Shown here: piece after piece, positions 1 to 64,000 of the stretch
Layout of the letters: each line of letters starts with the position of its first letter
Numbering within the stretch: the first letter of the stretch is position 1
DNA from: Frankia nepalensis
GTDB lineage: Bacteria > Actinomycetota > Actinomycetes > Frankiales > Frankiaceae
Direction: 5' to 3'
Length of the DNA stretch: 64,000 nt
Assembly: GCF_016786325.1 (NCBI RefSeq)
Contig: NZ_JADWYU010000093.1
Coordinates: forward strand, 56,896-120,895
Position numbers and translations under genes: made by a program
Notes under the pieces: model-generated
Database searches by the model: none
What the model was told of the DNA's origin: nothing
The model's input: the letters and a program-made list of their open reading frames with translations, nothing else

Positions 1-1
1 C

Positions 2-430
2 CTGGGTGTCGCTGGTGGGCCTGGGTCGTCGAACGGCGCGGGCTCGGCTCCGCTGCGCGTGGTCGTCGCGGACGACGCCGACGGCGTGCGCGAGCTGATC
101 TGCCTGCTGCTGGATCTGGAGCCGGACTTCACCGTCGTCGGCCGGGCGGCCAACGGCGCCGAGGCGGTCGACCTGGTCGCCGAGACCGGCCCCGACCTCG
201 TCCTCCTGGACGTCGCGATGCCCGTGCTCGACGGGATCGCCGCGCTGCCGCGCGTTCGCAGGCTGGCCCCGTCCGCCCGGGTCGTCATCTTCACCGGGTT
301 CTCCGCGCACACGGTGCGCGACGAGGCTCTGGCCCTCGGCGCCGACGACGTGCTGGAGAAGGGCGTCGGCTCCGGGCCGCTGGTCGCCCGGCTGCGCGCG
401 GTGTGCCAGCGCCAGGCTCCCGCCGGCTGA
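2..430 (+). CDS. response regulator receiver-domain protein, 5' end cut by window edge
   Basis: A CheY-like receiver domain that should accept a phosphoryl group from a histidine kinase in the cytoplasm. The acidic pair is in VVVADDAD, the phospho-acceptor Asp in LVLLDVAMP, the conserved Thr in VVIFTGF and the conserved Lys in VLEKGVG. The frame stays open to the left edge of the window, so the GTG at 59 is probably internal and the true start lies outside. No DNA-binding output domain follows: the protein stops about ten residues after the receiver fold, so it is either a single-domain regulator or the C-terminal receiver of a larger protein. The partner kinase is not in the window. Confidence 0.8.
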   Translation: MGVAGGPGSSNGAGSAPLRVVVADDADGVRELICLLLDLEPDFTVVGRAANGAEAVDLVAETGPDLVLLDVAMPVLDGIAALPRVRRLAPSARVVIFTGFSAHTVRDEALALGADDVLEKGVGSGPLVARLRAVCQRQAPAG

Positions 431-454
431 CCCGGATGGCAAACTCTCCCTATC

Positions 455-480
455 TCGACTGGTATAGTCGACTTAACGTG
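455..480 (+). promoter_or_regulatory. promoter with extended -10 and inverted repeat ahead of the sulfite reductase operon
   Basis: TGG followed by TATAGT (463-468) makes an extended -10 element, with predicted transcription start near 475-478. It sits inside an inverted repeat: TCGACT (455-460), 5 bases, AGTCGA (466-471). A further direct copy of TCGACT lies at 468-473. The arrangement suggests that a repressor or activator binds over the -10. No clear -35 hexamer is visible. The assignment rests on pattern only. Confidence 0.5.
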
Positions 481-558
481 ATGGCACCGAGCACGACGCA
501 GCTCCGAGTGCCGAGAATCGATTGCGCCACAACTCCGGCGTCACGGTCACATCTGTGA
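478..558 (+). CDS. possible leaderless upstream ORF (26-27 aa)
   Basis: GTG-ATG lies at the predicted transcription start and opens a 26-27 codon frame ending in TGA at 556. If the promoter call is right this would be translated from a leaderless mRNA, as is common in actinobacteria. It holds a single Cys codon and no recognisable motif. It precedes the better supported leader peptide and may be part of the same control region, or may be chance. Confidence 0.25.
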   Translation: MMAPSTTQLRVPRIDCATTPASRSHL

Positions 559-562
559 AACG

Positions 563-736
563 ATGGGCCGCATGACCGCGCCCCGCCAGACGCCCGCCCC
601 TCGGGGTGGCGTTGGCGTCCGCCCGGTGGATCTCTTTGCCGCCGGCGCCGAGGGCGTCCCGGAGCTTCTTCTGGTCGCGCGACTGCACGTCGACCTGCTC
701 CGGGTGGCCAGCGCCGGCTGTCGCCGCGCTCGCTGA
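563..736 (+). CDS. putative cysteine-responsive leader peptide of the sulfur assimilation operon
   Basis: A short frame of up to 57 residues ends in HVDLLRVASAGCRRAR. This closely matches the His-Val-Asp-Leu...Arg...Ala-x-Cys-Arg ending of small actinobacterial 'putative leader peptides' annotated in front of sulfur metabolism genes. Mycobacteria are known to use Cys-rich upstream ORFs ahead of the sulfite reductase operon for cysteine-responsive attenuation. The frame stops 60 bp before sulfite reductase and a hairpin lies between them. The start is uncertain: ATG 563, ATG 572 and GTG 626 are all in frame and none has a good ribosome site. The likely role is to stall on the Cys codon when cysteine is scarce and change folding downstream. 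The function is inferred from motif and position. Confidence 0.6.
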   Translation: MGRMTAPRQTPAPRGGVGVRPVDLFAAGAEGVPELLLVARLHVDLLRVASAGCRRAR

Positions 737-746
737 TCTCAGCCCT

Positions 747-767
747 GCGCCGTCGCCTCGGCGGCGC
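747..767 (+). terminator. attenuator-like hairpin between leader peptide and sulfite reductase
   Basis: Arms GCGCCGTCG and CGGCGGCGC pair over 9 bp (one G-U) around a 3-base loop, 11 bases after the leader peptide stop. No U tract follows, so this may be an intrinsic terminator of the U-less actinobacterial kind or a structure that masks the downstream ribosome site (GAGAGAG, about 787-793). Confidence 0.4.
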
Positions 768-796
768 TCCGCATTTCCAGCGTCGCGAGAGAGCAC

Positions 797-2503
797 ATGA
801 CTTCTCCAGCACGGCCCCGTTCCGCGCGCCCCGCTCGCCCGAAGGGCCAGGGACAGTGGGCGCTCGGCTACTCCGAGCCGCTCAACGCCAACGAGCGGAT
901 GAAGAAGGACCAGGGCGGCCTCGAGGTCCGGGACCGGATCCTCAACCGCTACCCCTACACCGGTTTCGACAGCATCGACCCGCAGGACCTGCGCGGCCGG
1001 TTCCGCTGGTGGGGCCTCTACACCCAGCGCAAGCCCGGCATCGACGGCGGGCGCACCGCGATCCTGGAGCCCGAGGAGATCGAGGACTCCTACTTCATGC
1101 AGCGGATCCGGCTCGACGGCGGCCGGATGACCTCCGACCAGCTGCGGGTCATCGGCGACATCTCGACCCGCTACGGCCGGGACGTCGCCGACGTCACCGA
1201 CCGGCAGAACATCCAGCTGCACTGGATCCGGATCGAGGACGTCCCGGCGATCTGGGGCGCGCTCGAGGCCAACGGCATGACCACCCAGGAGTCCTGCGGC
1301 GACACCCCGCGGGTCATGCTCGGCTGCCCGCTCGCCGGCGTCGACGGCGACGAGATCATCGACGCCACCCCGGTGATCGACGAGACCGTGCGCCGCTTCG
1401 TCGGCGACCCGTCGCTGGCGAACCTGCCGCGCAAGTTCAAGTCGGCGATGTCCGGCTGCGCCGACCACTGCACGCTGCACGAGATCAACGACATCGCCTT
1501 CGTCGGCGTCGTCCACCCGGAGCTCGGCGCCGGCTACGACCTGTGGGTCGGCGGCGGCCTGTCGACGAACCCGAAGCTCGGCGTGCGCCTCGGCACGTTC
1601 GTGACGCCGGAGCGCGTCGCCGAGGTCTGGCACGGCGTCGCGCAGCTGTTCCGTGACTACGGCTACCGCCGGATGCGCACGCGCGCCCGCCTGAAGTTCC
1701 TGGTCGCCGACATGGGCGTCGAGTGGGTGCGGGCGACCCTGGAGAAGGAGTACCTGGAGGCGCCGCTGCCGGACGGCCCGCCGCCGGCGCCGCCGCGCTC
1801 CGAGGGCCGCGACCACGTCGGCGCGCACCGCCAGGCCGACGGCAACTTCGCGGTCGGCTTCGCGCCGCGCGCCGGCCGGCTCACCGGGACGACGCTGACC
1901 GCCGTCGCGAACCTCGCCGACCAGTACGGCCAGGGCCGGATCCGCGCGACCACGTCGCAGAAGCTCGTCATCCTCGACGTCACCGAGGCCGACGTGCCGG
2001 CGCTGGAGGCCGCGCTCGCCGAGCTCGACCTGGTCGTGCGCCCGAGCGTCTTCCGCCGGGGCACGATGGCCTGCACCGGCATCGAGTTCTGCAAGCTCGC
2101 GATCGTCGAGACCAAGGCCAACGCCGCGAAGCTGATCGAGGAGCTGGAGCGGCGGCTCCCGGACTTCGACGAGCCGATCGGCATCAACGTCAACGGCTGC
2201 CCGAACGCCTGCGCCCGGTTCCAGGTCGCCGACATCGGCCTGAAGGGCTCGCTCGTGCCCGGGCCAGCCGGCGAGATGGTCGAGGGCTTCCAGCTACACC
2301 TGGGCGGCCACCTCGGCGGCCGGTCGCGCCTGGGCCGCAAGTCCCGCGGCCTCAAGATCACCTCCGATGAGCTGGTGGACTACGTCGTCGGCCTGCTGAA
2401 GGCCTACCAGGCCGACCGCGCCGTCGGCGAGGCGTTCGCCGACTGGGTGGAGCGGGCCGACGAGGCAGCGCTGACCCACGACGCGGTCATGGCACGGCTG
2501 TGA
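797..2503 (+). CDS. sirA: ferredoxin-dependent assimilatory sulfite reductase
   Basis: Reduces sulfite to sulfide with six electrons from reduced ferredoxin, using siroheme coupled to a [4Fe-4S] cluster. It has 568 residues, the normal length for the SirA/NirA group. Cluster and siroheme Cys residues are C426 and C432 (ACTGIEFC) and C468 and C472 (NGCPNAC). Tyr75 (WWGLYTQR) and Cys167 (ESCGDTPR) match the Tyr-Cys pair that is covalently linked in the M. tuberculosis enzyme, which favours sulfite over nitrite reductase. The two halves show the internal duplication of the family. It is the first structural gene after the leader peptide. The downstream zinc-ribbon gene overlaps its stop by GTGA, so the genes are translationally coupled. 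APS reductase and siroheme synthesis genes follow. Confidence 0.93.
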   Translation: MTSPARPRSARPARPKGQGQWALGYSEPLNANERMKKDQGGLEVRDRILNRYPYTGFDSIDPQDLRGRFRWWGLYTQRKPGIDGGRTAILEPEEIEDSYFMQRIRLDGGRMTSDQLRVIGDISTRYGRDVADVTDRQNIQLHWIRIEDVPAIWGALEANGMTTQESCGDTPRVMLGCPLAGVDGDEIIDATPVIDETVRRFVGDPSLANLPRKFKSAMSGCADHCTLHEINDIAFVGVVHPELGAGYDLWVGGGLSTNPKLGVRLGTFVTPERVAEVWHGVAQLFRDYGYRRMRTRARLKFLVADMGVEWVRATLEKEYLEAPLPDGPPPAPPRSEGRDHVGAHRQADGNFAVGFAPRAGRLTGTTLTAVANLADQYGQGRIRATTSQKLVILDVTEADVPALEAALAELDLVVRPSVFRRGTMACTGIEFCKLAIVETKANAAKLIEELERRLPDFDEPIGINVNGCPNACARFQVADIGLKGSLVPGPAGEMVEGFQLHLGGHLGGRSRLGRKSRGLKITSDELVDYVVGLLKAYQADRAVGEAFADWVERADEAALTHDAVMARL

Positions 2504-2727
2504 GTACGACGGGCCGCGCGGTCCCCTTCTACTGCCCCTACTGCGGCGAGGAGGACCTCGTGCCCGAGGTTCCGGCCGGCGCGACCGGCGAGGGCCACGG
2601 GCACTGGGCCTGCCGTTCCTGCCGGCGCGCGTTCCGGCTGAGCCTCACCGCGCTCGCCAGCGCCAGCACGGCCACCACCCCGACGAACCACGGGCCAGTC
2701 CCGACCACTCCGGAGGAGACCCCCTGA
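2500..2727 (+). CDS. small zinc-ribbon protein of the sulfur assimilation operon
   Basis: A 75-residue protein with two Cys pairs, YCPYCGEED and WACRSCRRAF, that should hold one zinc ion in a treble or ribbon fold. The remainder is a low-complexity Ser/Thr/Pro tail. It starts on GTG overlapping the sulfite reductase stop and its own TGA overlaps the ATG of cysH by one base, so it is locked into the operon. A small protein of this kind between the sulfite reductase and cysH genes is common in actinomycetes. The function is not known to me. A role in cofactor handling or in protein contact between the two enzymes would fit, but this is speculation. Confidence 0.75.
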   Translation: MSTTGRAVPFYCPYCGEEDLVPEVPAGATGEGHGHWACRSCRRAFRLSLTALASASTATTPTNHGPVPTTPEETP

Positions 2728-3398
2728 TGGACGCCGCGTTGAAGACCCGCGCCCTGCGGGCCGGCCGGGACCTGGCCGAGGCGCCCGCCGAGGAGGTGCT
2801 GCGCTGGGCGGTCGAGGAGTTCGGCACCAAGCTGGTCGTCGCCGCCTCGATGGCGGAGGCCGTCCTCGTCGACATGCTCGCGAGCATCCGTTCGGACGTG
2901 CCGGTCGTCTTCATCGACACCGGCTACCACTTCGCGGAGACGATCGGCACCCGAGACGCGGTGGCCGCCACCTACAACCTGCCGCTGATCAGCGTCCGGC
3001 CGCAGCTGACCGTCGCCGGCCAGGACGCCGTCCACGGCAAGGACCTGTACGCGCGCGACCCGGACCTGTGCTGCCGGATGCGCAAGGTCGTGCCCCTGGA
3101 CCGGGCGCTCGCCCCGTACAAGGCGTGGGCGGCCGGCTCGCGGCGGGCCGAGTCGGACAGCCGCCGTGAGCTGCCGGTCGTCGCCTGGGACGAGCGGCGC
3201 GGCAAGGTGAAGATCCACCCGCTGGCCACGTGGACCGACGAGGACGTCGACCGCTACGTCGCCGAGCACAACGTGCTGGTCAACCCGCTGCTGTCCGACG
3301 GCTACAACTCCGTCGGCTGCTGGCCGTGCACCCAGCGCGGTGCCGGCCGGGCCGGCCGCTGGGCCGGCAGCACGAAGACGGAGTGCGGCATCCACTAG
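2727..3398 (+). CDS. cysH: adenylyl-sulfate (APS) reductase, iron-sulfur type
   Basis: Reduces adenylyl sulfate to sulfite and AMP with thioredoxin as donor, supplying the substrate of the sulfite reductase just upstream. The 223-residue protein has the PAPS-reductase fold. The [4Fe-4S] ligands that separate APS from PAPS reductases are both present: the Cys pair C115-C116 (LCCRMRK) and C198-x2-C201 (GCWPCTQ). The nucleophilic Cys220 lies in the C-terminal KTECGIH. The start codon overlaps the stop of the zinc-ribbon gene (TGATG). ATP sulfurylase genes are not in the window and must be encoded elsewhere. Confidence 0.92.
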   Translation: MDAALKTRALRAGRDLAEAPAEEVLRWAVEEFGTKLVVAASMAEAVLVDMLASIRSDVPVVFIDTGYHFAETIGTRDAVAATYNLPLISVRPQLTVAGQDAVHGKDLYARDPDLCCRMRKVVPLDRALAPYKAWAAGSRRAESDSRRELPVVAWDERRGKVKIHPLATWTDEDVDRYVAEHNVLVNPLLSDGYNSVGCWPCTQRGAGRAGRWAGSTKTECGIH

Positions 3399-3512
3399 CT
3401 CCCCCGCCGGTGGTCAGTCAGAAGCAATGCCCTTCGGCACACGGTGTAGTCCGAACGGGCCGCTCGGCGGGCCGCCTGCCCGTTGCCGTGCCGGCTGTTG
3501 CCGGCTGTCGGG

Positions 3513-3536
3513 CGTTATGCCAGTAACGTTCCGTAG
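3513..3536 (+). promoter_or_regulatory. promoter with CGTTA/TAACG inverted repeat, leaderless cobA-hemD start
   Basis: TAACGT (3524-3529) fits the actinobacterial -10 and ends 7 bases before the GTG at 3537, so transcription would begin at the start codon. The -10 is half of an inverted repeat, CGTTA (3513-3517), 6 bases, TAACG (3524-3528), which could be an operator. No clear -35 is visible. Confidence 0.4.
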
Positions 3537-5333
3537 GTGGCGATCGGGCGGCGGGGTGGCCCCGGAGCGGCGTCGCGCCGCGGCCATGTCTGGCTGGTGG
3601 GCGCCGGTCCCGGCGACCCCGGGCTGATCACCGTGCGCGGTGCCGAGCTGGTCGCCAGCGCCGACGTGATCGTCAGCGACCTTGCTCCGGACGCGGCGCT
3701 GCACGGCCACGCCCGCGCCGGCGCCGAGATCGTCCGGGTCGGCCCGGATGGTGAGATCCGGGGCCAGGACGAGACCAACGCCCTGCTGGTCGACCGGGCG
3801 CTGTCCGGTGCCCGGGTGGTGCGGCTCAAGGTCGGTGACCCCTACCTGCTGGGCCGCGGCGGCGAGGAGGCCGAGGCGTGCGCCGCCGCCGGCGTGGCCG
3901 TGACGGTGGTGCCCGGGGTGTCGGCCGCGCTCGCCGGCCCGGCGTACGCGGGCATCCCGGTCACCCACCGAGGGCTCGCCCAGGACGTCGTGATCGTCGC
4001 CGGCCACCTGCCGCCGGACCACCCGGACTCGACCGTCGACTGGGCGGCGCTCGCCTCGCCCACGCTGACGGTCGTGATCATGATGGGGGTCGCCCACCTG
4101 GTCGCGATCGCGGACGCGCTGCTCGCCGCCGGCCGGGAGCCGGGCACCCCGGTCGCGGTGGTGGAGCGGGCGACCACCCCCGCCCAGCGGGTGCTGCGCA
4201 CCACGCTGGAGTCGTTGGGCGCGGACGCCGTCGAGACCGGCGTGCGCTCGCCGGCCGTGATCGTGGTCGGCGACGTCGCGGCGCGCATCGACGCCCGCGG
4301 CGCCGCCTCGCCCAGCCGAGGCGCCGCGGCGCGCCCCCGGCTGTCACCGCCGGGGCCGGCGCCAGCCGGGCCGCCGGGGCAGATCCGGCCGCCGGCCGCC
4401 GACCGGGGCGCCAGGTGGGTCGCTGGCCAGGCCCCCGGGCAGGACGGCGAGCGCGGGAACGACGGGCGCCGCGACGACGGCGTGAGGGAGGGTGCCCCGC
4501 CCGCCCCCGGCCCGCCCACGCCTCGCCAGCCCGACCAGGAGGATGCCCGGATGGACCGGATGGCGCTCCCGCCTCGGCCCGCGGTGGCCGGCGGGCCGCT
4601 GGCCGGGGTGCGGGTGTTGGTGCCGCGCACCCGGGCCCGGCCGAGCCTGCTCGCGCGTGACCTGCGCCGCCAGGGCGCCGAGGTCGTCGAGACGATCGTG
4701 TCGACGCTCGCCCCGGTTCCGGACGCCGGCCAGCTCCTGGAGGCGCTGCCCGGCGCGGACGCGCTGGTGCTCGCCGACGCGGATGAGGTCGCGGCCGTCG
4801 TCACGCTGCTGCGCGGGTCGGGGCGCGACGTGCGCGCGCTGGCCGGCCTCACCCTGGTGTCCGCGTCCGAGTCGGCCGCGGCCGCCCTCGACGCGCTGGG
4901 CCTGGCCACGGTCCGCTCGTCGGCCGAGGTACGGGTCGCCCACGTCGTCGTCACCGAGATCCCGGTGACCGGCCTGCGGGTGGCCGTCTGCGCCGCCGCC
5001 GCGCCCCCGATGGGGGTGCGCACCGTCCGCCGGATCACCCTGCAGACCGACATCCCCGCCGACCCCGACGCGGCTGTCGCTGACGACCTGCGCCGCGGCG
5101 CCCTGCACGCCGCCGCGTTCGCCTCGTCGACCGCCGCCCGGATGACCGCTCACGTCTACAGCCCGCTCCCGGCCGGCCTGCTGGTCGCCGCGATCGGCCG
5201 GCGCACCGTCGCCGCCTGCCGCGAGGCCGGTATCCGGGTCGACGCGGTCGCCGCGGAGCCGGGTATCGCCGGTCTCGTCGCGGCACTGTGTCAGCTGGTG
5301 GCCCCGGGCCGTCTCGTCGACCCGTCCGGCTGA
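3537..5333 (+). CDS. cobA-hemD: fused uroporphyrinogen-III C-methyltransferase and uroporphyrinogen-III synthase (CobA-HemD)
   Basis: The N-terminal half (about residues 15-265) is an SAM-dependent methyltransferase that turns uroporphyrinogen III into precorrin-2. The GAGPGDPGLIT, RLKVGDPYLLGRGGEEAE and GIPVTHRG motifs of the family are intact. A roughly 80-residue Pro/Gly/Ala-rich linker leads to a HemD-like domain (about residues 350-590; GVRVLVPRTRARPSLLARDL at its start and AAEPGIAGLVAAL near its end) that makes uroporphyrinogen III from hydroxymethylbilane. Fusions of this sort occur in actinobacteria and firmicutes. Position after cysH and facing a chelatase gene points to siroheme supply for the sulfite reductase, although precorrin-2 could also feed B12. 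The start is the GTG that matches the predicted leaderless promoter. Confidence 0.88.
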   Translation: MAIGRRGGPGAASRRGHVWLVGAGPGDPGLITVRGAELVASADVIVSDLAPDAALHGHARAGAEIVRVGPDGEIRGQDETNALLVDRALSGARVVRLKVGDPYLLGRGGEEAEACAAAGVAVTVVPGVSAALAGPAYAGIPVTHRGLAQDVVIVAGHLPPDHPDSTVDWAALASPTLTVVIMMGVAHLVAIADALLAAGREPGTPVAVVERATTPAQRVLRTTLESLGADAVETGVRSPAVIVVGDVAARIDARGAASPSRGAAARPRLSPPGPAPAGPPGQIRPPAADRGARWVAGQAPGQDGERGNDGRRDDGVREGAPPAPGPPTPRQPDQEDARMDRMALPPRPAVAGGPLAGVRVLVPRTRARPSLLARDLRRQGAEVVETIVSTLAPVPDAGQLLEALPGADALVLADADEVAAVVTLLRGSGRDVRALAGLTLVSASESAAAALDALGLATVRSSAEVRVAHVVVTEIPVTGLRVAVCAAAAPPMGVRTVRRITLQTDIPADPDAAVADDLRRGALHAAAFASSTAARMTAHVYSPLPAGLLVAAIGRRTVAACREAGIRVDAVAAEPGIAGLVAALCQLVAPGRLVDPSG

Positions 5334-5424
5334 CGACCGCGGGCCGCGGACGGCTGGAGGATCTTCACGTTCCGCGGCGCGTCGTCCCCACGAGATCCGC
5401 CGGGCTGCCCGCGTGGGCGCGGCG

Positions 5425-5844
5425 TCAGCCGGCGCTGGGCTGGTTGCCCGGCGGGCCGGGCAGCCGGTCGGCGATGCGAGCGCGGACGGTGGCGACCACG
5501 CCGGGATGCAGCCCGAGCGGCTCGGTCACCGACCAGGTGGTGTGCGGGTGCGCTGCCTGCGCGGCGGCGAGCGCCCGGGGGATGTCCCGTGCCGTGTGCT
5601 TCCCCTCGAACAGGAAGAAGGGATGCGCGACGATCTCCGTGCAGCCGGCCGCCGCGAGCGCCGCGTACCCGTCCTCGATGTTCGGCCGCAGCACGTCCAG
5701 GAAGGCCGGCTCCACCGCGCCCCACGCCGGTGGTGTACCGGTGTTCACCGTGGGCTCCGCCGCCAGCTCCGCGGCCAGCGTCCGGACGGTCGCGTTGGCC
5801 GCGTCCCGCTGGGACCCGTGGCCGATGATCAGCAGACCTCGCAT
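5425..5844 (-). CDS. sirohydrochlorin chelatase, CbiX/SirB type
   Basis: A single-domain 139-residue chelatase of the CbiX/SirB class that would insert Fe2+ (or Co2+) into sirohydrochlorin, the last step toward siroheme. The first metal-binding His is in LIIGHGSQRD and the second region in HPFFLFEGKHTARDIP, which is the family signature. It is convergent with the cobA-hemD gene, so the pathway from uroporphyrinogen to siroheme is nearly complete locally. A precorrin-2 dehydrogenase is not seen in the window. Metal choice cannot be read from sequence; the sulfite reductase context favours iron. Confidence 0.85.
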   Translation of the reverse strand: MRGLLIIGHGSQRDAANATVRTLAAELAAEPTVNTGTPPAWGAVEPAFLDVLRPNIEDGYAALAAAGCTEIVAHPFFLFEGKHTARDIPRALAAAQAAHPHTTWSVTEPLGLHPGVVATVRARIADRLPGPPGNQPSAG

Positions 5845-5910
5845 GCCTCCAGTGTGTGCCTGGCTGGCTGCCGCCCGGCGCGCGGCGTTGGCGGCGCCTC
5901 GCCGGCCGGG

Positions 5911-6912
5911 TCAGGCGGCCGGGGTGCCGTCGTCGGAGCTGTGGCCGGGGAAGACCTTGGCGGAGGGGTCGACGACCGGGGCGGCGTTGTTGACCGCGGT
6001 GGCGACCTCGCCGAAGCCGGTGGCGATCAGGCGAACCTTGCCCGGGTACTCGGTGATGTCGCCCGCGGCGAAGATCCGCTCGACGCCGGTGAACATCGTC
6101 GTGTCGACCACGATGTGCCGCTTGTCGATGTTCAGGCCCCACCGGGTCAGCGGGCCGAGGTCGGCGGTGAAGCCGAGCGCGGCGACGACCGCCTGCGCCG
6201 GCCGGACCTGCCGCTCGCCGGACTTGCTGTGCACCAGCTCGACCTTCTCGATCCGCTCGTCGCCGCTGATCGCGGCGACCTCGGTGAAGGTGAGGACCTC
6301 GCAGGAGGAGGCGAGCACCCGGTCGACGGTGTGCTGGTGGGCGCGGAACTTGTCCCGGCGGTGCACCACGGTGACGGACTTCGCGAGCGGCTCCAGCGCC
6401 AGCGCCCAGTCGAACGCGCTGTCACCGCCGCCGACGACCACGATGTCCAGGTCGCGGTAGTCGTCCAGCCGCGGCACGAAGTACACCAGGCCGCGGCCCA
6501 GGTGCTCGGTGCCGGTCGGCAGCGGCCGGGGGGTGAACGTGCCGAGGCCGCCGGTGATCACGATCACCTTGGCGCGTACCCGCAGGCCCTGCGCGCTCGT
6601 CACCAGGATCGCGTCCGGCTCGTGGGTGATCTCGGCGGCCTGGTGGCCGAGCAGGTAGGCCGGGTTGAACGGTGCCACCTGCTCGACCAGCGCGTTGACC
6701 AGGTCTCGGCCGCGCACCGCCGGGAAGCCGGCGATGTCGTAGATGACCTTCTCGGGGTACATGGCGGTCACCTGGCCGCCGGGCTCGGGCAGCGAGTCCA
6801 TGAGCGCGACCGACATGCCGCGAAACCCCGCGTAGTAGGCGCCGAACAGGCCGGCCGGGCCCGCGCCGACGATGAGCATGTCGACCGAGTGGTCGATGGA
6901 CGTGTCACCCAT
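5911..6912 (-). CDS. thioredoxin-reductase-like ferredoxin/flavodoxin-NADP+ reductase
   Basis: An FAD enzyme of 333 residues that moves electrons between NADPH and ferredoxin. The FAD site is MLIVGAGPAGLFGAYYAG and the NADPH site IVVVGGGDSAFDWA with the VHRRDKFRAH motif. The redox CxxC of true thioredoxin reductases is missing, which places it in the YumC-type ferredoxin reductase family. The start ATG has a good ribosome site, GGAGAAG, 6 bases upstream. Next to a ferredoxin-dependent sulfite reductase it is the likely source of reduced ferredoxin for sulfur assimilation, although the ferredoxin gene is not in view. Confidence 0.87.
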   Translation of the reverse strand: MGDTSIDHSVDMLIVGAGPAGLFGAYYAGFRGMSVALMDSLPEPGGQVTAMYPEKVIYDIAGFPAVRGRDLVNALVEQVAPFNPAYLLGHQAAEITHEPDAILVTSAQGLRVRAKVIVITGGLGTFTPRPLPTGTEHLGRGLVYFVPRLDDYRDLDIVVVGGGDSAFDWALALEPLAKSVTVVHRRDKFRAHQHTVDRVLASSCEVLTFTEVAAISGDERIEKVELVHSKSGERQVRPAQAVVAALGFTADLGPLTRWGLNIDKRHIVVDTTMFTGVERIFAAGDITEYPGKVRLIATGFGEVATAVNNAAPVVDPSAKVFPGHSSDDGTPAA

Positions 6913-7571
6913 GGTGTTCTTCTCCATCCGCTGGCACCCGGAGGCCCTCCGGCCTGACCCTGGATCACTGTCGGCCCGTCTGGGCCTGTACTGCCGATGG
7001 CCCGACGGTGCCCCGTGGGGGCGTGCACCAGGTAGCTTCCTCCGACAGCGTCGACTACGGCTGTCAAGACCCAGGCTTCCCGTCCGATGCCACTGGAGTA
7101 CTCCTGGAACTCCATACTGCCGGAAGCCGGGGTCACGTGCCCTGATCCGAGTTGTCGGAGCGTCGTGTGTTTCATCGCCTACCGGTGCGCGGCGCGGCCC
7201 GGCGCCGTCTTCGCCGAGCCGGCGGCCTCCCCGACGGGGCGATGACACACTGGTGGTCGAATTGGTCGGCCATGGCCGACTGTGGCCGCCGCCGGCCGGC
7301 GGCGGCCGGCGACGGCCGGGCGGCCGTCCGGTCTGCGCCGTCCGGTCGACTGTGGTTTCCGTCAGAACTTCGACAAGGAAGCCGACCCGCTCGCGCGGCG
7401 GGTTACCGTCGCCGGTAGCCGGCCCATGCCGAGGACCACCCGCGGCCTCCTGGATACGGTCTTGCCGGCCTCACGAGGCGTCGTGGGTGGAACGGCCTGG
7501 ATCACGATGCGGCCTGGATCAACATGCCGGTCGCTGGGACAATTAGGGTGAGGTCGACGAGCGGGGTGGCA
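6913..7571. other. divergent intergenic region between ferredoxin reductase and kinase genes
   Basis: About 660 bp with no convincing gene. It must hold promoters for both divergent genes. A perfect TTGACA is present on the minus strand (7067 to 7062) but without a -10 at the right distance. TAGGGT at 7544-7549 is a possible -10 for the kinase gene. A minus-strand frame beginning at 7175 runs without a stop into the reductase gene in another frame and has no recognisable motif. Confidence 0.5.
7265..7305. repeat. two adjacent perfect palindromes
   Basis: GTCGGCCATGGCCGAC (7265-7280) is a perfect 16-bp palindrome and CCGCCGCCGGCCGGCGGCGG (7286-7305) a perfect 20-bp palindrome, 5 bases apart. 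They lie in the gap between two divergent genes. They may be a regulator site or a pair of cruciform/terminator structures; nothing further can be read from them. Confidence 0.6.
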
Positions 7572-9233
7572 GTGTCGGAACGATCGGTCTGGACGGAGCG
7601 CTCGGCGGCTGGCCCGCCGGTCCCCGGCGAGCCGCTGCGCTCCTCCGACCCACGCATGATCGGCCGCTACGAGGTGCTCAGCCGCCTCGGCGCCGGCGGG
7701 ATGGGTGCCGTCTACCTCGCCAAGGACCCGAGCGGCCGCCGGGTCGCGGTCAAGGTGATCCGCGGCGAGCTGGCGAACGACGAGGAGTTCCGGGCGCGGT
7801 TCGGCGACGAGGTGACGGCGGCCCGGCGGGTGGCGCCGTTCTGCACCGCCGAGGTGCTCGACGCCGACCCGCACGCCCACAACCCCTACCTGGTCACCGA
7901 GTTCATCGAGGGCAAGCGGCTGGACACGGCCGTCGAGGAGTCGGGGCCGCTCGGCAAGTCGACCCTGCAGGGGGTCGCCGTCGGCGTCGCGTCGGCGCTG
8001 ACCGCGATCCACGGCGCCGGGATCGTGCACCGCGACCTCAAGCCGAGCAACGTCATGCTGTCGTACTCCGGGCCCCGAGTGATCGACTTCGGGATCGCCC
8101 GCGCGCTCGACGCGGTCGCCGGCCGCACCCGCTCGGGCATCGTGCTCGGGTCGCTCGGCTGGATGGCGCCCGAGCAGATGGAGGGCAGCCCGGTCGGGCC
8201 CGCCACCGACATCTTCGCGTGGGGCCTGCTGATCGGCTACGCGGCCACCGGCGTCCACCCGTATGGCGAGGGCAGCTTCTACGAGATCTCCGAGCGGGTC
8301 CTGACGGGCAGCCCCGACCTGTCCGGCATCCCCGCCGACCTGCGCCCGGTCGTCGCCGCCACGCTGGGCCGCGACCCGCGGCTGCGCCCGTCCGCGGAGC
8401 AGATCCTGCTCACCCTGCTCGGCGAGACCGGGCGGGGCAACGTGCGGGCGGCCGCCACCCGGGTGATCGACGGCACCTGGCCGGGTGTCCGCCAGGGCGG
8501 GGGCGCCCTGGACCCGACCCGCCTCGGCGGGCCGACGGCCGCCCCCGGGCACCACGGCGGCGGGGCTGGCCACGGCGGCGGCGAGGCGGCCTACCGGGGT
8601 GGGCAGGGCTCGCGCCAGGCCGGCGGCTACGGGAACGACTACCGAGGTGACCGGCCCGCCCAGGGCGCCGACGCCGGCTACGACGCCGGCTACGGCAGGA
8701 GCGCCGGCTACCAGGGCGGCGCCGCGGGCCGGGCCGGGCAGGACGCGGGCCGCCGGCAGCGCGGCGGCGGCTACATCCGCTTCGAGGAGCCAGCGCCCGC
8801 GCCCGCGCCGCGACGGGCCGCGGGCCGGGACCAGGCGTCCTACCGGCCGCCGTACCAGCCGGCTCCGCCGGCAGCGGCTCGCCCGGCGCCGCCACCGCCA
8901 CCGCCACCGCCGGCCCCGGCGCCGCGCCCCGAGCGCGCGCCCCGGGCCCGGCGCCGGCGCCGGTTCCGGATCCCGTTCAAGAAGACGATCCTGTTCGTCC
9001 TGATGGTTCTGCTGCTGCTGTCGGCCGCCGACCAGATCGCGAGCGCGGTCAACGAGAAGCGCGAGGCGCTCTGGAACCGGCTCGTCGACCGGGTGGAACA
9101 GCAGATCGACGAGTGGCGTGGCCAGGCGGGCGACGCCGTCAACGACGTCCCCGGGCAGCTCACGGATGAGATCGGCGACCGGATCAACGACAGGCCGGCC
9201 ACAGGCGGGCCGGGACCGGGTCAAGCTCCCTGA
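7572..9233 (+). CDS. membrane-anchored serine/threonine protein kinase, PknB-like
   Basis: A Hanks-type kinase of 553 residues. The glycine loop is LGAGGMGAVY (39-48), catalytic Lys is K61, HRDLKPSN begins at 153 and DFG is 172-174, so the catalytic set is complete. The region from about 300 to 465 is Gly/Ala/Pro/Tyr-rich and disordered, ending in Arg-rich sequence before a hydrophobic segment at about 474-490. A short tail of about 60 residues would lie outside the membrane. No PASTA or other sensor domain is visible. The start is chosen at GTG 7572 (VSERSVW); GTG 7566 and ATG 7524 are alternatives. The substrate and signal are unknown. It stands alone, followed by a small protein gene. Confidence 0.88.
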   Translation: MSERSVWTERSAAGPPVPGEPLRSSDPRMIGRYEVLSRLGAGGMGAVYLAKDPSGRRVAVKVIRGELANDEEFRARFGDEVTAARRVAPFCTAEVLDADPHAHNPYLVTEFIEGKRLDTAVEESGPLGKSTLQGVAVGVASALTAIHGAGIVHRDLKPSNVMLSYSGPRVIDFGIARALDAVAGRTRSGIVLGSLGWMAPEQMEGSPVGPATDIFAWGLLIGYAATGVHPYGEGSFYEISERVLTGSPDLSGIPADLRPVVAATLGRDPRLRPSAEQILLTLLGETGRGNVRAAATRVIDGTWPGVRQGGGALDPTRLGGPTAAPGHHGGGAGHGGGEAAYRGGQGSRQAGGYGNDYRGDRPAQGADAGYDAGYGRSAGYQGGAAGRAGQDAGRRQRGGGYIRFEEPAPAPAPRRAAGRDQASYRPPYQPAPPAAARPAPPPPPPPPAPAPRPERAPRARRRRRFRIPFKKTILFVLMVLLLLSAADQIASAVNEKREALWNRLVDRVEQQIDEWRGQAGDAVNDVPGQLTDEIGDRINDRPATGGPGPGQAP

Positions 9234-9318
9234 GTCCTCACCCACGGCGGGTGACCGGATCCTGGACGGATCGTGTTCTGGGTGCATGATGAAGGCGCCT
9301 GGCAGGTACAACCCCGTC

Positions 9319-9516
9319 ATGGCGAACTTCGCGCAGCGGGTCTCGGAGATGCTGCACAACCCGAAGACCCAGGAGATGATCAACAAGGTCAAGGCGCAGA
9401 CGAACAAGCCGGAGAACAAGGCGAAGATCCAGCAGTTCGCGGACAAGCTGCGCCACCGGGCCTCGTCCTCGTCCAGCCGTAGTGGCCCCGGCACCGGCCC
9501 CGGTACCGGCTACTGA
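9319..9516 (+). CDS. small basic helical protein, function unknown
   Basis: A 65-residue protein rich in Lys, Gln and Asn with a predicted helical core (FAQRVSEMLHNPKTQEMINK) and a Ser/Gly/Thr tail. It resembles short antitoxin-like or nucleoid-associated small proteins of actinobacteria only in size and composition; I do not recognise a family. The A/T-richer, Lys-rich coding stretch stands out against its neighbours, which supports real selection on the protein. Starts at ATG 9286 or 9289 would add ten or eleven residues. It follows the kinase gene by 85 bp and might be its substrate or simply an independent gene. Confidence 0.6.
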   Translation: MANFAQRVSEMLHNPKTQEMINKVKAQTNKPENKAKIQQFADKLRHRASSSSSRSGPGTGPGTGY

Positions 9517-9707
9517 CCGCCAGTTGGTCGGCCACCACACGCACCATCGCTGCCTCGGCGCGCCGCGCGCCGGGGCAGCGGCCAGCAGGCACGGATCCCG
9601 ACCGGGCGGGCTCCACGCAGGGGCCGACGGCGCCGCGATCGGCGACATCGCGGTCAAGGCCACAGGGCTGGGCGCTCCAGGAAAAACCCGCGCAATGACC
9701 GGGAGAC

Positions 9708-9720
9708 TAGGATCGGGCCG
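9708..9720 (+). promoter_or_regulatory. -10 element for a leaderless mqnC transcript
   Basis: TAGGAT (9708-9713) fits the actinobacterial -10 and ends 7 bases before the GTG start of mqnC. No ribosome site precedes that GTG, which is consistent with a leaderless mRNA. No -35 is evident. Confidence 0.4.
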
Positions 9721-10875
9721 GTGAGCGAGATCCGATCCTTGCTGGCCAGGGCCGCCGACGGCGGCCGGATCACGCCTGACGAGGCGCTGCTGCTCTACAC
9801 CCAGGCGCCGCTGCACGCGCTCGGGCTGGCGGCGGACGCCGTGCGTCGGCGGCGCTTCCCGGACGGCATCGCGACCTACATCATCGACCGCAACATCAAC
9901 TACACCAACGTCTGCGTGACGGCCTGCAGGTTCTGCGCGTTCTACCGGGCGCCGAAGCACCAGGAGGGCTGGGTCCGCGACGTCGACGACATCGTCGCCA
10001 AATGCGGCGAGGCGGTCGAGCTGGGCGCCACCCAGATCATGCTGCAGGGCGGCCACCACCCGGACTTCGGCATCGAGTGGTACGAGGCCGCCTTCTCGGC
10101 CATCAAGCGGGCCCACCCGCGGCTGGCGCTGCACTCGCTGGGCGCGAGCGAGGTCGTGCACATCGCTCGCGTCTCGGGGCTGACCCACGAGCAGGTCATC
10201 ATCCGGCTGCGTGACGCGGGCCTGGACAGCTTCGCCGGTGCCGGCGCCGAGATCCTCACCGAGCGGCCGAGGGCCGCGATCGCCCCGCTCAAGGAGCCGG
10301 GTCACGTCTGGCTGTCCGTGATGGAGATCGCGCACGGCCTCGGCGTCGAGTCGACCGCGACGTTCATGATGGGCACCGGCGAGACCAACACTGAGCGCAT
10401 CGAGCACATGCGGATGATCCGTGACGTTCAGGACCGTACCGGCGGTTTTCGGTCGTTCATCCCCTGGACGTACCAGCCGGAGAACAACCATCTTCGCGGG
10501 CGCACACAGGCGACGATCTTTGAATACCTGCGGCTCGTGGCCGTCGCCCGGTTGTTCTTCGACAACGTCGCGCACCTCCAGGGCTCCTGGCTGACCACCG
10601 GCAAGGAGGTCGGGCAGCTCACCCTGCACCTCGGCGCGGACGACCTGGGCTCCGTGATGCTGGAGGAGAACGTCGTCTCCTCCGCCGGCGCCCGGCACCG
10701 CACCAACCGTTCCGAACTGATCCACCTGATTCGGGCCGCCGACCGGATCCCCGCGCAGCGCGACACCCTCTACAACCATCTGGTGGTCCACCGCGACCCC
10801 GCCGACGACCCGTCCGACGACCGGGTGGCCTCGCACTACTCGTCGACCGCGCTCCCGCTGGTCCAGGCGGGGTGA
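9721..10875 (+). CDS. mqnC: cyclic dehypoxanthinyl futalosine synthase, radical SAM
   Basis: Converts dehypoxanthinyl futalosine to its cyclic form in the futalosine route to menaquinone. It has 384 residues with the radical SAM cluster motif CVTACRFC (C65, C69, C72), preceded by RNINYTNV, the MqnC/MqnE/CofH-type context. The match is best to MqnC; CofH and MqnE are related, but CofH would sit with F420 genes and here the neighbours are menaquinone genes. Its stop overlaps the GTG of the methyltransferase gene that follows, so the two are co-translated. This shows the organism makes menaquinone by the futalosine pathway rather than by MenFDHCEB, at least for this step. Confidence 0.9.
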
Positions 10876-11669
10876 GCCCCGCGACGGAGGCCTCCAGCCG
10901 GGGCGGCGTGCGCGCCGGGCTGGACAAGCGGCCGGACGAGGTCGCGGCGATGTTCGACCAGGTCGCCCGCCGGTACGACGTGACCAACGCTGTCCTGTCG
11001 GCCGGCCGCGACCGGGGCTGGCGCAGGGCGACGGCCGAGGCGCTGCGGCTGGAGCCGGGGCTGCGGGTGCTCGACCTCGCCGCCGGCACCGCCACCTCGT
11101 CGCGCGCGTTCGCCACCCGGGGCACCGACGTGGTCGCCTGCGACTTCTCCGTCGGCATGCTGCGCGCCGGGCAGGCGCGGCTCGCCCGCAAACCGCTGGC
11201 GGGCAGCCGGCCGCGCGAGGCGACGGCCGAGACCCGGCCGCCGGCGGCCCCGCCCGCCGGTTCCGTCCATCTCGTCGCCGGCGACGGGCTGCGGCTGCCG
11301 TTCCCCGACGAGGCCTTCGACCGGGTGACGATCTCGTTCGGGCTGCGCAACGTCGCGGACGTGCCGCGCTGCCTCGCGGAGCTGCGCCGGGTGACCCGCC
11401 CGGGCGGGCGGCTGGTCGTGTGCGAGTTCAGCCGGCCGACCTGGGGGCCGATGCGCCGGGTCTACCTGGAGTACCTGATGCGCGCGCTGCCGGCGGTGGC
11501 CCGCGCGGTCAGCAGCAGCGCCGACTCCTACGTCTACCTCGCCGAGTCGATCAGGGCCTGGCCCGGCCAGGCCGAGCTCGCCGACCTCCTGCGCGAGGCC
11601 GGCTGGACCGGCGTCGGCTGGCGGAACCTCACCGGCGGCATCGTCGCCCTGCACCACGGCGACCGTTGA
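10872..11669 (+). CDS. menG: demethylmenaquinone methyltransferase
   Basis: SAM-dependent C-methylation of demethylmenaquinone, the last step of menaquinone synthesis. The 265-residue protein begins with a UbiE-type helix ([20 protein letters not shown]), followed by the SAM loop [29 protein letters not shown] and GLRNVADV signatures. An Ala/Pro-rich insertion sits between the SAM loop and the third strand at about residue 110-130. The start GTG overlaps the mqnC stop, so early- and late-pathway enzymes are co-expressed. A hairpin follows the gene. Confidence 0.88.
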
Positions 11670-11701
11670 CGGCGTTCCGTTCCTGGGATCGAGCCAGGGG
11701 C

Positions 11702-11735
11702 AGTGGTGCCGAAAAGCGCCGTGCTCGGCACCACT
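11702..11735 (+). terminator. hairpin after menG
   Basis: Perfect 11-bp arms AGTGGTGCCGA (11702-11712) and TCGGCACCACT (11725-11735) enclose a 12-base loop, 33 bp past the menG stop. No U tract follows, which is usual for actinobacterial terminators, so the structure is clear but its role is inferred. Confidence 0.55.
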
Positions 11736-12300
11736 ACCTCGGGGATCATGACCGGGTGCCCCACAGGTCGTGACCGGAGGTGCCCGGTGGGTGCGTCGGC
11801 ACCCCTGGCGGTCGGTCTGACGGGTCTTGGGCCCTTGGTGCTGGCCGGGCCGGAGGCGGGCCAGATGGTCCCCTCGATCCCGGGATCGGTCGTGCTGGAC
11901 AGGTTGTGTTCGGTTCCACAGTGGCCGGGATCGTGGGGTCGTCGAACCGCCTTCACGGGTCGCTGGCACCACCGGTGTGGGTCGCCTCCGTGCCGGCCCG
12001 GTCGCTGTGCGGTCGGCCGGGAGCCGTCACCACGCCCTGCGGGCGGCCGGCCATCGCGCTGAGCGCTCCACCTGCGCGTTTCCGCTCGGGCGATGTCCGA
12101 CAAACAGCCCATTGGCGGTTCCGGGATCGCTCGGCCATGTGGCTGGATTGGTGCCGTCGTGGGGGTCTTGTGGTGAAGCGTCGCGATCATTGCCCGCTGC
12201 TGGTGGCAGCTCTATCACCCTTGGTGGCGGGTTGGGAGGCTGGCCGGGCTCGTCAGCGCTCAGAAGCATCCTGGTTGGTGCCATTGGCCGTGTGAGCCCC
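11736..12300. other. gene-poor stretch between menG and geranylgeranyl reductase
   Basis: More than 500 bp without a recognisable gene. By eye it is less GC-rich than its neighbours, with several open frames in both directions that show neither codon bias nor motifs. It could be decayed DNA, an unrecognised RNA, or a long control region. The end at 12300 is set by the promoter call that follows. Confidence 0.4.
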
Positions 12301-12343
12301 TACACTCGGCCGTAGCGGGAAGCTCGTGAAGAAATTCACGAGC
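12301..12343 (+). promoter_or_regulatory. promoter and palindromic operator ahead of the geranylgeranyl reductase gene
   Basis: TACACT (12301-12306) is a good actinobacterial -10. Fifteen bases later lies a perfect inverted repeat, GCTCGTGAA (12322-12330), 4 bases GAAA, TTCACGAGC (12335-12343). Placed just after the expected transcription start, it would be a repressor site or a 5' UTR hairpin. A/T richness of the core contrasts with its surroundings. Confidence 0.5.
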
Positions 12344-12441
12344 GCCTCGCGGAACTGTCGGGCAACGGCCGGCGAACCGCGCGCCCCCTGGGTGGGGGCG
12401 TGGTGGACGCTGGTCGTGCGGTGGACGAACCGGAGCATTTG

Positions 12442-13878
12442 GTGACGAAGGAGACGGCGCGGGAAGCGCGGCCAGATGGCGCGGCGAGCGCCGAGGCCGA
12501 TGCCGACGTGATCGTCGTCGGCGCCGGTCCGGCGGGCTCCGCTGCCGCCTACCACCTGGCCAGCTCGGGCCTGGACGTGTTGCTGCTGGAGAAGTCCCAT
12601 TTCCCGCGGGACAAGGTGTGCGGCGACGGGCTTACCCCGCGTGCCGTGGCGAGCCTGGTCAAGATGGGCATCGCCACCGACTCGGCCGCGGGCGGCGTGA
12701 CGATGGCGCAGCCGCGCGCCGCCGGAGACCCCCAGCCCGGCCTGGCCGGAGACGGCGTGACGATGGCGAAGCCGCACGCCGCCGCGGACCCCCAGCCCGG
12801 CATCGCGAGCGGCTGGGCGCGCAACAAGGGCCTGCGGATCATCGGCGGCGGGCTGCGGCTGGAGCTGCCCTGGCCGGAGCTGGCGAGCTTCCCCGACTAC
12901 GGCCTGGTCCGCCCGCGTTCCGACTTCGACGAGCTGCTGGCCCGCACCGCAGAGAAGGCGGGCGCCCGGCTGCGTGAGGGCACCACGGTCGCCGGCCCGC
13001 TGCGCGACGAGCGCACCGGCCGGGTGGTCGGTGTGACCGCCCGGGCGGGCGGCGATCGGGAGCCGGTGACCTACCGGGCGCCGGTCGTGGTCGCCGCCGA
13101 CGGCAACAGCGCGCGGCTCGCGCTGTCGATGGGCATCCGCCGCCGCGACGACCGGCCGCTCGGGGTCGCGGTCCGCCGGTACTACCGCAGCCCACGTACC
13201 CACGACGACTACCTCGAGTCCCACCTGGAGCTCTGGGAGGGCAAGCCCGGCGCGAGCCGGCTGCTGCCCGGCTACGGCTGGATCTTCGGGATGGGCGACG
13301 GCACCAGCAACGTCGGTCTCGGTATCCTCAACACCACCCCGGCCTTCGGCAACACCGACTACCGGGACCTGCTGCGCCGTTGGCTCGCCGCGCTGCCGCC
13401 CGAGTGGGGCTACACCGAGGACAACGCCACCGGCCCGGTGCGCGGCAGCGCGCTGCCGATGGGCTTCAACCGGACCCCGCACTACTCCGACGGCGTGCTG
13501 CTCGTCGGTGACGCCGGCGGGATGGTCAACCCGTTCAACGGCGAGGGCATCGCCTACGCGATGGAGTCGGGCGAGATCGCGGCCGACGTCGTCGTCCAGG
13601 CGCTGGCCCGCCGGGCGGACCCGGCCAGGGAGCGGGCGCTGCGCCAGTACCCCGAGGCGGTGCGGGCCCGCTACGGCGGCTACTACACCCTCGGCCGCGT
13701 CTTCGTGAACCTCATCGGCAATCCGACCGTGATGCGGCTGGCCACGAAGTACGGCCTGCCGCACCCGGTGCTGATGCGGTTCATGTTGAAGATCATGGCA
13801 AACCTTACCGACCCACGGGGAGGTGATGCGCACGACCGGATGATCAATGCGCTGTGCCGGCTCGCGCCGAGCGCGTAA
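12442..13878 (+). CDS. geranylgeranyl reductase family flavoprotein, probable menaquinone side-chain reductase
   Basis: An FAD protein of the geranylgeranyl reductase family. The dinucleotide site is VIVVGAGPAGSAAAYHLASS, the KVCGDGLTPRAV motif follows, and GVLLVGDAGGMVNPFNGEGI is the second FAD contact. In M. tuberculosis the related MenJ (Rv0561c), which reduces one isoprene of menaquinone, sits near menG and a polyprenyl synthase gene, and the same neighbours are found here, so a MenJ-like role is likely. The start chosen is GTG 12442, which has CGGAG 6 bases upstream; GTG 12400 is a longer alternative. Residues about 85-124 hold a near-perfect 20-residue tandem duplication not expected in the family. 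Confidence 0.82.
   Translation: MTKETAREARPDGAASAEADADVIVVGAGPAGSAAAYHLASSGLDVLLLEKSHFPRDKVCGDGLTPRAVASLVKMGIATDSAAGGVTMAQPRAAGDPQPGLAGDGVTMAKPHAAADPQPGIASGWARNKGLRIIGGGLRLELPWPELASFPDYGLVRPRSDFDELLARTAEKAGARLREGTTVAGPLRDERTGRVVGVTARAGGDREPVTYRAPVVVAADGNSARLALSMGIRRRDDRPLGVAVRRYYRSPRTHDDYLESHLELWEGKPGASRLLPGYGWIFGMGDGTSNVGLGILNTTPAFGNTDYRDLLRRWLAALPPEWGYTEDNATGPVRGSALPMGFNRTPHYSDGVLLVGDAGGMVNPFNGEGIAYAMESGEIAADVVVQALARRADPARERALRQYPEAVRARYGGYYTLGRVFVNLIGNPTVMRLATKYGLPHPVLMRFMLKIMANLTDPRGGDAHDRMINALCRLAPSA
12694..12813 (+). repeat. 60-bp in-frame tandem duplication inside the reductase gene
   Basis: Two adjacent 60-bp units (12694-12753 and 12754-12813) both begin GGCGTGACGATGGCG and encode GVTMA-x-P-x-AA-x-DPQPG. 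They differ at a minority of positions, so the duplication is not brand new, and the frame is kept. The unit lies between the first FAD region and the substrate domain. Confidence 0.85.
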
Positions 13879-14271
13879 GCACCACCGCCGGGACCATTCG
13901 TGCCCGGCCAGTACGCGCCGGTGACGAGGACGTGCCCGGGCCAGGGCGCCGACGGAAACGTTTGGCGCCGACCGGGGGAAACCCGTGGAAGGGCAGCATG
14001 CGCAGGGGCGTAAGCTGCGCTGCGCGCTGGCTCGATGGGGCGGCTTGGCGAGCCGCGGCACGGCGGTGCTGACGCCCGGAAGCGTGCGTGAGTGCAGCAA
14101 GCGGTACCAAGGAAAACGGCCCACCCAGCCGTGCCGGGAAATCACCGGCGCGCCGGGCGGCCAGAGGTCAGGACAGGCTCGCGGCGGCGCGAAAGCGCAG
14201 CGTCCAGCCGCGGCGGGGCAGGCAGTCCGGCGCAGGGCCGGCCACACATTCTCTGGAGAGAGGAGATCGGC
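13879..14271 (+). other. leader region of the nuo operon
   Basis: About 390 bp without a supported gene. TAAGCT (14011-14016) is a possible -10, which would leave a leader of roughly 250 bases. The end of the region carries a strong ribosome site, AGAGGAG, ahead of nuoA. I see no riboswitch that I can name. Confidence 0.4.
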
Positions 14272-14634
14272 ATGCTCTCCAACTACGTGCCGATCCTCGT
14301 CCTGGTCGCGATCGCCACGGCGTTCGCGGCCGGATCGATCGTGATCAGCATGCTGGTCGGGCCGAAGCGGTTCAACCGGGCCAAGCTCGACGCCTATGAG
14401 TGCGGCATCGAGCCGGAGCCGGTGCCGGCTGGGCCACGCCGTTTTCCGGTGAAGTTCTATCTCATCGCGATGCTCTTCATCATCTTCGACATCGAGATCA
14501 TCTTCCTGTACCCGTGGGCGGTTGCCTTCGGCGGCCTGGGCGTATTCGGGCTCGTCGAGATGGTGCTGTTCGTGGCTACGGTGTTCGTCGCCTACGCCTA
14601 CGTCTGGCGGCGGGGAGGCCTGGAATGGGACTAG
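14272..14634 (+). CDS. nuoA: NADH-quinone oxidoreductase subunit A
   Basis: A 120-residue membrane subunit of complex I with three predicted spans. The family signatures YECGIEP and [19 protein letters not shown] are present, the latter including the conserved acidic residues of the second span. A strong ribosome site, AGAGGAG, sits 7 bases before the ATG. The last codons overlap the start of nuoB, so the two are coupled. It is the first of fourteen nuo genes in the canonical A-N order. Confidence 0.93.
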
Positions 14635-15395
14635 AGGAGAAGCTGCCCAGCGGCGTGCTTCTCGCCAGTGTCGAGAAGCTCGCGGGCCTGGGCCGCAAGT
14701 CGTCGCTGTGGCCGGTGACCTTCGGCCTTGCCTGCTGCGCCATCGAGATGATGGGCACCGGCGCCGCGCGGTACGACCTTGCCCGGTTCGGCATGGAGGT
14801 CTTCCGGGCCAGCCCCCGCCAGGCCGACCTGATGATCGTCGCCGGCCGGGTGAGCCAGAAGATGGCCCCGGTGCTGCGGCAGATCTACGACCAGATGGCC
14901 GAGCCCAAGTGGGTGCTGGCCATGGGGGTCTGCGCCTCCAGCGGCGGCATGTTCAACAACTACGCCATCGTGCAGGGAGTCGACCACATCGTCCCGGTCG
15001 ACATGTACCTCCCCGGCTGCCCGCCGCGGCCGGAGATGCTGATGGACGCGATCATGAAGCTGCACCGGAAGATCCAGACGGGCCCGGTGTCCGGCAAGCT
15101 CGACCGCACCGAGATCGGCAACTCCCCGTACCCGAAGCCGATCGAGGTCGCCACCGCCCAGTCGGCGCTGCCCGAGGGCAGCCTCGACACCCGGACGCTG
15201 TCGGTCAACGACCGCAAGCGCTTCAAGATGCCCGCCGACGCCCCGCTGCCGGTCGGCCGCGGCGCGGTCGAGCCGGCGTCGCTCGACGCCCGCCGCCCGG
15301 CCGCCGTCACCCCGCCGTCGGTGTTCGGCCGCAAGCTGCTGCCGGTCGTCGAGAAGGTCGAAAAGTCAGAAACCAACGAGGTCCAGGAACCATGA
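14625..15395 (+). CDS. nuoB: NADH-quinone oxidoreductase subunit B
   Basis: Carries cluster N2, the last iron-sulfur cluster before quinone. The four ligands are C37 and C38 (LACCAIEMM), C103 (GVCASSGG) and C132 (PGCPPRPE). The conserved part ends near residue 155. A tail of about 100 residues, rich in Pro, Ala and charged residues, brings the protein to 256 residues, longer than the roughly 160-220 typical for the family. The tail has no motif that I recognise. The start overlaps the end of nuoA and the stop overlaps the nuoC start as ATGA. Confidence 0.93.
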
Positions 15396-16063
15396 GCGAG
15401 CTGGTACCGAACGGGGCCGCTGGCCGCCGACGGGACGCCTTCGGCGCGTCGGGCAGCGGTGACACCTCCGGCTTCGGCGGCCTGGTCGCCCCGCCGCCCG
15501 TGCTCACGTCCAGCGAGCGGCCGTTCGGCGACGAGCAGGCCGACACCGTCTACGACGCGCTCGAGCGGGCGTTCCCCGGGCTCGAGGAGGCGATCGAGCG
15601 GGTCGTCTTCGACCGGGGCGAGCTGACCCTGCACGTGCGGCGCGAGCACCTGCTCGCCGTCGCGCGCACCCTGCGCGACGACCCGGCGCTGCGCTTCGAG
15701 CTGCTGTCCTCGCTGTCCGGGGCGGACTACCTGGACGACCCGAGCGGACGCCGGCTGCACTCCGTCGTCCACCTGGCGTCGCTCACGTACCGGCGCCGGA
15801 TCCGCGTCGAGGTGTCCGTGTCGGCCGAGGACCCGGTGATGCCGAGCCTCACCCCGGTCTGGCCGACCGCCGACTGGCACGAGCGGGAGACCTACGACTT
15901 CTTCGGGATCATCTACGAGGGCCACCACGCGCTGACCCGGATCATGATGCCGGACGACTGGGAGGGCTACCCCCAGCGCAAGGACTACCCGCTCGGCGGC
16001 ATTCCGGTCGACTACAAGGGCGCCCAGGTGCCCCCGCCCGAGAAGCGCCGGAGCTACTCATGA
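15392..16063 (+). CDS. nuoC: NADH-quinone oxidoreductase subunit C
   Basis: The 30-kDa peripheral subunit, 223 residues, not fused to NuoD. The first 50 residues are a Gly/Ser/Pro-rich extension. The family signature [16 protein letters not shown] is followed by the conserved [13 protein letters not shown]. The start ATG overlaps the nuoB stop. The stop again forms ATGA, but with a short ORF rather than with nuoD, which begins 130 bp later. Confidence 0.92.
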
Positions 16064-16197
16064 GGACCCGGCGCGAAGCGACGGAGCGAACTAGGGACAC
16101 CGTGAGCGCAGGAGTGAGCGAGCGGAGTGGTCGTCCGAGGTACGAGGACGCCCGCGGAGTGAGCGAAGCGACGGAGCGAACTAGGGACGCAGCATGA
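16060..16197 (+). CDS. short repeat-derived ORF bridging nuoC and nuoD (45 aa)
   Basis: An ATG overlapping the nuoC stop (ATGA) opens a 45-codon frame that ends in a TGA overlapping the nuoD ATG. The peptide is Arg/Glu-rich with [13 protein letters not shown] segments occurring twice, because the DNA is made of a repeated intergenic motif. It could be a translated linker that preserves coupling after repeat insertion rather than a functional protein. Confidence 0.4.
16073..16188 (+). repeat. 26-bp direct repeat between nuoC and nuoD
   Basis: A 26-bp unit that begins GCGAAGCGACGGAGCGAACT occurs at 16073-16098 and 16163-16188, identical in both. Related GAGTGAGCGA words lie between. Similar short GAGCGAAGCG-type words occur in gaps near 50150 and 54120, so this looks like a dispersed repeat family of the genome. 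Confidence 0.8.
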
Positions 16198-17555
16198 GCA
16201 CCGACACGCGCACCCAGCCTTCAGGCCCCGGCCCGTACGAGGCCGGCTTCACCGAGTCCGGCGCGAACCGGGTCTACACCGTCACCGGTGGCGACTGGGA
16301 GCAGGTGCTTGGCGCCGGTGAGGAGGGCGCCGAGCGGATCGTCGTCAACATGGGCCCGCAGCACCCGTCCACCCACGGCGTGCTGCGTCTCGTCCTCGAC
16401 ATCGAGGGCGAGACGGTCCTCCAGACCAGGCTGGTCATCGGCTACCTGCACACCGGGATCGAGAAGAGCTGCGAGTTCCGCACCTGGACGCAGGCGGTCA
16501 CCTACCTGACCAGGGCCGACTACCTCTCGCCGCTGTACTCCGAGACGGCCTTCTGCCTGTCGGTGGAGCGGCTGCTGGGCATCACCGACCAGGTTCCCGA
16601 GCGGGCGACGGTCATCCGGGTGCTCGTGATGGAGCTGCAGCGGATCTCCTCGCACCTGGTGGGTCTGGCCACCTCGGGCATGGAGCTCGGCGCCACCACG
16701 GCGATGATCGTCGGTTTCCGCGAGCGCGAGAAGATCCTCGACCTGCTCGAGCTGATCACCGGCCTGCGGATGAACCACGCCTACGTCCGCCCCGGCGGGC
16801 TCGCCCAGGACCTCCCTGACGGCGCCGAGAAGGCGATCATGGAGTTCCTGGCCGACATGCCCGGGCGGATCAAGGAGTACCACCGGCTGCTGACCGGCCA
16901 GCCGATCTGGAAGAACCGGCTGATCGACGTCAACTACCTGGACGCGGCCTCCTGCCTCGCCCTGGGCGTCACCGGCCCGATCCTGCGGGCCGCTGGCCTG
17001 CCCTGGGACCTGCGCAAGACGATGCCGTACTGCGGCTACGAGACGTACGAGTTCGACGTCCCGACCGCGACCGAGGCCGACTCCTTCGCCCGCTACCTGG
17101 TGCGGCTGGAGGAGATGGGCGAGTCCCTGAAGATCGTCGAGCAGTGCCTGGACAAGCTGGCGAAGCTCGGCCCCGGCCCGGTCATGGTCGCGGACAAGAA
17201 GATCGCCTGGCCGGCGCAGCTGTCTGTCGGCTCGGACGGCATGGGCAACTCGCTCGACCACATCCGCAAGATCATGGGCACCTCGATGGAGGCCCTGATC
17301 CACCACTTCAAGCTGGTCACCGAGGGCTTCCGGGTGCCGCCGGGGCAGGTCTACACGGCCGTCGAGGCCCCGCGCGGCGAGCTCGGCTGCCACGTCGTCA
17401 GCGACGGCGGGACCAAGCCGTTCCGGGTGCACCTGCGCGACCCAAGCTTCGTCAACCTGCAGGCCGTGCCCGCGATGACCGAGGGCGGGCAGGTCGGCGA
17501 CGTGATCGTCGCGGTCGCCTCGGTCGACCCGGTGCTCGGGGGAGTTGATCGTTGA
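16194..17555 (+). CDS. nuoD: NADH-quinone oxidoreductase subunit D
   Basis: The 49-kDa peripheral subunit that forms the quinone pocket with NuoB. It has 453 residues with the signatures [19 protein letters not shown] near the start, GYLHTGIEK, and [16 protein letters not shown] near the end. An N-terminal tail of about 45 residues precedes the conserved part. The ATG overlaps the stop of the short bridging ORF, and its own TGA overlaps the ATG of nuoE by one base. Confidence 0.94.
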
Positions 17556-18444
17556 TGACTGTTTCTCCTGAGGCCAGGTACGGGCCGGCCTCTCCTGAGG
17601 CCGGCAGCGGGCCGTTCACGGAGGAGATCCGGGCCGCGGCCCGCGAGATCGTCGCCCGCTACCCGGTGGGCCGGGAGCGCTCGGCGCTGCTGCCGATGCT
17701 GCACCTGGTCCAGTCCGCGCAGGGCTGCGTCACCACCGAGGGCGTCGACTTCTGCGCCAGGGAGCTCGGCCTCACGGCGGCGGAGGTCAGCGCGGTCGCG
17801 ACCTTCTACACGATGTACAAGCGGCACCCGGTGGGTGACTGGCTGGTCTCGGTGTGCACGAACCTGTCGTGCCGGCTGCTCGGCGGCGACGAGGTGTACG
17901 ACCGGCTCTCCAAGAAGCTCGGCGTCGGGCACGACCAGACGACCGCCGACGGCTCGATCACCCTCGAGCACGCCGAGTGCCTGGCGGCCTGCGACTACGC
18001 CCCGGTGATGACCGTCAACTACGAGTTCTACGACGGCGTGGACCCGGGCGCGGCCGAGGAGATCGTCGACGCGCTCGGGCGCGGCGAGCGGCCCACCCCG
18101 ACCCGCGGTGGCCCGCTGTGCACGTTCGCCGAGATCTCCCGGCAGCTGGCCGGCTTCGAGGACCCGCGGCCCGAGGGCATCGCGGGGACCGGCTTCCTGG
18201 AGCCGTCGGTGGCCGGTCTCACGGTCGCCGAGCAGGCGGGCTGGGACGGCGGGGTCGCGGGCGCCCAGGCGGCCGGCGGCCCGGCCGGCCCGGCGCCCGT
18301 GGGGGACGTGCTGCCGGACACGACGCCCGCGGACGGCGCCCGGTCCGGCGCCAGCCCGGCCGCTGGCGCCCCGACCAGCACACCGGCCGGTCCCGCCGCT
18401 TCGGCGACACCGGCCGGTCCTGCCGCTTCGCCGACAAAGGGGGC

Positions 18445-18448
<4 letters not shown>
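17555..18448 (+). CDS. nuoE: NADH-quinone oxidoreductase subunit E
   Basis: The 24-kDa subunit with the [2Fe-2S] cluster N1a in the NADH module. Ligands are C101 and C106 (VCTNLSC) and C142 and C146 (ECLAAC). The conserved domain ends near residue 190. A further 100 residues form an Ala/Gly/Pro-rich tail with repeated PAGPAAS units, as is common in actinobacterial NuoE. The ATG at 17555 overlaps the nuoD stop; a TTG just before is a less likely start. The stop overlaps the nuoF start as GTGA. Confidence 0.92.
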
Positions 18449-19776
<1,328 letters not shown>

Positions 19777-19778
19777 CC

Positions 19779-19820
19779 ATGGGAACCGTCACGATCATGA
19801 GAGCGCACGGAGCATCATGA
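19779..19820 (+). CDS. 13-residue ORF bridging nuoF and nuoG
   Basis: ATG two bases after the nuoF stop opens [13 protein letters not shown], ending in a TGA that overlaps the nuoG ATG. It is too short to judge as a protein. Together with the gaps at nuoC-nuoD and nuoK-nuoL it suggests that ribosomes are carried across each break by a short coupled frame. Confidence 0.25.
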
Positions 19821-22345
19821 CTGTCGCTACTGACGCCGCGGCCGGGCCGGGCGGGCCGCCCGCCCCGCCGCCCGACCACGTCACGCTGACCATCGACGGC
19901 CTGCCGGTCAGCGTGCCCAAGGGCACGCTGATCATCCGGGCCGCCGAGCAGCTCGGCATCGAGATCCCGCGGTTCTGCGACCACCCGCTGCTCGACCCGG
20001 TGGGTGCCTGCCGGCAGTGCATCGTCGAGGTGGAGGGCCAGCGCAAGCCGGTCGCCTCCTGCACGACGACGGTCACCGCCGACATGGTGGTGAAGACGCA
20101 GCTCACGTCGCCGGTGGCCGAGAAGGCCCAGGCCGGGACGATGGAGTTCCTGCTCCTCAACCACCCGCTGGACTGCCCGGTCTGCGACAAGGGCGGCGAG
20201 TGCCCGCTGCAGAACCAGGCGATGGCCAACGGCGGCAGCGAGTCGCGGTTCAAGGAGGAGAAGCGGACCTTCCCGAAGCCGCTCGCCATCTCCTCGGAGA
20301 TCCTGCTCGACCGGGAGCGCTGCGTCCTGTGCGCCCGCTGTACCCGGTTCTCGGCGCAGATCGCCGGTGACCCGTTCATCGACCTGTTCGAGCGGGGCAA
20401 CGACCAGCAGGTCGGCGTGGCGGCCGACGAGCCGTTCTCGTCCTACTTCTCCGGCAACACGGTGCAGATCTGCCCGGTCGGCGCGCTCACCAGCGCCGCC
20501 TACCGGTTCCGCGCCCGCCCGTTCGACCTGGTCTCCACGCCGACGGCCTGCGAGCACTGCGCGTCGGGCTGCTCGCTGCGCACCGACCACCGGCGCGGCA
20601 CCGTGATGCGCCGCCTGGCCGGCGACGACGGCGCGGTGAACGAGGAGTGGAACTGCGACAAGGGCCGGTTCGCTTTCACCTACGCGCGCCAGCCCGACCG
20701 GCTGACCACCCCGCTCATCCGCGACGACGCGACCGGTGAGCTGGTCGAGGCGAGCTGGAACGAGGCGCTCGAGTACGCCGCCAGGGGCCTGGCGGAGACC
20801 CGCGACCGGTACGGCGTCGGGGTGCTCGCCGGCGGGCGGCTCACCAGGGAGGACGCCTACGCCTACGCGAAGTTCGCCCGGCTGGCCCTGCGCACCAACG
20901 ACATCGACTTCCGTGCCCGGCCGCACTCGGCCGAGGAGGAGGCGTTCCTCGGGCACGCGGTCGCCGGTACCGGCATCGGCGTCACCTACGCCGACCTGGA
21001 GGCCGCCCCGACCGTCCTGCTCGTCGCCTTCGAGCCGGAGGAGGAGTCGCCGATCGTCTTCCTGCGGCTGCGCAAGGCGGTCCGCAAGCTCGGCACCGCC
21101 GTGTACGCGGTTGGCCCGGTCGCGACCAGGGCGCTCGGCAAGCTCGCCGGCACGCTGCTGCCGGTCGCGCCGGGCGGCGAGGCCGACCTGCTCGCCGGGC
21201 TCGCCGGCGGGCGCCCCGGCCCCGACGGCGAACTGGCCGGCGACGTCGCCGAGGCGCTGCGCAAGCCGGGTTCGGTCATCCTCGTCGGCGAGCGCGCCGC
21301 CGAGGCCCCCGGCGCGCTGACCGCCGTGCTGCGGCTCGCGGAGGCGACCGGCGCCGGGCTCGGCTGGGTGCCGCGCCGCGCCGGGGAGCGCGGCGCGCTC
21401 GCCGCCGGCGCCTTCCCGTCGCTGCTGCCCGGCGGCCGCCCGGTCGCGGACCCCACGGCCCGCGCCGAGATCGAGGCGGTCTGGGGGGCGGGCCTGCCCG
21501 GCGCGCCCGGCAGGAGCACCGCCGAGATCCTCTCCGCCGCGGCGCTGGAGGACGCGGGCCTCGACGGCCTGGTCGTCGCCGGCGTCGACGTCGAGGACCT
21601 GCCCGACCCGGCCGCCGCCCTGGCGGCGCTGTCGACGGTGCCGTTCCTGGTGTCCCTGGAGATCCGCCGCTCGGCCATCGCCGAGGTGGCCGACGTGGTG
21701 TTCCCGGTCGCGCCGGTCGCCGAGAAGGTGGGCTCGTTCGTCGACTGGGAGGGCCGGCTGCGCCCGTTCCAGCGGGCGCTGGAGACCTCCGCGCTGCCGG
21801 ACCTGCGCGTGCTGCACCTGCTCGCCGCCCGGCTGGGTGTCGACCTGGGCGTCGGCGACGCCGGCGCCGCGGCCCGCGAGCTCGCCGCGCTCGGCCGGGC
21901 CGGCGCCGCGGTCACCCGCGTGCCGGCCCCGGCGGTCGCCGCGACCGGGCCGGTCACCCCGCCCGCCGGGCACGCGCTGCTCGCCAGCTGGCACCAGCTC
22001 ATCGACGACGGCGCGCTGCAGGCCGGCGAGCCCTACCTCGCCGGCACCGCCCGCCCGGCGCGGGCGCTGCTCTCGGCGGCCACCGCCGCCGAGATCGGCG
22101 CGGTCGAGGGCGGCCTGGTGACCGTCAGCACCGACCGCGGGACCGTGACCCTCCCGCTGGAGATCGCCGTCCTGCCCGACCGGGTGGTCTGGGTGCCCAC
22201 GCACTCGCCCGGCTCGCACGTCCGCCGGGCGCTCGCCGGCGCCACCGGCGGGCTCGTCCGGATCGCGGCCCAGGCACTGGACGCCCCGGTGCCCGCGCCC
22301 GCCACGCCGGCCCCGGCCGAGGCCACCACCGGAGGTGCGCGATGA
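19817..22345 (+). CDS. nuoG: NADH-quinone oxidoreductase subunit G
   Basis: The largest peripheral subunit, 842 residues, carrying several iron-sulfur clusters. In order: the [2Fe-2S] site ([15 protein letters not shown] and a following Cys), the His-Cys3 site [17 protein letters not shown], the ferredoxin-like CVLCARC with ICPVGAL, and an extra CEHCASGC with NCDKG that matches the optional N7 cluster. The rest is a molybdopterin-oxidoreductase-like domain without an active centre. Beyond about residue 480 the sequence is Ala/Gly-rich and divergent. The stop overlaps the nuoH start. Confidence 0.93.
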
Positions 22346-23658
22346 CCGGCTCGGCCAGCACCACCGTGCTGCTCGCCGCGGGCAGCGCCGACCCCGACCT
22401 GACCAGGTTCGGCTCGGACCCGTTCTGGCTCGTCCTCATCAAGGGTGTCGCGGTGTTCGCGTTCCTGATGGTGATGACGCTGTTCGGCATCGTGTTCGAG
22501 CGCAAGGTCGTCGCCCGGATGCAGGTCCGGCTCGGCCCGAACCGGCACGGGCCGAAGGGCTGGCTGCAGAGCCTCTTCGACGGCGTCAAGCTGATGCTGA
22601 AGGAGGACATCATCCCGGCGCTGGCCGACCGGCCGGTGTTCCTCCTCGCGCCGCTGGTGTCCGTCATCCCAGCGCTCATCGCGTTCGCCGTCATCCCGTT
22701 CGGGCCCGAGGTCTCGATCTTCGGCCACCACACCACGCTGCAGCTCGCCGACCTGCCGGTCGGCGTGCTCTACCTGCTGTCGGCCGCCTCGCTCGGGGTG
22801 TACGGGCTGATCCTGTCCGGCTGGTCGAGCGGGTCGACGTACCCGCTGCTCGGCTCGCTGCGCTCGGCCGCCCAGATCATCTCGTACGAGATCGCGATGG
22901 GCCTGGCGTTCGTCGCGGTGTTCATGTACTCCGGGACGCTGTCGACCTCGGGCATCGTCGAGTCGCAGGCCGACTGGTGGTACATCGCGCTGTTCCCGTC
23001 GTTCGTGATCTACGCGATCTCGATGGTCGGCGAGACGAACCGCACGCCGTTCGACCTGCCAGAGGCCGAGGGCGAGCTGGTCGGTGGCTTCCTCACCGAG
23101 TACAGCTCGATCAAGTTCGCCTTCTTCTACCTCGCCGAGTACGTCAACCTGGTCACCGTCTCGGCCATCATGACGACGTTGTTCCTCGGTGGCTGGCAGC
23201 CGCCGCCCATCCCGGGGCTGTCCGGGCTGGACCACGGCTGGGTGCCGCTGATCTGGTTCCTGATCAAGCTGCTGGCGGTCATGTTCTTCTTCGTGTGGCT
23301 GCGGGGCACCCTGCCGCGGCTGCGCTACGACCAGTTCATGAGCTTCGGCTGGAAGATCCTGATCCCCACCGGCCTGGTCTGGGTGCTGTTCATCGCCGCG
23401 CTGCGGACCATGCGGGACAACGACACCGCCGGTCTGCGGCCCTGGCTGATCGGCATCGCCGTCATCCTCGGCCTGTTCGTCGTCGCGGAGTTCGCGCTGG
23501 GGGGCCGCCGCTCCACGGACGACGAGGACGACGAGGACGATCCGTACGCCCAGGCGCCGCCGAGCCTCGACCGCATCCCGTGGCCGCCGCCGGCGGAGTC
23601 GGGCGCGGCCAACCCGGCGGTCATCCCGGCCGGCCCACGTCAGCGTCAGGAGAGCTGA
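22342..23658 (+). CDS. nuoH: NADH-quinone oxidoreductase subunit H
   Basis: The membrane subunit that closes the quinone chamber and links to the proton channel. It has 438 residues with about eight predicted spans, with signatures [18 protein letters not shown], the [20 protein letters not shown] loop, and a conserved segment near [17 protein letters not shown]. The C-terminal 60 residues are acidic and Pro-rich and lie after the last span. The ATG overlaps the nuoG stop as ATGA. Confidence 0.94.
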
Positions 23659-23661
23659 ACC

Positions 23662-24219
23662 ATGGGAGCCTTCGATTTCTTCAAGGGCTTCGGCCTCACC
23701 TTCGGCAACATGTTCCGCAAGCCGGTCACCGAGTCGTACCCGGAAGAGAAGAAGCCGACCGCGCCGCGTTTCCACGGCCGGCACCAGCTCAACCGGCACC
23801 CGGACGGGCTGGAGAAGTGCATCGGCTGTGAGCTGTGCGCCTGGGCGTGTCCGGCGGACGCGATCTACGTCGAGGGCGCGGACAACACCGAGGAGGAGCG
23901 CTTCTCGCCCGGGGAGCGCTACGGCAGCGTCTACCAGATCAACTACCTGCGCTGCATCCTGTGCGGGCTGTGCATCGAGGCGTGCCCGACCAGGGCGCTG
24001 ACGATGTCGAACGAGTACGAGCTCGCCGACGACAGCCGCGCGGACCTGATCTTCACCAAGGAGCAGCTGCTCGCGCCGCTGAAGGAGGGGATGGTGGCCC
24101 CGCCCCACCAGATGTTCCTCGGCGAGACGGAGACGGACTACTACCGCTGGGACCCGAACACCCCGCTGCCCGCCTTCCAGGAGCTGGCGCGCGGCGGCGG
24201 GTCCGGTTCGGAGCACTGA
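23662..24219 (+). CDS. nuoI: NADH-quinone oxidoreductase subunit I, two [4Fe-4S]
   Basis: Holds clusters N6a and N6b between NuoG and NuoB. Two ferredoxin motifs are complete: C53, C56, C59 with C63, and C98, C101, C104 with C108. It has 185 residues with an amphipathic N-terminus that contacts the membrane arm. It starts 3 bases after the nuoH stop and its own stop overlaps the nuoJ start. Confidence 0.94.
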
Positions 24220-25073
24220 TGGACCCGCTTCTGCTCGCGGCGACCGCGCCGATCACCAGCACGTCCACCGGCGAGGCGCTGACCTTCTGGATCATCGCCC
24301 CGATCGCGGTGATCGGCGCGCTCGGCATGGTGCTGGCGCGCAGCGCCGTGCACGGTGCGCTCATGCTGGTCGCCAACCTTTTCTGTGTGGCCGTCTGCTA
24401 CCTGCTCCAGGACGCCCCGTTCCTCGGCTTCGTGCAGATCGTGGTCTACACCGGCGCGATCATGGTGCTGTTCCTGTTCGTGCTGATGCTGATCGGCGTC
24501 GACTCGACCGAGTCGCTGGTCGAGACGCTGCGCGGGCAGCGGCTCGCGGCGGCGGTGCTCGGCCTCGGGTTCGCCGGCCTGCTGGTCTTCCCGCTCGGGA
24601 AGGTCATCAAGGACCAGCCGGCGGCGGGCCTGGAGGCGGTGAACCAGGCCGGCGGCGGCAACATCCACTCCATCGCCCGGCTGCTGTTCACGGACTATGT
24701 CTTCGCGTTCGAGGCCGTGTCCGCGCTGCTGGTCATCGCGGCGGTCGGCGCGATGGTCCTCGGCCACCGCGAGCGGACCGGGCCGAAGCCGTCGCAGAAG
24801 GAGACCCTGCGCAAGCGGATCGCCGACGGCGGGGTGCTCACCCCGCTGCCCGGCCCCGGTGTGTACGCGCGAGCCGACTCTGCCGACCAGCAGCCGGCGC
24901 TGCCCGGCGCGGGCCGCGGCCTCACGGGCGGCGCCCCGGCGCCGCTGGAGCCGGGTGGCGGGTCGCCCGCGGGTGACGGCGCTGGCGAGACCGGTGACGC
25001 CGACGGCGACGACCCGCCCGGCGCGACGGACGGATCGGCGCCGGTCGGCGCCGGGAAGGGGAGCGGGCTGTGA
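24219..25073 (+). CDS. nuoJ: NADH-quinone oxidoreductase subunit J
   Basis: A membrane subunit with about five spans, including the conserved [20 protein letters not shown] segment of the third span. The spans end near residue 190. About 95 further residues are Gly/Ala/Asp-rich and probably disordered in the cytoplasm. The 284-residue length is like that of other actinobacterial NuoJ proteins. The ATG overlaps the nuoI stop by one base and the stop overlaps the nuoK GTG. Confidence 0.92.
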
Positions 25074-25369
25074 ACCCGGCGAACTACCTGGTGCTGTCCG
25101 GGCTGCTGTTCGCGATCGGCTCGGTCGGGGTGCTGGTCCGGCGCAACGCGATCGTCGTGTTCATGTGCGTCGAGCTGATGCTCAACGCGGTGAACCTGTC
25201 GCTGGTCACCTTCTCCCGGATCCACGGCAACCTCGAGGGCCAGGTCATCGCGTTCTTCGTGATGGTGGTGGCGGCCGCCGAGGTCGTCATCGGCCTGGCG
25301 ATCATCTTGACGATCTTCCGGACCCGTCGCTCCGCGTCGATCGACGACGTGAACCTGCTGAAGTACTGA
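25070..25369 (+). CDS. nuoK: NADH-quinone oxidoreductase subunit K
   Basis: A 99-residue subunit with three spans. The two membrane glutamates typical of the family are in [12 protein letters not shown] and [12 protein letters not shown]. The GTG start overlaps the nuoJ stop. It ends 192 bp before nuoL, the largest gap in the operon. Confidence 0.94.
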
Positions 25370-25385
25370 GACGCCTCACGGGCCG

Positions 25386-25565
25386 ATGGACGCATGGCTG
25401 CCTGACGGCCAGAGCGCCGGCCCGCTAGCGAGAACGGACGACACTGCAGTGACGCTGGAAGCGAGCGCGACGCCGCCGCACGCGATGGCGACGCCACTGG
25501 ACCCGCCGATGGACCCGCCCACCGACGGCGCCGTGGTGTCCTACCTGTTGGCCGGTGCGCGATGA
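25386..25565 (+). CDS. short ORF between nuoK and nuoL (up to 59 aa)
   Basis: ATG 25386 opens a 59-codon frame; GTG 25449 in the same frame would give 38 residues. The TGA overlaps the nuoL ATG as ATGA, the same coupling seen for nearly all nuo genes. Third positions are mostly G or C, as in real genes here. The peptide is Pro-rich in the middle ([16 protein letters not shown]) and has no known motif. It may be a real small protein or a translated spacer that carries ribosomes to nuoL. Confidence 0.4.
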
Positions 25566-27592
25566 GCGCGGGCCTTCCCACGGTGCTGGCCGCCGCGACC
25601 CCGGAGCACGGTGGCCCGGTCCACTACGCCGCCGCCAGCGGTGCGTTCTCGCTGACGTGGCTGCTGATCGTGCTGCCGCTGGCCGGCGCGGCGGTGCTGC
25701 TGCTCGGTGGCCGCCGCACCGACCGCTTCGGCCACATCGTGGGCACCCTGGCGGCCGCGGCGAGCTTCGTCGTCGGCCTAGTGGTGTTCTTCGCCCTGGT
25801 GGGCAAGAACGGCGATGAGCGGGCCTTCTCGCAGCACCTGTTCGCCTGGGTGCCGGTCAACGACTTCCAGGTGGACGTCGGCCTGCTGGTCGACCAGCTC
25901 TCCATCGTCTTCGTGCTGCTGATCACGGGTGTGGGCACGCTGATCCACATCTACTCGATCGGCTACATGGCGCACGACCCGAACCGGCGGAAGTTCTTCG
26001 CCTACATGAACCTGTTCCTCGCCTCCATGCTGCTGCTGGTGCTGGGGAACAACTTCCTGGTTCTTTACGCCGGGTGGGAGCTCGTCGGCCTCTCGTCCTT
26101 CCTGCTCATCAAGTTCTGGGAGTACAAGCCGGCGGCGGCCACGGCCGCGAACAAGGCGTTCTACATGAACCGGGTCGGCGACGTCGGCCTGGCACTGGCG
26201 ATCATGTTCATGTTCGCCACCCTGGGTTCCACCAACTACGACGACGTGTTCACGGCGGCCGCCGGCGGCGTCCTCGGCTACGGGATCCTCACCGCGATCG
26301 CGCTGCTCCTGCTGCTCGGCGCCTGTGGCAAGTCCGGCCAGTTCCCGCTGCAGGCCTGGCTCCCGGACGCGATGGAGGGCCCGACCCCGATCTCGGCGCT
26401 GATCCACGCGGCGACGATGGTCACCGCCGGCGTCTACCTGATCGCCCGGGCGGCCCCGATCTTCAACGAGACGCAGGCCGCCCGCACGGTGGTCCTCATC
26501 ATCGGCGCGGTCACGCTGGTGATCGGGTGCGTCATCGGCTGCGCGTACGACGACATCAAGAAGGTGCTCGCCTACTCGACGGTCAGCCAGATCGGCTACA
26601 TGTTCCTCGCCGTCGGGCTCGGGCCGGCGGGCTACGCCCTCGGTATCGCCCATCTGCTCGCGCACGGCTTCTTCAAGGCTGGCCTGTTCCTCGGCTCCGG
26701 CTCGGTCATCCACGCGATGAAGGACGAGCAGGACATGCGCAAGTACGGCGGCCTCTGGAAGTACATGAAGGTCACCTGGGTGACCTTCGGGCTCGGCTAC
26801 CTGGCCATCATCGGCCTCCCGCCGTTCTCCGGGTTCTTCACCAAGGACAAGATCATCGAGACGGCGTTCGCCAAGGGCGGGACGTCCGGCACCATCTACG
26901 GCCTCGTGGCGCTGCTCGGCGCCGGGATCACCGCGTTCTACATGACCCGGCTGTTCCTGATGACCTTCCACGGCAAGCCGCGCTGGGAGTCGACCTCCCG
27001 GATCGGCTCCGCCGATCCGGCAGGGACCCCGGAGGGCGAGAACGCCCAGCACCCGCACGAGTCGCCGGCCACGATGACGCTCCCGATGATCGTGCTCGCG
27101 GTCGGCTCGGTCGCCGCCGGCGCGCTGTTCATCGTCGGCGGCACCCTGTCGGACTTCCTCGCCCCGGTGCTCGGCCACCACGCCGGCGAGCACCACGGGC
27201 TCGACCCGTGGGTCGTCACCCTGCTCACGCTGGTGGTCAGCGTCGGCGGCCTCGCCGGCGCGTTCCTGCGCTACCAGGTGCGCCCCGTGGCGGCGGTCGC
27301 CCCGACGGACGCGGAGGTCAGCCCGCTGACCGTCGCCGCCCGGCACGACCTGTACGCGAACACCTTCAACGAGGCCGCGTTCATGATCCCGGGCAACTAC
27401 CTGACCCGGTTCCTCGTCTGGTTCGACAAGATCATCGTCGACGGCCTGGTGGGCGGGACCGCGGCGGCCATCGGCGGCCTGTCCGGCCGGCTGCGCCGCA
27501 CCCAGACCGGCTACGTCCGGACCTACGCACTGTCGATGTTGGGAGGCACGATCCTCGTGATCGGGGCCCTGCTGCTGGTGAGGGTGGGCTGA
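25562..27592 (+). CDS. nuoL: NADH-quinone oxidoreductase subunit L, antiporter-like
   Basis: The distal proton-pumping subunit, 676 residues with about sixteen spans and the long lateral helix at the C-terminus. The antiporter-like core is clear: [16 protein letters not shown] with the key Glu, the [20 protein letters not shown] stretch with its Lys, and [15 protein letters not shown]. The loop near residue 480 is enlarged and His-rich. The ATG overlaps the preceding short ORF. One base separates its stop from the nuoM start. Confidence 0.94.
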
Positions 27593-27593
27593 C

Positions 27594-29147
27594 GTGAACA
27601 CCGCTCCCTGGCTGACGATCCTGCTGATCGTGCCCATCGCGGGCGCGATCGTGGTGGCGCTGCTGCCCAAGCGGGCGGGCCTGCTCGCCAAGCAGGCGAC
27701 GCTGGCCATCACGATCGCCGAGCTCGTGATCGCGGTGCTCGCCACGATCGCCTACGAGCCGGAGACACCCGGCTTCCAGTTCGCCCAGAGCTACGACTGG
27801 ATCAAGCAGTTCGGCGTCTCGTACTCGGTCGGCGCGGACGGCATCTCGATCGTGCTGATCCTGCTGGCCACGCTGCTGGTGCCGGTCGTCGTGCTGGCCT
27901 CCTGGCACGAGTCCGAGCAGGGCAAGCGCAGCGTCCCCGCGTTCTTCGCGCTGCTGCTCGCGCTGGAAGCCGGCATGGTCGGCGTGTTCGCCGCCACCGA
28001 CGTCTTCCTGTTCTACGTGTTCTTCGAGGCGATGCTCATCCCGATGTACTTCCTGATCGGGAGCTACGGGTCGCCGAACGAGCAGAAGCAGCGGTCGTAC
28101 GCCGCGGTCAAGTTCCTGCTCTACAGCCTGTTCGGCGGGCTGCTGATGCTCGCCGCGGTCATCGGCCTCTACGTCGTCTCGGCGAACGCGCTGGGCACCG
28201 GCACGTTCGACTTCGCGGCGCTGCGGCAGATGGACATCGACGAGGACACCCAGAAGTGGCTGTTCCTCGGCTTCTTCCTCGCCTTCGCCATCAAGGCGCC
28301 GCTGTTCCCGTTCCACACCTGGCTGCCGGACGCCGGTGCCCAGGCGCCGACCGGCGGCGCGGTGCTGCTCGTCGGCGTGCTCGACAAGGTCGGCACCTTC
28401 GGCCTGATCCGCTACTGCATCCCGCTGTTCCCGGACGCGGCGGACTACTTCGCCCCACTGGTGCTCGCGCTCGCGGTCATCGGCATCTTCTACGGCGCGC
28501 TGCTCGCGATCGGGCAGCGTGACATGAAGCGGCTGGTCTCCTACACCTCGCTCGCGCACTTCGGGTTCATCGCCCTGGGCTGCTTCGCCTTCACCTCACA
28601 GGCCGGCACCGGCGCGGTGCTCTACATGGTCAACCACGGCCTGTCGACCGGCCTGCTGTTCCTGGTGGTCGGTTTCCTGGTCGCCCGCCGGGGCAGCCGG
28701 GACGTCGACGCCTACGGCGGCATGGCGAAGGTCACCCCGGTGCTGGCCGGGGTGTTCCTGATCGCCGGGCTCTCCTCGCTCGCGCTGCCCGGTCTGAACA
28801 GCTTCGTCTCCGAGTTCCTCGTCCTGGTCGGCACGTTCACCGAGTACCGGGCGCTCGCGATCGTCGCTACCTGCGGCATCGTGCTGGCGGCCATCTACGT
28901 GCTGCAGCTGTACAAGCGGACGATGACGGGCCCGATCGTCCACGAGGAGAACAAGCTGGTCGTCGACCTGTCCGTCCGCGAGAAGCTCGTGGTCGCGCCG
29001 GTCGTCGCACTGATCATCGCGCTCGGGATCTACCCGAAGCCGTTGATCGACATCATCCGCCCGTCGGTCACGGCCACGTTCAGCGACGTTGGCCACCACG
29101 ACCCGGCGCCGACCGCCGAGGTCGCCCACAACGGAGGCCACTCGTGA
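27594..29147 (+). CDS. nuoM: NADH-quinone oxidoreductase subunit M, antiporter-like
   Basis: A proton-pumping membrane subunit of 517 residues. The conserved Glu region is FYVFFEAMLIPMYFLIG, the Lys-bearing span FAIKAPLFPFHTWLPDAGAQ, and MKRLVSYTSLAHFGFI follows. It starts on GTG one base after the nuoL stop and the stop overlaps the nuoN GTG. The tail after the last span is short and His-rich. Confidence 0.94.
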   Translation: MNTAPWLTILLIVPIAGAIVVALLPKRAGLLAKQATLAITIAELVIAVLATIAYEPETPGFQFAQSYDWIKQFGVSYSVGADGISIVLILLATLLVPVVVLASWHESEQGKRSVPAFFALLLALEAGMVGVFAATDVFLFYVFFEAMLIPMYFLIGSYGSPNEQKQRSYAAVKFLLYSLFGGLLMLAAVIGLYVVSANALGTGTFDFAALRQMDIDEDTQKWLFLGFFLAFAIKAPLFPFHTWLPDAGAQAPTGGAVLLVGVLDKVGTFGLIRYCIPLFPDAADYFAPLVLALAVIGIFYGALLAIGQRDMKRLVSYTSLAHFGFIALGCFAFTSQAGTGAVLYMVNHGLSTGLLFLVVGFLVARRGSRDVDAYGGMAKVTPVLAGVFLIAGLSSLALPGLNSFVSEFLVLVGTFTEYRALAIVATCGIVLAAIYVLQLYKRTMTGPIVHEENKLVVDLSVREKLVVAPVVALIIALGIYPKPLIDIIRPSVTATFSDVGHHDPAPTAEVAHNGGHS

Positions 29148-30718
29148 GCGCCGCTCCCGTCGTCCTCGCCGCGACCCTCCCACCGCCGCAGACCCCGCCG
29201 GTCGAGTACTCCTCGATCAGCCCGATCCTCATCGTGCTCGGGCTCGCGTTCGTCGGCATCCTGGTCGAGGCGTTCGCGGCATCGTCCGCCCGCCGGGCGA
29301 TCCAGCCCGTGCTGGCCGTCCTCGGCTTCGTCGCGGCATTCGTCGCCGTCGTGCTGCTGCATTCCCGCCGGGCCACGCTGGTCTCGGGGGCGCTCGCGAT
29401 CGACGGCCCGACCCTGTTCATGCAGGGCACGATCCTGCTGTTCGCGGTGCTCGCGGTGATGCTGGTCGCCGAACGCCGGCTCGACTCCTCCGGCGGCGCG
29501 ATCGTCGCGGCCGCGGCCATCACCCCTGGTGAGCCCGGATCGACCGCGATGCAGACCTCGAAGGCGATGCAGACCGAGGTCTACCCGCTGATGGCCTTCT
29601 CGGTCGCCGGGATGCTGCTGTTCGTCGGGTCGAACGATCTGCTCGTGATGTTCATCGCGCTCGAGATCCTCTCGCTGCCGCTCTACCTGCTGTGCGGCCT
29701 GGCCCGGCGCCGGCGCCTGCTCTCGCAGGAGGCGGCGCTGAAGTACTTCCTGCTCGGCGCCTTCTCCTCGGCGTTCTTCCTGTACGGCGTGGCCATGATC
29801 TACGGCTTCGCCGGCACCGTCCGCCTCGGCGAGATCGCGGACGCGACGGGCACCGTCGGCGAGAACGACCTTTACCTCTACCTCGGCGTCGCCCTGCTCG
29901 CCGTCGGGTTCTTCTTCAAGATCGGCGCCGCGCCGTTCCACTCCTGGACCCCCGACGTCTACCAGGGTGCCCCGACCCCGATCACGGCGTTCATGGCGGC
30001 CGGCACCAAGGTCGCCGCGTTCGGCGCGTTGCTGCGGGTCTTCTACGTCGCCTTGGGCGGCCTGCGCTGGGACTGGCGGCCGGTCATCTGGGGCGTGGCG
30101 ATCCTCACGATGATCGTCGGCGCGGTGCTCGCGCTCACCCAGCGCGACATCAAGCGGATGCTCGCCTACTCCGCGATCGCGCACGCGGGCTTCCTGCTCG
30201 TCGGGCTCGCCGGCACCAACGCCGACGGCCTGTCGGGCTCGATGTTCTACCTGGTCACGTACGGCTTCACCACGATCGCGGCGTTCGCCGTCGTCTCGCT
30301 GGTGCGTACCGGCGACGGGGAGGCCAGCGACCTGTCCCAGTGGCAGGGCCTCGGCCGGACCTCGCCGATGCTGGCCGGCATCTTCGCGTTCCTGCTGCTC
30401 GCGCTCGCCGGGATCCCGCTCACCAGCGGCTTCACCGGCAAGTTCGCGGTGTTCCAGGCGGCGATCTCCGGGGACGCCACCCCGCTCGTGGTCGTCGCGC
30501 TGGTGTGCAGCGCCGTCGCCGCGTTCTTCTACGTCCGGGTGATCGTGCTGATGTTCTTCTCCGACCCGCCGGCCGACGGCCCGGTCGTGGTCACCCAGCC
30601 GAGCCTGACCTACGCGACCGCGGGAGTCGGCGCGATTGTGACATTGCTCCTGGGCGTCGTGCCACAGCCCTTGTTGGACCTCGCTAGTCACGCGGCGGCC
30701 TCAGGCTTCGTACGCTGA
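29144..30718 (+). CDS. nuoN: NADH-quinone oxidoreductase subunit N, antiporter-like
   Basis: The third antiporter-like subunit, 524 residues, last of the nuo operon. The signatures are FIALEILSLPLYLLCGL, FFFKIGAAPFHSWTPDVYQG with the pump Lys, and RMLAYSAIAHAGFLL. The GTG start overlaps the nuoM stop. Only 7 bp separate it from the polyprenyl synthase gene, so the quinone side-chain enzyme is probably co-transcribed with complex I. Confidence 0.94.
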   Translation: MSAAPVVLAATLPPPQTPPVEYSSISPILIVLGLAFVGILVEAFAASSARRAIQPVLAVLGFVAAFVAVVLLHSRRATLVSGALAIDGPTLFMQGTILLFAVLAVMLVAERRLDSSGGAIVAAAAITPGEPGSTAMQTSKAMQTEVYPLMAFSVAGMLLFVGSNDLLVMFIALEILSLPLYLLCGLARRRRLLSQEAALKYFLLGAFSSAFFLYGVAMIYGFAGTVRLGEIADATGTVGENDLYLYLGVALLAVGFFFKIGAAPFHSWTPDVYQGAPTPITAFMAAGTKVAAFGALLRVFYVALGGLRWDWRPVIWGVAILTMIVGAVLALTQRDIKRMLAYSAIAHAGFLLVGLAGTNADGLSGSMFYLVTYGFTTIAAFAVVSLVRTGDGEASDLSQWQGLGRTSPMLAGIFAFLLLALAGIPLTSGFTGKFAVFQAAISGDATPLVVVALVCSAVAAFFYVRVIVLMFFSDPPADGPVVVTQPSLTYATAGVGAIVTLLLGVVPQPLLDLASHAAASGFVR

Positions 30719-30725
30719 TGGCGGT

Positions 30726-31727
30726 ATGAGCAGAACCGGGCTGGACACCATGGGGATCAGGGCCGACCCTGATCTCGAATCCGCTGTGCGCGCGGGCCTC
30801 GACGACGTCGAGAAGCTGCTGCGCGACGCGGTCCGCAGCGAGTTCGCGTTCGTGACGGAGGCGTCGCGACATCTCACCGACGCGGGCGGGAAACGCTTCC
30901 GCCCCATGGTGGTGCTGCTCGCGGCGCAGTTCGCCGACCCGGCGGCGCCGGAGGTGATCAAAGCGGCGACCGCCATCGAGCTGACCCACCTGTCGACGCT
31001 GTACCACGACGACGTGATGGACGAGGCCCCGCTGCGACGCGGGGCCGCGTCCGCCAACGCCCGGTGGACGAACACGGTGGCGATCCTCGTCGGCGACTAC
31101 CTGTTCGCGCGGGCCTCGGAGATCACCGCCGACCTCGGCCCCGAGGCGACCAGGATCCTCGCGCAGACGATCGCGACGCTGTGCGAGGGCCAGATCCGCG
31201 AGACCGTGGGCCCGATGCCGGACGACGACCCGATCGAGCACTACCTGCGGGTGATCAGCGGCAAGACCGCGTCACTGATCGCCGCCTCCGGCCGGCTCGG
31301 CGCGATGATGGCCGGCGCGGACCCGGTGACGGCGGACATCCTCGCCACCTTCGGCGAACGTTTCGGGGTCGCCTTCCAGCTTTCGGACGACATCATCGAC
31401 GTCGCCTCGGACAGTGTCGCCTCCGGCAAGACCCCCGGCACCGACCTGCGGGCGGGGGTGAGCACGCTGCCCGTGCTCTACACGTTGCGGGCCCGCGACG
31501 CGGCCGCGGAGCGGCTGCGCGAGCTGATGGCGGCCGGCTTCTCGACGGACGCGGCCGTCGACGAGGCGCTGGAGCTGCTGCGCGGCCATCCGGGAATGGG
31601 TGAGGCCCGCGCCGAGTTGCGCGCCTGGGTGTCCGGCGCCCGCGAGTGCCTCGCCCCGCTCCCGGACGGCCCCGCGAAGACCGCGCTGGAAAGCCTCGCC
31701 GACTTCATCGTCGTCCGCACCGGCTGA
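30726..31727 (+). CDS. trans-polyprenyl diphosphate synthase, probably for the menaquinone side chain
   Basis: Builds all-trans polyprenyl diphosphate from IPP and allylic diphosphate. Both Asp-rich metal sites are present: LYHDDVMDEAPLRRG (DDxxD) and FQLSDDIIDVASD. GGKRFRPM binds the diphosphate. It has 333 residues, normal for long-chain synthases. Next to nuo and the menaquinone genes, the likely product is the menaquinone tail precursor; chain length cannot be read reliably. A second, decayed copy of the last 54 bases is found near 41350. TACGCT at 30711 could be a separate -10. Confidence 0.88.
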   Translation: MSRTGLDTMGIRADPDLESAVRAGLDDVEKLLRDAVRSEFAFVTEASRHLTDAGGKRFRPMVVLLAAQFADPAAPEVIKAATAIELTHLSTLYHDDVMDEAPLRRGAASANARWTNTVAILVGDYLFARASEITADLGPEATRILAQTIATLCEGQIRETVGPMPDDDPIEHYLRVISGKTASLIAASGRLGAMMAGADPVTADILATFGERFGVAFQLSDDIIDVASDSVASGKTPGTDLRAGVSTLPVLYTLRARDAAAERLRELMAAGFSTDAAVDEALELLRGHPGMGEARAELRAWVSGARECLAPLPDGPAKTALESLADFIVVRTG

Positions 31728-31794
31728 CCCGGTTCTGGTGGGCCTGGCCGGGCCAGGAGCGGACCTTACGGAACACCGGCCCGCGCCTCGCCGG

Positions 31795-32781
31795 TCAGGG
31801 TGGTTCGCTGGACGGCTCCCACTGAAGGCCGTAGCTCAGGCCCTGGCGGAGGTTGAAGAACTCCACGCGGACCTCACCGATCGAGTCGATGGCCACCCGC
31901 TCCGGTCCGGGGGTGAACTCGTCGACGACGCGTGGGTGAACGCCGCTGAGCCGCCAGATCTTGGCGGGTAGTCGGTCGGTGCCAAACCTGACGCGGGTCT
32001 GGACGTGGTCGTAGCGGCGCAGCGGCACCACGGCGTAGTACGGCGGCAGCTGCGCGCGGGGGTACGCGACGTACTCGATGCTGAACTCGTGCTGCTCCCC
32101 GAGGTTCAGCGGCCGGGGCAGGCGGACGACGAACCGGGCGTGCCCGCGCGACGGCCGCCGGGTCTCGACGATCTCACCGCCGTAGAGCATGGTCGCCATC
32201 AGGCCGCTCGGCGACGGCGCCGGCGGGCCGGGCCGACGGGGGATGCTCAGCGAGCTGACCACCTCGTCAAGGTCGTCGGCCGTCGCCACCACCAGCCGCT
32301 CCTCGATCAGCCGAGGCGGGTCGACGTCGAACCGCAACGTCGCGCGCATCGACGCGACGAACCACCCGTCCGCGGCGAACGGGGTCGGTGTGGCCGCCGG
32401 GGCGGCGTCCCGCGGGTCGACGACGGACTCGGCGAGGATGCGCAGTCCCTCGTCGATCCGGCGGCGCGCGGTGCGGGGGTCCCGGTCGAACTGGCTGGCC
32501 AGCCACTCCAGCCGCTCGTGCAGAAACTTGTGGTCGGCGGTCTCATGCAAGGCGAGCGCGACCTGCACGGCAAGCCGCAGATCGCTGGGCAGCCGGCGAC
32601 ATTGCTCGGTGAGCGCGAGCACCAGCTTTCGTCGGATCGCGGCGGGGGGATCCGAGGCGTCGATACCGCAGAAAATGCGAAGTCGTGGCCCGACGCGCCG
32701 ATGTACATCGTCGGCCAGCAGCCCGCGCCCCCGCCGCAGTTCCCGTAACTCGGCGACGGCCTCCGACACGTCGCTGTCCAT
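31795..32781 (-). CDS. conserved actinobacterial protein of unknown function, divergent from a kinase gene
   Basis: A 328-residue soluble protein without signal peptide or membrane span. The N-terminal third is charged and helical (ELRRGRGLLADDVHRRVGPR, followed by a Cys and Asp-rich loop). The last two thirds look like mixed beta strands with LRRYDHVQTRVRFGT and PGPERVAIDSIGEVRVEFF. The helical N-terminus has the look of regulators seen next to actinobacterial signalling genes, but I cannot name the family. It is transcribed away from the kinase cassette with a shared 332-bp promoter region, so it may be the cytoplasmic regulator or sensor of that cassette. Confidence 0.7.
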   Translation of the reverse strand: MDSDVSEAVAELRELRRGRGLLADDVHRRVGPRLRIFCGIDASDPPAAIRRKLVLALTEQCRRLPSDLRLAVQVALALHETADHKFLHERLEWLASQFDRDPRTARRRIDEGLRILAESVVDPRDAAPAATPTPFAADGWFVASMRATLRFDVDPPRLIEERLVVATADDLDEVVSSLSIPRRPGPPAPSPSGLMATMLYGGEIVETRRPSRGHARFVVRLPRPLNLGEQHEFSIEYVAYPRAQLPPYYAVVPLRRYDHVQTRVRFGTDRLPAKIWRLSGVHPRVVDEFTPGPERVAIDSIGEVRVEFFNLRQGLSYGLQWEPSSEPP

Positions 32782-33113
32782 CGCGGGCCGCCACCGTCCT
32801 TCGTTCCTGTCTCCCGGCCGGTCTGATCAGGGGGAGATCGTGCCAGAACGAGGGCGCGGGGGCCAGGGACAGCCTGTCCGTCGGGTGACAGAAACGGGAC
32901 AACTCTCCCCAGGGTATTCCGCGTGGTCCGTGCCCAAACCAGGATGGCTGGGACGGACAGGTGGGGGACGGCGGCGGTGGCGGCGAGGAGCACGGGCGAT
33001 GCCCAAGGCCCGGTGGGAATGGGGTTGTCGAACCCGCCCCGCGGTACCACCCGATCCGTCCGATTCGGGCGTAGGATTCGGCGCCAGCGACGGGTTGGCA
33101 CGGGGGAAAGCCG
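32782..33113. promoter_or_regulatory. shared divergent promoter region of the signalling cassette
   Basis: A 332-bp gap between two divergent genes. On the plus strand TAGGAT (33072-33077) is a likely -10, leaving a 30-base leader with a GGGGGA ribosome site before the kinase ATG. A short inverted repeat GGGTT-GTCG-AACCC (33022-33035) lies about 50 bp upstream of the expected start. Nothing definite is visible for the minus-strand gene. Confidence 0.4.
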
Positions 33114-34994
33114 ATGAGCGACGGTCTTTGGGTAGGTCCCGCGAATGAGTCGGACCGCTACCAGCTGGTGGAATCACTGGGCGGCGGCGGAGAAGGCGAA
33201 GTGTGGCGGGCGGTCCGTCCCCTGTCTGAGGCGGGCCGGAGCCGCAGCACGGTGGCGGTCAAGGATTTCGGCCCGGTGCGCGCGTCAGTGGCCCTTTCGG
33301 GCGCGGACGGCCCCGGGACCGCCGACCAGGGTCTCGAGGTTTCCTGGTCGCGGCATGTTTCCTTGTTACAGGCGCTGCAGCATACGCATATCGTCCGGGT
33401 ATTAGATGGTTTTGTCGCCCCGGCGCCCCACTGGTACGGCGAGACGCCCCCGACCGGCACCCCGCGCCGGTACCTGGTCATGAGCCACATCGATGCGCGG
33501 TCGCTGTCGCAGTGGTGCAACGACAACCCGGCAGCGGGCCTCAAGGAGCGGTTCCGGCTTGCCCGGCAGGTCGCCTCAGCCCTCGACTATCTGCACAGCG
33601 GCAGCGACACGAACGGCGTGCCGGTGGCTCACGGGGACATCAAGCCGGCCAACGTCCTGGTCAAGGACGATGGCACCGTCGTGCTCGTCGACTTCGGCCT
33701 CGCCAACCTCGCCGATGGCACCGGCCGACTCGGCATGGGGACCTACGGCTACATGGCCCCTGAACTGCTGGCGGCCGGACCGGACGCCCGGCCGAGTCCC
33801 GACAGCGACAGGTTCGCGTTCGCCGCGATGATCGTCTACCTGCTGACAGGCCAGGCACCGGCGCAGATCGCGGACGGCGCCGGCAGGCCGGTCGACGTAG
33901 ACCGGGAGGCTACCCGTCAGGCGCTCGCCCGCAGCCCGCTGCTGGTGCACCTGCCCTTCCTCGCCGACCTGGTGCTCGCGGGCCTGGCCGCGGACCCCGG
34001 CCAGCGCCCGCGGTCGCTCAGCCGATGGCTTTCCGACGTCGGCTCGACGACGGAGACGTCCGGCACGGTCGGGCCCCCGGGACCGTCCCACATCCCCGCG
34101 CCCGCTCCCGCCGCCCGGCCCACCATGCCAGCCACGGGTCCGATGCCCGATCCCGCGGCGCCGGACGGCCGGCCGGCGCGCCGCGGTCTCGTCGTCGTGG
34201 CCGTTGTCGCCGTGCTCGTGGTCCTCGGCGGGGCCGGCGCCTGGGCACTGTTCGGTCCTGAACCCGGCGGCGGAGGCGACGCCACGCTCAACCCGTCCCT
34301 CCCCACCGCCGGGGTAACCGGTACGGCCGGGTCGCCAGGGCGGACCCCCACCAGCCCCGCGACGCCGAGCCCGACCACGCTGGACCGGATGCCCCAGCTC
34401 ATCGACGTCGATGTGGACGTGGCGCAGCAGAACCTCGTGGCCGCCGGCTTCGAGGTCACCGTCGAGACGGACCTGGTGGTAGACGCCGCGGGCGACAACC
34501 GCGTCGTCGCCCAGGCCCCTCCGGTCGGTGCCCGGCTCACCCCCGGTCAGGAGATCATCCTTACCGTCGAGAGACGGCCCGTCCAGGTCTTCCTCGCCGA
34601 TCTGGATGCGGCTGCCGGGGCGTCCGTGCCACGGCAGGCGGAGCTCAACGGCCAGTCCCACCCGAAGTCGCTGATCTTCGACTACAACTGCAACGACGAC
34701 CCGTGGTTCGTCGAGTTCAACCTGAGCCGCGACTATCAGAGGCTCACCCTGACGGCCGGGATCGACGACAAGAGCGAGACCGCCCAGCTGTACACCGAGT
34801 TCAAGGTGTTCCTGGACGGCCGGCCGCTCGACGTGCGTTCCCTGCGGCTGGGGGAGACCGCGCGCCTGGACCTCGACGTCACCGGCGGGCTGCGCCTTCG
34901 GCTGGAGGTGCTGCGCCAGGCAACCGACGGCTGCGCGCAGAGCAGGGCGGTGTGGGGTGATCCCGTTCTCACCGGCGCCCCAGCCGGGTCGTGA
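33114..34994 (+). CDS. receptor-type serine/threonine kinase with one PASTA repeat and a C-terminal carbohydrate-binding-like domain
   Basis: A 626-residue transmembrane kinase. The inside part has a glycine loop (LGGGGEGEVW, 22-31), Lys50 (VAVKDF), HGDIKPAN with Asp175 and DFG at 193-195. The Arg of HRD is Gly, so activation may not need loop phosphorylation. One span covers about 358-380. Outside, a Pro/Thr-rich stalk leads to a PASTA-like repeat (425-487), then a domain (490-626) with YQRLTLTAGIDDKSETAQ and VFLDGRPLD, resembling the NPCBM-type beta sandwich. PASTA binds peptidoglycan fragments in known kinases; the extra domain suggests sugar recognition. An FHA-like gene follows 1 base after the stop, an expected partner for phosphothreonine. 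Confidence 0.87.
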   Translation: MSDGLWVGPANESDRYQLVESLGGGGEGEVWRAVRPLSEAGRSRSTVAVKDFGPVRASVALSGADGPGTADQGLEVSWSRHVSLLQALQHTHIVRVLDGFVAPAPHWYGETPPTGTPRRYLVMSHIDARSLSQWCNDNPAAGLKERFRLARQVASALDYLHSGSDTNGVPVAHGDIKPANVLVKDDGTVVLVDFGLANLADGTGRLGMGTYGYMAPELLAAGPDARPSPDSDRFAFAAMIVYLLTGQAPAQIADGAGRPVDVDREATRQALARSPLLVHLPFLADLVLAGLAADPGQRPRSLSRWLSDVGSTTETSGTVGPPGPSHIPAPAPAARPTMPATGPMPDPAAPDGRPARRGLVVVAVVAVLVVLGGAGAWALFGPEPGGGGDATLNPSLPTAGVTGTAGSPGRTPTSPATPSPTTLDRMPQLIDVDVDVAQQNLVAAGFEVTVETDLVVDAAGDNRVVAQAPPVGARLTPGQEIILTVERRPVQVFLADLDAAAGASVPRQAELNGQSHPKSLIFDYNCNDDPWFVEFNLSRDYQRLTLTAGIDDKSETAQLYTEFKVFLDGRPLDVRSLRLGETARLDLDVTGGLRLRLEVLRQATDGCAQSRAVWGDPVLTGAPAGS

Positions 34995-34995
34995 G

Positions 34996-35949
34996 ATGTC
35001 CGCGTCGCCGACCGTACTGCCGCTGCTGGTCCTGTACCGGCGCGCCACCGGGCTGGACACGGAGTCCGACCCCCGGGCCAACATCGTCCGGATCGACGAC
35101 CGCTGGCTGGTACCACCGGAGCGGTCCCTCGGCTTCGGGCGCGCCGTGGCCGGCGTCGACATCCCGGTCCGGCTGACGTTTGAGGACGGTGAGTCCGACC
35201 CGTCCCTCCCACGGCTCGCCGGGCGGGTCACCGTTCTGGGCGGCCGGTGGGCACTGACGAACTGCGCCACCAGGAACACGAAGCTTTTCCTGACCGCGCC
35301 GGGGCTGTACCGCGAGATCACCAGGGAGAGTCCGCCCGAGGTACTCGTCCGGGACTGGCAGCTGGTGACGCTGCGCTCCCGCGGCGGGAACGTCGAGCAC
35401 CGCTTCCACCTGGTCATCCGGTGGCGCCGACCCGCGGCTGGCGGCGATGGAGCGCCCTCGGTGCACTGGGGCACGGGCGACTGGGAGGCCGGCGCGCCGT
35501 CGACCAGCACGGCCGACCCGCCGGCCTGGACCGACGGGGACCGGCGGACGCTGGCCGCCTACTGCTACCCCGAGCTGAACGGGCTCCTGCCCCGGCCGCG
35601 CGAGCGGCGGGCCCAGACCCTGCTGATCCTGGGGCGGCCGGCGAACCAGCCCAACCTGAAGTGGCTGGACAAGCAGCTCAAACGGCTGAAGAAGGACGCG
35701 GGCGAGCGGCTGGGCGCTGACCTCGCGGGCGAGGCGGGAACTCCACCGTTCATCGAGTACGTGGTCGCCCACCACCCGCTCCTCGCCGACTCCCTACGGG
35801 AATTGGACGCGCCAGTCACCGCCCGGCTGCCGCCGCCAGCGCGCGGCGCCGCACCGAGGCGCGCCGGGGACAGCGGTGAGACTCAGGAAACGGTGAAATT
35901 ACCCCGGCCCGGCCCGCTGCTCCAGCCTCGGCTGAAACCGGGGGGCTGA
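34996..35949 (+). CDS. FHA-like protein, probable phosphothreonine-binding partner of the upstream kinase
   Basis: A 317-residue soluble protein. Residues about 35-105 read like a divergent forkhead-associated domain: SLGFGRAVAGVDIP, then LPRLAGRVTVLGGRWALTNC and RNTKLFL in place of the usual G-R, S-R-x-H and N-G motifs. The His is absent, so phosphopeptide binding is not assured. The C-terminal part (about 190-280) is charged and helical (KWLDKQLKRLKKDAGERLG), perhaps a winged helix. The start is ATG 34996, just after the kinase stop; an ATG at 34957 inside the kinase gene is also in frame. The close spacing points to co-translation and joint function with the kinase. Confidence 0.68.
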   Translation: MSASPTVLPLLVLYRRATGLDTESDPRANIVRIDDRWLVPPERSLGFGRAVAGVDIPVRLTFEDGESDPSLPRLAGRVTVLGGRWALTNCATRNTKLFLTAPGLYREITRESPPEVLVRDWQLVTLRSRGGNVEHRFHLVIRWRRPAAGGDGAPSVHWGTGDWEAGAPSTSTADPPAWTDGDRRTLAAYCYPELNGLLPRPRERRAQTLLILGRPANQPNLKWLDKQLKRLKKDAGERLGADLAGEAGTPPFIEYVVAHHPLLADSLRELDAPVTARLPPPARGAAPRRAGDSGETQETVKLPRPGPLLQPRLKPGG

Positions 35950-36122
35950 CCCCCCAGCGTGCCCCGTGCGCTTCCCCGACCCGCTGGGACGGTGCTTTCG
36001 TGAAATGCATGGAAACCGAGTAGACGTGTACGGGAGGAAAGTCCCGGATTCCGGAGCAGGCGCCCCGGCTCCGCGCCACCGCGCCGAAAACTGTCGCCCG
36101 TACCGAAAGCCGAGGACCAGGT

Positions 36123-36159
36123 CGGAATGGCTGCCGTACAGGGGGCGGCAGCCATTCCG
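36123..36159 (+). terminator. strong hairpin after the FHA-like gene
   Basis: Perfect 14-bp arms CGGAATGGCTGCCG (36123-36136) and CGGCAGCCATTCCG (36146-36159) with a 9-base loop. It lies in a 284-bp gap and would separate the kinase/FHA pair from the lipoprotein gene. There is no U tract. The bordering DNA shows no other structure. Confidence 0.55.
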
Positions 36160-36233
36160 GCCGCCGACGAACCGAACAGACGTGACTAGCGCGCAATCAT
36201 TGACCTCACCGTCATCGGAAACCGGAGCTGGAA

Positions 36234-36689
36234 ATGAGGGTTGCAGTGAGATACCTGCGAATTTCGCGGGCAGTCGCCGTCGCCGGCCTGGCGGGGATGT
36301 TGGCGACGACCGCTGCGGGCTGCGGTGGCTCCGACGAGTCGTTGGTGTTCCAGCCGCCGGTGGGAGTGTCGTCGCCCCAGGCATCGAGCGCGCCGGCCGG
36401 CCGAGACGCGTCGGCCAGCGACTTCGCCGGGAGCTGGGCCGGCAGGGGGTGCGCCGAGGACGTTTCAATAACCTTCGAGGAGGGCGGACTTCTCCCCGGC
36501 GAGGAGGAGTGGGACGGGACTATCTACTGGGACGGCAGCCCTGGGTTCTATGCCGTCCTCGACGGGCGGCGGATCAGGTTCCAGGTGATCCGGAACGAGC
36601 GGGTCTTCGGCTACCGGTTCGTGGCGAGTGACGCATTCACGCTCGACCCCCTGGACGGCGACGTGCCCTGTGAGTTCGTCCGCCGCTGA
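36234..36689 (+). CDS. secreted lipoprotein of unknown function
   Basis: A 151-residue protein that begins with Arg residues, a hydrophobic stretch (AVAVAGLAGMLATTAAGC) and a lipobox ending AAGC, so it should be a lipid-anchored surface protein. The mature part has a Ser/Ala-rich linker followed by a compact domain with GSWAGRGCAED and a Cys near the end (VPCEFVRR); the two Cys may pair. A ribosome site (GGAG) is about 8 bases before the ATG. It lies in the middle of the signalling cassette and could be its ligand-binding or substrate component. No family is recognised. Confidence 0.75.
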   Translation: MRVAVRYLRISRAVAVAGLAGMLATTAAGCGGSDESLVFQPPVGVSSPQASSAPAGRDASASDFAGSWAGRGCAEDVSITFEEGGLLPGEEEWDGTIYWDGSPGFYAVLDGRRIRFQVIRNERVFGYRFVASDAFTLDPLDGDVPCEFVRR

Positions 36690-36859
36690 GGCGTGGACCC
36701 GGAGCGGTTCGCCGTCGTGGCCGTGGACGTATCGCATCCTTGCTGGTCGCGCCGCGTCGGCGGATGTGTTGACGATGGAATTCTCCCGACGGGGAAGGTC
36801 CTGTACCCCGGCGCTGTGAGTTGATTACTTGAATCCGAATGGTCGGCACGGGGGAGCTC

Positions 36860-38281
36860 ATGGCGCGTTTCTGTACGTCCTGCGGCGCACCGGCAGCGGA
36901 GCGGCACCGTTTCTGCGGCGAATGCGGCGCCGCCCTGGCGCCGGCCAACACGAGTCCGGTCAGCGCCGGCGGCACAGCAACGGTCGCCGTTCCGGCCGGG
37001 CTGGGTATCGCCGGGCCGACCGACCAGCCACCAATGCCCGGCACCCCGGCGCCTCCGGCCGCCGGCGATGCCGTGGCACTGCCGGCAGGGCCGCGGATAC
37101 AGGGCGATGCCCCTGCTGGGGCTCCCCTGCCGGGAGCAGCCGTCACGCGGGTGTCGTCGGTCGCCGCGGCGAGTCCACTGACGGAGGCCACGCCAGCCGG
37201 CGCCGCTGTGTCGGCGGTGGCGGGCCGCTCGCCGGCGGCCCGCGTGCTCGCCGACAGGCGCCGTGCCAGGCGCCGGCTGGCCTGGCTGCTCCCGGCCGCG
37301 GTCGTCATCGTCGCGTTGGCAGTGACGATTCCTCTCCTCCTCGTCAACCGGGTTCTCGTTGGGAACCGGGGCGCGGCCGACATGCGCTATGTGGTCCTCA
37401 CACCTCAGCGAGAGCTGACGGCTCAGGGGCTCGGGGGGACGATCGATCTGCTCGAGGACCGGGCTGCTGGGCTGGGCATCGACGATGTCGAGGTCCGGGC
37501 CGCGGCGGACGGTAAGAGCCTTCTGCTCGGCCTGCCTGCCGCCGACGTCGGACTCATCGCCACGCTGACAGCGCCCGGTCGGCTTGAGTTCCGGGAGGTG
37601 TACACATCGGGCCTGGCGGAGCCGGGGCCGCAGCCGACAGCGGCGCCCGCGGTGCCATCGCCGGCAGCGGTGCCGATACCGACGCCCATCGCCACCCTGG
37701 CGCCGACCGCCACACCTACGCGGGCCGCGATGGCTTGGCCGACGCCCACGCCGACTGCCAGCACCAGCCTGTCGGCCGACGCGACGCCGCCCGCCGACGT
37801 GATGTACGCGTTCGGCGCCCTGAGCTGCGACGCCGCGCCGAACGTCGGCCCGGCCGAGGCCCAGGACTGGACGGTCGCCTGCGACAAGGACGGCGCGGTC
37901 ACGTATCTGCTCAAGCCGGCGGCGGTGGTCGGGGCCGACGTGAAGTCCGCGTCGGCCGGCCAGCCGCAGACCAGCGCGGGTGGCGCCAACATCAACACCG
38001 GTCAGTGGGTTGTCAACGTCGAGTTCACCGGGTCCGGCCAGAAGAAGTTCACCCAGCTGACCGAGGACACCATCGGTAAGCAGACGGCGATCGTCTTGGA
38101 CGGCGTCGTCCAGTCGGCGCCGACGACGAACGACCGCATCCCCGGCAGTGCCCAGATCAGCGGGAGCTTCACCGAGTCCGAGGCCCGCGATCTGGCCGCT
38201 GTCCTGAACGCGGGAGCCCTGGCCGTCGACCTGGTGGCCGGCCCGCCGGCCACCACCGCGCCCTCCGGGTTCGGAACCTGA
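36860..38281 (+). CDS. zinc-ribbon membrane protein with an external SecD-head-like domain
   Basis: A 473-residue protein with an unusual layout. Residues 1-25 form a zinc ribbon (FCTSCG and FCGECG). A long Ala/Pro/Gly linker leads to one span (about 140-163) after an Arg cluster. The outside part begins MRYVVLTPQ and contains GTIDLLEDRAAGLGIDDVEV and, after a Pro/Thr-rich insert, the stretch VEFTGSGQKKFTQLTEDTIG, AIVLDGVVQSAPT and SFTESEARDLAAVLNAGAL. These match the first periplasmic domain of SecD, without the SecD membrane channel. The start at ATG 36860 gives a standard zinc-ribbon N-terminus; ATG 36839 is possible. A chaperone-like or envelope-sensing role is an inference from the SecD similarity. 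Confidence 0.8.
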   Translation: MARFCTSCGAPAAERHRFCGECGAALAPANTSPVSAGGTATVAVPAGLGIAGPTDQPPMPGTPAPPAAGDAVALPAGPRIQGDAPAGAPLPGAAVTRVSSVAAASPLTEATPAGAAVSAVAGRSPAARVLADRRRARRRLAWLLPAAVVIVALAVTIPLLLVNRVLVGNRGAADMRYVVLTPQRELTAQGLGGTIDLLEDRAAGLGIDDVEVRAAADGKSLLLGLPAADVGLIATLTAPGRLEFREVYTSGLAEPGPQPTAAPAVPSPAAVPIPTPIATLAPTATPTRAAMAWPTPTPTASTSLSADATPPADVMYAFGALSCDAAPNVGPAEAQDWTVACDKDGAVTYLLKPAAVVGADVKSASAGQPQTSAGGANINTGQWVVNVEFTGSGQKKFTQLTEDTIGKQTAIVLDGVVQSAPTTNDRIPGSAQISGSFTESEARDLAAVLNAGALAVDLVAGPPATTAPSGFGT

Positions 38282-38346
38282 AGACAGAAATTACCAGGAA
38301 TCGGAGGGCGCGGTGACAGTCGTTGTTACTCAGGTCTGGATCCTTG

Positions 38347-39399
38347 ATGATTGTTAACGAAGAAGAGGTGCTTCCTCGTCGGCGCCTGCCGCGTGCCGTC
38401 CTGCAACTTCTGGCGACGATCGTCGCCATAGTCGTTCTGCTCGTCGTCCTGGTCGTGCGCCTTCGAGGAGGGGGCTCCACGGTCGGCCCGGTGTGGTCGG
38501 TGGCGGTCTCGTCCGACGGTGGTCTCGTCGCGAGCACCAGCTACTACGAGAATGCGGTGCGGCTTTGGGCCGCCAGCGACCCACGAGACATCCGTCAACT
38601 CGGCTCGCCTCTGGAGATCCCTGATGTGTCGTCGGTTGCGTTCGCGCCGGGCCGCCAGGTTCTCGCCGCAGGCGGCTCTGACGGCGCGACGGGAACGGGT
38701 GCGGTGACGCTATGGGATGTCACGGCCCCGGCGGCTCCGCGGTTGCTCGGCTCCGCTCTCACCGGTAGCTCGGGTGGCATCGAGTGGGTTGCGTTTGCGC
38801 CAGATGGCCGCATGCTTGCCAGCGGCGACAGGGCCGGGGGCGCGAGACTGTGGGACCTGGCGGACCCAGCCGCCCCTCGGCAGCTCGGCTCTCCCCTGGC
38901 GAGCGATGCCAACGGAACCGCGATGGTGGCGTTTGCGCCAGATGGGCGCCTTCTCGCGGTTCGGGACCGCGACGGGGTGCGGCTGTGGGATGTCACAGAC
39001 CCGGCCGACGCCCGGCCGTTGGGCTCCTCCGTGCCCGGTGGCGTGATGGCATTCGCGCCCGTGGGTCATGTTCTGGCCACGGTTGGCGGCGAGAACGTCG
39101 TGCAGCTCTGGGATGTCGCGGCTCCGGAAGCTCCTCGCCTGCTTGGCTCACTCCCCGCCGGCCAGCACGGCGTGATCTACTCCCTTGCCTTCACCCACAA
39201 TGGTCATACTCTCGCGGGTGCGAGCCAAGACGGGATGGTGGAGCTGTGGAATGTCACCGACCCGGTGTTCGGCCGGCGGCTCGGCGACACGGCCCCCGGT
39301 CACAAGGGATTCGTGGCCTCGGTGGCGTACACACCAGACGGCCGCACCCTCGTCAGTGGTGGCGAAGACGGCAAGGTGCGTCTCACGACCGTCGGCTGA
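38347..39399 (+). CDS. membrane-anchored WD40 beta-propeller protein
   Basis: A 350-residue protein with a basic N-terminus, one span (about 17-39, AVLQLLATIVAIVVLLVVLV) and then six or seven WD40-like blades. Each blade has the rhythm VAFAPDGR-x-LA-x-G...LWDVTDPA-x-PR-x-LGS typical of bacterial WD40 repeats next to actinobacterial kinases. By the positive-inside rule the propeller is outside the cell. It would act as a protein or sugar docking platform. TTG 38323 is an alternative start. It follows the SecD-head gene by 65 bp in the same direction. Confidence 0.8.
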   Translation: MIVNEEEVLPRRRLPRAVLQLLATIVAIVVLLVVLVVRLRGGGSTVGPVWSVAVSSDGGLVASTSYYENAVRLWAASDPRDIRQLGSPLEIPDVSSVAFAPGRQVLAAGGSDGATGTGAVTLWDVTAPAAPRLLGSALTGSSGGIEWVAFAPDGRMLASGDRAGGARLWDLADPAAPRQLGSPLASDANGTAMVAFAPDGRLLAVRDRDGVRLWDVTDPADARPLGSSVPGGVMAFAPVGHVLATVGGENVVQLWDVAAPEAPRLLGSLPAGQHGVIYSLAFTHNGHTLAGASQDGMVELWNVTDPVFGRRLGDTAPGHKGFVASVAYTPDGRTLVSGGEDGKVRLTTVG

Positions 39400-39660
39400 C
39401 CGGGCTCGGGCCGAGGAATCGCAAGACGAACGCCCTTGGGGTACCTGGGGCTAGCTCCGTGCGCTTTTGATTCGCCCACCAGGCAGCTATCCGGCCGCCC
39501 GCGGCAGAAGCCCAGGGAATATCCCCCGGGGCTTGACAACCGGAATACCTGGCCGGGCACTGGCCCCGACCCGCCCGTGATCATAAAGAGCGAAATTACT
39601 GGCCGGGGTCGCGCCGATCGCGGTCGGGTGACATTCCAGAGAAAGTAAGGGGGGTCTAGA

Positions 39661-39774
39661 ATGTCGATGACGCATACCCGGAATCGGGCTCTCAGGGTGC
39701 TCCTGGTCGCCGTCGGGCTGGTCTGGGTCGGCCTCGCAGCCGGTTGCGGTGGCGGGGCTGCGACTGAGCGCTGA
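39661..39774 (+). CDS. very small lipoprotein (37 aa)
   Basis: MSMTHTRNRALR, then a hydrophobic run and a lipobox LAAGC, with only twelve residues left after the Cys (CGGGAATER at the end). A good ribosome site (AAGGGGGG) lies about 10 bases upstream. The mature product would be a lipidated peptide of about ten residues. It may be a functional microprotein, for example a membrane-bound signal, or the leftover of a longer lipoprotein. It sits 9 bases before the glycosyltransferase gene. Confidence 0.5.
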   Translation: MSMTHTRNRALRVLLVAVGLVWVGLAAGCGGGAATER

Positions 39775-39783
39775 CCCACGACA

Positions 39784-41235
39784 GTGATATCGGTAGGACC
39801 ATTCCTGGCGTTGATGGGGTGGGCGCGTCGCCTGGGCCGGCTGGTGCCGGCCGGGTGGCCCGTCCACGGTGTGCCGGTGGTCGGTGCGCTGCTTGTGGCG
39901 AACTGGCTCGTGTACGTGGACCCGCAGGCCCACTACGACGTCAACGTCTTCCTCCGGGCGGGTGACGCGGTCCTGGGCGGCCGCGACCCGTACCCAACGC
40001 CGGGCACGGAGGAGGTCTACTCGGGCTCCGCGTTCGTCTACCCGTATCTGATGGCCGTGCTGTTCGTTCCGCTGGCCCTGCTCCCGAGCGGCGGGCCGGA
40101 GCTGTTCGTCGGCTTGTCGACGCTGGCCGTTCTCGCGGGCTGCGGGTTGGCCGGCGCGCGCTCATGGCGCGTCTACGCCCTCGTGCCGGTGGCCTCATGC
40201 GCGATCACCGGCCTGCAGCACGGGACGCTCAGCCCGCTGCTGTTCGCCGGGTCGGCCATGCTGTGGCGGCTACGGGACCAGCCCGTGCCCGCGGGCCTGG
40301 TCGCGGCGCTGCTCGCCTACAGCAAGCTGTTCCTCCTCCCGGTGGCCCTGTGGCTGCTGGTCACGGGCCGATACCGGGCGACGGCGACCTGCGGGGCGGC
40401 GCTCGTCGTCCTGTTCGCGGTGACCGAGCTGGTCAGCCCGGTCGGTCTCGGCACCTATGTAGGCATGCTCGACGCGCTGGCCCGAGAGGAGGCGCCCGAT
40501 GGCCTGGCCCTCACCGGGCTTCTCCTGAACGCGGGCCTCGGCCCGGCGGCCTCCTGGGCCGCTCGCGCGGTCGCGGGCGGCCTGCTGGTCGCCTGCCTTC
40601 TCCGGTCGGCGCGGCCGACCGCGGCTCCGGGCGGTGACGACGACGGCCGGGACGGGCCGGGAGGTGCGGCGGCCTCGTGGCCCGGGGACGAGCGGCTGAT
40701 GTTCGCAGCGACGGTGGCGGCGGCGCTGCTGGCCTCGCCGATCGTATGGAGCCACTACCTGCTCCTGCTCGCGGCCCCGCTGCTGGTGCTCAACCCCGGC
40801 GGTGACGCCGCCGCCGCGGTCGCCACCATCGCGAGCTGGCTCCTGGTGACACCGCACCTGACCACCGCGGCCCGCCTGGCCGTCACAGTCGCGGTCCTCG
40901 CCGCACTCACCGCCGAACCGCTGGCGGCAACGACGCGAGGGGTGGCCTCCAGCCGGCCGTCGTGGCGCGCCCTGGCCGTGGGCGCGGGGGCGGTCCTGGC
41001 CACGGCCGCCGGCTGGGCAGCGTTCTGGGCGGCGTCGCGGGCCCGCGACGCCGAAGGCCGGGTGACCGGCGCCCACCTTACGCTGCTCGCCGCCCTCGCC
41101 CTGCTTGGGTGGGCCGCGCACCGAGCCTCCGGCGAGACATACCGATCAGGAACGGAGAAGCACGGACGCCCGCGCCGCGGCCCAGTCGGCGACCCGGACC
41201 ATCGCGGTCGGGCAGGTCAGCCGGTTGGCGATTAG
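39784..41235 (+). CDS. polytopic membrane glycosyltransferase, GT87-like
   Basis: A multi-span protein with about ten hydrophobic segments. The first outside loop holds HYDVNVFLRAGDAVLGGRDPY, which fits the Asp-containing loop of the GT-C type GT87 family (polyprenol-phosphate-mannose-dependent mannosyltransferases). It would add a sugar to an envelope glycan or protein on the outer face of the membrane. The GTG at 39784 lacks a ribosome site; ATG 39811 is another option. The last 30 residues, after the final span, run into DNA that is antisense to a transposase remnant, so the original C-terminus has probably been replaced. Confidence 0.75.
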   Translation: MISVGPFLALMGWARRLGRLVPAGWPVHGVPVVGALLVANWLVYVDPQAHYDVNVFLRAGDAVLGGRDPYPTPGTEEVYSGSAFVYPYLMAVLFVPLALLPSGGPELFVGLSTLAVLAGCGLAGARSWRVYALVPVASCAITGLQHGTLSPLLFAGSAMLWRLRDQPVPAGLVAALLAYSKLFLLPVALWLLVTGRYRATATCGAALVVLFAVTELVSPVGLGTYVGMLDALAREEAPDGLALTGLLLNAGLGPAASWAARAVAGGLLVACLLRSARPTAAPGGDDDGRDGPGGAAASWPGDERLMFAATVAAALLASPIVWSHYLLLLAAPLLVLNPGGDAAAAVATIASWLLVTPHLTTAARLAVTVAVLAALTAEPLAATTRGVASSRPSWRALAVGAGAVLATAAGWAAFWAASRARDAEGRVTGAHLTLLAALALLGWAAHRASGETYRSGTEKHGRPRRGPVGDPDHRGRAGQPVGD

Positions 41236-41320
41236 GACCTCGGCCACGGACGGGCGGCCCGTTGCCTTGGCGGCGCAGCCGTGACGCACTGACCGGCCGC
41301 GCGAGTCGATGGCCGGCGAC
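41150..41320 (-). pseudogene. transposase remnant, probable IS1634-type (DUF4277 N-terminal region)
   Basis: Reading the minus strand gives EVLIANRLTCPTAMVRVADW, close to the Val-Leu-x-Ala-Asn-Arg-Leu-Thr signature in the N-terminal part of IS1634-family transposases. The flanking sequence (DSRGRSVRHG) is also consistent. There is no start, catalytic DDE part or inverted repeats. It overlaps the end of the glycosyltransferase gene on the other strand. Confidence 0.55.
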
Positions 41321-41323
41321 TTG

Positions 41324-41376
41324 GCCCAGACCGCGCTGGAAGCCTCGCCGACATCGTCATCGCCCGCACCGGCTGA
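41324..41376 (+). pseudogene. decayed fragment of the polyprenyl synthase 3' end
   Basis: Aligned by eye to the last 54 bases of the polyprenyl synthase gene at 30726-31727, 47 positions are identical, with one base missing. With the frame restored it reads AQTALESLADIVIARTG against AKTALESLADFIVVRTG. No further homology is visible upstream. It is therefore a fragment of a paralogue or a copied scrap beside the transposase remnant. Confidence 0.65.
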
Positions 41377-41551
41377 CCAGGGCCCGGCCGCCCGGGCCGC
41401 GCGCAGACGCCCACGGGCGCGCGTCATCACCGGCGCGGCCCGCGTGGCGTGACCGGCGAGGAACCCCCGGACAGTCCGGCCAGTAAGAACGGCCCGAAAA
41501 GGCGTAAGGCCCGGCCCCGCGAGCGGGACCGGGCCTTCGCCTGTCTGGGAG

Positions 41552-43225
41552 CTAGTAGATCCAGTCGAGCACCGCGGCGTCGGGGGACGTGTCCTCCGAC
41601 GCCGGGTCCGGGCTGGTCACGACGAACGGGTCCGCGGGCGGCGGCGGCGAGCCGGCCGCGGTCGGTTCCGTGGTCGCCGGCTCGGTCGTGGCCGGCTCGG
41701 TCGTGGCCGCCGTCGAGCCCTGCGGCTGTCCCTGGACCTCGTCCTGCTCCGCGGCCGGCTGGCTCGCCACCGAGCCGTTCCCGGCCGCCTGGGCGCCCGT
41801 GTCGGCCTGCGCCCCCGCGGGGGCCTGAGCGGTGGGGGTCGCCTGCGCGCCAGGGGTGGTCTGCGTGCCGGGATCGGCGGGCGGCGCGGTCGTCGGCGTG
41901 CTCGTCGGGGCGCTCGGCTGCCCCTGCCCGGTCGTCGGCGGCTGGGACGGAGCCGTCGTGGCGGGCTCCTCCTCGGCCTCGTCGACCAGGCTCCCAAGCC
42001 CGAACCAGTCGAAGCTGGTGTAGGCCTGGTCGTCGCTCGGCGTGCTCGACGGGGCCGCCTGCGGCGCCGTGGGCGAGGCCGTGAGGTCCACGGGCACCTC
42101 GGCGGCCGCGGAGTCCCGGGGGAGGAGCGGCACGATCGGGATCGGGGTGCCGTCGGGCAGGTAGGTCCGCTCGGCGGTCGACCCGGAACCGGTCGAATCG
42201 AAGTCGTCGTCAGCGAAGGACGAGCGGTCGCCGGCCGTGGTGGACGGCTGGTCCCGGTCACCGGCCGGGGACTGGTCGGGCGCGGCCGGGGCGAGCGCCG
42301 GCTTGACCGGCGTCGGACTTGTGGCCGACGAGTCCAGGCTGCCGGTCGCCCGCGCGGACGGCCACTGGTCGGTCGTCGTGCCGCCGGGATCGGTCGGGAT
42401 GGTGAGCGGCCCGGTGTCGGTCGACAGCACCGCGGTGCCGACGAGCGCGGACAGCCCCGCGAGCGACGCCGTGCTCATGATCGCGAGCCGGTTGCGGGCG
42501 GTCCCTGGGCGGCCCGCCGGGGCCCGGTGCGCGCCGGGCGGGCGCTGCCCCCCGTTCGCCCGGCGGGCGTCGTCGCCCTTGGCGTGCGGTTCGCGGCTCC
42601 GGTCGCCGGGCAGCCGCGCGTCCCGGATCGCCTGGTTGCCGACGGCCGCGCTGAGCGAGGCGCGCGCGGCCGGCGTCGCGGCGATGAACTGGCCGCCGGC
42701 CGGGGCGGAGGGGGTCCCACCATCCGGCTCGTCGTCGTAGGGCGCGTCGTCCAGGCCCGTGAAGTCGTAGTCGTAGTCCGGGTAGCCGCCGTCCGCCGGG
42801 TGCTGGTCGACGGCCGGGTCCTGGTAGCCGTGGGCGGCGGGGCCGGCGTAGCCGAGGTAGTCCTCGTAGCTGTAGCCGTAGTGGCCGCCGTGGCCATGAT
42901 GATCGCCGTAACCATGGTGGTCGCCGGCCGGGGCGGGAGGCCCGTCGAGGCGGTACGCCGAGCCGCTCATCGAGATCGGGCCGGTCACCGTGTCCAGCTC
43001 GCCAGGCGGGAGCACCGGTGGTGGCGGCGGGATCCGCATGCCCGGAGGGGTCAGCACCCCGGTCACGGTGCTCTCCTGAAGGGCGGCGGAGGACCAGCCT
43101 TCATGGCTGGCCGAGTAGGCATCGCGGGCCTCGGGCCACGGCTGCCAGCCGCGGTTAGCCACGGCGGATCCCGGCGGACGCGGTGCCACGGTCGGACGCC
43201 ATACGACGCCCATCCGAGGACCCAT
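41552..43225 (-). CDS. proline-rich single-span membrane protein, function unknown
   Basis: About 557 residues, mostly low complexity. The N-terminal part is rich in Tyr, Gly, His and Asp (HHGYGDHHGHGGHYGYSYED), then basic sequence and one span (LAIMSTASLAGLSALVGTAV). The outside tail is Pro/Thr/Ala-rich with TTEPATTEPATTEP repeats and ends in LDWIY. The start is uncertain; ATG 43225 and 43213 are both plausible, and a longer frame runs to 43375. The strong frame and clear span support a real gene. It has the same layout as the gene that follows on the same strand (cytoplasmic disordered part, one span, Pro-rich tail), so the two are probably related in role. Confidence 0.6.
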   Translation of the reverse strand: MGPRMGVVWRPTVAPRPPGSAVANRGWQPWPEARDAYSASHEGWSSAALQESTVTGVLTPPGMRIPPPPPVLPPGELDTVTGPISMSGSAYRLDGPPAPAGDHHGYGDHHGHGGHYGYSYEDYLGYAGPAAHGYQDPAVDQHPADGGYPDYDYDFTGLDDAPYDDEPDGGTPSAPAGGQFIAATPAARASLSAAVGNQAIRDARLPGDRSREPHAKGDDARRANGGQRPPGAHRAPAGRPGTARNRLAIMSTASLAGLSALVGTAVLSTDTGPLTIPTDPGGTTTDQWPSARATGSLDSSATSPTPVKPALAPAAPDQSPAGDRDQPSTTAGDRSSFADDDFDSTGSGSTAERTYLPDGTPIPIVPLLPRDSAAAEVPVDLTASPTAPQAAPSSTPSDDQAYTSFDWFGLGSLVDEAEEEPATTAPSQPPTTGQGQPSAPTSTPTTAPPADPGTQTTPGAQATPTAQAPAGAQADTGAQAAGNGSVASQPAAEQDEVQGQPQGSTAATTEPATTEPATTEPTAAGSPPPPADPFVVTSPDPASEDTSPDAAVLDWIY

Positions 43226-43420
43226 GGTGTCGGACGTTCTGACTGTGCCAGCTGCGACTAAGCACGGAGCCTCCGGCCTATGGTGTGTACCCCCCCGGGC
43301 GACACCGCGCGTACCCCCACGCGCACCATGACCATACCGGATCCGGATCAACCGGACGTACCCCCCTTCGGTCATTGGATGCCGCCAGCCGAATAACCGC
43401 CGCGCGACGCGCGAGGGGGG

Positions 43421-45061
43421 TCATCCTCCCTGCGCGGGCGGGGCTCCCGGAGCGCCCGGCACTGGCGCGGCCGTGGAGGCGCCGCCGCCCGCCCGGGGCG
43501 CGGGGGCGTCGCGGCGGGTCAGATCGAAGACCGGGAAGGGATAGCTCTTCGTCGCGCTCGGCTGCCCGGGGGGCGGCGTCCGTGGATCCACATCGTCCCC
43601 GCCCATGAGCAGGGTCAGCACGAGGGTCGCGACGATCACGGCGGCGGCGACAAGGCCCGCCGCGAGCAGCGCGACGCGCTGCCGGCGCCACTGCCGCTCG
43701 TCCTCGCCGTTGTCCTGGGCTGTGGCCGCCCCGCCGCCCGGCGAGGCAGTGCCGCCCGCCGCGTCACCCGCCGCGTCGCCCGGCGCGCTGTTGGCGGGCG
43801 CCGTCGAGCCCGCCGCCAGGGCCGGCGCCGGGGCTGGGCCGATGGACGGCGAGCCGTCGGCGCCGTCCGCCGGCGCGCCCGGCGACCCCGCTACCGCCGG
43901 CGGCTGACCGGAAGCCGACGGTTGGCCTGGAACCGACGGTTGGCTGGGAGTCGGCGGTTGGCTGGGAGTCGGTGCCTGCCCCGAGGCTGGCGGCGCCGGT
44001 ACGGCCGGCGCGCCTGGGTGGCCACCCGGGCTGGCGGGCCAGGACCCGTGACCGCCAGGGCCGGGGGACGGCGGCGGGAGGGGGATCGGCAGACCGCCGG
44101 TCGGCGCGGTGGGCTCATCCGGAAACGCCATGTCACCCCCTCGCGGCGGTTGGTGCGCCGCCGACTGGTAGGCCCCGAAGGGCGGCTGATGACCCGGGGC
44201 CGGGTAGTGCGGGCCGCCGGTCGACTGGCCGGAATAGAACGGGCCTGACCCGTCGGGAAGGCTCGGTGGCGGCTGCTGATACGGCGTGCCTGGTGCTTGG
44301 CCCGGATAGGGCGTCACTGCCTGCGGGGTCTCCGGAAACGGTGGGATCGGGATAGACCCAGTATCGGTCGGCACGAAACCGACAGTCGGCGGCGGCGGGA
44401 GGTACACCGGCTGGAAGTAGACCGGCTGGTAGACCGGCGCCGGGTAATAGCCCGGCTGACCGGCCGGGAAGGGACTGGCCGGGGCGGGTGCCTGGGCACC
44501 CGGGTACGGCGCGCCAGGAGGACTCATCGGCTCCGGGCGGGACGGGTGCGGGGGTGGCGCGCTCTCCGGCGGCGCGTGCGCGGTCTCGGCGGGTCGGAAC
44601 CACGACCAGGGCCTGGGCTGTGGCTGAGGCGGGCCCGGGTGCTCGGGCGCCGCGCGCCCGGGTGGGACCTCGGCGTCGGCCCTCGGCCTGGGGGCCCGGT
44701 CGACCGGGGCCGGCGACTCGTCCGCCCGTTCCCGGTAGGGGGTGTGCAGGTACAGCGGGCCGATCGGGATAGGGCTGGTGTCGCTCGGGGTGAACCCGTC
44801 CGGGCCTGCCGGACCGCCCACCGTCGGGATCGGGTTCCAGCCCTGCTCGGCCGGCGAGGCCGGTTGGGCGGGAACCCCGGATCCGCCGGGAGCCCGGTCG
44901 CCGATCCGGGAGGGATCCCGGGGCAGGGCGGCGCCCGGCGGATAACGAGGCGGAACGGGCCAGCCGCCGGCCAACGGGGGCCGGGCCGAGGCGTTCCAGA
45001 TCGTGTCGTTCTCGGGATCGGCGTCGTCCGGGCCGATGGGGTCGGCCGGGTTGGCGTTCAT
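43421..45061 (-). CDS. proline-rich protein with C-terminal membrane span, function unknown
   Basis: About 546 residues. The first 430 are Pro/Gly/Tyr-rich with recurring short units such as DTSPIPIGP, DTGSIPIPP and GGLPIPLPP, followed by SQPPTPSQPS repeats. A basic stretch (RQWRRQRVALLAAGLV) begins a single span near residue 455-480, leaving a tail of about 65 residues outside. A ribosome site GGAGG is 10 bases before ATG 45061, and GTG 45064 is an alternative. Such proteins can act as scaffolds for kinases or cell-wall growth, but nothing here proves it. Confidence 0.6.
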   Translation of the reverse strand: MNANPADPIGPDDADPENDTIWNASARPPLAGGWPVPPRYPPGAALPRDPSRIGDRAPGGSGVPAQPASPAEQGWNPIPTVGGPAGPDGFTPSDTSPIPIGPLYLHTPYRERADESPAPVDRAPRPRADAEVPPGRAAPEHPGPPQPQPRPWSWFRPAETAHAPPESAPPPHPSRPEPMSPPGAPYPGAQAPAPASPFPAGQPGYYPAPVYQPVYFQPVYLPPPPTVGFVPTDTGSIPIPPFPETPQAVTPYPGQAPGTPYQQPPPSLPDGSGPFYSGQSTGGPHYPAPGHQPPFGAYQSAAHQPPRGGDMAFPDEPTAPTGGLPIPLPPPSPGPGGHGSWPASPGGHPGAPAVPAPPASGQAPTPSQPPTPSQPSVPGQPSASGQPPAVAGSPGAPADGADGSPSIGPAPAPALAAGSTAPANSAPGDAAGDAAGGTASPGGGAATAQDNGEDERQWRRQRVALLAAGLVAAAVIVATLVLTLLMGGDDVDPRTPPPGQPSATKSYPFPVFDLTRRDAPAPRAGGGASTAAPVPGAPGAPPAQGG

Positions 45062-45525
45062 CACCGGCAAGCCTCCGCGTCCCCGCGCCGAAGAAGACCG
45101 GACCAGGACAGGCCGCGAGACCCTTCGGAAGAAGGGCCGGTTCCCGCCGTCGCGGCGATTCCCGGCGCTGCGCCGTGGACCGGGACACCGTCGCCTCGTG
45201 ACGGGTCCACTACGACCTTAGTTCGTCCGGAGCGACGCGACCTTGACACTACGGGCGAGTTGTGCGTGATGTCCGTGGCCTCCCCGTAGTCGGCGTGCCG
45301 CCGCGCCATGAATCGGGTGGCCGGTGGGATCGCGTGGTTCGCGAGTCGCGTTTCGCGGACCGCGCCGGCCCGGCGCGGCCGGGACGGTGGCGACCCAGCG
45401 GGCGACGGCGGAGACGGCGACGGCCGGGCCGGCCACGGCCGAGACGAGGACGGCTGAGACGGCGACGGCCGGGGCCGGCGGGTGCGCCGACCCCGGCCGT
45501 CGCCGGAGGTTCTCTCAGTTCACGG
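45062..45525. other. intergenic region with simple repeats between two minus-strand genes
   Basis: About 460 bp. The right part (roughly 45390-45480) is a run of degenerate GACGGCGACGGCCGG-type units. The left part has a direct repeat of CGACCTT. A plus-strand TTGACA (45243-45248) has no gene to serve. On the minus strand TAAGGT at 45220 to 45215 is a weak -10 for the proline-rich gene. No gene is supported. Confidence 0.4.
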
Positions 45526-46599
45526 TCAGGCGATGGTCCAGGTCTCCTTGCCGGCGATCAGGGACATCAGGTCGCCCTTGCCCTGGCGCTGCTGGGCCCG
45601 CTCGATCTGAGCGTTCAGCTCCTCGTCGTAGCTGGGCACGTCGACGTCCCGGAAGACGCCGATCGGGGTGACGCCGTGGGTGTCACCGGTCAGCCGGGAC
45701 AGGGCGAACTGCTGGCTCGGGTCGACGGCGTGCGCGTCGTGGACGAGCACGCCCGCGTCGGTGGCCGCGCAGATCTCCAGACCGCCGTCCGCGCCCCGGC
45801 GCACCGCCTTGCCGCTGTCGGCGCCGAACGCGAGCGGCTGGCCGTGCTCCAGCCGCAGCGTGACGTCGTCGCGAGTGTCGCGGTCCTTGAGGCTGTCGAA
45901 CGCGCCATCGTTGAAGATGTTGCAGTTCTGGAAGATCTCGACGAAGGCTGCGCCGGGGTGTTCCGCGGCGGCGCGCAGCACCGAGGTGAGGTGCTGGCGG
46001 TCCGAGTCGACCGAACGGGCGACGAAGGTCGCCTCCGCGCCGAGCGTCAGCGACGTCGGGTTGTACGGCCGGTCCAGCGAGCCGTGCGGGGTGGACTTCG
46101 TGATCTTGCCGACCTCGGAGGTCGGCGAGTACTGGCCCTTGGTCAGGCCGTAGATCCGGTTGTTGAACATCAGGATCTTGATGTTCACGTTCCGGCGCAG
46201 CGCGTGCAGCAGGTGGTTGCCGCCGATCGACAGCGAGTCGCCGTCGCCGGTGATGACCCACACCGACAGGTCCGGCCGCGAGGTGGCCAGGCCTGTCGCG
46301 ATCGCCGGCGCGCGGCCGTGGATCGAGTGCATGCCGTACGTGTTCAGGTAGTACGGGAAGCGTGAGGAGCAGCCGATGCCCGAGATGAAGACGACGTTCT
46401 CGCGGGCGATCCCGAGCTCCGGCAGGAAGCCCTGGACGGTCGCGAGGATGGCGTAGTCACCGCAGCCGGGGCACCAGCGGACCTCCTGGTCCGACGTGAA
46501 TTCCTTGCGGGTCTGCGGGGCCGCGGCGGCGGGGACCAGGTCCAGCAGCCGGTTGGTCACCCGCCCGGCGGCAACCTTGCCGTTGGTGGTGACGGTCAC
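45526..46599 (-). CDS. korB: 2-oxoglutarate:ferredoxin oxidoreductase, beta subunit
   Basis: The thiamine-diphosphate half of a KorAB enzyme that converts 2-oxoglutarate and CoA to succinyl-CoA, CO2 and reduced ferredoxin. It has 357 residues. The cluster Cys residues begin with C43 and C46 (RWCPGCGDYA), with further Cys in SGIGCSS. The ThDP/Mg site is ITGDGDSLSIGGNH with NNRIYGLTKGQ after it. The GTG start overlaps the korA stop. Actinobacteria use KorAB as an alternative to 2-oxoglutarate dehydrogenase. It also yields low-potential ferredoxin, which the sulfite reductase needs. Confidence 0.9.
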   Translation of the reverse strand: MTVTTNGKVAAGRVTNRLLDLVPAAAAPQTRKEFTSDQEVRWCPGCGDYAILATVQGFLPELGIARENVVFISGIGCSSRFPYYLNTYGMHSIHGRAPAIATGLATSRPDLSVWVITGDGDSLSIGGNHLLHALRRNVNIKILMFNNRIYGLTKGQYSPTSEVGKITKSTPHGSLDRPYNPTSLTLGAEATFVARSVDSDRQHLTSVLRAAAEHPGAAFVEIFQNCNIFNDGAFDSLKDRDTRDDVTLRLEHGQPLAFGADSGKAVRRGADGGLEICAATDAGVLVHDAHAVDPSQQFALSRLTGDTHGVTPIGVFRDVDVPSYDEELNAQIERAQQRQGKGDLMSLIAGKETWTIA

Positions 46600-48494
46600 T
46601 GGTTGATCACATCCTCCAAGACGCCCGCCAGCTCCGCCGCCTTGAACGGCATGCCCCGGACCTGGTTGTAACCGATCGCGTCGACGAGGAACTCGGACCG
46701 GACCAGGGTGCGCAGCTGACCGAGGTTCATCTCGGGCACCAGCACCCGGTCGTAGGACCGCAGCACCTCGCCAGTGTTGGCGGGGAACGGGTTGAGGTGG
46801 CGCAGGTGAGCCTGGGCCACCTGCAGGCCCTTGGCCCGGACCCGGCGGACACCCGCCGTGATCGGGCCGTAGGTCGAGCCCCAGCCGAGCACGAGCACCC
46901 GGGCGGAACCGGACGGGTCGTCGACCTCCAGCGGCGGGATGTCGGCGGCGATGCCGTCGACCTTCGCCTGCCGCAGCCGGACCATCCTGTCGTGGTTGGC
47001 CGGGTCGTACGAGATGTTGCCGGAGCCGTCGGCCTTCTCGATGCCGCCGATCCGGTGCTCCAGCCCCGGGGTGCCGGGGATCGCCCACGGGCGCGCCAGC
47101 GTCTGCGGGTCGCGCAGGTAGGGCCAGAACTCCGGCCCCTTCGGGCCGTCGTGGTTCGGCGCGGTGGCGAACTCGACGCTGAACTCCGGCAGCGACTCCC
47201 GGAGCGGCAGCAGCCACGGCTCGGAGCCGTTGGCCAGGTAGCCGTCCGAGAGCAGGAACACCGGGGTGCGGTACTTGGTCGCGATCCGGGCCGCCTCGAT
47301 CGCCGCGTCGAAGCAGTCCGCCGGCGAGCGCGGGGCGATGATCGGCACCGGCGCCTCGCCGTTGCGGCCGAACATCGCCTGCAGCAGGTCCGCCTGCTCG
47401 GTCTTGGTCGGCAGGCCCGTCGACGGGCCGCCGCGCTGGATGTCGATGACGAGCAGCGGCAGCTCGAGGCTGACGGCGAGACCGATCGTCTCGGACTTGA
47501 GCGCCACGCCGGGACCGGAGGTCGTCGTCACGCCGAGCGCGCCGCCGAACGACGCGCCGAGCGCGGCGCCGATGCCGGCGATCTCGTCCTCTGCCTGGAA
47601 GGTCCGGACACCGAACTGCTTGTGCTTGCTCAGCTCGTGCAGGATGTCCGAGGCCGGGGTGATCGGGTAGCTGCCGAGGAAGACCGGCAGGCCGGACAGC
47701 TCGCCGGCGGCGACCAGGCCGTAGGACAGCGCCAGGTTCCCGGACACACGGCGGTAATGGCCGGCCTTCATCCGGGCCGGCGCGACCTCGTAGGTCACCG
47801 AGAACGACTCGGTCGTCTCGCCGTAGTTGAACCCCGCGCGGAAGGCCGCGATGTTCGCGGTGGCGATCTCCGGGCGCTTGGCGAACTTCTGCCGGAGGAA
47901 GTCCTCCGTGCCGGTGGTCGGCCGGTGGTACAGCCAGCTCATCAGGCCGAGCGCGAACATGTTCTTCGCGCGCTCGGCCTCCTTCTTGTTGACCGCGCCG
48001 GCGACGCCGTCGGCGGCATTCACCGCATTGATGGTCATCGAGGTCAGCGGGACCTTGTGAACGCGGTACTTGTCCAGCGTGCCGTCGGTGAGCGGGTCCG
48101 CCGTATAACCGGCCTTCTTCAGGTTCCCACCCGTGAAGGCATCTGTGTTCACAATCAGGTCAGCGCCCGGCGGAAGGTCCTTCAGGTAAGCCTTCAAGGC
48201 GGCCGGGTTCATCGCGACCAGGACATCCGGCGCATCACCGGGCGTCATGATGTCGTGGTCGGAAAAATGCAGCTGGAAACCGGAGACCCCGGCCGGCGTA
48301 CCGGCTGGGGCGCGAATCTCGGCGGGAAAGTCCGGGAGCGTCGATAGGTCGTTGCCAAACGCCGCTGTCTCGCTCGTGAACTGCTCACCGGTGAGCTGCA
48401 TACCGTCACCGGAGTCGCCGGCGAACCGCACGACGACTCGGTCGAGCCGGCGGGTCTCCCTCTCCCTGACCTGCTCGCGGACCTGCTCAGACAC
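46596..48494 (-). CDS. korA: 2-oxoglutarate:ferredoxin oxidoreductase, alpha subunit with fused gamma domain
   Basis: The 632-residue partner of KorB. The N-terminal gamma domain (VVVRFAGDSGDGMQLTGEQF) is fused to the alpha domain (LGSYPITPASDILHEL, QAEDEIAGIGAALGASFGGA, TTTSGPGVALKSETIGLAV), the usual arrangement in actinobacteria. The start is GTG 48494 with GAGGAGG about 9 bases upstream; upstream in-frame codons are not preceded by a ribosome site. The gene overlaps korB by 4 bases. The 2-oxoglutarate preference is assigned from family and context; related enzymes use pyruvate or branched oxoacids. Confidence 0.9.
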   Translation of the reverse strand: MSEQVREQVRERETRRLDRVVVRFAGDSGDGMQLTGEQFTSETAAFGNDLSTLPDFPAEIRAPAGTPAGVSGFQLHFSDHDIMTPGDAPDVLVAMNPAALKAYLKDLPPGADLIVNTDAFTGGNLKKAGYTADPLTDGTLDKYRVHKVPLTSMTINAVNAADGVAGAVNKKEAERAKNMFALGLMSWLYHRPTTGTEDFLRQKFAKRPEIATANIAAFRAGFNYGETTESFSVTYEVAPARMKAGHYRRVSGNLALSYGLVAAGELSGLPVFLGSYPITPASDILHELSKHKQFGVRTFQAEDEIAGIGAALGASFGGALGVTTTSGPGVALKSETIGLAVSLELPLLVIDIQRGGPSTGLPTKTEQADLLQAMFGRNGEAPVPIIAPRSPADCFDAAIEAARIATKYRTPVFLLSDGYLANGSEPWLLPLRESLPEFSVEFATAPNHDGPKGPEFWPYLRDPQTLARPWAIPGTPGLEHRIGGIEKADGSGNISYDPANHDRMVRLRQAKVDGIAADIPPLEVDDPSGSARVLVLGWGSTYGPITAGVRRVRAKGLQVAQAHLRHLNPFPANTGEVLRSYDRVLVPEMNLGQLRTLVRSEFLVDAIGYNQVRGMPFKAAELAGVLEDVINQ

Positions 48495-49171
48495 CGTCAG
48501 TAACCTCCTCAGGTACCGGACCAGCCTACCTGTCGGCCCTTTTGGGCGCGCGGATCGCGGCGCCCGGTCCACAGGCGCGCGTGCCGTCCGCCACGTCCGG
48601 ATGGCCCCCGCTCGCCGGTACGGTTATCACTCTACGTGCTGGTGTGGTGCCCGCGTGCCCTAGGACTGGGGCATGGTCGCCTCATCGTGGCGCGTTCCCG
48701 GCTCCCTCCCGCTGGCTGGCATGGCCACGGGCTCCGCGAAATCGCGCAAGTCGTCCCTGCGGATGCCTCCAGTGTCGGGTATTTGTCACTGACTGGTTCG
48801 GCGCGACCACTTCTCGGCGCAAGCCACCCAGAGCCATTCACGGTGTCTCAACCATGGTTCATCGGGATGACATTGCCCACAGTGTGGGATTCGTCTCTTC
48901 AGTCCGTCGGGACGGCCAACTACACCCCACAAGCGGACCGGGCGGCACCCTCCGGGAGACGCCCGGACAGACCCGCGGCGGCACCCGCGCCGACGCCCCG
49001 CGCCACGGCATGACACGCCGCGCCACGGCCCGCTGTCGCCGATGCGCGATCCGTCGGCGAACTCCATGGCCCGCCGGTGAACTCGTGGCCCGACGGTGAA
49101 CTCCGCGACGCATCGGTGAACTCCCGGGCGACCGATCCGCGAGCGGACACGACCAGCGGGAGAATCGGTCG
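48495..49171. other. divergent intergenic region upstream of korA and the DUF2520 gene
   Basis: About 680 bp without a supported gene, containing promoters for both sides. On the minus strand TAGAGT (48634 to 48629) is a possible -10 for korA with a leader of about 130 bases. AACCATGGTT (48850-48859) and CCCACA-G-TGTGGG (48876-48888) are short palindromes. The right end holds the four-copy direct repeat listed next. Confidence 0.4.
49055..49123 (+). repeat. four phased copies of CGGTGAACTC
   Basis: CGGCGAACTC at 49055 and CGGTGAACTC at 49075, 49094 and 49114, spaced 20, 19 and 20 bp. The spacers differ from each other. The spacing is near two helical turns, so copies face one side of the DNA, and the block ends 48 bp before the DUF2520 start codon. 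This resembles a multi-site regulator array. It is not CRISPR: units are too short and spacers unequal in kind. Confidence 0.75.
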
Positions 49172-50116
49172 ATGGACGCGGACAACCCCGCCGGGGCGAG
49201 CGCGTCGGCCACCGGTTCGGCCGGCGCGGACCCGCTCGACATTGGATTCGTCGGCTTTGGCCGAGCCGGGGCGGCGCTCGCCGTCGCGCTCGCCGACGCG
49301 GGCCACCGGATCGTCGGTGTGGCGACGCGCTCGGCGGCCGCGGCCACGCGTGCGCGCCGCCACCTCCCCGCCGCCGCCCCGCTGCCCGCGACCGAGCTCG
49401 CGGCCCGCGTCGACGTGCTCGTCCTCGCGGTCCCCGACGACGCGCTGGCCGCAGTCGCCACCGCCGTCGCCTCCGCCGCCGACCCGGAGGGCCCGCGCCC
49501 CGGGACCGTCGTCGTCCACCTGAGCGGACGCCACGGCCTCGCGCCGCTCGCCCCGGTGACGGCGCGCGCGGCCGGGCGCGCGGCCATCCATCCGATCATG
49601 AGCCTGGCCGGTCTGGACCCGGCCGCCGACGCCGCCCACCTGCGGGGCACCACGTTCGGCGTGACCGCCGACCCAGCCGCGCTGCCCGCTGCCCTGCGGC
49701 TCGTCGCGGACGTGGGCGGCCGGCCCGTCGAGGTCGCGGACGAGGCCCGGACCCTGTACCACGCGGCGATGGTGCTCGGCGCGAACTACCTGGCCGCGCT
49801 CGCCGGCGCCTCGGCCGACCTGCTCGCCGCCGCCGGGGTCACCGACGCGCGGGCGGCGCTCGCCCCGCTGCTGCGGGTCTCACTGGACAACGCGCTTCGT
49901 GATGGTGACGCGGCCACGACCGGCCCGGTGCGCCGTGGCGACGCCGGCACGGTCGCCGCCCACCTCGCGGCCCTGCGCGTGACCGATCCCGGCGTCATCC
50001 CCGCCTACGTGGCCCTGGCCCGCCTCGCCGTCGGCCGCCTGGAAGCGGCCGGGCTGCTGCCCGCCCCGTCCACCACCGCCGTCCGCGCCGCCCTCGATGT
50101 CACCGGCGAGGCCTGA
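49172..50116 (+). CDS. NAD(P)-binding oxidoreductase, Rossmann-like/DUF2520 family
   Basis: A 314-residue protein with an N-terminal dinucleotide fold (IGFVGFGRAGAALAVALADAG) and a helical C-terminal DUF2520-like domain (LYHAAMVLGANYLAALAGAS). The HLSGRHGLAPL and AAIHPIMSLAG stretches are family hallmarks. The substrate is not known; in other actinobacteria the gene often precedes panC, which is not the case here. GGGAG lies 9 bases before the ATG. Expression may depend on the phased repeat just upstream. Confidence 0.82.
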   Translation: MDADNPAGASASATGSAGADPLDIGFVGFGRAGAALAVALADAGHRIVGVATRSAAAATRARRHLPAAAPLPATELAARVDVLVLAVPDDALAAVATAVASAADPEGPRPGTVVVHLSGRHGLAPLAPVTARAAGRAAIHPIMSLAGLDPAADAAHLRGTTFGVTADPAALPAALRLVADVGGRPVEVADEARTLYHAAMVLGANYLAALAGASADLLAAAGVTDARAALAPLLRVSLDNALRDGDAATTGPVRRGDAGTVAAHLAALRVTDPGVIPAYVALARLAVGRLEAAGLLPAPSTTAVRAALDVTGEA

Positions 50117-50505
50117 CCGCGCCCTGGCCGTGGCGGGCGAGGCGAGCGGGGGCGAGGCGAGTGGTGGGCGGAGTGAGCGACGAGCGGCTGGCGGGGTGAG
50201 CGGCAAGCGAAGCCGAACCGTCCGCGGGGTCCGAGCTGCGGGTGAGGCCGGCCATGCGCAGGATGAAAACGGAGGCCGGCGGGTACACCGACGCCCACCG
50301 ACCTGGCCGGCACCCGTCGGCCGGGCGGCGGGACCGCCGGGCGGCGGCGAGCCGGAGCGGCCCGGCGCCGTGGGCGGGTTCCGCGAGCCGGGCGACCCGC
50401 GCAAGCCGGGCGCCGGGGACGTTACGGCGCGGACGGGAACGCCGGGCGACGCGTCCGGCGTTGAGCTGGGTGGAATCTTCTGACACGACAGGACAACGGG
50501 ACGCC
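50117..50505. other. intergenic region with GCGAGGCGAG-type repeats
   Basis: About 390 bp. The left part repeats GGGCGAGGCGAG and GGAGTGAGCGACGAGCGG words, related to the repeat between nuoC and nuoD. The rest is plain GC-rich DNA leading to htpX. No gene and no clear promoter are visible. Confidence 0.45.
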
Positions 50506-51369
50506 ATGTCTCATCTCAACGGTCTCAAGACCGCACTGCTACTCGGAGTGCTGTCGGCCGCGATCCTGGCGGTGGGATCCATCTTCGGCCGTAGCGGCCT
50601 CGTCATCGCGCTTGTCATCGCCGTCCTGCTGAACGGCGTCTCGTACTTCTTCTCCGACAAGCTGGCGCTGCGTGCCATGCGGGCCTACCCGGTGAGCCAG
50701 GTCGAGCAGCCACGCCTCTACGCGATCGTCCGCGACCTGGCGACGCGGGCCAGGATGCCAATGCCACGCCTGTACCTGAGCCCTACCAGCGCGCCCAACG
50801 CGTTCGCGACCGGCCGCAACCCGAAGAACGCCGCGGTCTGCTGCACCGAGGGCATTCTGGAGCTGATGGACGACCGCGAGTTGCGCGGCGTGCTCGGCCA
50901 CGAGCTCAGCCACGTCCACAACCGCGACATCCTCATCGCGTCGGTGGCGGGCGCGCTGGCCAGCGTGATCGTCTACCTGGCCAACATGGCGCAGTTCGCG
51001 GCGATCTTCGGTGGCCGCAACGAGGACGGCCCCGGCATGTTCGAGCTGCTGCTGCTGATCATTCTCGGCCCGATCGCGGCGACGATCATCCAACTGGCCA
51101 TCAGCCGGGCCCGCGAGTACCAGGCCGACGAGTCCGGCGCCACGCTCACCGGCGACCCGATCGGCCTGGCGAACGCCCTGCGCAAACTCGAGGCCGGTAC
51201 CGCGGTCCGGCCGCTCGCCCCGAGCTCACGCCTCGCCCCGGTCTCGTCGCTGATGATCGCCAACCCGTTCCGCTCGAGCGGCGTCGTCCAGCTCTTCTCT
51301 ACCCATCCACCGATGGACCAGCGGATCGCCCGCCTCGAGGAGATGGCCCGGCTGAACCCCTATCGATAG
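50506..51369 (+). CDS. htpX: membrane metalloprotease HtpX
   Basis: A zinc-dependent M48 protease that degrades damaged membrane proteins. It has 287 residues, two N-terminal spans, the zinc site HELSH (H132, E133, H136) and the third ligand Glu in [10 protein letters not shown]. An additional hydrophobic pair lies between them (about 143-200). Length and order match the family. It stands alone and is convergent with the YajQ gene. Stress control is typical of the family but no stress promoter could be identified. Confidence 0.92.
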
Positions 51370-51680
51370 AAGAAGGTCGCCATAGCGCGAATAGGCGGCT
51401 CATTTTGGGGAACTCTGGATAGGCGCCGGCATGACCCGGCGGAACCGAATCCCCCGCGGTCCCGCCGAGCACCCCGCCCGCTACCCCCACGGGCGGGGTG
51501 CGCCGGCCGAGGCGGGCGGGGCGCTGGCCTTCGGGTCCCGCTCGCTGGTCTTCGAGCGGCTTCGCCGAAGCCCGGGACGCCGCCAGGGGGCGACTCTCGT
51601 GGGCGCGCTGGCGGGGCGCTCCAGGAGGAGCCCGACCAGGAACCGGGGGACAAGCCCTGGACTGGCTGGGCCCGTCGGCG
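51370..51680. other. convergent intergenic region
   Basis: About 310 bp between htpX and the YajQ-family gene. It contains the near-perfect palindrome GGCTTCG-C-CGAAGCC (51558-51572) and CGCTCG/CGAGCG pairs that may act as a bidirectional terminator. No gene is supported. Confidence 0.45.
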
Positions 51681-52169
51681 TCAGCGGTAGTTGACGAACT
51701 GGAGCGCGACGTCGAAGTCCTCGGCCTTGAGCATCTGGATCACGGCCTGCAGATCGTCGCGCTTCTTGCCGGTGACGCGCAGCTGGTCGCCCTGGATCTG
51801 CGCCTGGACGCCCTTCGGGCCCTCGGAGCGGATCTTCTTCGCGATCGCCTTGGCCTTGTCGTCGGCGATGCCCTGGGACACGGTGACCGCGAGGCGGTAC
51901 TCCTTGCCGGTCTGCTTCGGCTCGTCATACTGCAGCGCCTTCAGCGAGATGCCGCGCTTGACGAACTTCTCCTGCAGCACGTCGAGCACGGCCTTGACCC
52001 GCTCCTCGCTGTTCGCGGCGAGCGAAATCGAGTCGCCGGAGTGCGTCGCCGAGGCTCCGGTGTCCCGGAAGTCGAAGCGAGTCTTGATCTCCTTGGCGGT
52101 CTGGTTGACCGCGTTGTCAACCTCTTGGGTGTCCACCTTGCTGACGATGTCGAACGAGGGGTCCGCCAC
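51681..52169 (-). CDS. YajQ family nucleotide-binding protein
   Basis: A 162-residue protein of the YajQ/UPF0234 family, two small ferredoxin-like domains. It begins [13 protein letters not shown] and shows [29 protein letters not shown] and a [12 protein letters not shown] end, all typical. Members bind cyclic di-GMP or other nucleotides in some bacteria, but this has not been shown for this group. The start is GTG with AGGAGG 10 bases upstream. Confidence 0.88.
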
Positions 52170-52296
52170 GGCGAGGAGCCTCCTGTCGGGAGTCGGTCTG
52201 AGGGGCGCGGACCGCCGCTCCCCGGGCTGTGTCCCCGCGTGGGGGACCTCACCGGCGCACTACCCCCGCCTGGCCCGGTATGCTCTCCGAGGACAC

Positions 52297-52381
52297 GGCA
52301 GGTTGCCCGAGTGGCCAAAGGGAGCGGTCTGTAAAACCGCCGGCTCAGCCTACGTTGGTTCGAACCCAACACCTGCCACCA
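52297..52381 (+). tRNA. tRNA-Tyr (GTA), with encoded CCA
   Basis: The acceptor stem GGCAGGT pairs with ACCTGCC, and the anticodon stem-loop GCGGT-CTGTAAA-ACCGC gives GTA at 52331-52333. The T arm is TTGGTTCGAACCCAA-like. A long variable arm marks a class II tRNA, as expected for bacterial tRNA-Tyr. CCA (52379-52381) is encoded. TATGCT (52279-52284) just upstream is a good -10. Confidence 0.93.
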
Positions 52382-52410
52382 CCCCCCAGCAATTGTGATG
52401 CAGCAGGTCC

Positions 52411-52438
52411 AAGGCCCCGGAACGATCACCGGGGCCTT
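52411..52438 (+). terminator. intrinsic terminator of tRNA-Tyr
   Basis: AAGGCCCCGG (52411-52420) pairs perfectly with CCGGGGCCTT (52429-52438) around 8 bases, followed by TTCC within a TTTT run. It lies 30 bp after the tRNA. Confidence 0.85.
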
Positions 52439-52652
52439 TTCCATGCCCACGGTCGTTCTCCGCCCATGGTCGGTCCCGGCCGGTCACCGCCGCCACCGGC
52501 CCGCCGCGTCCTCGGGCCCGCCGCGTCCTCGCCGCCATGGTCGCCCGATCGTCCAGCCGTCCGGCGTACCTCGAACACGGCGCCCGACGTGATCTTTCGC
52601 GGGTCGCGCGGACGCGGGTGTCGAGCGGACGCGGGTGAGGACGGCCGATCGC

Positions 52653-52666
52653 TACAGTCGGCAGGC
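52653..52666 (+). promoter_or_regulatory. -10 element for a leaderless pyrE transcript
   Basis: TACAGT (52653-52658) ends 8 bases before the GTG of pyrE, and no ribosome site precedes that GTG, so a leaderless transcript is likely. Confidence 0.4.
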
Positions 52667-53209
52667 GTGGCCGACGATTCCTTGACAGACACCGCGACGC
52701 TGGCCGCCCGGGTTCGGGCGGCGGCCCTGCTGACCGGCAGCTTCGTGCTCCGATCGGGGAAGACAAGCACCGAATACTTCGACAAGTACCGCTTCGAGGC
52801 GGACCCGGTGCTGCTCGCCGACATCGTCGCCGCCATGGCCCCTCTGGTGCCCGCGGACGCTGAGCTGCTCGCCGGGCTGGAGCTCGGCGGCGTGCCCCTC
52901 GCCACCCTGCTTTCGGCTCGCACCGGCCTGCCGGCCCGTTTCGTCCGCAAGAAGGCCAAGGAGTACGGCACCCGGCAGATCGCTGAGGGCGGCGATTTCG
53001 CGGGTCGTCACGTCGTCCTCGTCGAAGACGTCGTCACCAGCGGTGGCGCGGTGCTGGACGCGACGAAGGTGCTGCGCGAGCAGGGCGCGATCGTCGAGCA
53101 CGTCGTCTGTGTCATCGATCGCCAGGAGGGGGGCGCCGACCGCTTGGCCGCCCTCGGACTGACCCTGCACCCCACCCTGACGCGGGCCCAACTCGACGCC
53201 GCGGCCTAG
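52667..53209 (+). CDS. pyrE: orotate phosphoribosyltransferase
   Basis: Joins orotate to PRPP to make OMP in pyrimidine synthesis. It has 180 residues, with LRSGKTSTEYFDKYRFE near the start, the catalytic Lys-rich loop RKKAKEYGTRQ and the PRPP-binding VVLVEDVVTSGGAV. The length fits the family. The GTG start agrees with the predicted leaderless promoter. The gene is separate from the rest of the pyr genes, as in many actinobacteria. Confidence 0.92.
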   Translation: MADDSLTDTATLAARVRAAALLTGSFVLRSGKTSTEYFDKYRFEADPVLLADIVAAMAPLVPADAELLAGLELGGVPLATLLSARTGLPARFVRKKAKEYGTRQIAEGGDFAGRHVVLVEDVVTSGGAVLDATKVLREQGAIVEHVVCVIDRQEGGADRLAALGLTLHPTLTRAQLDAAA

Positions 53210-53291
53210 CAGGTTCCGCTCAGGTGTTACGGCTGGGTTCCGGGGTTGGCGTCCGGGTTCCCGCGGGCGTGGCGGGGGCTACGGTGCGGGC

Positions 53292-54104
53292 ATGGCATGC
53301 CGGGCGGTGTTCTTCGACATCGACGGGGTGTTGACCGTCTCGTGGAAGGCCCTGCCAGGGGCGGCGGACGCGGTGCGCCGGATCCGGGAGGCCGGGCTGG
53401 CGGTGGCCTTCCTGACGAACACCACCTCGCGGTCCAGGGCTTCGATCGGCGCGGCGCTGCGGTCGGTCGGCGTCGGCGTCGCGGACGACGAGATCATCAC
53501 CGCGGCCGTGATCGGCGCCGCCTACCTGCGCCGGCGGCACCCCGGCGGCCGGGTGCACCTGCTCAACAGCGGCGACGTCGCGCCGGATCTCGACGGAGTG
53601 CCGATCGCGGGTCCCGGGGAGCGCCCGGACGCGGTCGTCCTCGGTGGGGCCGGACCCGAGTTCACCCATGAGGCCCTGACCGAGGCGTTCCGGCACGTGC
53701 TCGACGGCGCGGCGCTCGTCGCCCTGCACCGCAACCTCTACTGGGCGACCGACGACGGGCTGGCCCTGGACACCGGGGCCTATCTGGCCGGCCTGGAGCA
53801 GGCGGCCGGCGTTCGGGCGAGCGTGGTCGGCAAGCCCGCGCCCGAGTTCTTCCGCGCGGCGCTCGAGCTCGTCGGCGTCGAGCCCGGCGAGGCGGTGATG
53901 GTGGGTGACGACGTGGCGCACGACGTGCTGGGCGCGCAGGCGATGGGCCTGACCGGCGTCCTGGTCCGCACCGGCAAGTTCCGCGAGGAGACACTCGCCG
54001 CCGCTGACGCCGCCCCGGACCACGTCGTCGACTCGGTCGCCGACGTCCCCGCGCTTCTCGTCCCTGCCGCGGCCGACACCGCGGCCGAATGGTCTGGTGG
54101 TTGA
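53292..54104 (+). CDS. HAD-IIA family phosphatase, LHPP-like
   Basis: A haloacid dehalogenase-type phosphatase of 270 residues. The nucleophile motif is FFDIDGVLT, motif II LTNTTSRSR, and the metal site GDDVAHDVLGAQAMG. The order of cap and core places it in subfamily IIA and the N-terminal part resembles the LHPP/TIGR01458 group (phospholysine/phosphohistidine or pyrophosphate phosphatases). The natural substrate cannot be given from sequence. The start is the ATG preceding CRAVFFD. Confidence 0.85.
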   Translation: MACRAVFFDIDGVLTVSWKALPGAADAVRRIREAGLAVAFLTNTTSRSRASIGAALRSVGVGVADDEIITAAVIGAAYLRRRHPGGRVHLLNSGDVAPDLDGVPIAGPGERPDAVVLGGAGPEFTHEALTEAFRHVLDGAALVALHRNLYWATDDGLALDTGAYLAGLEQAAGVRASVVGKPAPEFFRAALELVGVEPGEAVMVGDDVAHDVLGAQAMGLTGVLVRTGKFREETLAAADAAPDHVVDSVADVPALLVPAAADTAAEWSGG

Positions 54105-54241
54105 GAGGGTCCGCCGAGCGGGCCGGGCGAAGCGGGGACGGATCGGCGGGCCGGGCGAAGCGGGGCGGTGGCGAAGCAGGAGACCAATGGGCGGGGACGG
54201 ATGAGCCGGGACGACGGCGCGGGCGCGGCGAAGCGGAACGG

Positions 54242-54787
54242 ATGAGCGACGTGATGGGCGCGGCCGGCGGGCAGGCCCCGGTCGGCGAGCGCGCGGGGCT
54301 TGGGCTGTTCGCCTACGGCACGTTGATGTTCGAGGCGGTGGTCGAGGGGCTCGTCGGGCGGCGGCTGCCCACGGCCCCGGCTGTGGCGGCGGGGTGGCGG
54401 GCGGCTCGGCTGCCCGGGCGCGTGTACCCGGGACTTGTGCCGGCGGCCGGCGGGCGGGCCCTGGGCCTGGTGCTGTCCGGGCTGACCCCGGCCGAGTGGT
54501 CCGTCCTCGACGCGTTCGAGGGCGACTCATACCTGCTGCGCACGGTCGCTGTCGAGGTGTCCGGAGCTGGTCCTGATCCCGTCCGGGTGCCTGCTCCCGT
54601 CCCCGGTGCTGGGACCGGCGCCAGCGGCGTCGGCGGTCCGGTCCTCGACGCCGGGGAGCGGCCCGCCTCGGTCGCGCTGACCTACACCTGGCGGAACCTG
54701 GCCGACGTCGAGGACGAGGACTGGGATCCCAACTGGTTCACCACCCACTGGCTCAGCCGCTACACCGCCCGCCTGTGGGACGACTGA
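54242..54787 (+). CDS. gamma-glutamylcyclotransferase-like (AIG2) protein
   Basis: A 181-residue protein with the GGCT fold: LFAYGTLM holds the YGxL substrate loop, and FEGDSYLLRTV carries the acid residue that is catalytic in the family. The insert of about 40 residues rich in Gly/Pro (VPAPVPGAG) between strands is not typical. It may open gamma-glutamylamine cyclic products, but many members have unknown substrates. The ATG is preceded by GGAACG-type weak ribosome sites. It follows the HAD gene after 137 bp of repeats of GGGCGAAGCGGGG. Confidence 0.8.
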   Translation: MSDVMGAAGGQAPVGERAGLGLFAYGTLMFEAVVEGLVGRRLPTAPAVAAGWRAARLPGRVYPGLVPAAGGRALGLVLSGLTPAEWSVLDAFEGDSYLLRTVAVEVSGAGPDPVRVPAPVPGAGTGASGVGGPVLDAGERPASVALTYTWRNLADVEDEDWDPNWFTTHWLSRYTARLWDD

Positions 54788-54879
54788 CGACAGGGCGGGT
54801 TGGCCGCCGAGACGGGGCGGGGCGGCCACGCGCCCGCCCCGCCCGTCCCGCTGCCCACCCGGCCAGGAGGGCCGACGGG

Positions 54880-54917
54880 CGCGGGGCACCGGCGTACGCG
54901 CGGGGCGCCGGCGTACG
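54880..54917. repeat. 19-bp tandem repeat in a convergent gap
   Basis: CGCGGGGCACCGGCGTACG and CGCGGGGCGCCGGCGTACG lie back to back, one mismatch apart, between two convergent genes. Confidence 0.75.
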
Positions 54918-54953
54918 GGTCCGAGACCGGGCGAACCCTGGCTGACGCGGCGC

Positions 54954-56597
54954 TCAGGGAACGGCGGGCGGGGGAGCGGGCTCCCGGATCTCCGTGACCT
55001 GGTTCGTCGTGGAGCTCCAGCGGAGCTTGCCGTGCTGGAAGGCGCTCTCCCGCCCGCCCGGCACGTCGTACTCGTCGCTGACCGGCAGCCCGAGCCAGGC
55101 GCCGGAGCCGCCGAGCGCCAGGTACCTGTTGAGGATCTCGCCGCGCACGACCCACGCGCCGAGCGCCGGGTGCCAGTAGATCCGCCCGCCCTCGAAGACG
55201 GCCTGCAGGCCCTCGGGCGCGGACGTCCACGAGATGTCCTCCAGCGGCCGGCGCAGCGAGCCGTTGCTGCCCCCGTAGGCCAGGTACTTCTGCGCGATCG
55301 CGCCGAACAGCGCCCTGGTCCCCGTGTCGACCGACCAGAACATCAGGCCGTTCGTGAAGGGCTGCCACCGGCCGCCACCGCCGGCTGGCCCCTCCGCCCG
55401 GACGGGTGCCCCGAGCGAGAGGTGCAGCAGCGGCTCGGCCGCGTACCGGGCGGCGATCTCGTCGCGGGTGCCGTCGGCGCTCGCGGCGAGATCCGCGGGG
55501 CCGCAGCAGAACGCGTTGACGTCCGCCCGCCCGCTGATGCCGGGGACCGAGCCGCTGGAGGTGTACTGCCAGATCAGCCACTTCTGCCAGCCGCCGGGGA
55601 GCCAGCCCGGGTCGGGGTTCTCGTTGTAGATCGCGAACCACAGCGGGTACTTGGCGAGCGCGGAGGTGTTGGCGATCTTGTCGGTCCAGAAGGACCGGTA
55701 GGTGTAGAGGATCGGTGGCCGTCCGGTCAGGCTCTCGACCTCGCGCAGGAACGCCTGCGCCCACGCGGTCAGGTCGGCCGGGCTGAGACCGCCGGTGATC
55801 TCCAGGTCGAGCACGGGCGCGAGCTGGCCGGGCGTCTTCGTGTCGCCCACCTTCGAGAGGAAGTGGCGAGCCTGGTCGACGGCGGTGGAGATCGGCAACG
55901 CGGGCTTGGCGTAGTGGTAGGCCCCGACCACCAGTCCGGCCGCCTGGGCTCCGGCCCGGTCGGCGACGAAGTGCGGGTTGGTGTAGGTCGTGCCCTCGGT
56001 CGCCTTGATCACGGCGAACGAGTTGCCCGCCGCCTTCACCGCATTCCAGTCGATCGAGGCGCCGTTCTGGTGCTGCCAGGAGGACACGTCGACACCGCGG
56101 GGCCACGCCGGGTTCGGCGCGGCCGTCGCCACCGTGGCCGTCGTGGACAGCGCGAGCGCCGTCATGGCTACCAGTGCCACCCGGGGGAGGCGCCGGACCG
56201 CCGGCCCGGCCTCGTCGGCTGGCGCGGCGGCTCCTCCCGCGCCGCGGGCGGCGGCCGGGGCCTTCAGCGGCCGGGCGGCCCGCTCGTGCGCCGGCGGACG
56301 GTGCCCAGGTGGACGGCGTCCCGGCCGGCGGTCGCCCGGCCGGCGGTCGCCCGCGGGAAGCCGCGCGGGTGGCAGTCCTCGGACGGGCGCGCGACGCTGG
56401 TGGGGGATGGCGTCCGGGTGGGAGGCGAGGGCCGCGCCAGGCGGTAGTGGTGTGCCGGACGGTAGTGGTGTGCCGGCGGGCACCTGGATGCCGCCGTCCT
56501 CGGCCCACGAGAGGCCGGCGCCTGGTAGCAGCGGGTCCGCCGCGCCGGCGGCGGCGAGGTCCTGGTGGTGCCGGCCGGGGTGGTGCGTGAGGCGCAT
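54954..56597 (-). CDS. GH25 muramidase with LGFP repeats and a long N-terminal extension
   Basis: A cell-wall hydrolase of 547 residues. The GH25 domain starts at PRGVDVSSWQ with its conserved Asp, followed by GAYHYAKP and the catalytic acid region LAPVLDLEITGG. The C-terminal third has LGFP-type wall-binding repeats (YLALGGSGAWLGLPVSDEY, and similar copies). Before the enzyme lie about 140 residues of Pro/Arg/Gly-rich sequence, then a hydrophobic stretch (VALVAMTALALSTTATVATA) that looks like an internal signal anchor. The start ATG has GAGGG 6 bases upstream. If this start is right, the protein keeps a long cytoplasmic tail. Confidence 0.83.
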   Translation of the reverse strand: MRLTHHPGRHHQDLAAAGAADPLLPGAGLSWAEDGGIQVPAGTPLPSGTPLPPGAALASHPDAIPHQRRAPVRGLPPARLPAGDRRPGDRRPGRRPPGHRPPAHERAARPLKAPAAARGAGGAAAPADEAGPAVRRLPRVALVAMTALALSTTATVATAAPNPAWPRGVDVSSWQHQNGASIDWNAVKAAGNSFAVIKATEGTTYTNPHFVADRAGAQAAGLVVGAYHYAKPALPISTAVDQARHFLSKVGDTKTPGQLAPVLDLEITGGLSPADLTAWAQAFLREVESLTGRPPILYTYRSFWTDKIANTSALAKYPLWFAIYNENPDPGWLPGGWQKWLIWQYTSSGSVPGISGRADVNAFCCGPADLAASADGTRDEIAARYAAEPLLHLSLGAPVRAEGPAGGGGRWQPFTNGLMFWSVDTGTRALFGAIAQKYLAYGGSNGSLRRPLEDISWTSAPEGLQAVFEGGRIYWHPALGAWVVRGEILNRYLALGGSGAWLGLPVSDEYDVPGGRESAFQHGKLRWSSTTNQVTEIREPAPPPAVP

Positions 56598-57015
56598 GGG
56601 CAACCCTCGCTGCTCGCGGGTTCGGCTCAGGTCTGCTCACTGAGGAGCGCGGCCGTGCTGCCCGGATCACGTGCGTCGGCAGGCAGCGACGGCCGACGAC
56701 TACGCTAAGCGTCACCATGGCTACACAGCGCAATCGGTTCGCGGGTCGCGGCGAGTTTGTCGACGTCCCCAGTCGCGGCCACTCGGAATGTCGCGACGTT
56801 TCCCGACGCGGCGGGCGGCCTCGCGCCCACCGACGTGCCATCGTCTCCAGTTCGGGAGCCCCGTCGGCGTGGCGAGCGTGGCCGGCCCGGAGCGGCTCGC
56901 GGTCTCGATCGCGATCTTTAACCCGCTGTGGGATGCATCTCGGGTTCAGGTGAACCCGCTTCCCACTCCTGCCCTGTCATCGTGTAACGTGTGTCCCGCG
57001 CGAGCACGAGAGCAC
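56598..57015. other. intergenic region ahead of the tRNA-Thr/tRNA-Met/rpmG block
   Basis: About 420 bp between the divergent muramidase gene and tRNA-Thr. Apart from the palindrome and -10 listed separately, I see no gene and no further structure. Confidence 0.4.
56941..56990 (+). promoter_or_regulatory. tRNA-Thr promoter with an 18-bp palindrome upstream
   Basis: TAACGT (56985-56990) is a good -10, giving a start about 19 bases before tRNA-Thr. CGGGTTCA-GG-TGAACCCG (56941-56958) is a perfect inverted repeat placed about 27 bp before the -10, the position of an activator or repressor site. Confidence 0.45.
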
Positions 57016-57088
57016 GCCCCTTTAGCTCAGTCGGCAGAGCGTCTCCATGGTAAGGAGAAGGTCTACGGTTCGATTCCGTAAAGGGGCT
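57016..57088 (+). tRNA. tRNA-Thr (GGT)
   Basis: Acceptor stem GCCCCTT with AAGGGGC, D arm AGCTCAGTCGGCAGAGC, anticodon stem-loop TCTCC-ATGGTAA-GGAGA giving GGT. The T arm ends in GGTTCGATTCC. No CCA is encoded. It precedes tRNA-Met and rpmG, a conserved order in actinobacteria. Confidence 0.93.
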
Positions 57089-57211
57089 CGACGGTCCGGC
57101 CGTCACCGGGCGACTGGTCGCGATCTCTAGATCGTTGATCATTTCGGTGCCGCGTGCCGTACCCAGCCGGTACGCTGTCGGTCGGAACGCCCGCCGTACG
57201 TGGCGGTCCAA

Positions 57212-57285
57212 GGCGGTGTAGCTCAGTCTGGCAGAGCAAGCGGCTCATAATCGCTGTGTCGCCGGTTCAAGTCCGGCCACCGCTA
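57212..57285 (+). tRNA. tRNA-Met (CAT)
   Basis: Acceptor stem GGCGGTG with CACCGCT (G-U at the end), anticodon stem-loop AGCGG-CTCATAA-TCGCT giving CAT, T arm with GGTTCAAGTCC. CAT could also read Ile after lysidine change, but the place between tRNA-Thr and rpmG is that of the elongator tRNA-Met. Confidence 0.92.
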
Positions 57286-57338
57286 CGGTCAACCTGTTCG
57301 CTGCCCTTCGGGCAGCTTCCCGTTGACTTGATGTCTGC

Positions 57339-57392
57339 CCAGGGGGGCGACCCCCTGGAACCCCCGTGTCAGGGGGCTTCGCCCCCCGACAC
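57339..57392 (+). repeat. pair of G-rich hairpins (intergenic repeat element)
   Basis: CCAGGGGG-GCGA-CCCCCTGG (57339-57358) is followed by GTGTCAGGGGGC-TTC-GCCCCCCGACAC (57366-57392, one mismatch). The first hairpin with its GGAACCCC flank recurs before rplK at 62385, so this is a mobile or dispersed repeat in this genome. It lies between tRNA-Met and rpmG. Confidence 0.8.
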
Positions 57393-57567
57393 CCCCCGGG
57401 TGGCTCGCGCTTCGCGTATCGGCTGGGGTGGGGGTCCTGGCCTCTTGGGCTGGGGGGTCACCGTCGGGTGGCCGGCCGTGGAGCGGTGGGGTTCCGCTGG
57501 AAGAGGGAACCGTACGGCTTCGCGGCGCTTGCCCGTTTAGTAACCGATAGAGGAAGAGGCTCACGCC

Positions 57568-57732
57568 GTGGCCGCCACCGACGTTCGTCCGAAGATCACT
57601 ATGGCGTGTCAGGTGTGCAAGCACCGGAACTACATCACGCGGAAGAACCGGCGCAACGACCCGGACCGTCTCGATCTGAAGAAGTTCTGCCCGAACTGCC
57701 GGAAGCACACGGACCACCGCGAGACTCGCTAG
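57568..57732 (+). CDS. rpmG: ribosomal protein L33
   Basis: A 54-residue ribosomal protein of the large subunit. [20 protein letters not shown] and [15 protein letters not shown] give two Cys pairs (CQVC and CPNC), so this is the zinc-binding form. The GTG start has AGAGG about 8 bases upstream. In other actinobacteria rpmG follows tRNA-Thr/tRNA-Met and precedes the HadAB dehydratase genes, as seen here. Confidence 0.93.
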
Positions 57733-57736
57733 TCCC

Positions 57737-57759
57737 GAGGCCGCCGTCAGGGCGGCCTC
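57737..57759 (+). terminator. hairpin after rpmG
   Basis: GAGGCCGCC (57737-57745) and GGCGGCCTC (57751-57759) pair perfectly with a 5-base loop, directly after the rpmG stop. No U tract follows. Confidence 0.6.
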
Positions 57760-57805
57760 CTCGCGGTCGAGACCTGCTCGATCGGCACTCTTTCTTACCG
57801 CGGCT

Positions 57806-57832
57806 AGGCCGACGACGTGAAGTCGTCGGCCT
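57806..57832 (+). terminator. second terminator hairpin downstream of rpmG
   Basis: AGGCCGACGAC (57806-57816) and GTCGTCGGCCT (57822-57832) pair over 11 bp with loop GTGAA and are followed by TGTCGTGTTT, a better terminator tail than the first hairpin. The two form a tandem terminator. Confidence 0.65.
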
Positions 57833-58019
57833 TGTCGTGTTTCCTGAATCCGGTCGCTGTCCGGCCCCGCGGCACCGGGCTCCGGATCCCGACGCCCCAC
57901 GTGGGTCGTCCGCCCGTGGACGCGCCGCGGCGGCCCGGGGCCGCCGGGTGGGGTCCCGTGGTAGTGGTAAGGATGGCGGAGCCCGGTCAGGCGGGGCGCT
58001 TTAGGGATCGGAGCCGTGC

Positions 58020-58973
58020 ATGCCGCTGAACCAGGCGTTCGTCGGGCGCGAGATCGTCGCCACCAGGCCGTTCCTGGTCGGACGTGAGCACATCCGGCAG
58101 TTCGCGCGCGCGATCGGGGACCCCAACCCGCTGTACCACGACCTCGAGGCTGCCAGGACTGCCGGCTACCCGGACCTGGTGGCGCCGCCGACGTTCCTCG
58201 TCGCGGCGATCCCGGGCCAGCTCGGGCTGCCCGTCGACGACCCGGACTTCGGCATGGACTTCTCGCTGATCGTGCACGGTGAGCAGCGCTTCACCCTGCT
58301 GCGCCCGGTAGTCGCCGGCGACGAGCTGACCGCGGTGACCACGCTCACCGGCCTGCGCACGGTCGCGACCAACGAGGTCCTGACGGCGGGCTATGACTTC
58401 CGGACGACCACCGGCGAACCGGTGGCGACCGGGCTGTGCGGCCTGGTCTCGCGCGGTACCGCCGACCCGGGCGCCGGGCCGGTCCGCGTCGAGGCGCCGG
58501 CCGCCACCGGCGTGGCGGCGACCAGCGTGGCGGCGACGCCGGCGCGGGCCGCCGCGACGCGGTACGACGACGTCGAGACCGGTACCGAGCTGCCCGCGCG
58601 AAGCTTCCCGATCCGGCGCGCCGACCTCGTCCGGTACGCGGGCGCCTCCGGCGACTTCAATCCGATTCACTGGAACGAGAAGGTCGCGGCCGAGGTCGGG
58701 CTGCCCGGCGTGATCGCGCACGGGATGCTGACGATGGCCACCGCCGGTCGGGTCGTCACCGACTGGGCGGGCGACCCGGGCGCGATCCGCGAGTACGGCG
58801 TGAAGTTCTCCTCGCCGGTGGTCGTCCCGAACGACGACACCGGCGCCGTCGTCGAGGTCCGCGCCACCGTCGAGAAGAAGCTCCCGGACGACCGCGTCGT
58901 CGTGAACCTGACGGTCCGCTGCGAGGGCGCCAAGGTCCTCATGGCGGCCAAGGCCAAGGTTCAGCTCGCCTGA
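58020..58973 (+). CDS. fused HadA-HadB type (3R)-hydroxyacyl-ACP dehydratase
   Basis: Two hot-dog domains in one 317-residue chain. The N-terminal half (1-150) is the FAS1-like/MaoC N-terminal type that serves as HadA; an Ala-rich linker (155-182) follows; the C-terminal half (185-317) is a MaoC dehydratase with the catalytic D212, N214 and H217 (GDFNPIHW) and GVIAHGMLTM. In mycobacteria HadA and HadB are separate proteins that pair to dehydrate hydroxyacyl-ACP in fatty or mycolic acid elongation, and the genes also lie beside rpmG. The fusion should give a fixed 1:1 pair. The ribosome site is GGAG 8 bases before the ATG. Confidence 0.85.
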   Translation: MPLNQAFVGREIVATRPFLVGREHIRQFARAIGDPNPLYHDLEAARTAGYPDLVAPPTFLVAAIPGQLGLPVDDPDFGMDFSLIVHGEQRFTLLRPVVAGDELTAVTTLTGLRTVATNEVLTAGYDFRTTTGEPVATGLCGLVSRGTADPGAGPVRVEAPAATGVAATSVAATPARAAATRYDDVETGTELPARSFPIRRADLVRYAGASGDFNPIHWNEKVAAEVGLPGVIAHGMLTMATAGRVVTDWAGDPGAIREYGVKFSSPVVVPNDDTGAVVEVRATVEKKLPDDRVVVNLTVRCEGAKVLMAAKAKVQLA

Positions 58974-59210
58974 CGCGGCGGGCCCGCCTCGACAGCCGTA
59001 GCGGCCGCCCGACGAATCTCAGCCACGATCCCGACCCATGACCAGCCCGACGCCGGACGTGCACACCGGCCCGGTGCAGGTCCGGCGGGCGGAGTCGCCG
59101 GGTCCCCGCCGGATTCGGGGCGCTGGTACTCGCGAACGAAACTCGGCCAGGAACTGACCCCGGACCAGGACCGTGCATGGGCTTTCTGGTCCTGCTCGGG
59201 ATCTGGTCTG

Positions 59211-59233
59211 GTCGGGGCGCCCCGCGCCCCGAC
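59211..59233. terminator. bidirectional hairpin between convergent genes
   Basis: GTCGGGGCGC (59211-59220) pairs perfectly with GCGCCCCGAC (59224-59233) across a 3-base loop. Its position between two convergent genes suggests it ends transcription from either side. Confidence 0.65.
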
Positions 59234-59242
59234 GGCGGAGCC

Positions 59243-59299
59243 GGGGTTCCTGCCGGATCGACGGAGCTCGCGGACGGGGTCCCTGCCGGATCGACGAAG
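59243..59299. repeat. 24-bp direct repeat, 33-bp period
   Basis: Units beginning GGGGTTCCTGCCGGATCGAC (59243) and GGGGTCCCTGCCGGATCGAC (59276) match at 22 of 24 positions. No function is evident. Confidence 0.75.
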
Positions 59300-59367
59300 T
59301 CGATCTGGGAGGTCGTGATCTGGCAGGTCCGGATGGTCGCCCCTGGGGCGACCTTGAGCCGACCGCC

Positions 59368-60567
59368 TCAGGCCGCCTCGCCCAGCAGAGTGGCGATGCG
59401 GCGGACTCCTTCGGCGAGGTCGTCGTCGCCGAGGGCATAGGACAGCCGGGCATAGCCGGGGGTGCCGAACGCCTCGCCGGGAACGATCGCGACCCCGACC
59501 TCCTCCAGGATGAGCTGGGAGAGCTCACCGGACGAGCTCGGCGTCCTGCCGCGGATCGTCCGGCCGATCACGTCCCGCAGGGACGGGTAGGCGTAGAACG
59601 CGCCCTCCGGCAGCGGGCAGCGCACCCCGGGGATGTCGCTGAGCAGCCCGTGCATGGCGAGCCGGCGCCGGTCGAAGGCCGTCCGCATCTGGGCGACGGC
59701 GTCCAGCGGGCCGGCGACCGCCGCGAGCGCGGCGGCCTGGGACACGTTCGCGACGTTCGAGGACAGGTGCGACTGCAGGTTGGTCGCGGCCTTCACGACG
59801 TCCGCCGGGCCGATCAGCCAGCCCACTCGCCAGCCGGTCATCGCGTAGGTCTTGGCGACCCCGTTGAGGACCACGCACCGGTCGGCGATCTCGGGCACCT
59901 CGACCGGCACCGAGGCGAACCGCGCGTCGCCGTACACCAGGTGCTCGTAGATCTCGTCCGTGATGACCCACAGGCCGGCCTCGAGGGCCCACTGGCCGAT
60001 CGCGCGGACCTCCTCCCGGCTGTGCACCGCGCCGGTCGGGTTGGACGGCGAGCAGAACAGCAGCACCTTCGTACGCGGCGTGCGGGCCGCCTCCAGCTGC
60101 TCGACGGTGACCCGGTAGCCCTGCTCGGGGCCGGTCACCACGTCGACGGGCACGCCGCCGGCGAGGCGGATCGCCTCCGGGTAGGTCGTCCAGTAGGGCG
60201 CGGGCAGCAGGACCTCGTCGCCCGGGTCGAGCAGGGTGGCGAACGCCTCGTAGACGGCCTGCTTGCCGCCGTTGGTGACGAGGACCTGGCTCGGCTCGAC
60301 GGCCAGGCCGGAGTCACGCCGGGTCTTCTCGGCGATGGCCTCCTTGAGTTCGGGCAGACCGCCGGCCGGGGTGTACCGGTGCATCTTGGAATCCCGGCAG
60401 GCCTTCTCCGCGGCGGCCACGATGTGGTCCGGGGTCGGGAAGTCCGGCTCACCGGCGCCGAAGCCGATCACGTCGCGGCCCGCGGCGCGCATCGCCTTGG
60501 CCGTGGCGTCCACGGCGAGCGTGGCGGAGGGAGCGATGCCGCCAATGCGGCGGGAGATCCTGCTCAT
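59368..60567 (-). CDS. class I pyridoxal-phosphate aminotransferase, aspartate type
   Basis: Transfers the amino group between aspartate and 2-oxoglutarate (or a related pair). It has 399 residues from ATG 60567. [17 protein letters not shown] at the start, [15 protein letters not shown], the PLP-binding Lys in [17 protein letters not shown], and [10 protein letters not shown] all match the Ib-type AspC group common next to secE in actinobacteria. ATG 60576 is an alternative. Exact substrate cannot be fixed from sequence. Confidence 0.87.
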
Positions 60568-60660
60568 GGTGACCATGCTGCCACAGCCGCCGGGCCGAGC
60601 CGCGTCCGCGAACGGCCACGTCACAGCCCTCGGCGGCGACCGAGCGAGACGCCGTGGGCA

Positions 60661-60696
60661 CCTAGACGCGGCGTTGCGGCGTCTAGGGGGTATGCT
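60661..60696 (+). promoter_or_regulatory. palindrome directly upstream of a -10 (tRNA-Trp/secE side)
   Basis: CCTAGACGC (60661-60669), 9 bases, GCGTCTAGG (60679-60687) is a perfect inverted repeat. TATGCT (60691-60696), the same -10 as before tRNA-Tyr, follows 3 bases later. A regulator bound here would cover the -35 zone. The transcript would reach tRNA-Trp after about 140 bases. The palindrome could equally serve the divergent aminotransferase gene. Confidence 0.45.
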
Positions 60697-60845
60697 CATT
60701 CCGCTCAGGCCGTCAACGTCGGCGCGCACACGCGCCCGCTGGCTGAAGATCCGGTTAACCACGCGTACTAGGTTTGTATCCGTGGCGCGGCACCGGGGCT
60801 TCCGCCGGCTGGGTGGTCGTCGGTATCGACGGGCTGGGTCGCTCT

Positions 60846-60918
60846 AGGGGCGTGGCTCAATTGGTAGAGCACCGGTCTCCAAAACCGGCGGTTGCAGGTT
60901 CGAGTCCTGTCGCCCCTG
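60846..60918 (+). tRNA. tRNA-Trp (CCA)
   Basis: Acceptor AGGGGCG with CGCCCCT, D arm GGCTCAATTGGTAGAGC, anticodon stem-loop CCGGT-CTCCAAA-ACCGG giving CCA. The T arm has GGTTCGAGTCC. CCA is not encoded. It lies 31 bp before secE, the conserved order in actinobacteria. Confidence 0.94.
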
Positions 60919-60949
60919 CGCAGGTCAGACGATCGAGAGTGGTGGAGCT

Positions 60950-61198
60950 GTGGCGACCGACACGCGCGAGGCGGCACCGCGGGCCAAGCCGCCCGCGCGG
61001 GCTGGCGGCCGGCGTCGTACGTCGCCGCTGCGGTTCTACCGCGAGGTCGTGGCGGAACTGCGGAAGGTCGTCTACCCGAGCCGGACGGAGCTGATCACCT
61101 ACGTGGTGGTCGTGCTGGTCTTCGTGTCCGTGATGACCGCGATCGTGGCTTCGCTCGACTTCGGCCTCACGAAGCTGGTGCTCCTGGTCTTCGGCTGA
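60950..61198 (+). CDS. secE: preprotein translocase subunit SecE
   Basis: A small clamp subunit of the SecYEG channel, 82 residues. A basic N-terminus precedes the amphipathic [18 protein letters not shown] helix and one span ([18 protein letters not shown]), the single-span form found in Gram-positives. The GTG start has GGTGGAG 3 bases upstream. It is placed between tRNA-Trp and nusG as expected. Confidence 0.94.
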
Positions 61199-61520
61199 CC
61201 GGTCCACGGAGAGGCCGGAGGCCTGGCGCCCGTGGTGCCTCCGGTGGCCCGCCGATCGGCCCGGGGGTGGCGGGCCGTGGCGGCTCGATCGACGGCCGGT
61301 CGGACCGGTGCCTGGCGTGAGCCGGGGTATCACCGGAAACGACGAGTCAGCCGAGTCGGTCCACGACGTCAGCAGCCTGGTCAGCGAACCAGCAACCCCG
61401 CGAGCCCCGAGTCCGAGTCACGAGTCCGAGTCACGACCAGCGCAGCCGCCGAGAGGCGCGCGAACCGGCTTCCTCCGGAGCGTGCGCAACGAGGCGTCCA
61501 TACGAGTAAGGATCGTCCCC
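61199..61520. other. secE-nusG intergenic region
   Basis: About 320 bp. A frame in line with nusG runs upstream to GTG 61308, but the strong ribosome site near 61510 points to a later start. A tandem repeat is listed separately. No hairpin of terminator quality was found. Confidence 0.4.
61409..61434 (+). repeat. 13-bp tandem repeat upstream of nusG
   Basis: GAGTCCGAGTCAC occurs twice without gap (61409-61421, 61422-61434), about 90 bp before the nusG start. Confidence 0.8.
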
Positions 61521-62291
61521 GTGTCCCAGTCTCCCGAGCATGCCGCCTCCGAGCAGGGGGAGGCCCTCGAGCGCCTCAGCCCGCTCGCGGCGTTCGAGAA
61601 CGACGAGGTGGCGAGCACGGACGCCGGCGCCGAGCTGGCTGAGGACGGCACCGCCGCCGCGCCGGCCGACCTGAGCTCGCCCGCGACCGTCAGCCCCGCC
61701 GCGGTGGAGGAGGACGAGGACGAGGCGGACGAGCTGCGTCGCGCCCTCGAGGAGGCGCCGGGCGAGTGGTACGTGATCCACTCGTACGCCGGCTACGAGA
61801 ACAAGGTGAAGACCAACCTCGAGACCCGGATCTCCAGCCTCAACATGGAGGACTACATCTTCCAGATCGAGGTCCCGCTCGAGGAGGTGCCGGTCGTCAA
61901 GAACGGCAAGCGCCAGATGGTCATGCAGAAGAAGTACCCGGGCTACATCTACGTGCGGATGGACCTGACCGACCAGTCCTGGTCCGCGGTGCGTAACACG
62001 CCGGGCGTGACCGGTTTCGTCGGCCTGACCAACAAGCCCTCCCCGCTGCGCCGCGAGGAGGTGCTCGCCATCCTCGCCCCGGTGGCGAAGAAGGAGAAGA
62101 AGGTCGAGCCGGTCAAGGTTCAGGAGTTCGAGGTCGGCGAGTCCGTCACCGTGATGGACGGGCCGTTCGCGACGCTGCCGGCCACGATCAGCGAGATCAA
62201 CACGGATGCCCAGCGGCTGAAGGTGCTGGTCTCCATCTTCGGCCGCGAGACTCCGGTCGACCTGCAGTTCAACCAGGTCGCGAAGATCTGA
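61521..62291 (+). CDS. nusG: transcription termination/antitermination protein NusG
   Basis: Binds RNA polymerase and, with Rho or ribosomes, tunes elongation. It has 256 residues: an acidic, disordered tail of about 80 residues, the NGN domain ([38 protein letters not shown]) and a KOW domain ([19 protein letters not shown]). The extended acidic N-terminus is usual in actinobacteria. The GTG start has AAGGA 8 bases upstream. Confidence 0.94.
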
Positions 62292-62384
62292 TCCCTCGCG
62301 GTGGCCGCCGGGCCGGGCGCGATCGGGGCAGCCTGTTCGCGTTCCCTCCGGGGAGACGCTCCCAGGCTCCCGCGTGATGCTGGC

Positions 62385-62402
62385 CCAGGGGGCAACCCCT
62401 GG
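62385..62402 (+). repeat. second copy of the G-rich hairpin element, before rplK
   Basis: CCAGGGG-GCAA-CCCCTGG, with the same GGAACCCC flank as the element at 57339. It sits 30 bp before the rplK start codon and so lies in the 5' UTR of the ribosomal protein mRNA, where it could affect expression. Confidence 0.7.
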
Positions 62403-62431
62403 AACCCCGTCGAAGTTCAGGAAGAAACGAG

Positions 62432-62866
62432 ATGCCTCCCAAGAAGAAGAAGATCACCGCGGTGATCAAGCTCCAGATCAACGCCGGCAAGGCGACTCCG
62501 GCGCCCCCCGTGGGCCCGGCCCTCGGTCAGCACGGCGTGAACATCATGCAGTTCTGCAAGGAGTACAACGCCGCGACCGAGTCGCAGGCTGGCAACGTCG
62601 TGCCGGTCGAGATCACGGTCTACGACGACCGCTCCTTCACGTTCGTGACCAAGACGCCGCCAGCGGCGCGGCTGATCCTCAAGGCCGCCGGGGTCGACAA
62701 GGGCAGCAAGACCCCGCACCGCGACAAGGTCGCGAAGCTGACCGCCGCGCAGCTGCGCGAGATCGCCACGACCAAGATGCCCGACCTCAACGCGACCTCG
62801 ATCGAGGCCGCCGAGAAGATCATCGCCGGCACCGCCCGGTCGATGGGCATCGTCGTCGAGCAGTAG
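62432..62866 (+). CDS. rplK: ribosomal protein L11
   Basis: A 144-residue stalk-base protein that binds 23S rRNA and is needed for RelA activation. It begins [20 protein letters not shown], with [20 protein letters not shown] and the conserved end [19 protein letters not shown] lies just upstream. The last two codons and the stop form the first unit of a tandem repeat that runs into the gap. Confidence 0.95.
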
Positions 62867-62921
62867 TCCGGCCGAGCAGTAGTCCGGCCGGGCAGCAGTT
62901 CGGCCGAGCAGTAGTTCGGTA
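62858..62921 (+). repeat. four 16-bp tandem repeats spanning the rplK stop
   Basis: The unit GAGCAGTAGTCCGGCC occurs at 62858, 62874, 62890 (GGGCAGCAGTTCGGCC) and 62906 (partly changed). The first copy contains the Glu-Gln-stop end of rplK, so the end of the gene has been copied into the intergenic region. Each copy except the third repeats the TAG stop in frame or nearby. Confidence 0.88.
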
Positions 62922-62992
62922 GTCAGTCCCCCACCAGTGGGAGGGCCCCGGGCGCCGGCCCGGCGAGCCCGCCGGTACCACGAGGAGCAGAG

Positions 62993-63706
62993 ATGAAGCG
63001 CAGCAAGGCGTACCGCGCCGCCGCTGAGAAGATCGACCCGGAGAAGCTGTACAGCCCGCTGGAGGCGGTGAACCTCGCGAAGGAGACGTCGAGCACCAAG
63101 TTCGACGCGACCGTCGAGGTCGCCTTCCGGCTCGGTGTCGACGCCCGTAAGGCCGACCAGATGGTCCGTGGCACCGTGAACCTGCCGCACGGCACCGGCA
63201 AGTCGCCGCGGGTCGCCGTATTCGCCGCCGGTGAGAAGGCCGCGGAGGCGGAGGCCGCCGGCGCCGACATCGTCGGCAGCGACGACCTGGTCGCGCGTAT
63301 CCAGGAGGGCTTCCTGGACTTCGACGCCGCCGTCGCCACCCCGGACCAGATGGCCAAGGTCGGCCGGATCGCCCGGATCCTCGGCCCGCGTGGCCTCATG
63401 CCCAACCCCAAGACCGGCACCGTGACGCTGGATGTCACGAAGGTGGTCAAGGACATCAAGGGCGGCAAGATCAACTTCAAGATCGACAAGCAGAACAACC
63501 TGCACATCGTCATCGGCAAGACGAACTTCACCCCCGAGCAGCTGGTCGAGAACTACGGCGTCGCGCTGGACGAGATCGTCCGGGCCAAGCCGTCGGCCGC
63601 CAAGGGCCGGTACCTGAAGAAGATCGTCTTCACCACGACCATGGGCCCCGGGATCTCGGTCGACCCGAACCGCACCCGCAACCTGCTGGAAGAAGCGACG
63701 AGCTGA
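62993..63706 (+). CDS. rplA: ribosomal protein L1
   Basis: A 237-residue large-subunit protein at the L1 stalk. [20 protein letters not shown] starts the protein; [20 protein letters not shown] is the family signature. GAGGAG lies about 10 bases before the ATG. In many bacteria L1 also binds its own mRNA leader, but I did not identify the L1-like site with certainty. It follows rplK by 126 bp. Confidence 0.95.
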
Positions 63707-64000
63707 GGCGGTCCCGCGCCGGACGCTCCGCGCCCGTCGCCGGACGCTCCGCGCCCGTCGCCGGGCGCCGCCTGTCGGGCGCTAAGCGCCCTCCCACCTG
63801 GTTCTGGGTCAGTGCATATGGCGGTGGCTGACCTGGTTTCGGGTGGCCGAGGTGGCTGTGTTGGCATTGCGCTGATGCGCCGTCACTGGCGGTGGCCGGT
63901 TTGGGTGCATCGCTTGCTAGAACGACATCGAGCCGTGGGGGGGGGGGGGGCCGCCCGCGGGGGGGTGTGGTGGGGTGGCCCCCGGGCGCCCCCGGCGAGG
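63707..64000. other. end-of-window region after rplA, probable contig end
   Basis: No gene is supported. A 21-bp unit beginning GGACGCTCCGCGCCCGTCGC is repeated in tandem (63721-63741, 63742-63762). ACCTGGTT-GGGT words repeat near 63796 and 63831. A run of 14 G from 63937 and the G/C-only sequence after it look like low-quality contig-end data. The expected rplJ is not reached. Confidence 0.5.

What the first reader, a model, noticed from the sequence alone, without database searches (positions are those of the whole stretch)
31795..41235. Candidate envelope-sensing cassette: PASTA kinase, FHA-like protein, lipoproteins, SecD-head and WD40 membrane proteins, glycosyltransferase
Seven genes in one direction plus a divergent one form a block whose products span cytoplasm (FHA-like), membrane (kinase, SecD-head, WD40, glycosyltransferase) and surface (two lipoproteins). 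The kinase outside parts look able to bind wall fragments or sugars. I know of no named system with this set. It is bordered by an insertion scar, so it may be mobile or recently rearranged.
Basis: inference. Interest (0 to 1): 0.75.

Follow-up and report, generated by a model that had tools for sequence, protein, structure and literature searches.

The report
Inserted cell-wall signalling gene island
In this Frankia-family bacterium a 9.6-kilobase block of genes has been inserted at the tail of a housekeeping gene; its recurring core, a membrane kinase with two unfamiliar neighbouring proteins, is predicted to relay cell-wall signals into the cell, while the other genes in the block are likely just passengers.

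Summary
The genes are real, but the seven-gene 'cassette' is not one conserved unit. The block (31,728 to about 41,370) is an insertion of about 9.65 kb at the 3' end of a polyprenyl diphosphate synthase gene. Five of five relatives whose site was examined lack it. A decayed second copy of the synthase 3' end lies at its far edge. Inside, only the divergent gene (p1), the kinase (p2) and the FHA-fold protein (p3) recur together: all three in 2 Frankiaceae genomes, and p1 with p3 in 4 of 4 strong p3 loci (in one, p1 is a stub). The lipoprotein was found in none of 34 other family genomes; the relatives of the SecD-like and glycosyltransferase genes that were read lie at other loci. p3 has an FHA fold with the usual phospho-threonine residues replaced, so a plain kinase-to-FHA relay is doubtful. 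p1 relatives in other Actinobacteria sit beside a Crp/Fnr-type gene in 21 of 26 loci. Best reading: a wall-sensing kinase module carried on a small, integrase-less genomic island. The island is well shown; the signalling role is inferred. Novelty: new variant of a known kind.

The parts
30726..31727 (+). Polyprenyl diphosphate synthase gene: integration target, intact
   Evidence: PF00348 3.1e-63; 85-88% identical to its counterpart in 5 relatives, each next to nuoN
31678..31753 (+). Left repeat: 3' end of the synthase gene (att-like); holds the 15-bp core 31715-31729
   Evidence: 82% identical over 76 bp to 41328-41402, E about 1e-16 in the local comparison; exact core shared with 41364-41378 and found at no other place in the window on either strand
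31795..32781 (-). p1: 328 aa, helical N-domain plus C-terminal beta-sandwich; no Pfam or NCBIfam family
33114..34994 (+). p2: Ser/Thr kinase, TM ~353-383, one PASTA (425-486), one NPCBM (533-620)
   Evidence: PF00069 1.4e-25, PF03793 3.6e-9, PF08305 1.4e-8; GxGxxG, VAVK, HGDxKxxN, DFG, APE present
34996..35949 (+). p3: divergent FHA-fold domain plus C-terminal helical domain; a GTG start at 34957 is also possible
36123..36159 (.). Perfect 14-bp inverted repeat with 9-nt loop between p3 and p4
   Evidence: in the 195 loci held then, hits only in 5 loci that cover this same place
36234..36689 (+). p4: lipoprotein (lipobox ...TAAGC, read from the sequence), found only in this genome among 35 of the family
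36839..38281 (+). p5: Zn-ribbon-like N-terminus, TM ~146-176, then a copy of the SecD P1 region without the SecD channel helices
   Evidence: PF22599 4e-27, PF13240 just below cut-off; 66% identical over residues 271-464 to own SecD; TM
38323..39399 (+). p6: TM ~21-55 plus WD40 propeller
   Evidence: PF00400 9.9e-34; TM
39661..39774 (+).
   Evidence: read from sequence
39784..41235 (+). p7: GT87 glycosyltransferase whose last ~20 codons read into a transposase scrap
   Evidence: PF09594 7.9e-10
41167..41250 (-). Scrap of a transposase-like gene (DUF4277 N-terminus; 'transposase' is recalled, not from a call)
   Evidence: 93% DNA identity to G005; 24 of 26 residues identical; the intact relative carries PF14104 DUF4277
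41328..41402 (+). Right repeat: displaced, decayed 3' end of the synthase gene (...SLADIVIARTG*)

Best explanation
The block is a genomic island of about 9.65 kb inserted at the 3' end of a polyprenyl diphosphate synthase gene, and its core is a kinase module (p1-p2-p3) that is predicted to sense the cell wall from outside and likely passes the signal to p3 and p1 inside. Shown: the insertion (empty sites and flanking repeats), the domain make-up of the kinase, the FHA fold of p3 (on a model), and the recurrence of p1, p2 and p3 together. Inferred: (1) the outer PASTA and NPCBM domains bind peptidoglycan or glycan fragments; (2) binding switches on the cytoplasmic kinase; (3) p3 docks on the kinase or on p1, probably not through the usual phospho-threonine pocket, whose Ser, His and Asn are replaced while the Gly-Arg is kept; (4) p1, or the helical tail of p3, is the output, probably gene regulation, since p1 relatives elsewhere sit directly behind Crp/Fnr-type genes. 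The lipoprotein, SecD-P1, WD40 and GT87 genes are most likely cargo of the same island; no result here ties them to the kinase. The island carries no recognisable integrase, so it is likely an immobile remnant or was moved in trans.
For: Island: 5 of 5 genus relatives whose site was fetched have nuoN-synthase followed by genes of the window's right flank, with no match to p1-p7. A second, decayed synthase 3' end lies at the right edge (82% over 76 bp), sharing a 15-bp core found only at these two places in the window, 9,649 bp apart. The right copy reads ...VIARTG*, like the relatives (V[I/V]ARTG, read), while the intact left copy reads ...IVVRTG*, as expected if the island brought a new 3' end and pushed out the old one. 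Core: the triad is in the window and in Frankia sp. CiP1_Cm_nod1; EUN1f has p1 and p3 adjacent without the kinase; G026 has p3 next to a p1 stub: 4 of 4 strong p3 loci found in 393 class genomes. All 3 kinases of this type (3 of 35 family genomes at E 1e-60) keep PASTA + NPCBM. p2 and p3 overlap or nearly touch.
Against: The full triad was seen in only 2 genomes. In G013 the kinase stands without p1 or p3 on its 18-kb stretch; G028 (EUN1f) and G026 have no kinase match at E 1e-60. In 21 of 26 loci from named genomes p1 pairs with a Crp/Fnr-type gene, and only 1 of 26 has the kinase. p3 lacks the FHA phospho-threonine residues. No integrase family was matched among p1-p7. GC3 of block genes (0.75-0.90) is below that of the synthase (0.94) and nuoN (0.96), but p8 outside the block is 0.91, so composition is weak support. 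Two other genus members (G003, G005) were not examined at the site.
Confidence: 0.62

Rival explanations
1. All genes of the block form one envelope-sensing system, with lipoprotein, SecD-P1, WD40 and GT87 as its surface arm.
For: Same direction for all but p1; several are predicted membrane or surface proteins; they lie within one insertion.
Against: No other genome searched has the set: p4 in 1 of 35; p5 matches elsewhere are mostly long SecD-like frames; GT87 relatives lie at a different locus in the three genus members fetched. A 284-bp gap with a palindrome separates p3 from p4. The other three p3 loci show no match to p4, p5 or p7 on the stretches read (14.7, 3.3 and 19.5 kb).
Confidence: 0.15
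2. p1-p3 is the real functional pair and the kinase is an optional neighbour; p3 acts as a phospho-independent adaptor for p1.
For: p1-p3 in 4 of 4 strong p3 loci (one p1 a stub), kinase in 2 of 4; p3 lacks the phospho-threonine residues.
Against: p2 and p3 overlap or nearly touch in the window and the kinase is adjacent in both triads.
Confidence: 0.25
3. The relatives each lost an ancestral block (deletion), and the block is no insertion.
For: None beyond the presence/absence pattern.
Against: The decayed duplicate of the synthase 3' end at the right edge is not expected from a deletion in relatives; 5 of 5 relatives would need the same loss.
Confidence: 0.04
4. The kinase and WD40 genes are part of an anti-phage or conflict system.
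For: Kinase hits PADLOC PD-T4-6 and mad6 models; in CiP1 an nSTAND1-WD40 gene lies upstream of the triad.
Against: Those PADLOC hits look like generic kinase similarity, and apart from a weak WD40 hit no second component was matched; an outward PASTA-NPCBM sensor fits wall sensing better.
Confidence: 0.08

Closest known systems
PknH-EmbR of mycobacteria (PMC4601284, passages read)
   Same: Membrane Ser/Thr kinase with an FHA-bearing partner in an actinobacterium
   Different: EmbR has an N-terminal DNA-binding domain, a BTA domain and a C-terminal phospho-binding FHA; p3 has an N-terminal divergent FHA fold and a helical tail; nothing like p1 was mentioned in the passages read
PknB/Stk1-type PASTA kinases (NF033483)
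   Same: Kinase, TM, PASTA outside
   Different: One PASTA only, plus NPCBM; 94.4 bits against a cut-off of 450
GarA/OdhI with PknG and other kinases (PDB titles; papers seen only as search listing)
   Same: FHA fold near kinases in Actinobacteria; OdhI and GarA are among Foldseek's best hits for p3
   Different: p3 is larger, has a C-terminal helical domain and lacks SxxH/NGT
SecD (own copy at G000 C84)
   Same: P1 region 66% identical over residues 271-464 of p5
   Different: p5 has one TM stretch and a Zn-ribbon-like N-terminus and lacks the SecD channel helices
Genomic islands and integrative elements that enter the 3' end of a gene (general knowledge; PMC3218068 and PMC5704250 seen only as search listings)
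   Same: Target gene kept intact, displaced 3' end at the far side, empty sites in relatives
   Different: No integrase or transfer gene matched among p1-p7

Membership tests
Genomic island at a gene 3' end | Empty site in relatives | tested here: met
   5 of 5 sites fetched; G003 and G005 not fetched at the site
Genomic island at a gene 3' end | Flanking repeats of the target gene end | tested here: met
   31678-31753 and 41328-41402, 82% identical
Genomic island at a gene 3' end | Integrase or other mobility gene of its own | tested here: not met
   No such family among p1-p7; only a transposase-like scrap
PknB/Stk1 PASTA kinase | Catalytic kinase motifs | tested here: met
PknB/Stk1 PASTA kinase | Curated family score (several PASTA repeats) | tested here: not met
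   94.4 of 450 bits; one PASTA
FHA domain | FHA fold | tested here: met
   p3 model pLDDT 72.7, from 6 sequences
FHA domain | Sequence match to the family profile (PF00498) | tested here: not met
   0 families for p3; p3 not among the 22 FHA matches of its own genome
FHA domain | Phospho-threonine contact residues (SxxH, NGT; their role is recalled) | tested here: not met
   Of the genome's 22 canonical FHA domains 18 were aligned: S-x-x-H in 18 of 18, the NG asparagine in 17 of 18; 7 of 7 p3-family proteins have PRLA instead and no asparagine in the aligned place; the Gly-Arg is kept
EmbR-type regulator | OmpR-like DNA-binding domain + BTAD + C-terminal FHA | tested here: not met
   No such Pfam domains in p3 and the FHA fold is N-terminal
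SecD | P1 head | tested here: met
   PF22599 4e-27
SecD | Channel membrane helices | tested here: not met
   One TM stretch in p5
Wall-sensing function | Binding of wall fragments by PASTA/NPCBM | not testable with these tools
   Needs a binding assay
Anti-phage kinase system (PD-T4-6 / MAD6) | Curated family score and partner genes | tested here: inconclusive
   Kinase-level hits; NCBIfam MAD6 68.3 of 460 bits

The most novel reading that the evidence does not exclude
p1-p2-p3 is a new kind of bacterial signal relay: an outward wall-glycan kinase speaks to a 'dead-pocket' FHA adaptor, which hands the signal to p1, a modular receiver (helical domain plus an aminopeptidase/ribophorin-like beta-sandwich) that Actinobacteria plug into different inputs: kinases in Frankiaceae, Crp/Fnr regulators in Amycolatopsis, Actinokineospora and Lentzea, a histidine kinase-like gene in one Frankia-family genome, and a ubiquitin-like conjugation operon in another.
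Probability: 0.27. Interest if true: 0.72.

Novelty: new variant of a known kind. Interest (0 to 1): 0.45.

Why it matters
It turns a vague 'possible cassette' into two testable statements: an insertion with defined ends, and a small signalling module with two protein families (p1, p3) that match no Pfam or NCBIfam entry. If p3 really works without the phospho-threonine pocket, it would show how an FHA fold next to a kinase can be rewired. p1 could give a handle on a receiver protein found beside several different signalling genes in Actinobacteria.

Tried and rejected
One eight-gene cassette: rejected as a conserved unit. p3 as an ordinary FHA reader of phospho-threonine: weakened. A first attempt at that comparison read minus-strand loci in the wrong direction and was discarded, 4 of the 22 FHA loci were left out because their stretch did not have the full flanks. 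Profile-profile support for p3 against the genome's own FHA domains is modest (36% probability), so the residue comparison leans on the fold match. p3 tail as a helix-turn-helix: not shown; Pfam at E up to 10 gave nothing useful (best 0.018, one member) and the fold hits cover only residues ~3-147. The N-terminal domain of p1 got no fold match in a list dominated by its C-terminal domain; this says nothing either way. Pfam on 35 p1-family members gave only scattered weak matches (best E 0.011, none in more than 2 members). PDB sequence searches with p1 and p3 profiles gave no convincing relative (best E 0.0095 and 0.19); the outer part of p2 matched one PASTA structure weakly (E 0.0014). Shared operator sequences: no 10-mer common to three of seven upstream stretches from five genomes. 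Sigma-70 and terminator scan: nothing above shuffles. Plasmid records: no p3 match. Limits: one search scored 5 candidates per genome and one search scored 36 at most, so weak relatives may be missed; one search used a single peptide pattern, so its 26 loci are not a full survey; gene calls in fetched loci come from a home-made codon-usage finder. Literature: PASTA with NPCBM and kinase, 0 papers; NPCBM with serine, threonine, kinase and extracellular domain, 0; Parafrankia with genomic island, 0; SecD with P1 head and zinc ribbon, 0; the listings were scanned by title and abstract start without finding this gene set; the library holds only open-licence papers. PMC7159879 and PMC2877116 were seen as passages only.
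Full report
WHERE IT IS. The window lies in a 10.7-Mb draft genome (G000, contig C343). p3 and p1 relatives named in the databases include Frankia and Parafrankia, and its family-mates include Frankia sp. CiP1_Cm_nod1 and Parafrankia sp. EUN1f (same contigs as G034 and G028), so this is a Frankiaceae genome; the genus is not named by the tools.

THE BLOCK IS AN INSERTION. The window has nuoN (name recalled), then a polyprenyl diphosphate synthase gene (30726-31727), then the reported block, then p8. In five genus relatives (G001, G002, G004, G006, G007) nuoN and the synthase (85-88% identical) are followed within about 4 kb by genes that lie right of the block in the window: p8 in four of them, two TPP/POR oxidoreductase genes in three, and in G007 also two genes from further right. 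None of p1-p7 matches there. G003 and G005 were not examined at this site: the G003 stretch fetched for it was not the synthase locus, and the G005 stretch was the transposase locus.

A second copy of the synthase's 3' end lies at 41328-41402, 82% identical to 31678-31753 over 76 bp. Both share CCGCACCGGCTGACC, which spans the stop codon and occurs nowhere else in the window on either strand, at 31715 and 41364, 9,649 bp apart. The right copy reads SLADIVIARTG*; the relatives read SL[AT]D[FY]V[IV]ARTG* (read from the sequences); the intact left copy reads SLADFIVVRTG*. The simplest account is that an element entered the synthase 3' end, supplied a new end, and pushed the old end to its far side, where it decayed. 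Its neighbours on that side (p8 and onward) are the original ones. No integrase family was matched among p1-p7. Next to the right repeat lies a scrap of a transposase-like gene, 24 of 26 residues identical to an intact gene in G005 that carries the DUF4277 domain. That scrap also supplies the last codons of the GT87 frame.

WHAT STAYS TOGETHER. p3: a search of 35 family genomes gave 5 matches (own included), one of them weak; a profile search of 393 class genomes, with 5 candidates scored in each genome listed, gave 10, of which only 4 are strong (E below 1e-138; G000, G028, G034, G026), all in this family; the other 6 are partial at E 5e-5 to 7e-4. Kinase p2: 3 of 35 family genomes at E 1e-60 or better (G000, G034, G013), all with one PASTA and one NPCBM. 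p1: 14 of 35 family genomes, several of the matches weak or partial; the window's genome has three.

In G034 (Frankia sp. CiP1_Cm_nod1) p1, kinase and p3 lie in one direction behind an nSTAND1-WD40 gene and before an RDD gene. In G028 (Parafrankia sp. EUN1f) p1 and p3 are adjacent and divergent on a 3.3-kb contig, without the kinase. In G026 the p3 region is 94% identical to EUN1f until about 30 codons into p1, where the match ends, so p1 is a stub there. Thus p1 accompanies p3 in 4 of 4 strong loci and the full triad is in 2; G028 and G026 have no kinase match at E 1e-60. In G013 the kinase has neither p1 nor p3 on the 18-kb stretch read.

WHAT DOES NOT. p4 was found only in this genome (1 of 35). 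p5 is a copy of the SecD P1 region: residues 271-464 are 66% identical to the genome's own SecD, which lies beside SecF-like and ruvB-like genes (names recalled). Matches in 30 of 35 genomes are mostly in long open frames like that of SecD, but only the own copy was read as SecD; shorter relatives beside a glutamine synthetase gene occur in G006 (families) and, by sequence, in G002. p7 has relatives in 26 of 35 genomes, six of them genus members 71-94% identical to one another but only 59-61% to the window copy. In the three genus loci read the gene lies between a DUF445 and a DEAD helicase gene (families tested in one of the three); in G000 that interval is about 800 bp with no GT87 trace. 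So the window copy looks like an incoming distant relative, or a moved and diverged one, now the only close copy found. The second lipoprotein is a 37-residue stub. p6 matches many WD40 genes and was not surveyed.

p1 ELSEWHERE. Of 26 loci from named genomes, 21 have a gene of one family directly upstream; 5 members tested are Crp/Fnr-type. Only 2 of 26 have p3 and only 1 of 26 the kinase within the roughly 5-7 kb printed on each side (less on short contigs). In Frankiaceae, more distant p1 relatives lie beside a histidine kinase-like ATPase gene (L134) and beside YukD/ubiquitin-like, ThiF and ubiquitin-conjugating-type genes (L143).

READING. The insertion is well supported. That p1, p2 and p3 work together rests on recurrence in few loci and on p2 and p3 overlapping or nearly touching; that they sense the wall rests on domain types; the order kinase, then p3, then p1 is a guess. 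The replaced FHA residues argue against the textbook form of that relay. The remaining genes of the block are best treated as cargo until shown otherwise.

Noticed in passing
L143 (G008) 4606-8493: A p1 relative sits directly beside a YukD/ubiquitin-like protein, a ThiF (E1-like) and a ubiquitin-conjugating-type protein, all on one strand.
   Followed up: partly
L045-L061, L064-L067: p1 relatives in Amycolatopsis, Actinokineospora and Lentzea follow a gene of one family, Crp/Fnr-type in 5 of 5 members tested, in 21 of 26 loci; in 6 Amycolatopsis loci a ~200-aa protein follows, and the one member tested has no Pfam family.
   Followed up: partly
L193 5960-6764 (G000 C110): The native GT87 position between a DUF445 and a DEAD helicase gene is empty in this genome, while GT87 is present there in three genus members read.
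   Followed up: partly
window 36123-36159: Perfect 14-bp inverted repeat between p3 and p4 with no T-run; not seen at any other place in the loci held.
   Followed up: no
L041 3319-4167 and L040 8848-9517: Short SecD-P1-head proteins (lipoprotein-like in L041) beside a glutamine synthetase gene in G006 and, by sequence, in G002; the L040 match is split over two segments.
   Followed up: partly
L168 7003-8898 (G013): A kinase-PASTA-NPCBM relative, 52% identical, with neither p1 nor p3 nearby.
   Followed up: partly
window 41552-45070: p8 and p9 match no Pfam family; p8 is only 38-40% identical to its counterparts in relatives, while several genes around it are 77-92% identical.
   Followed up: no
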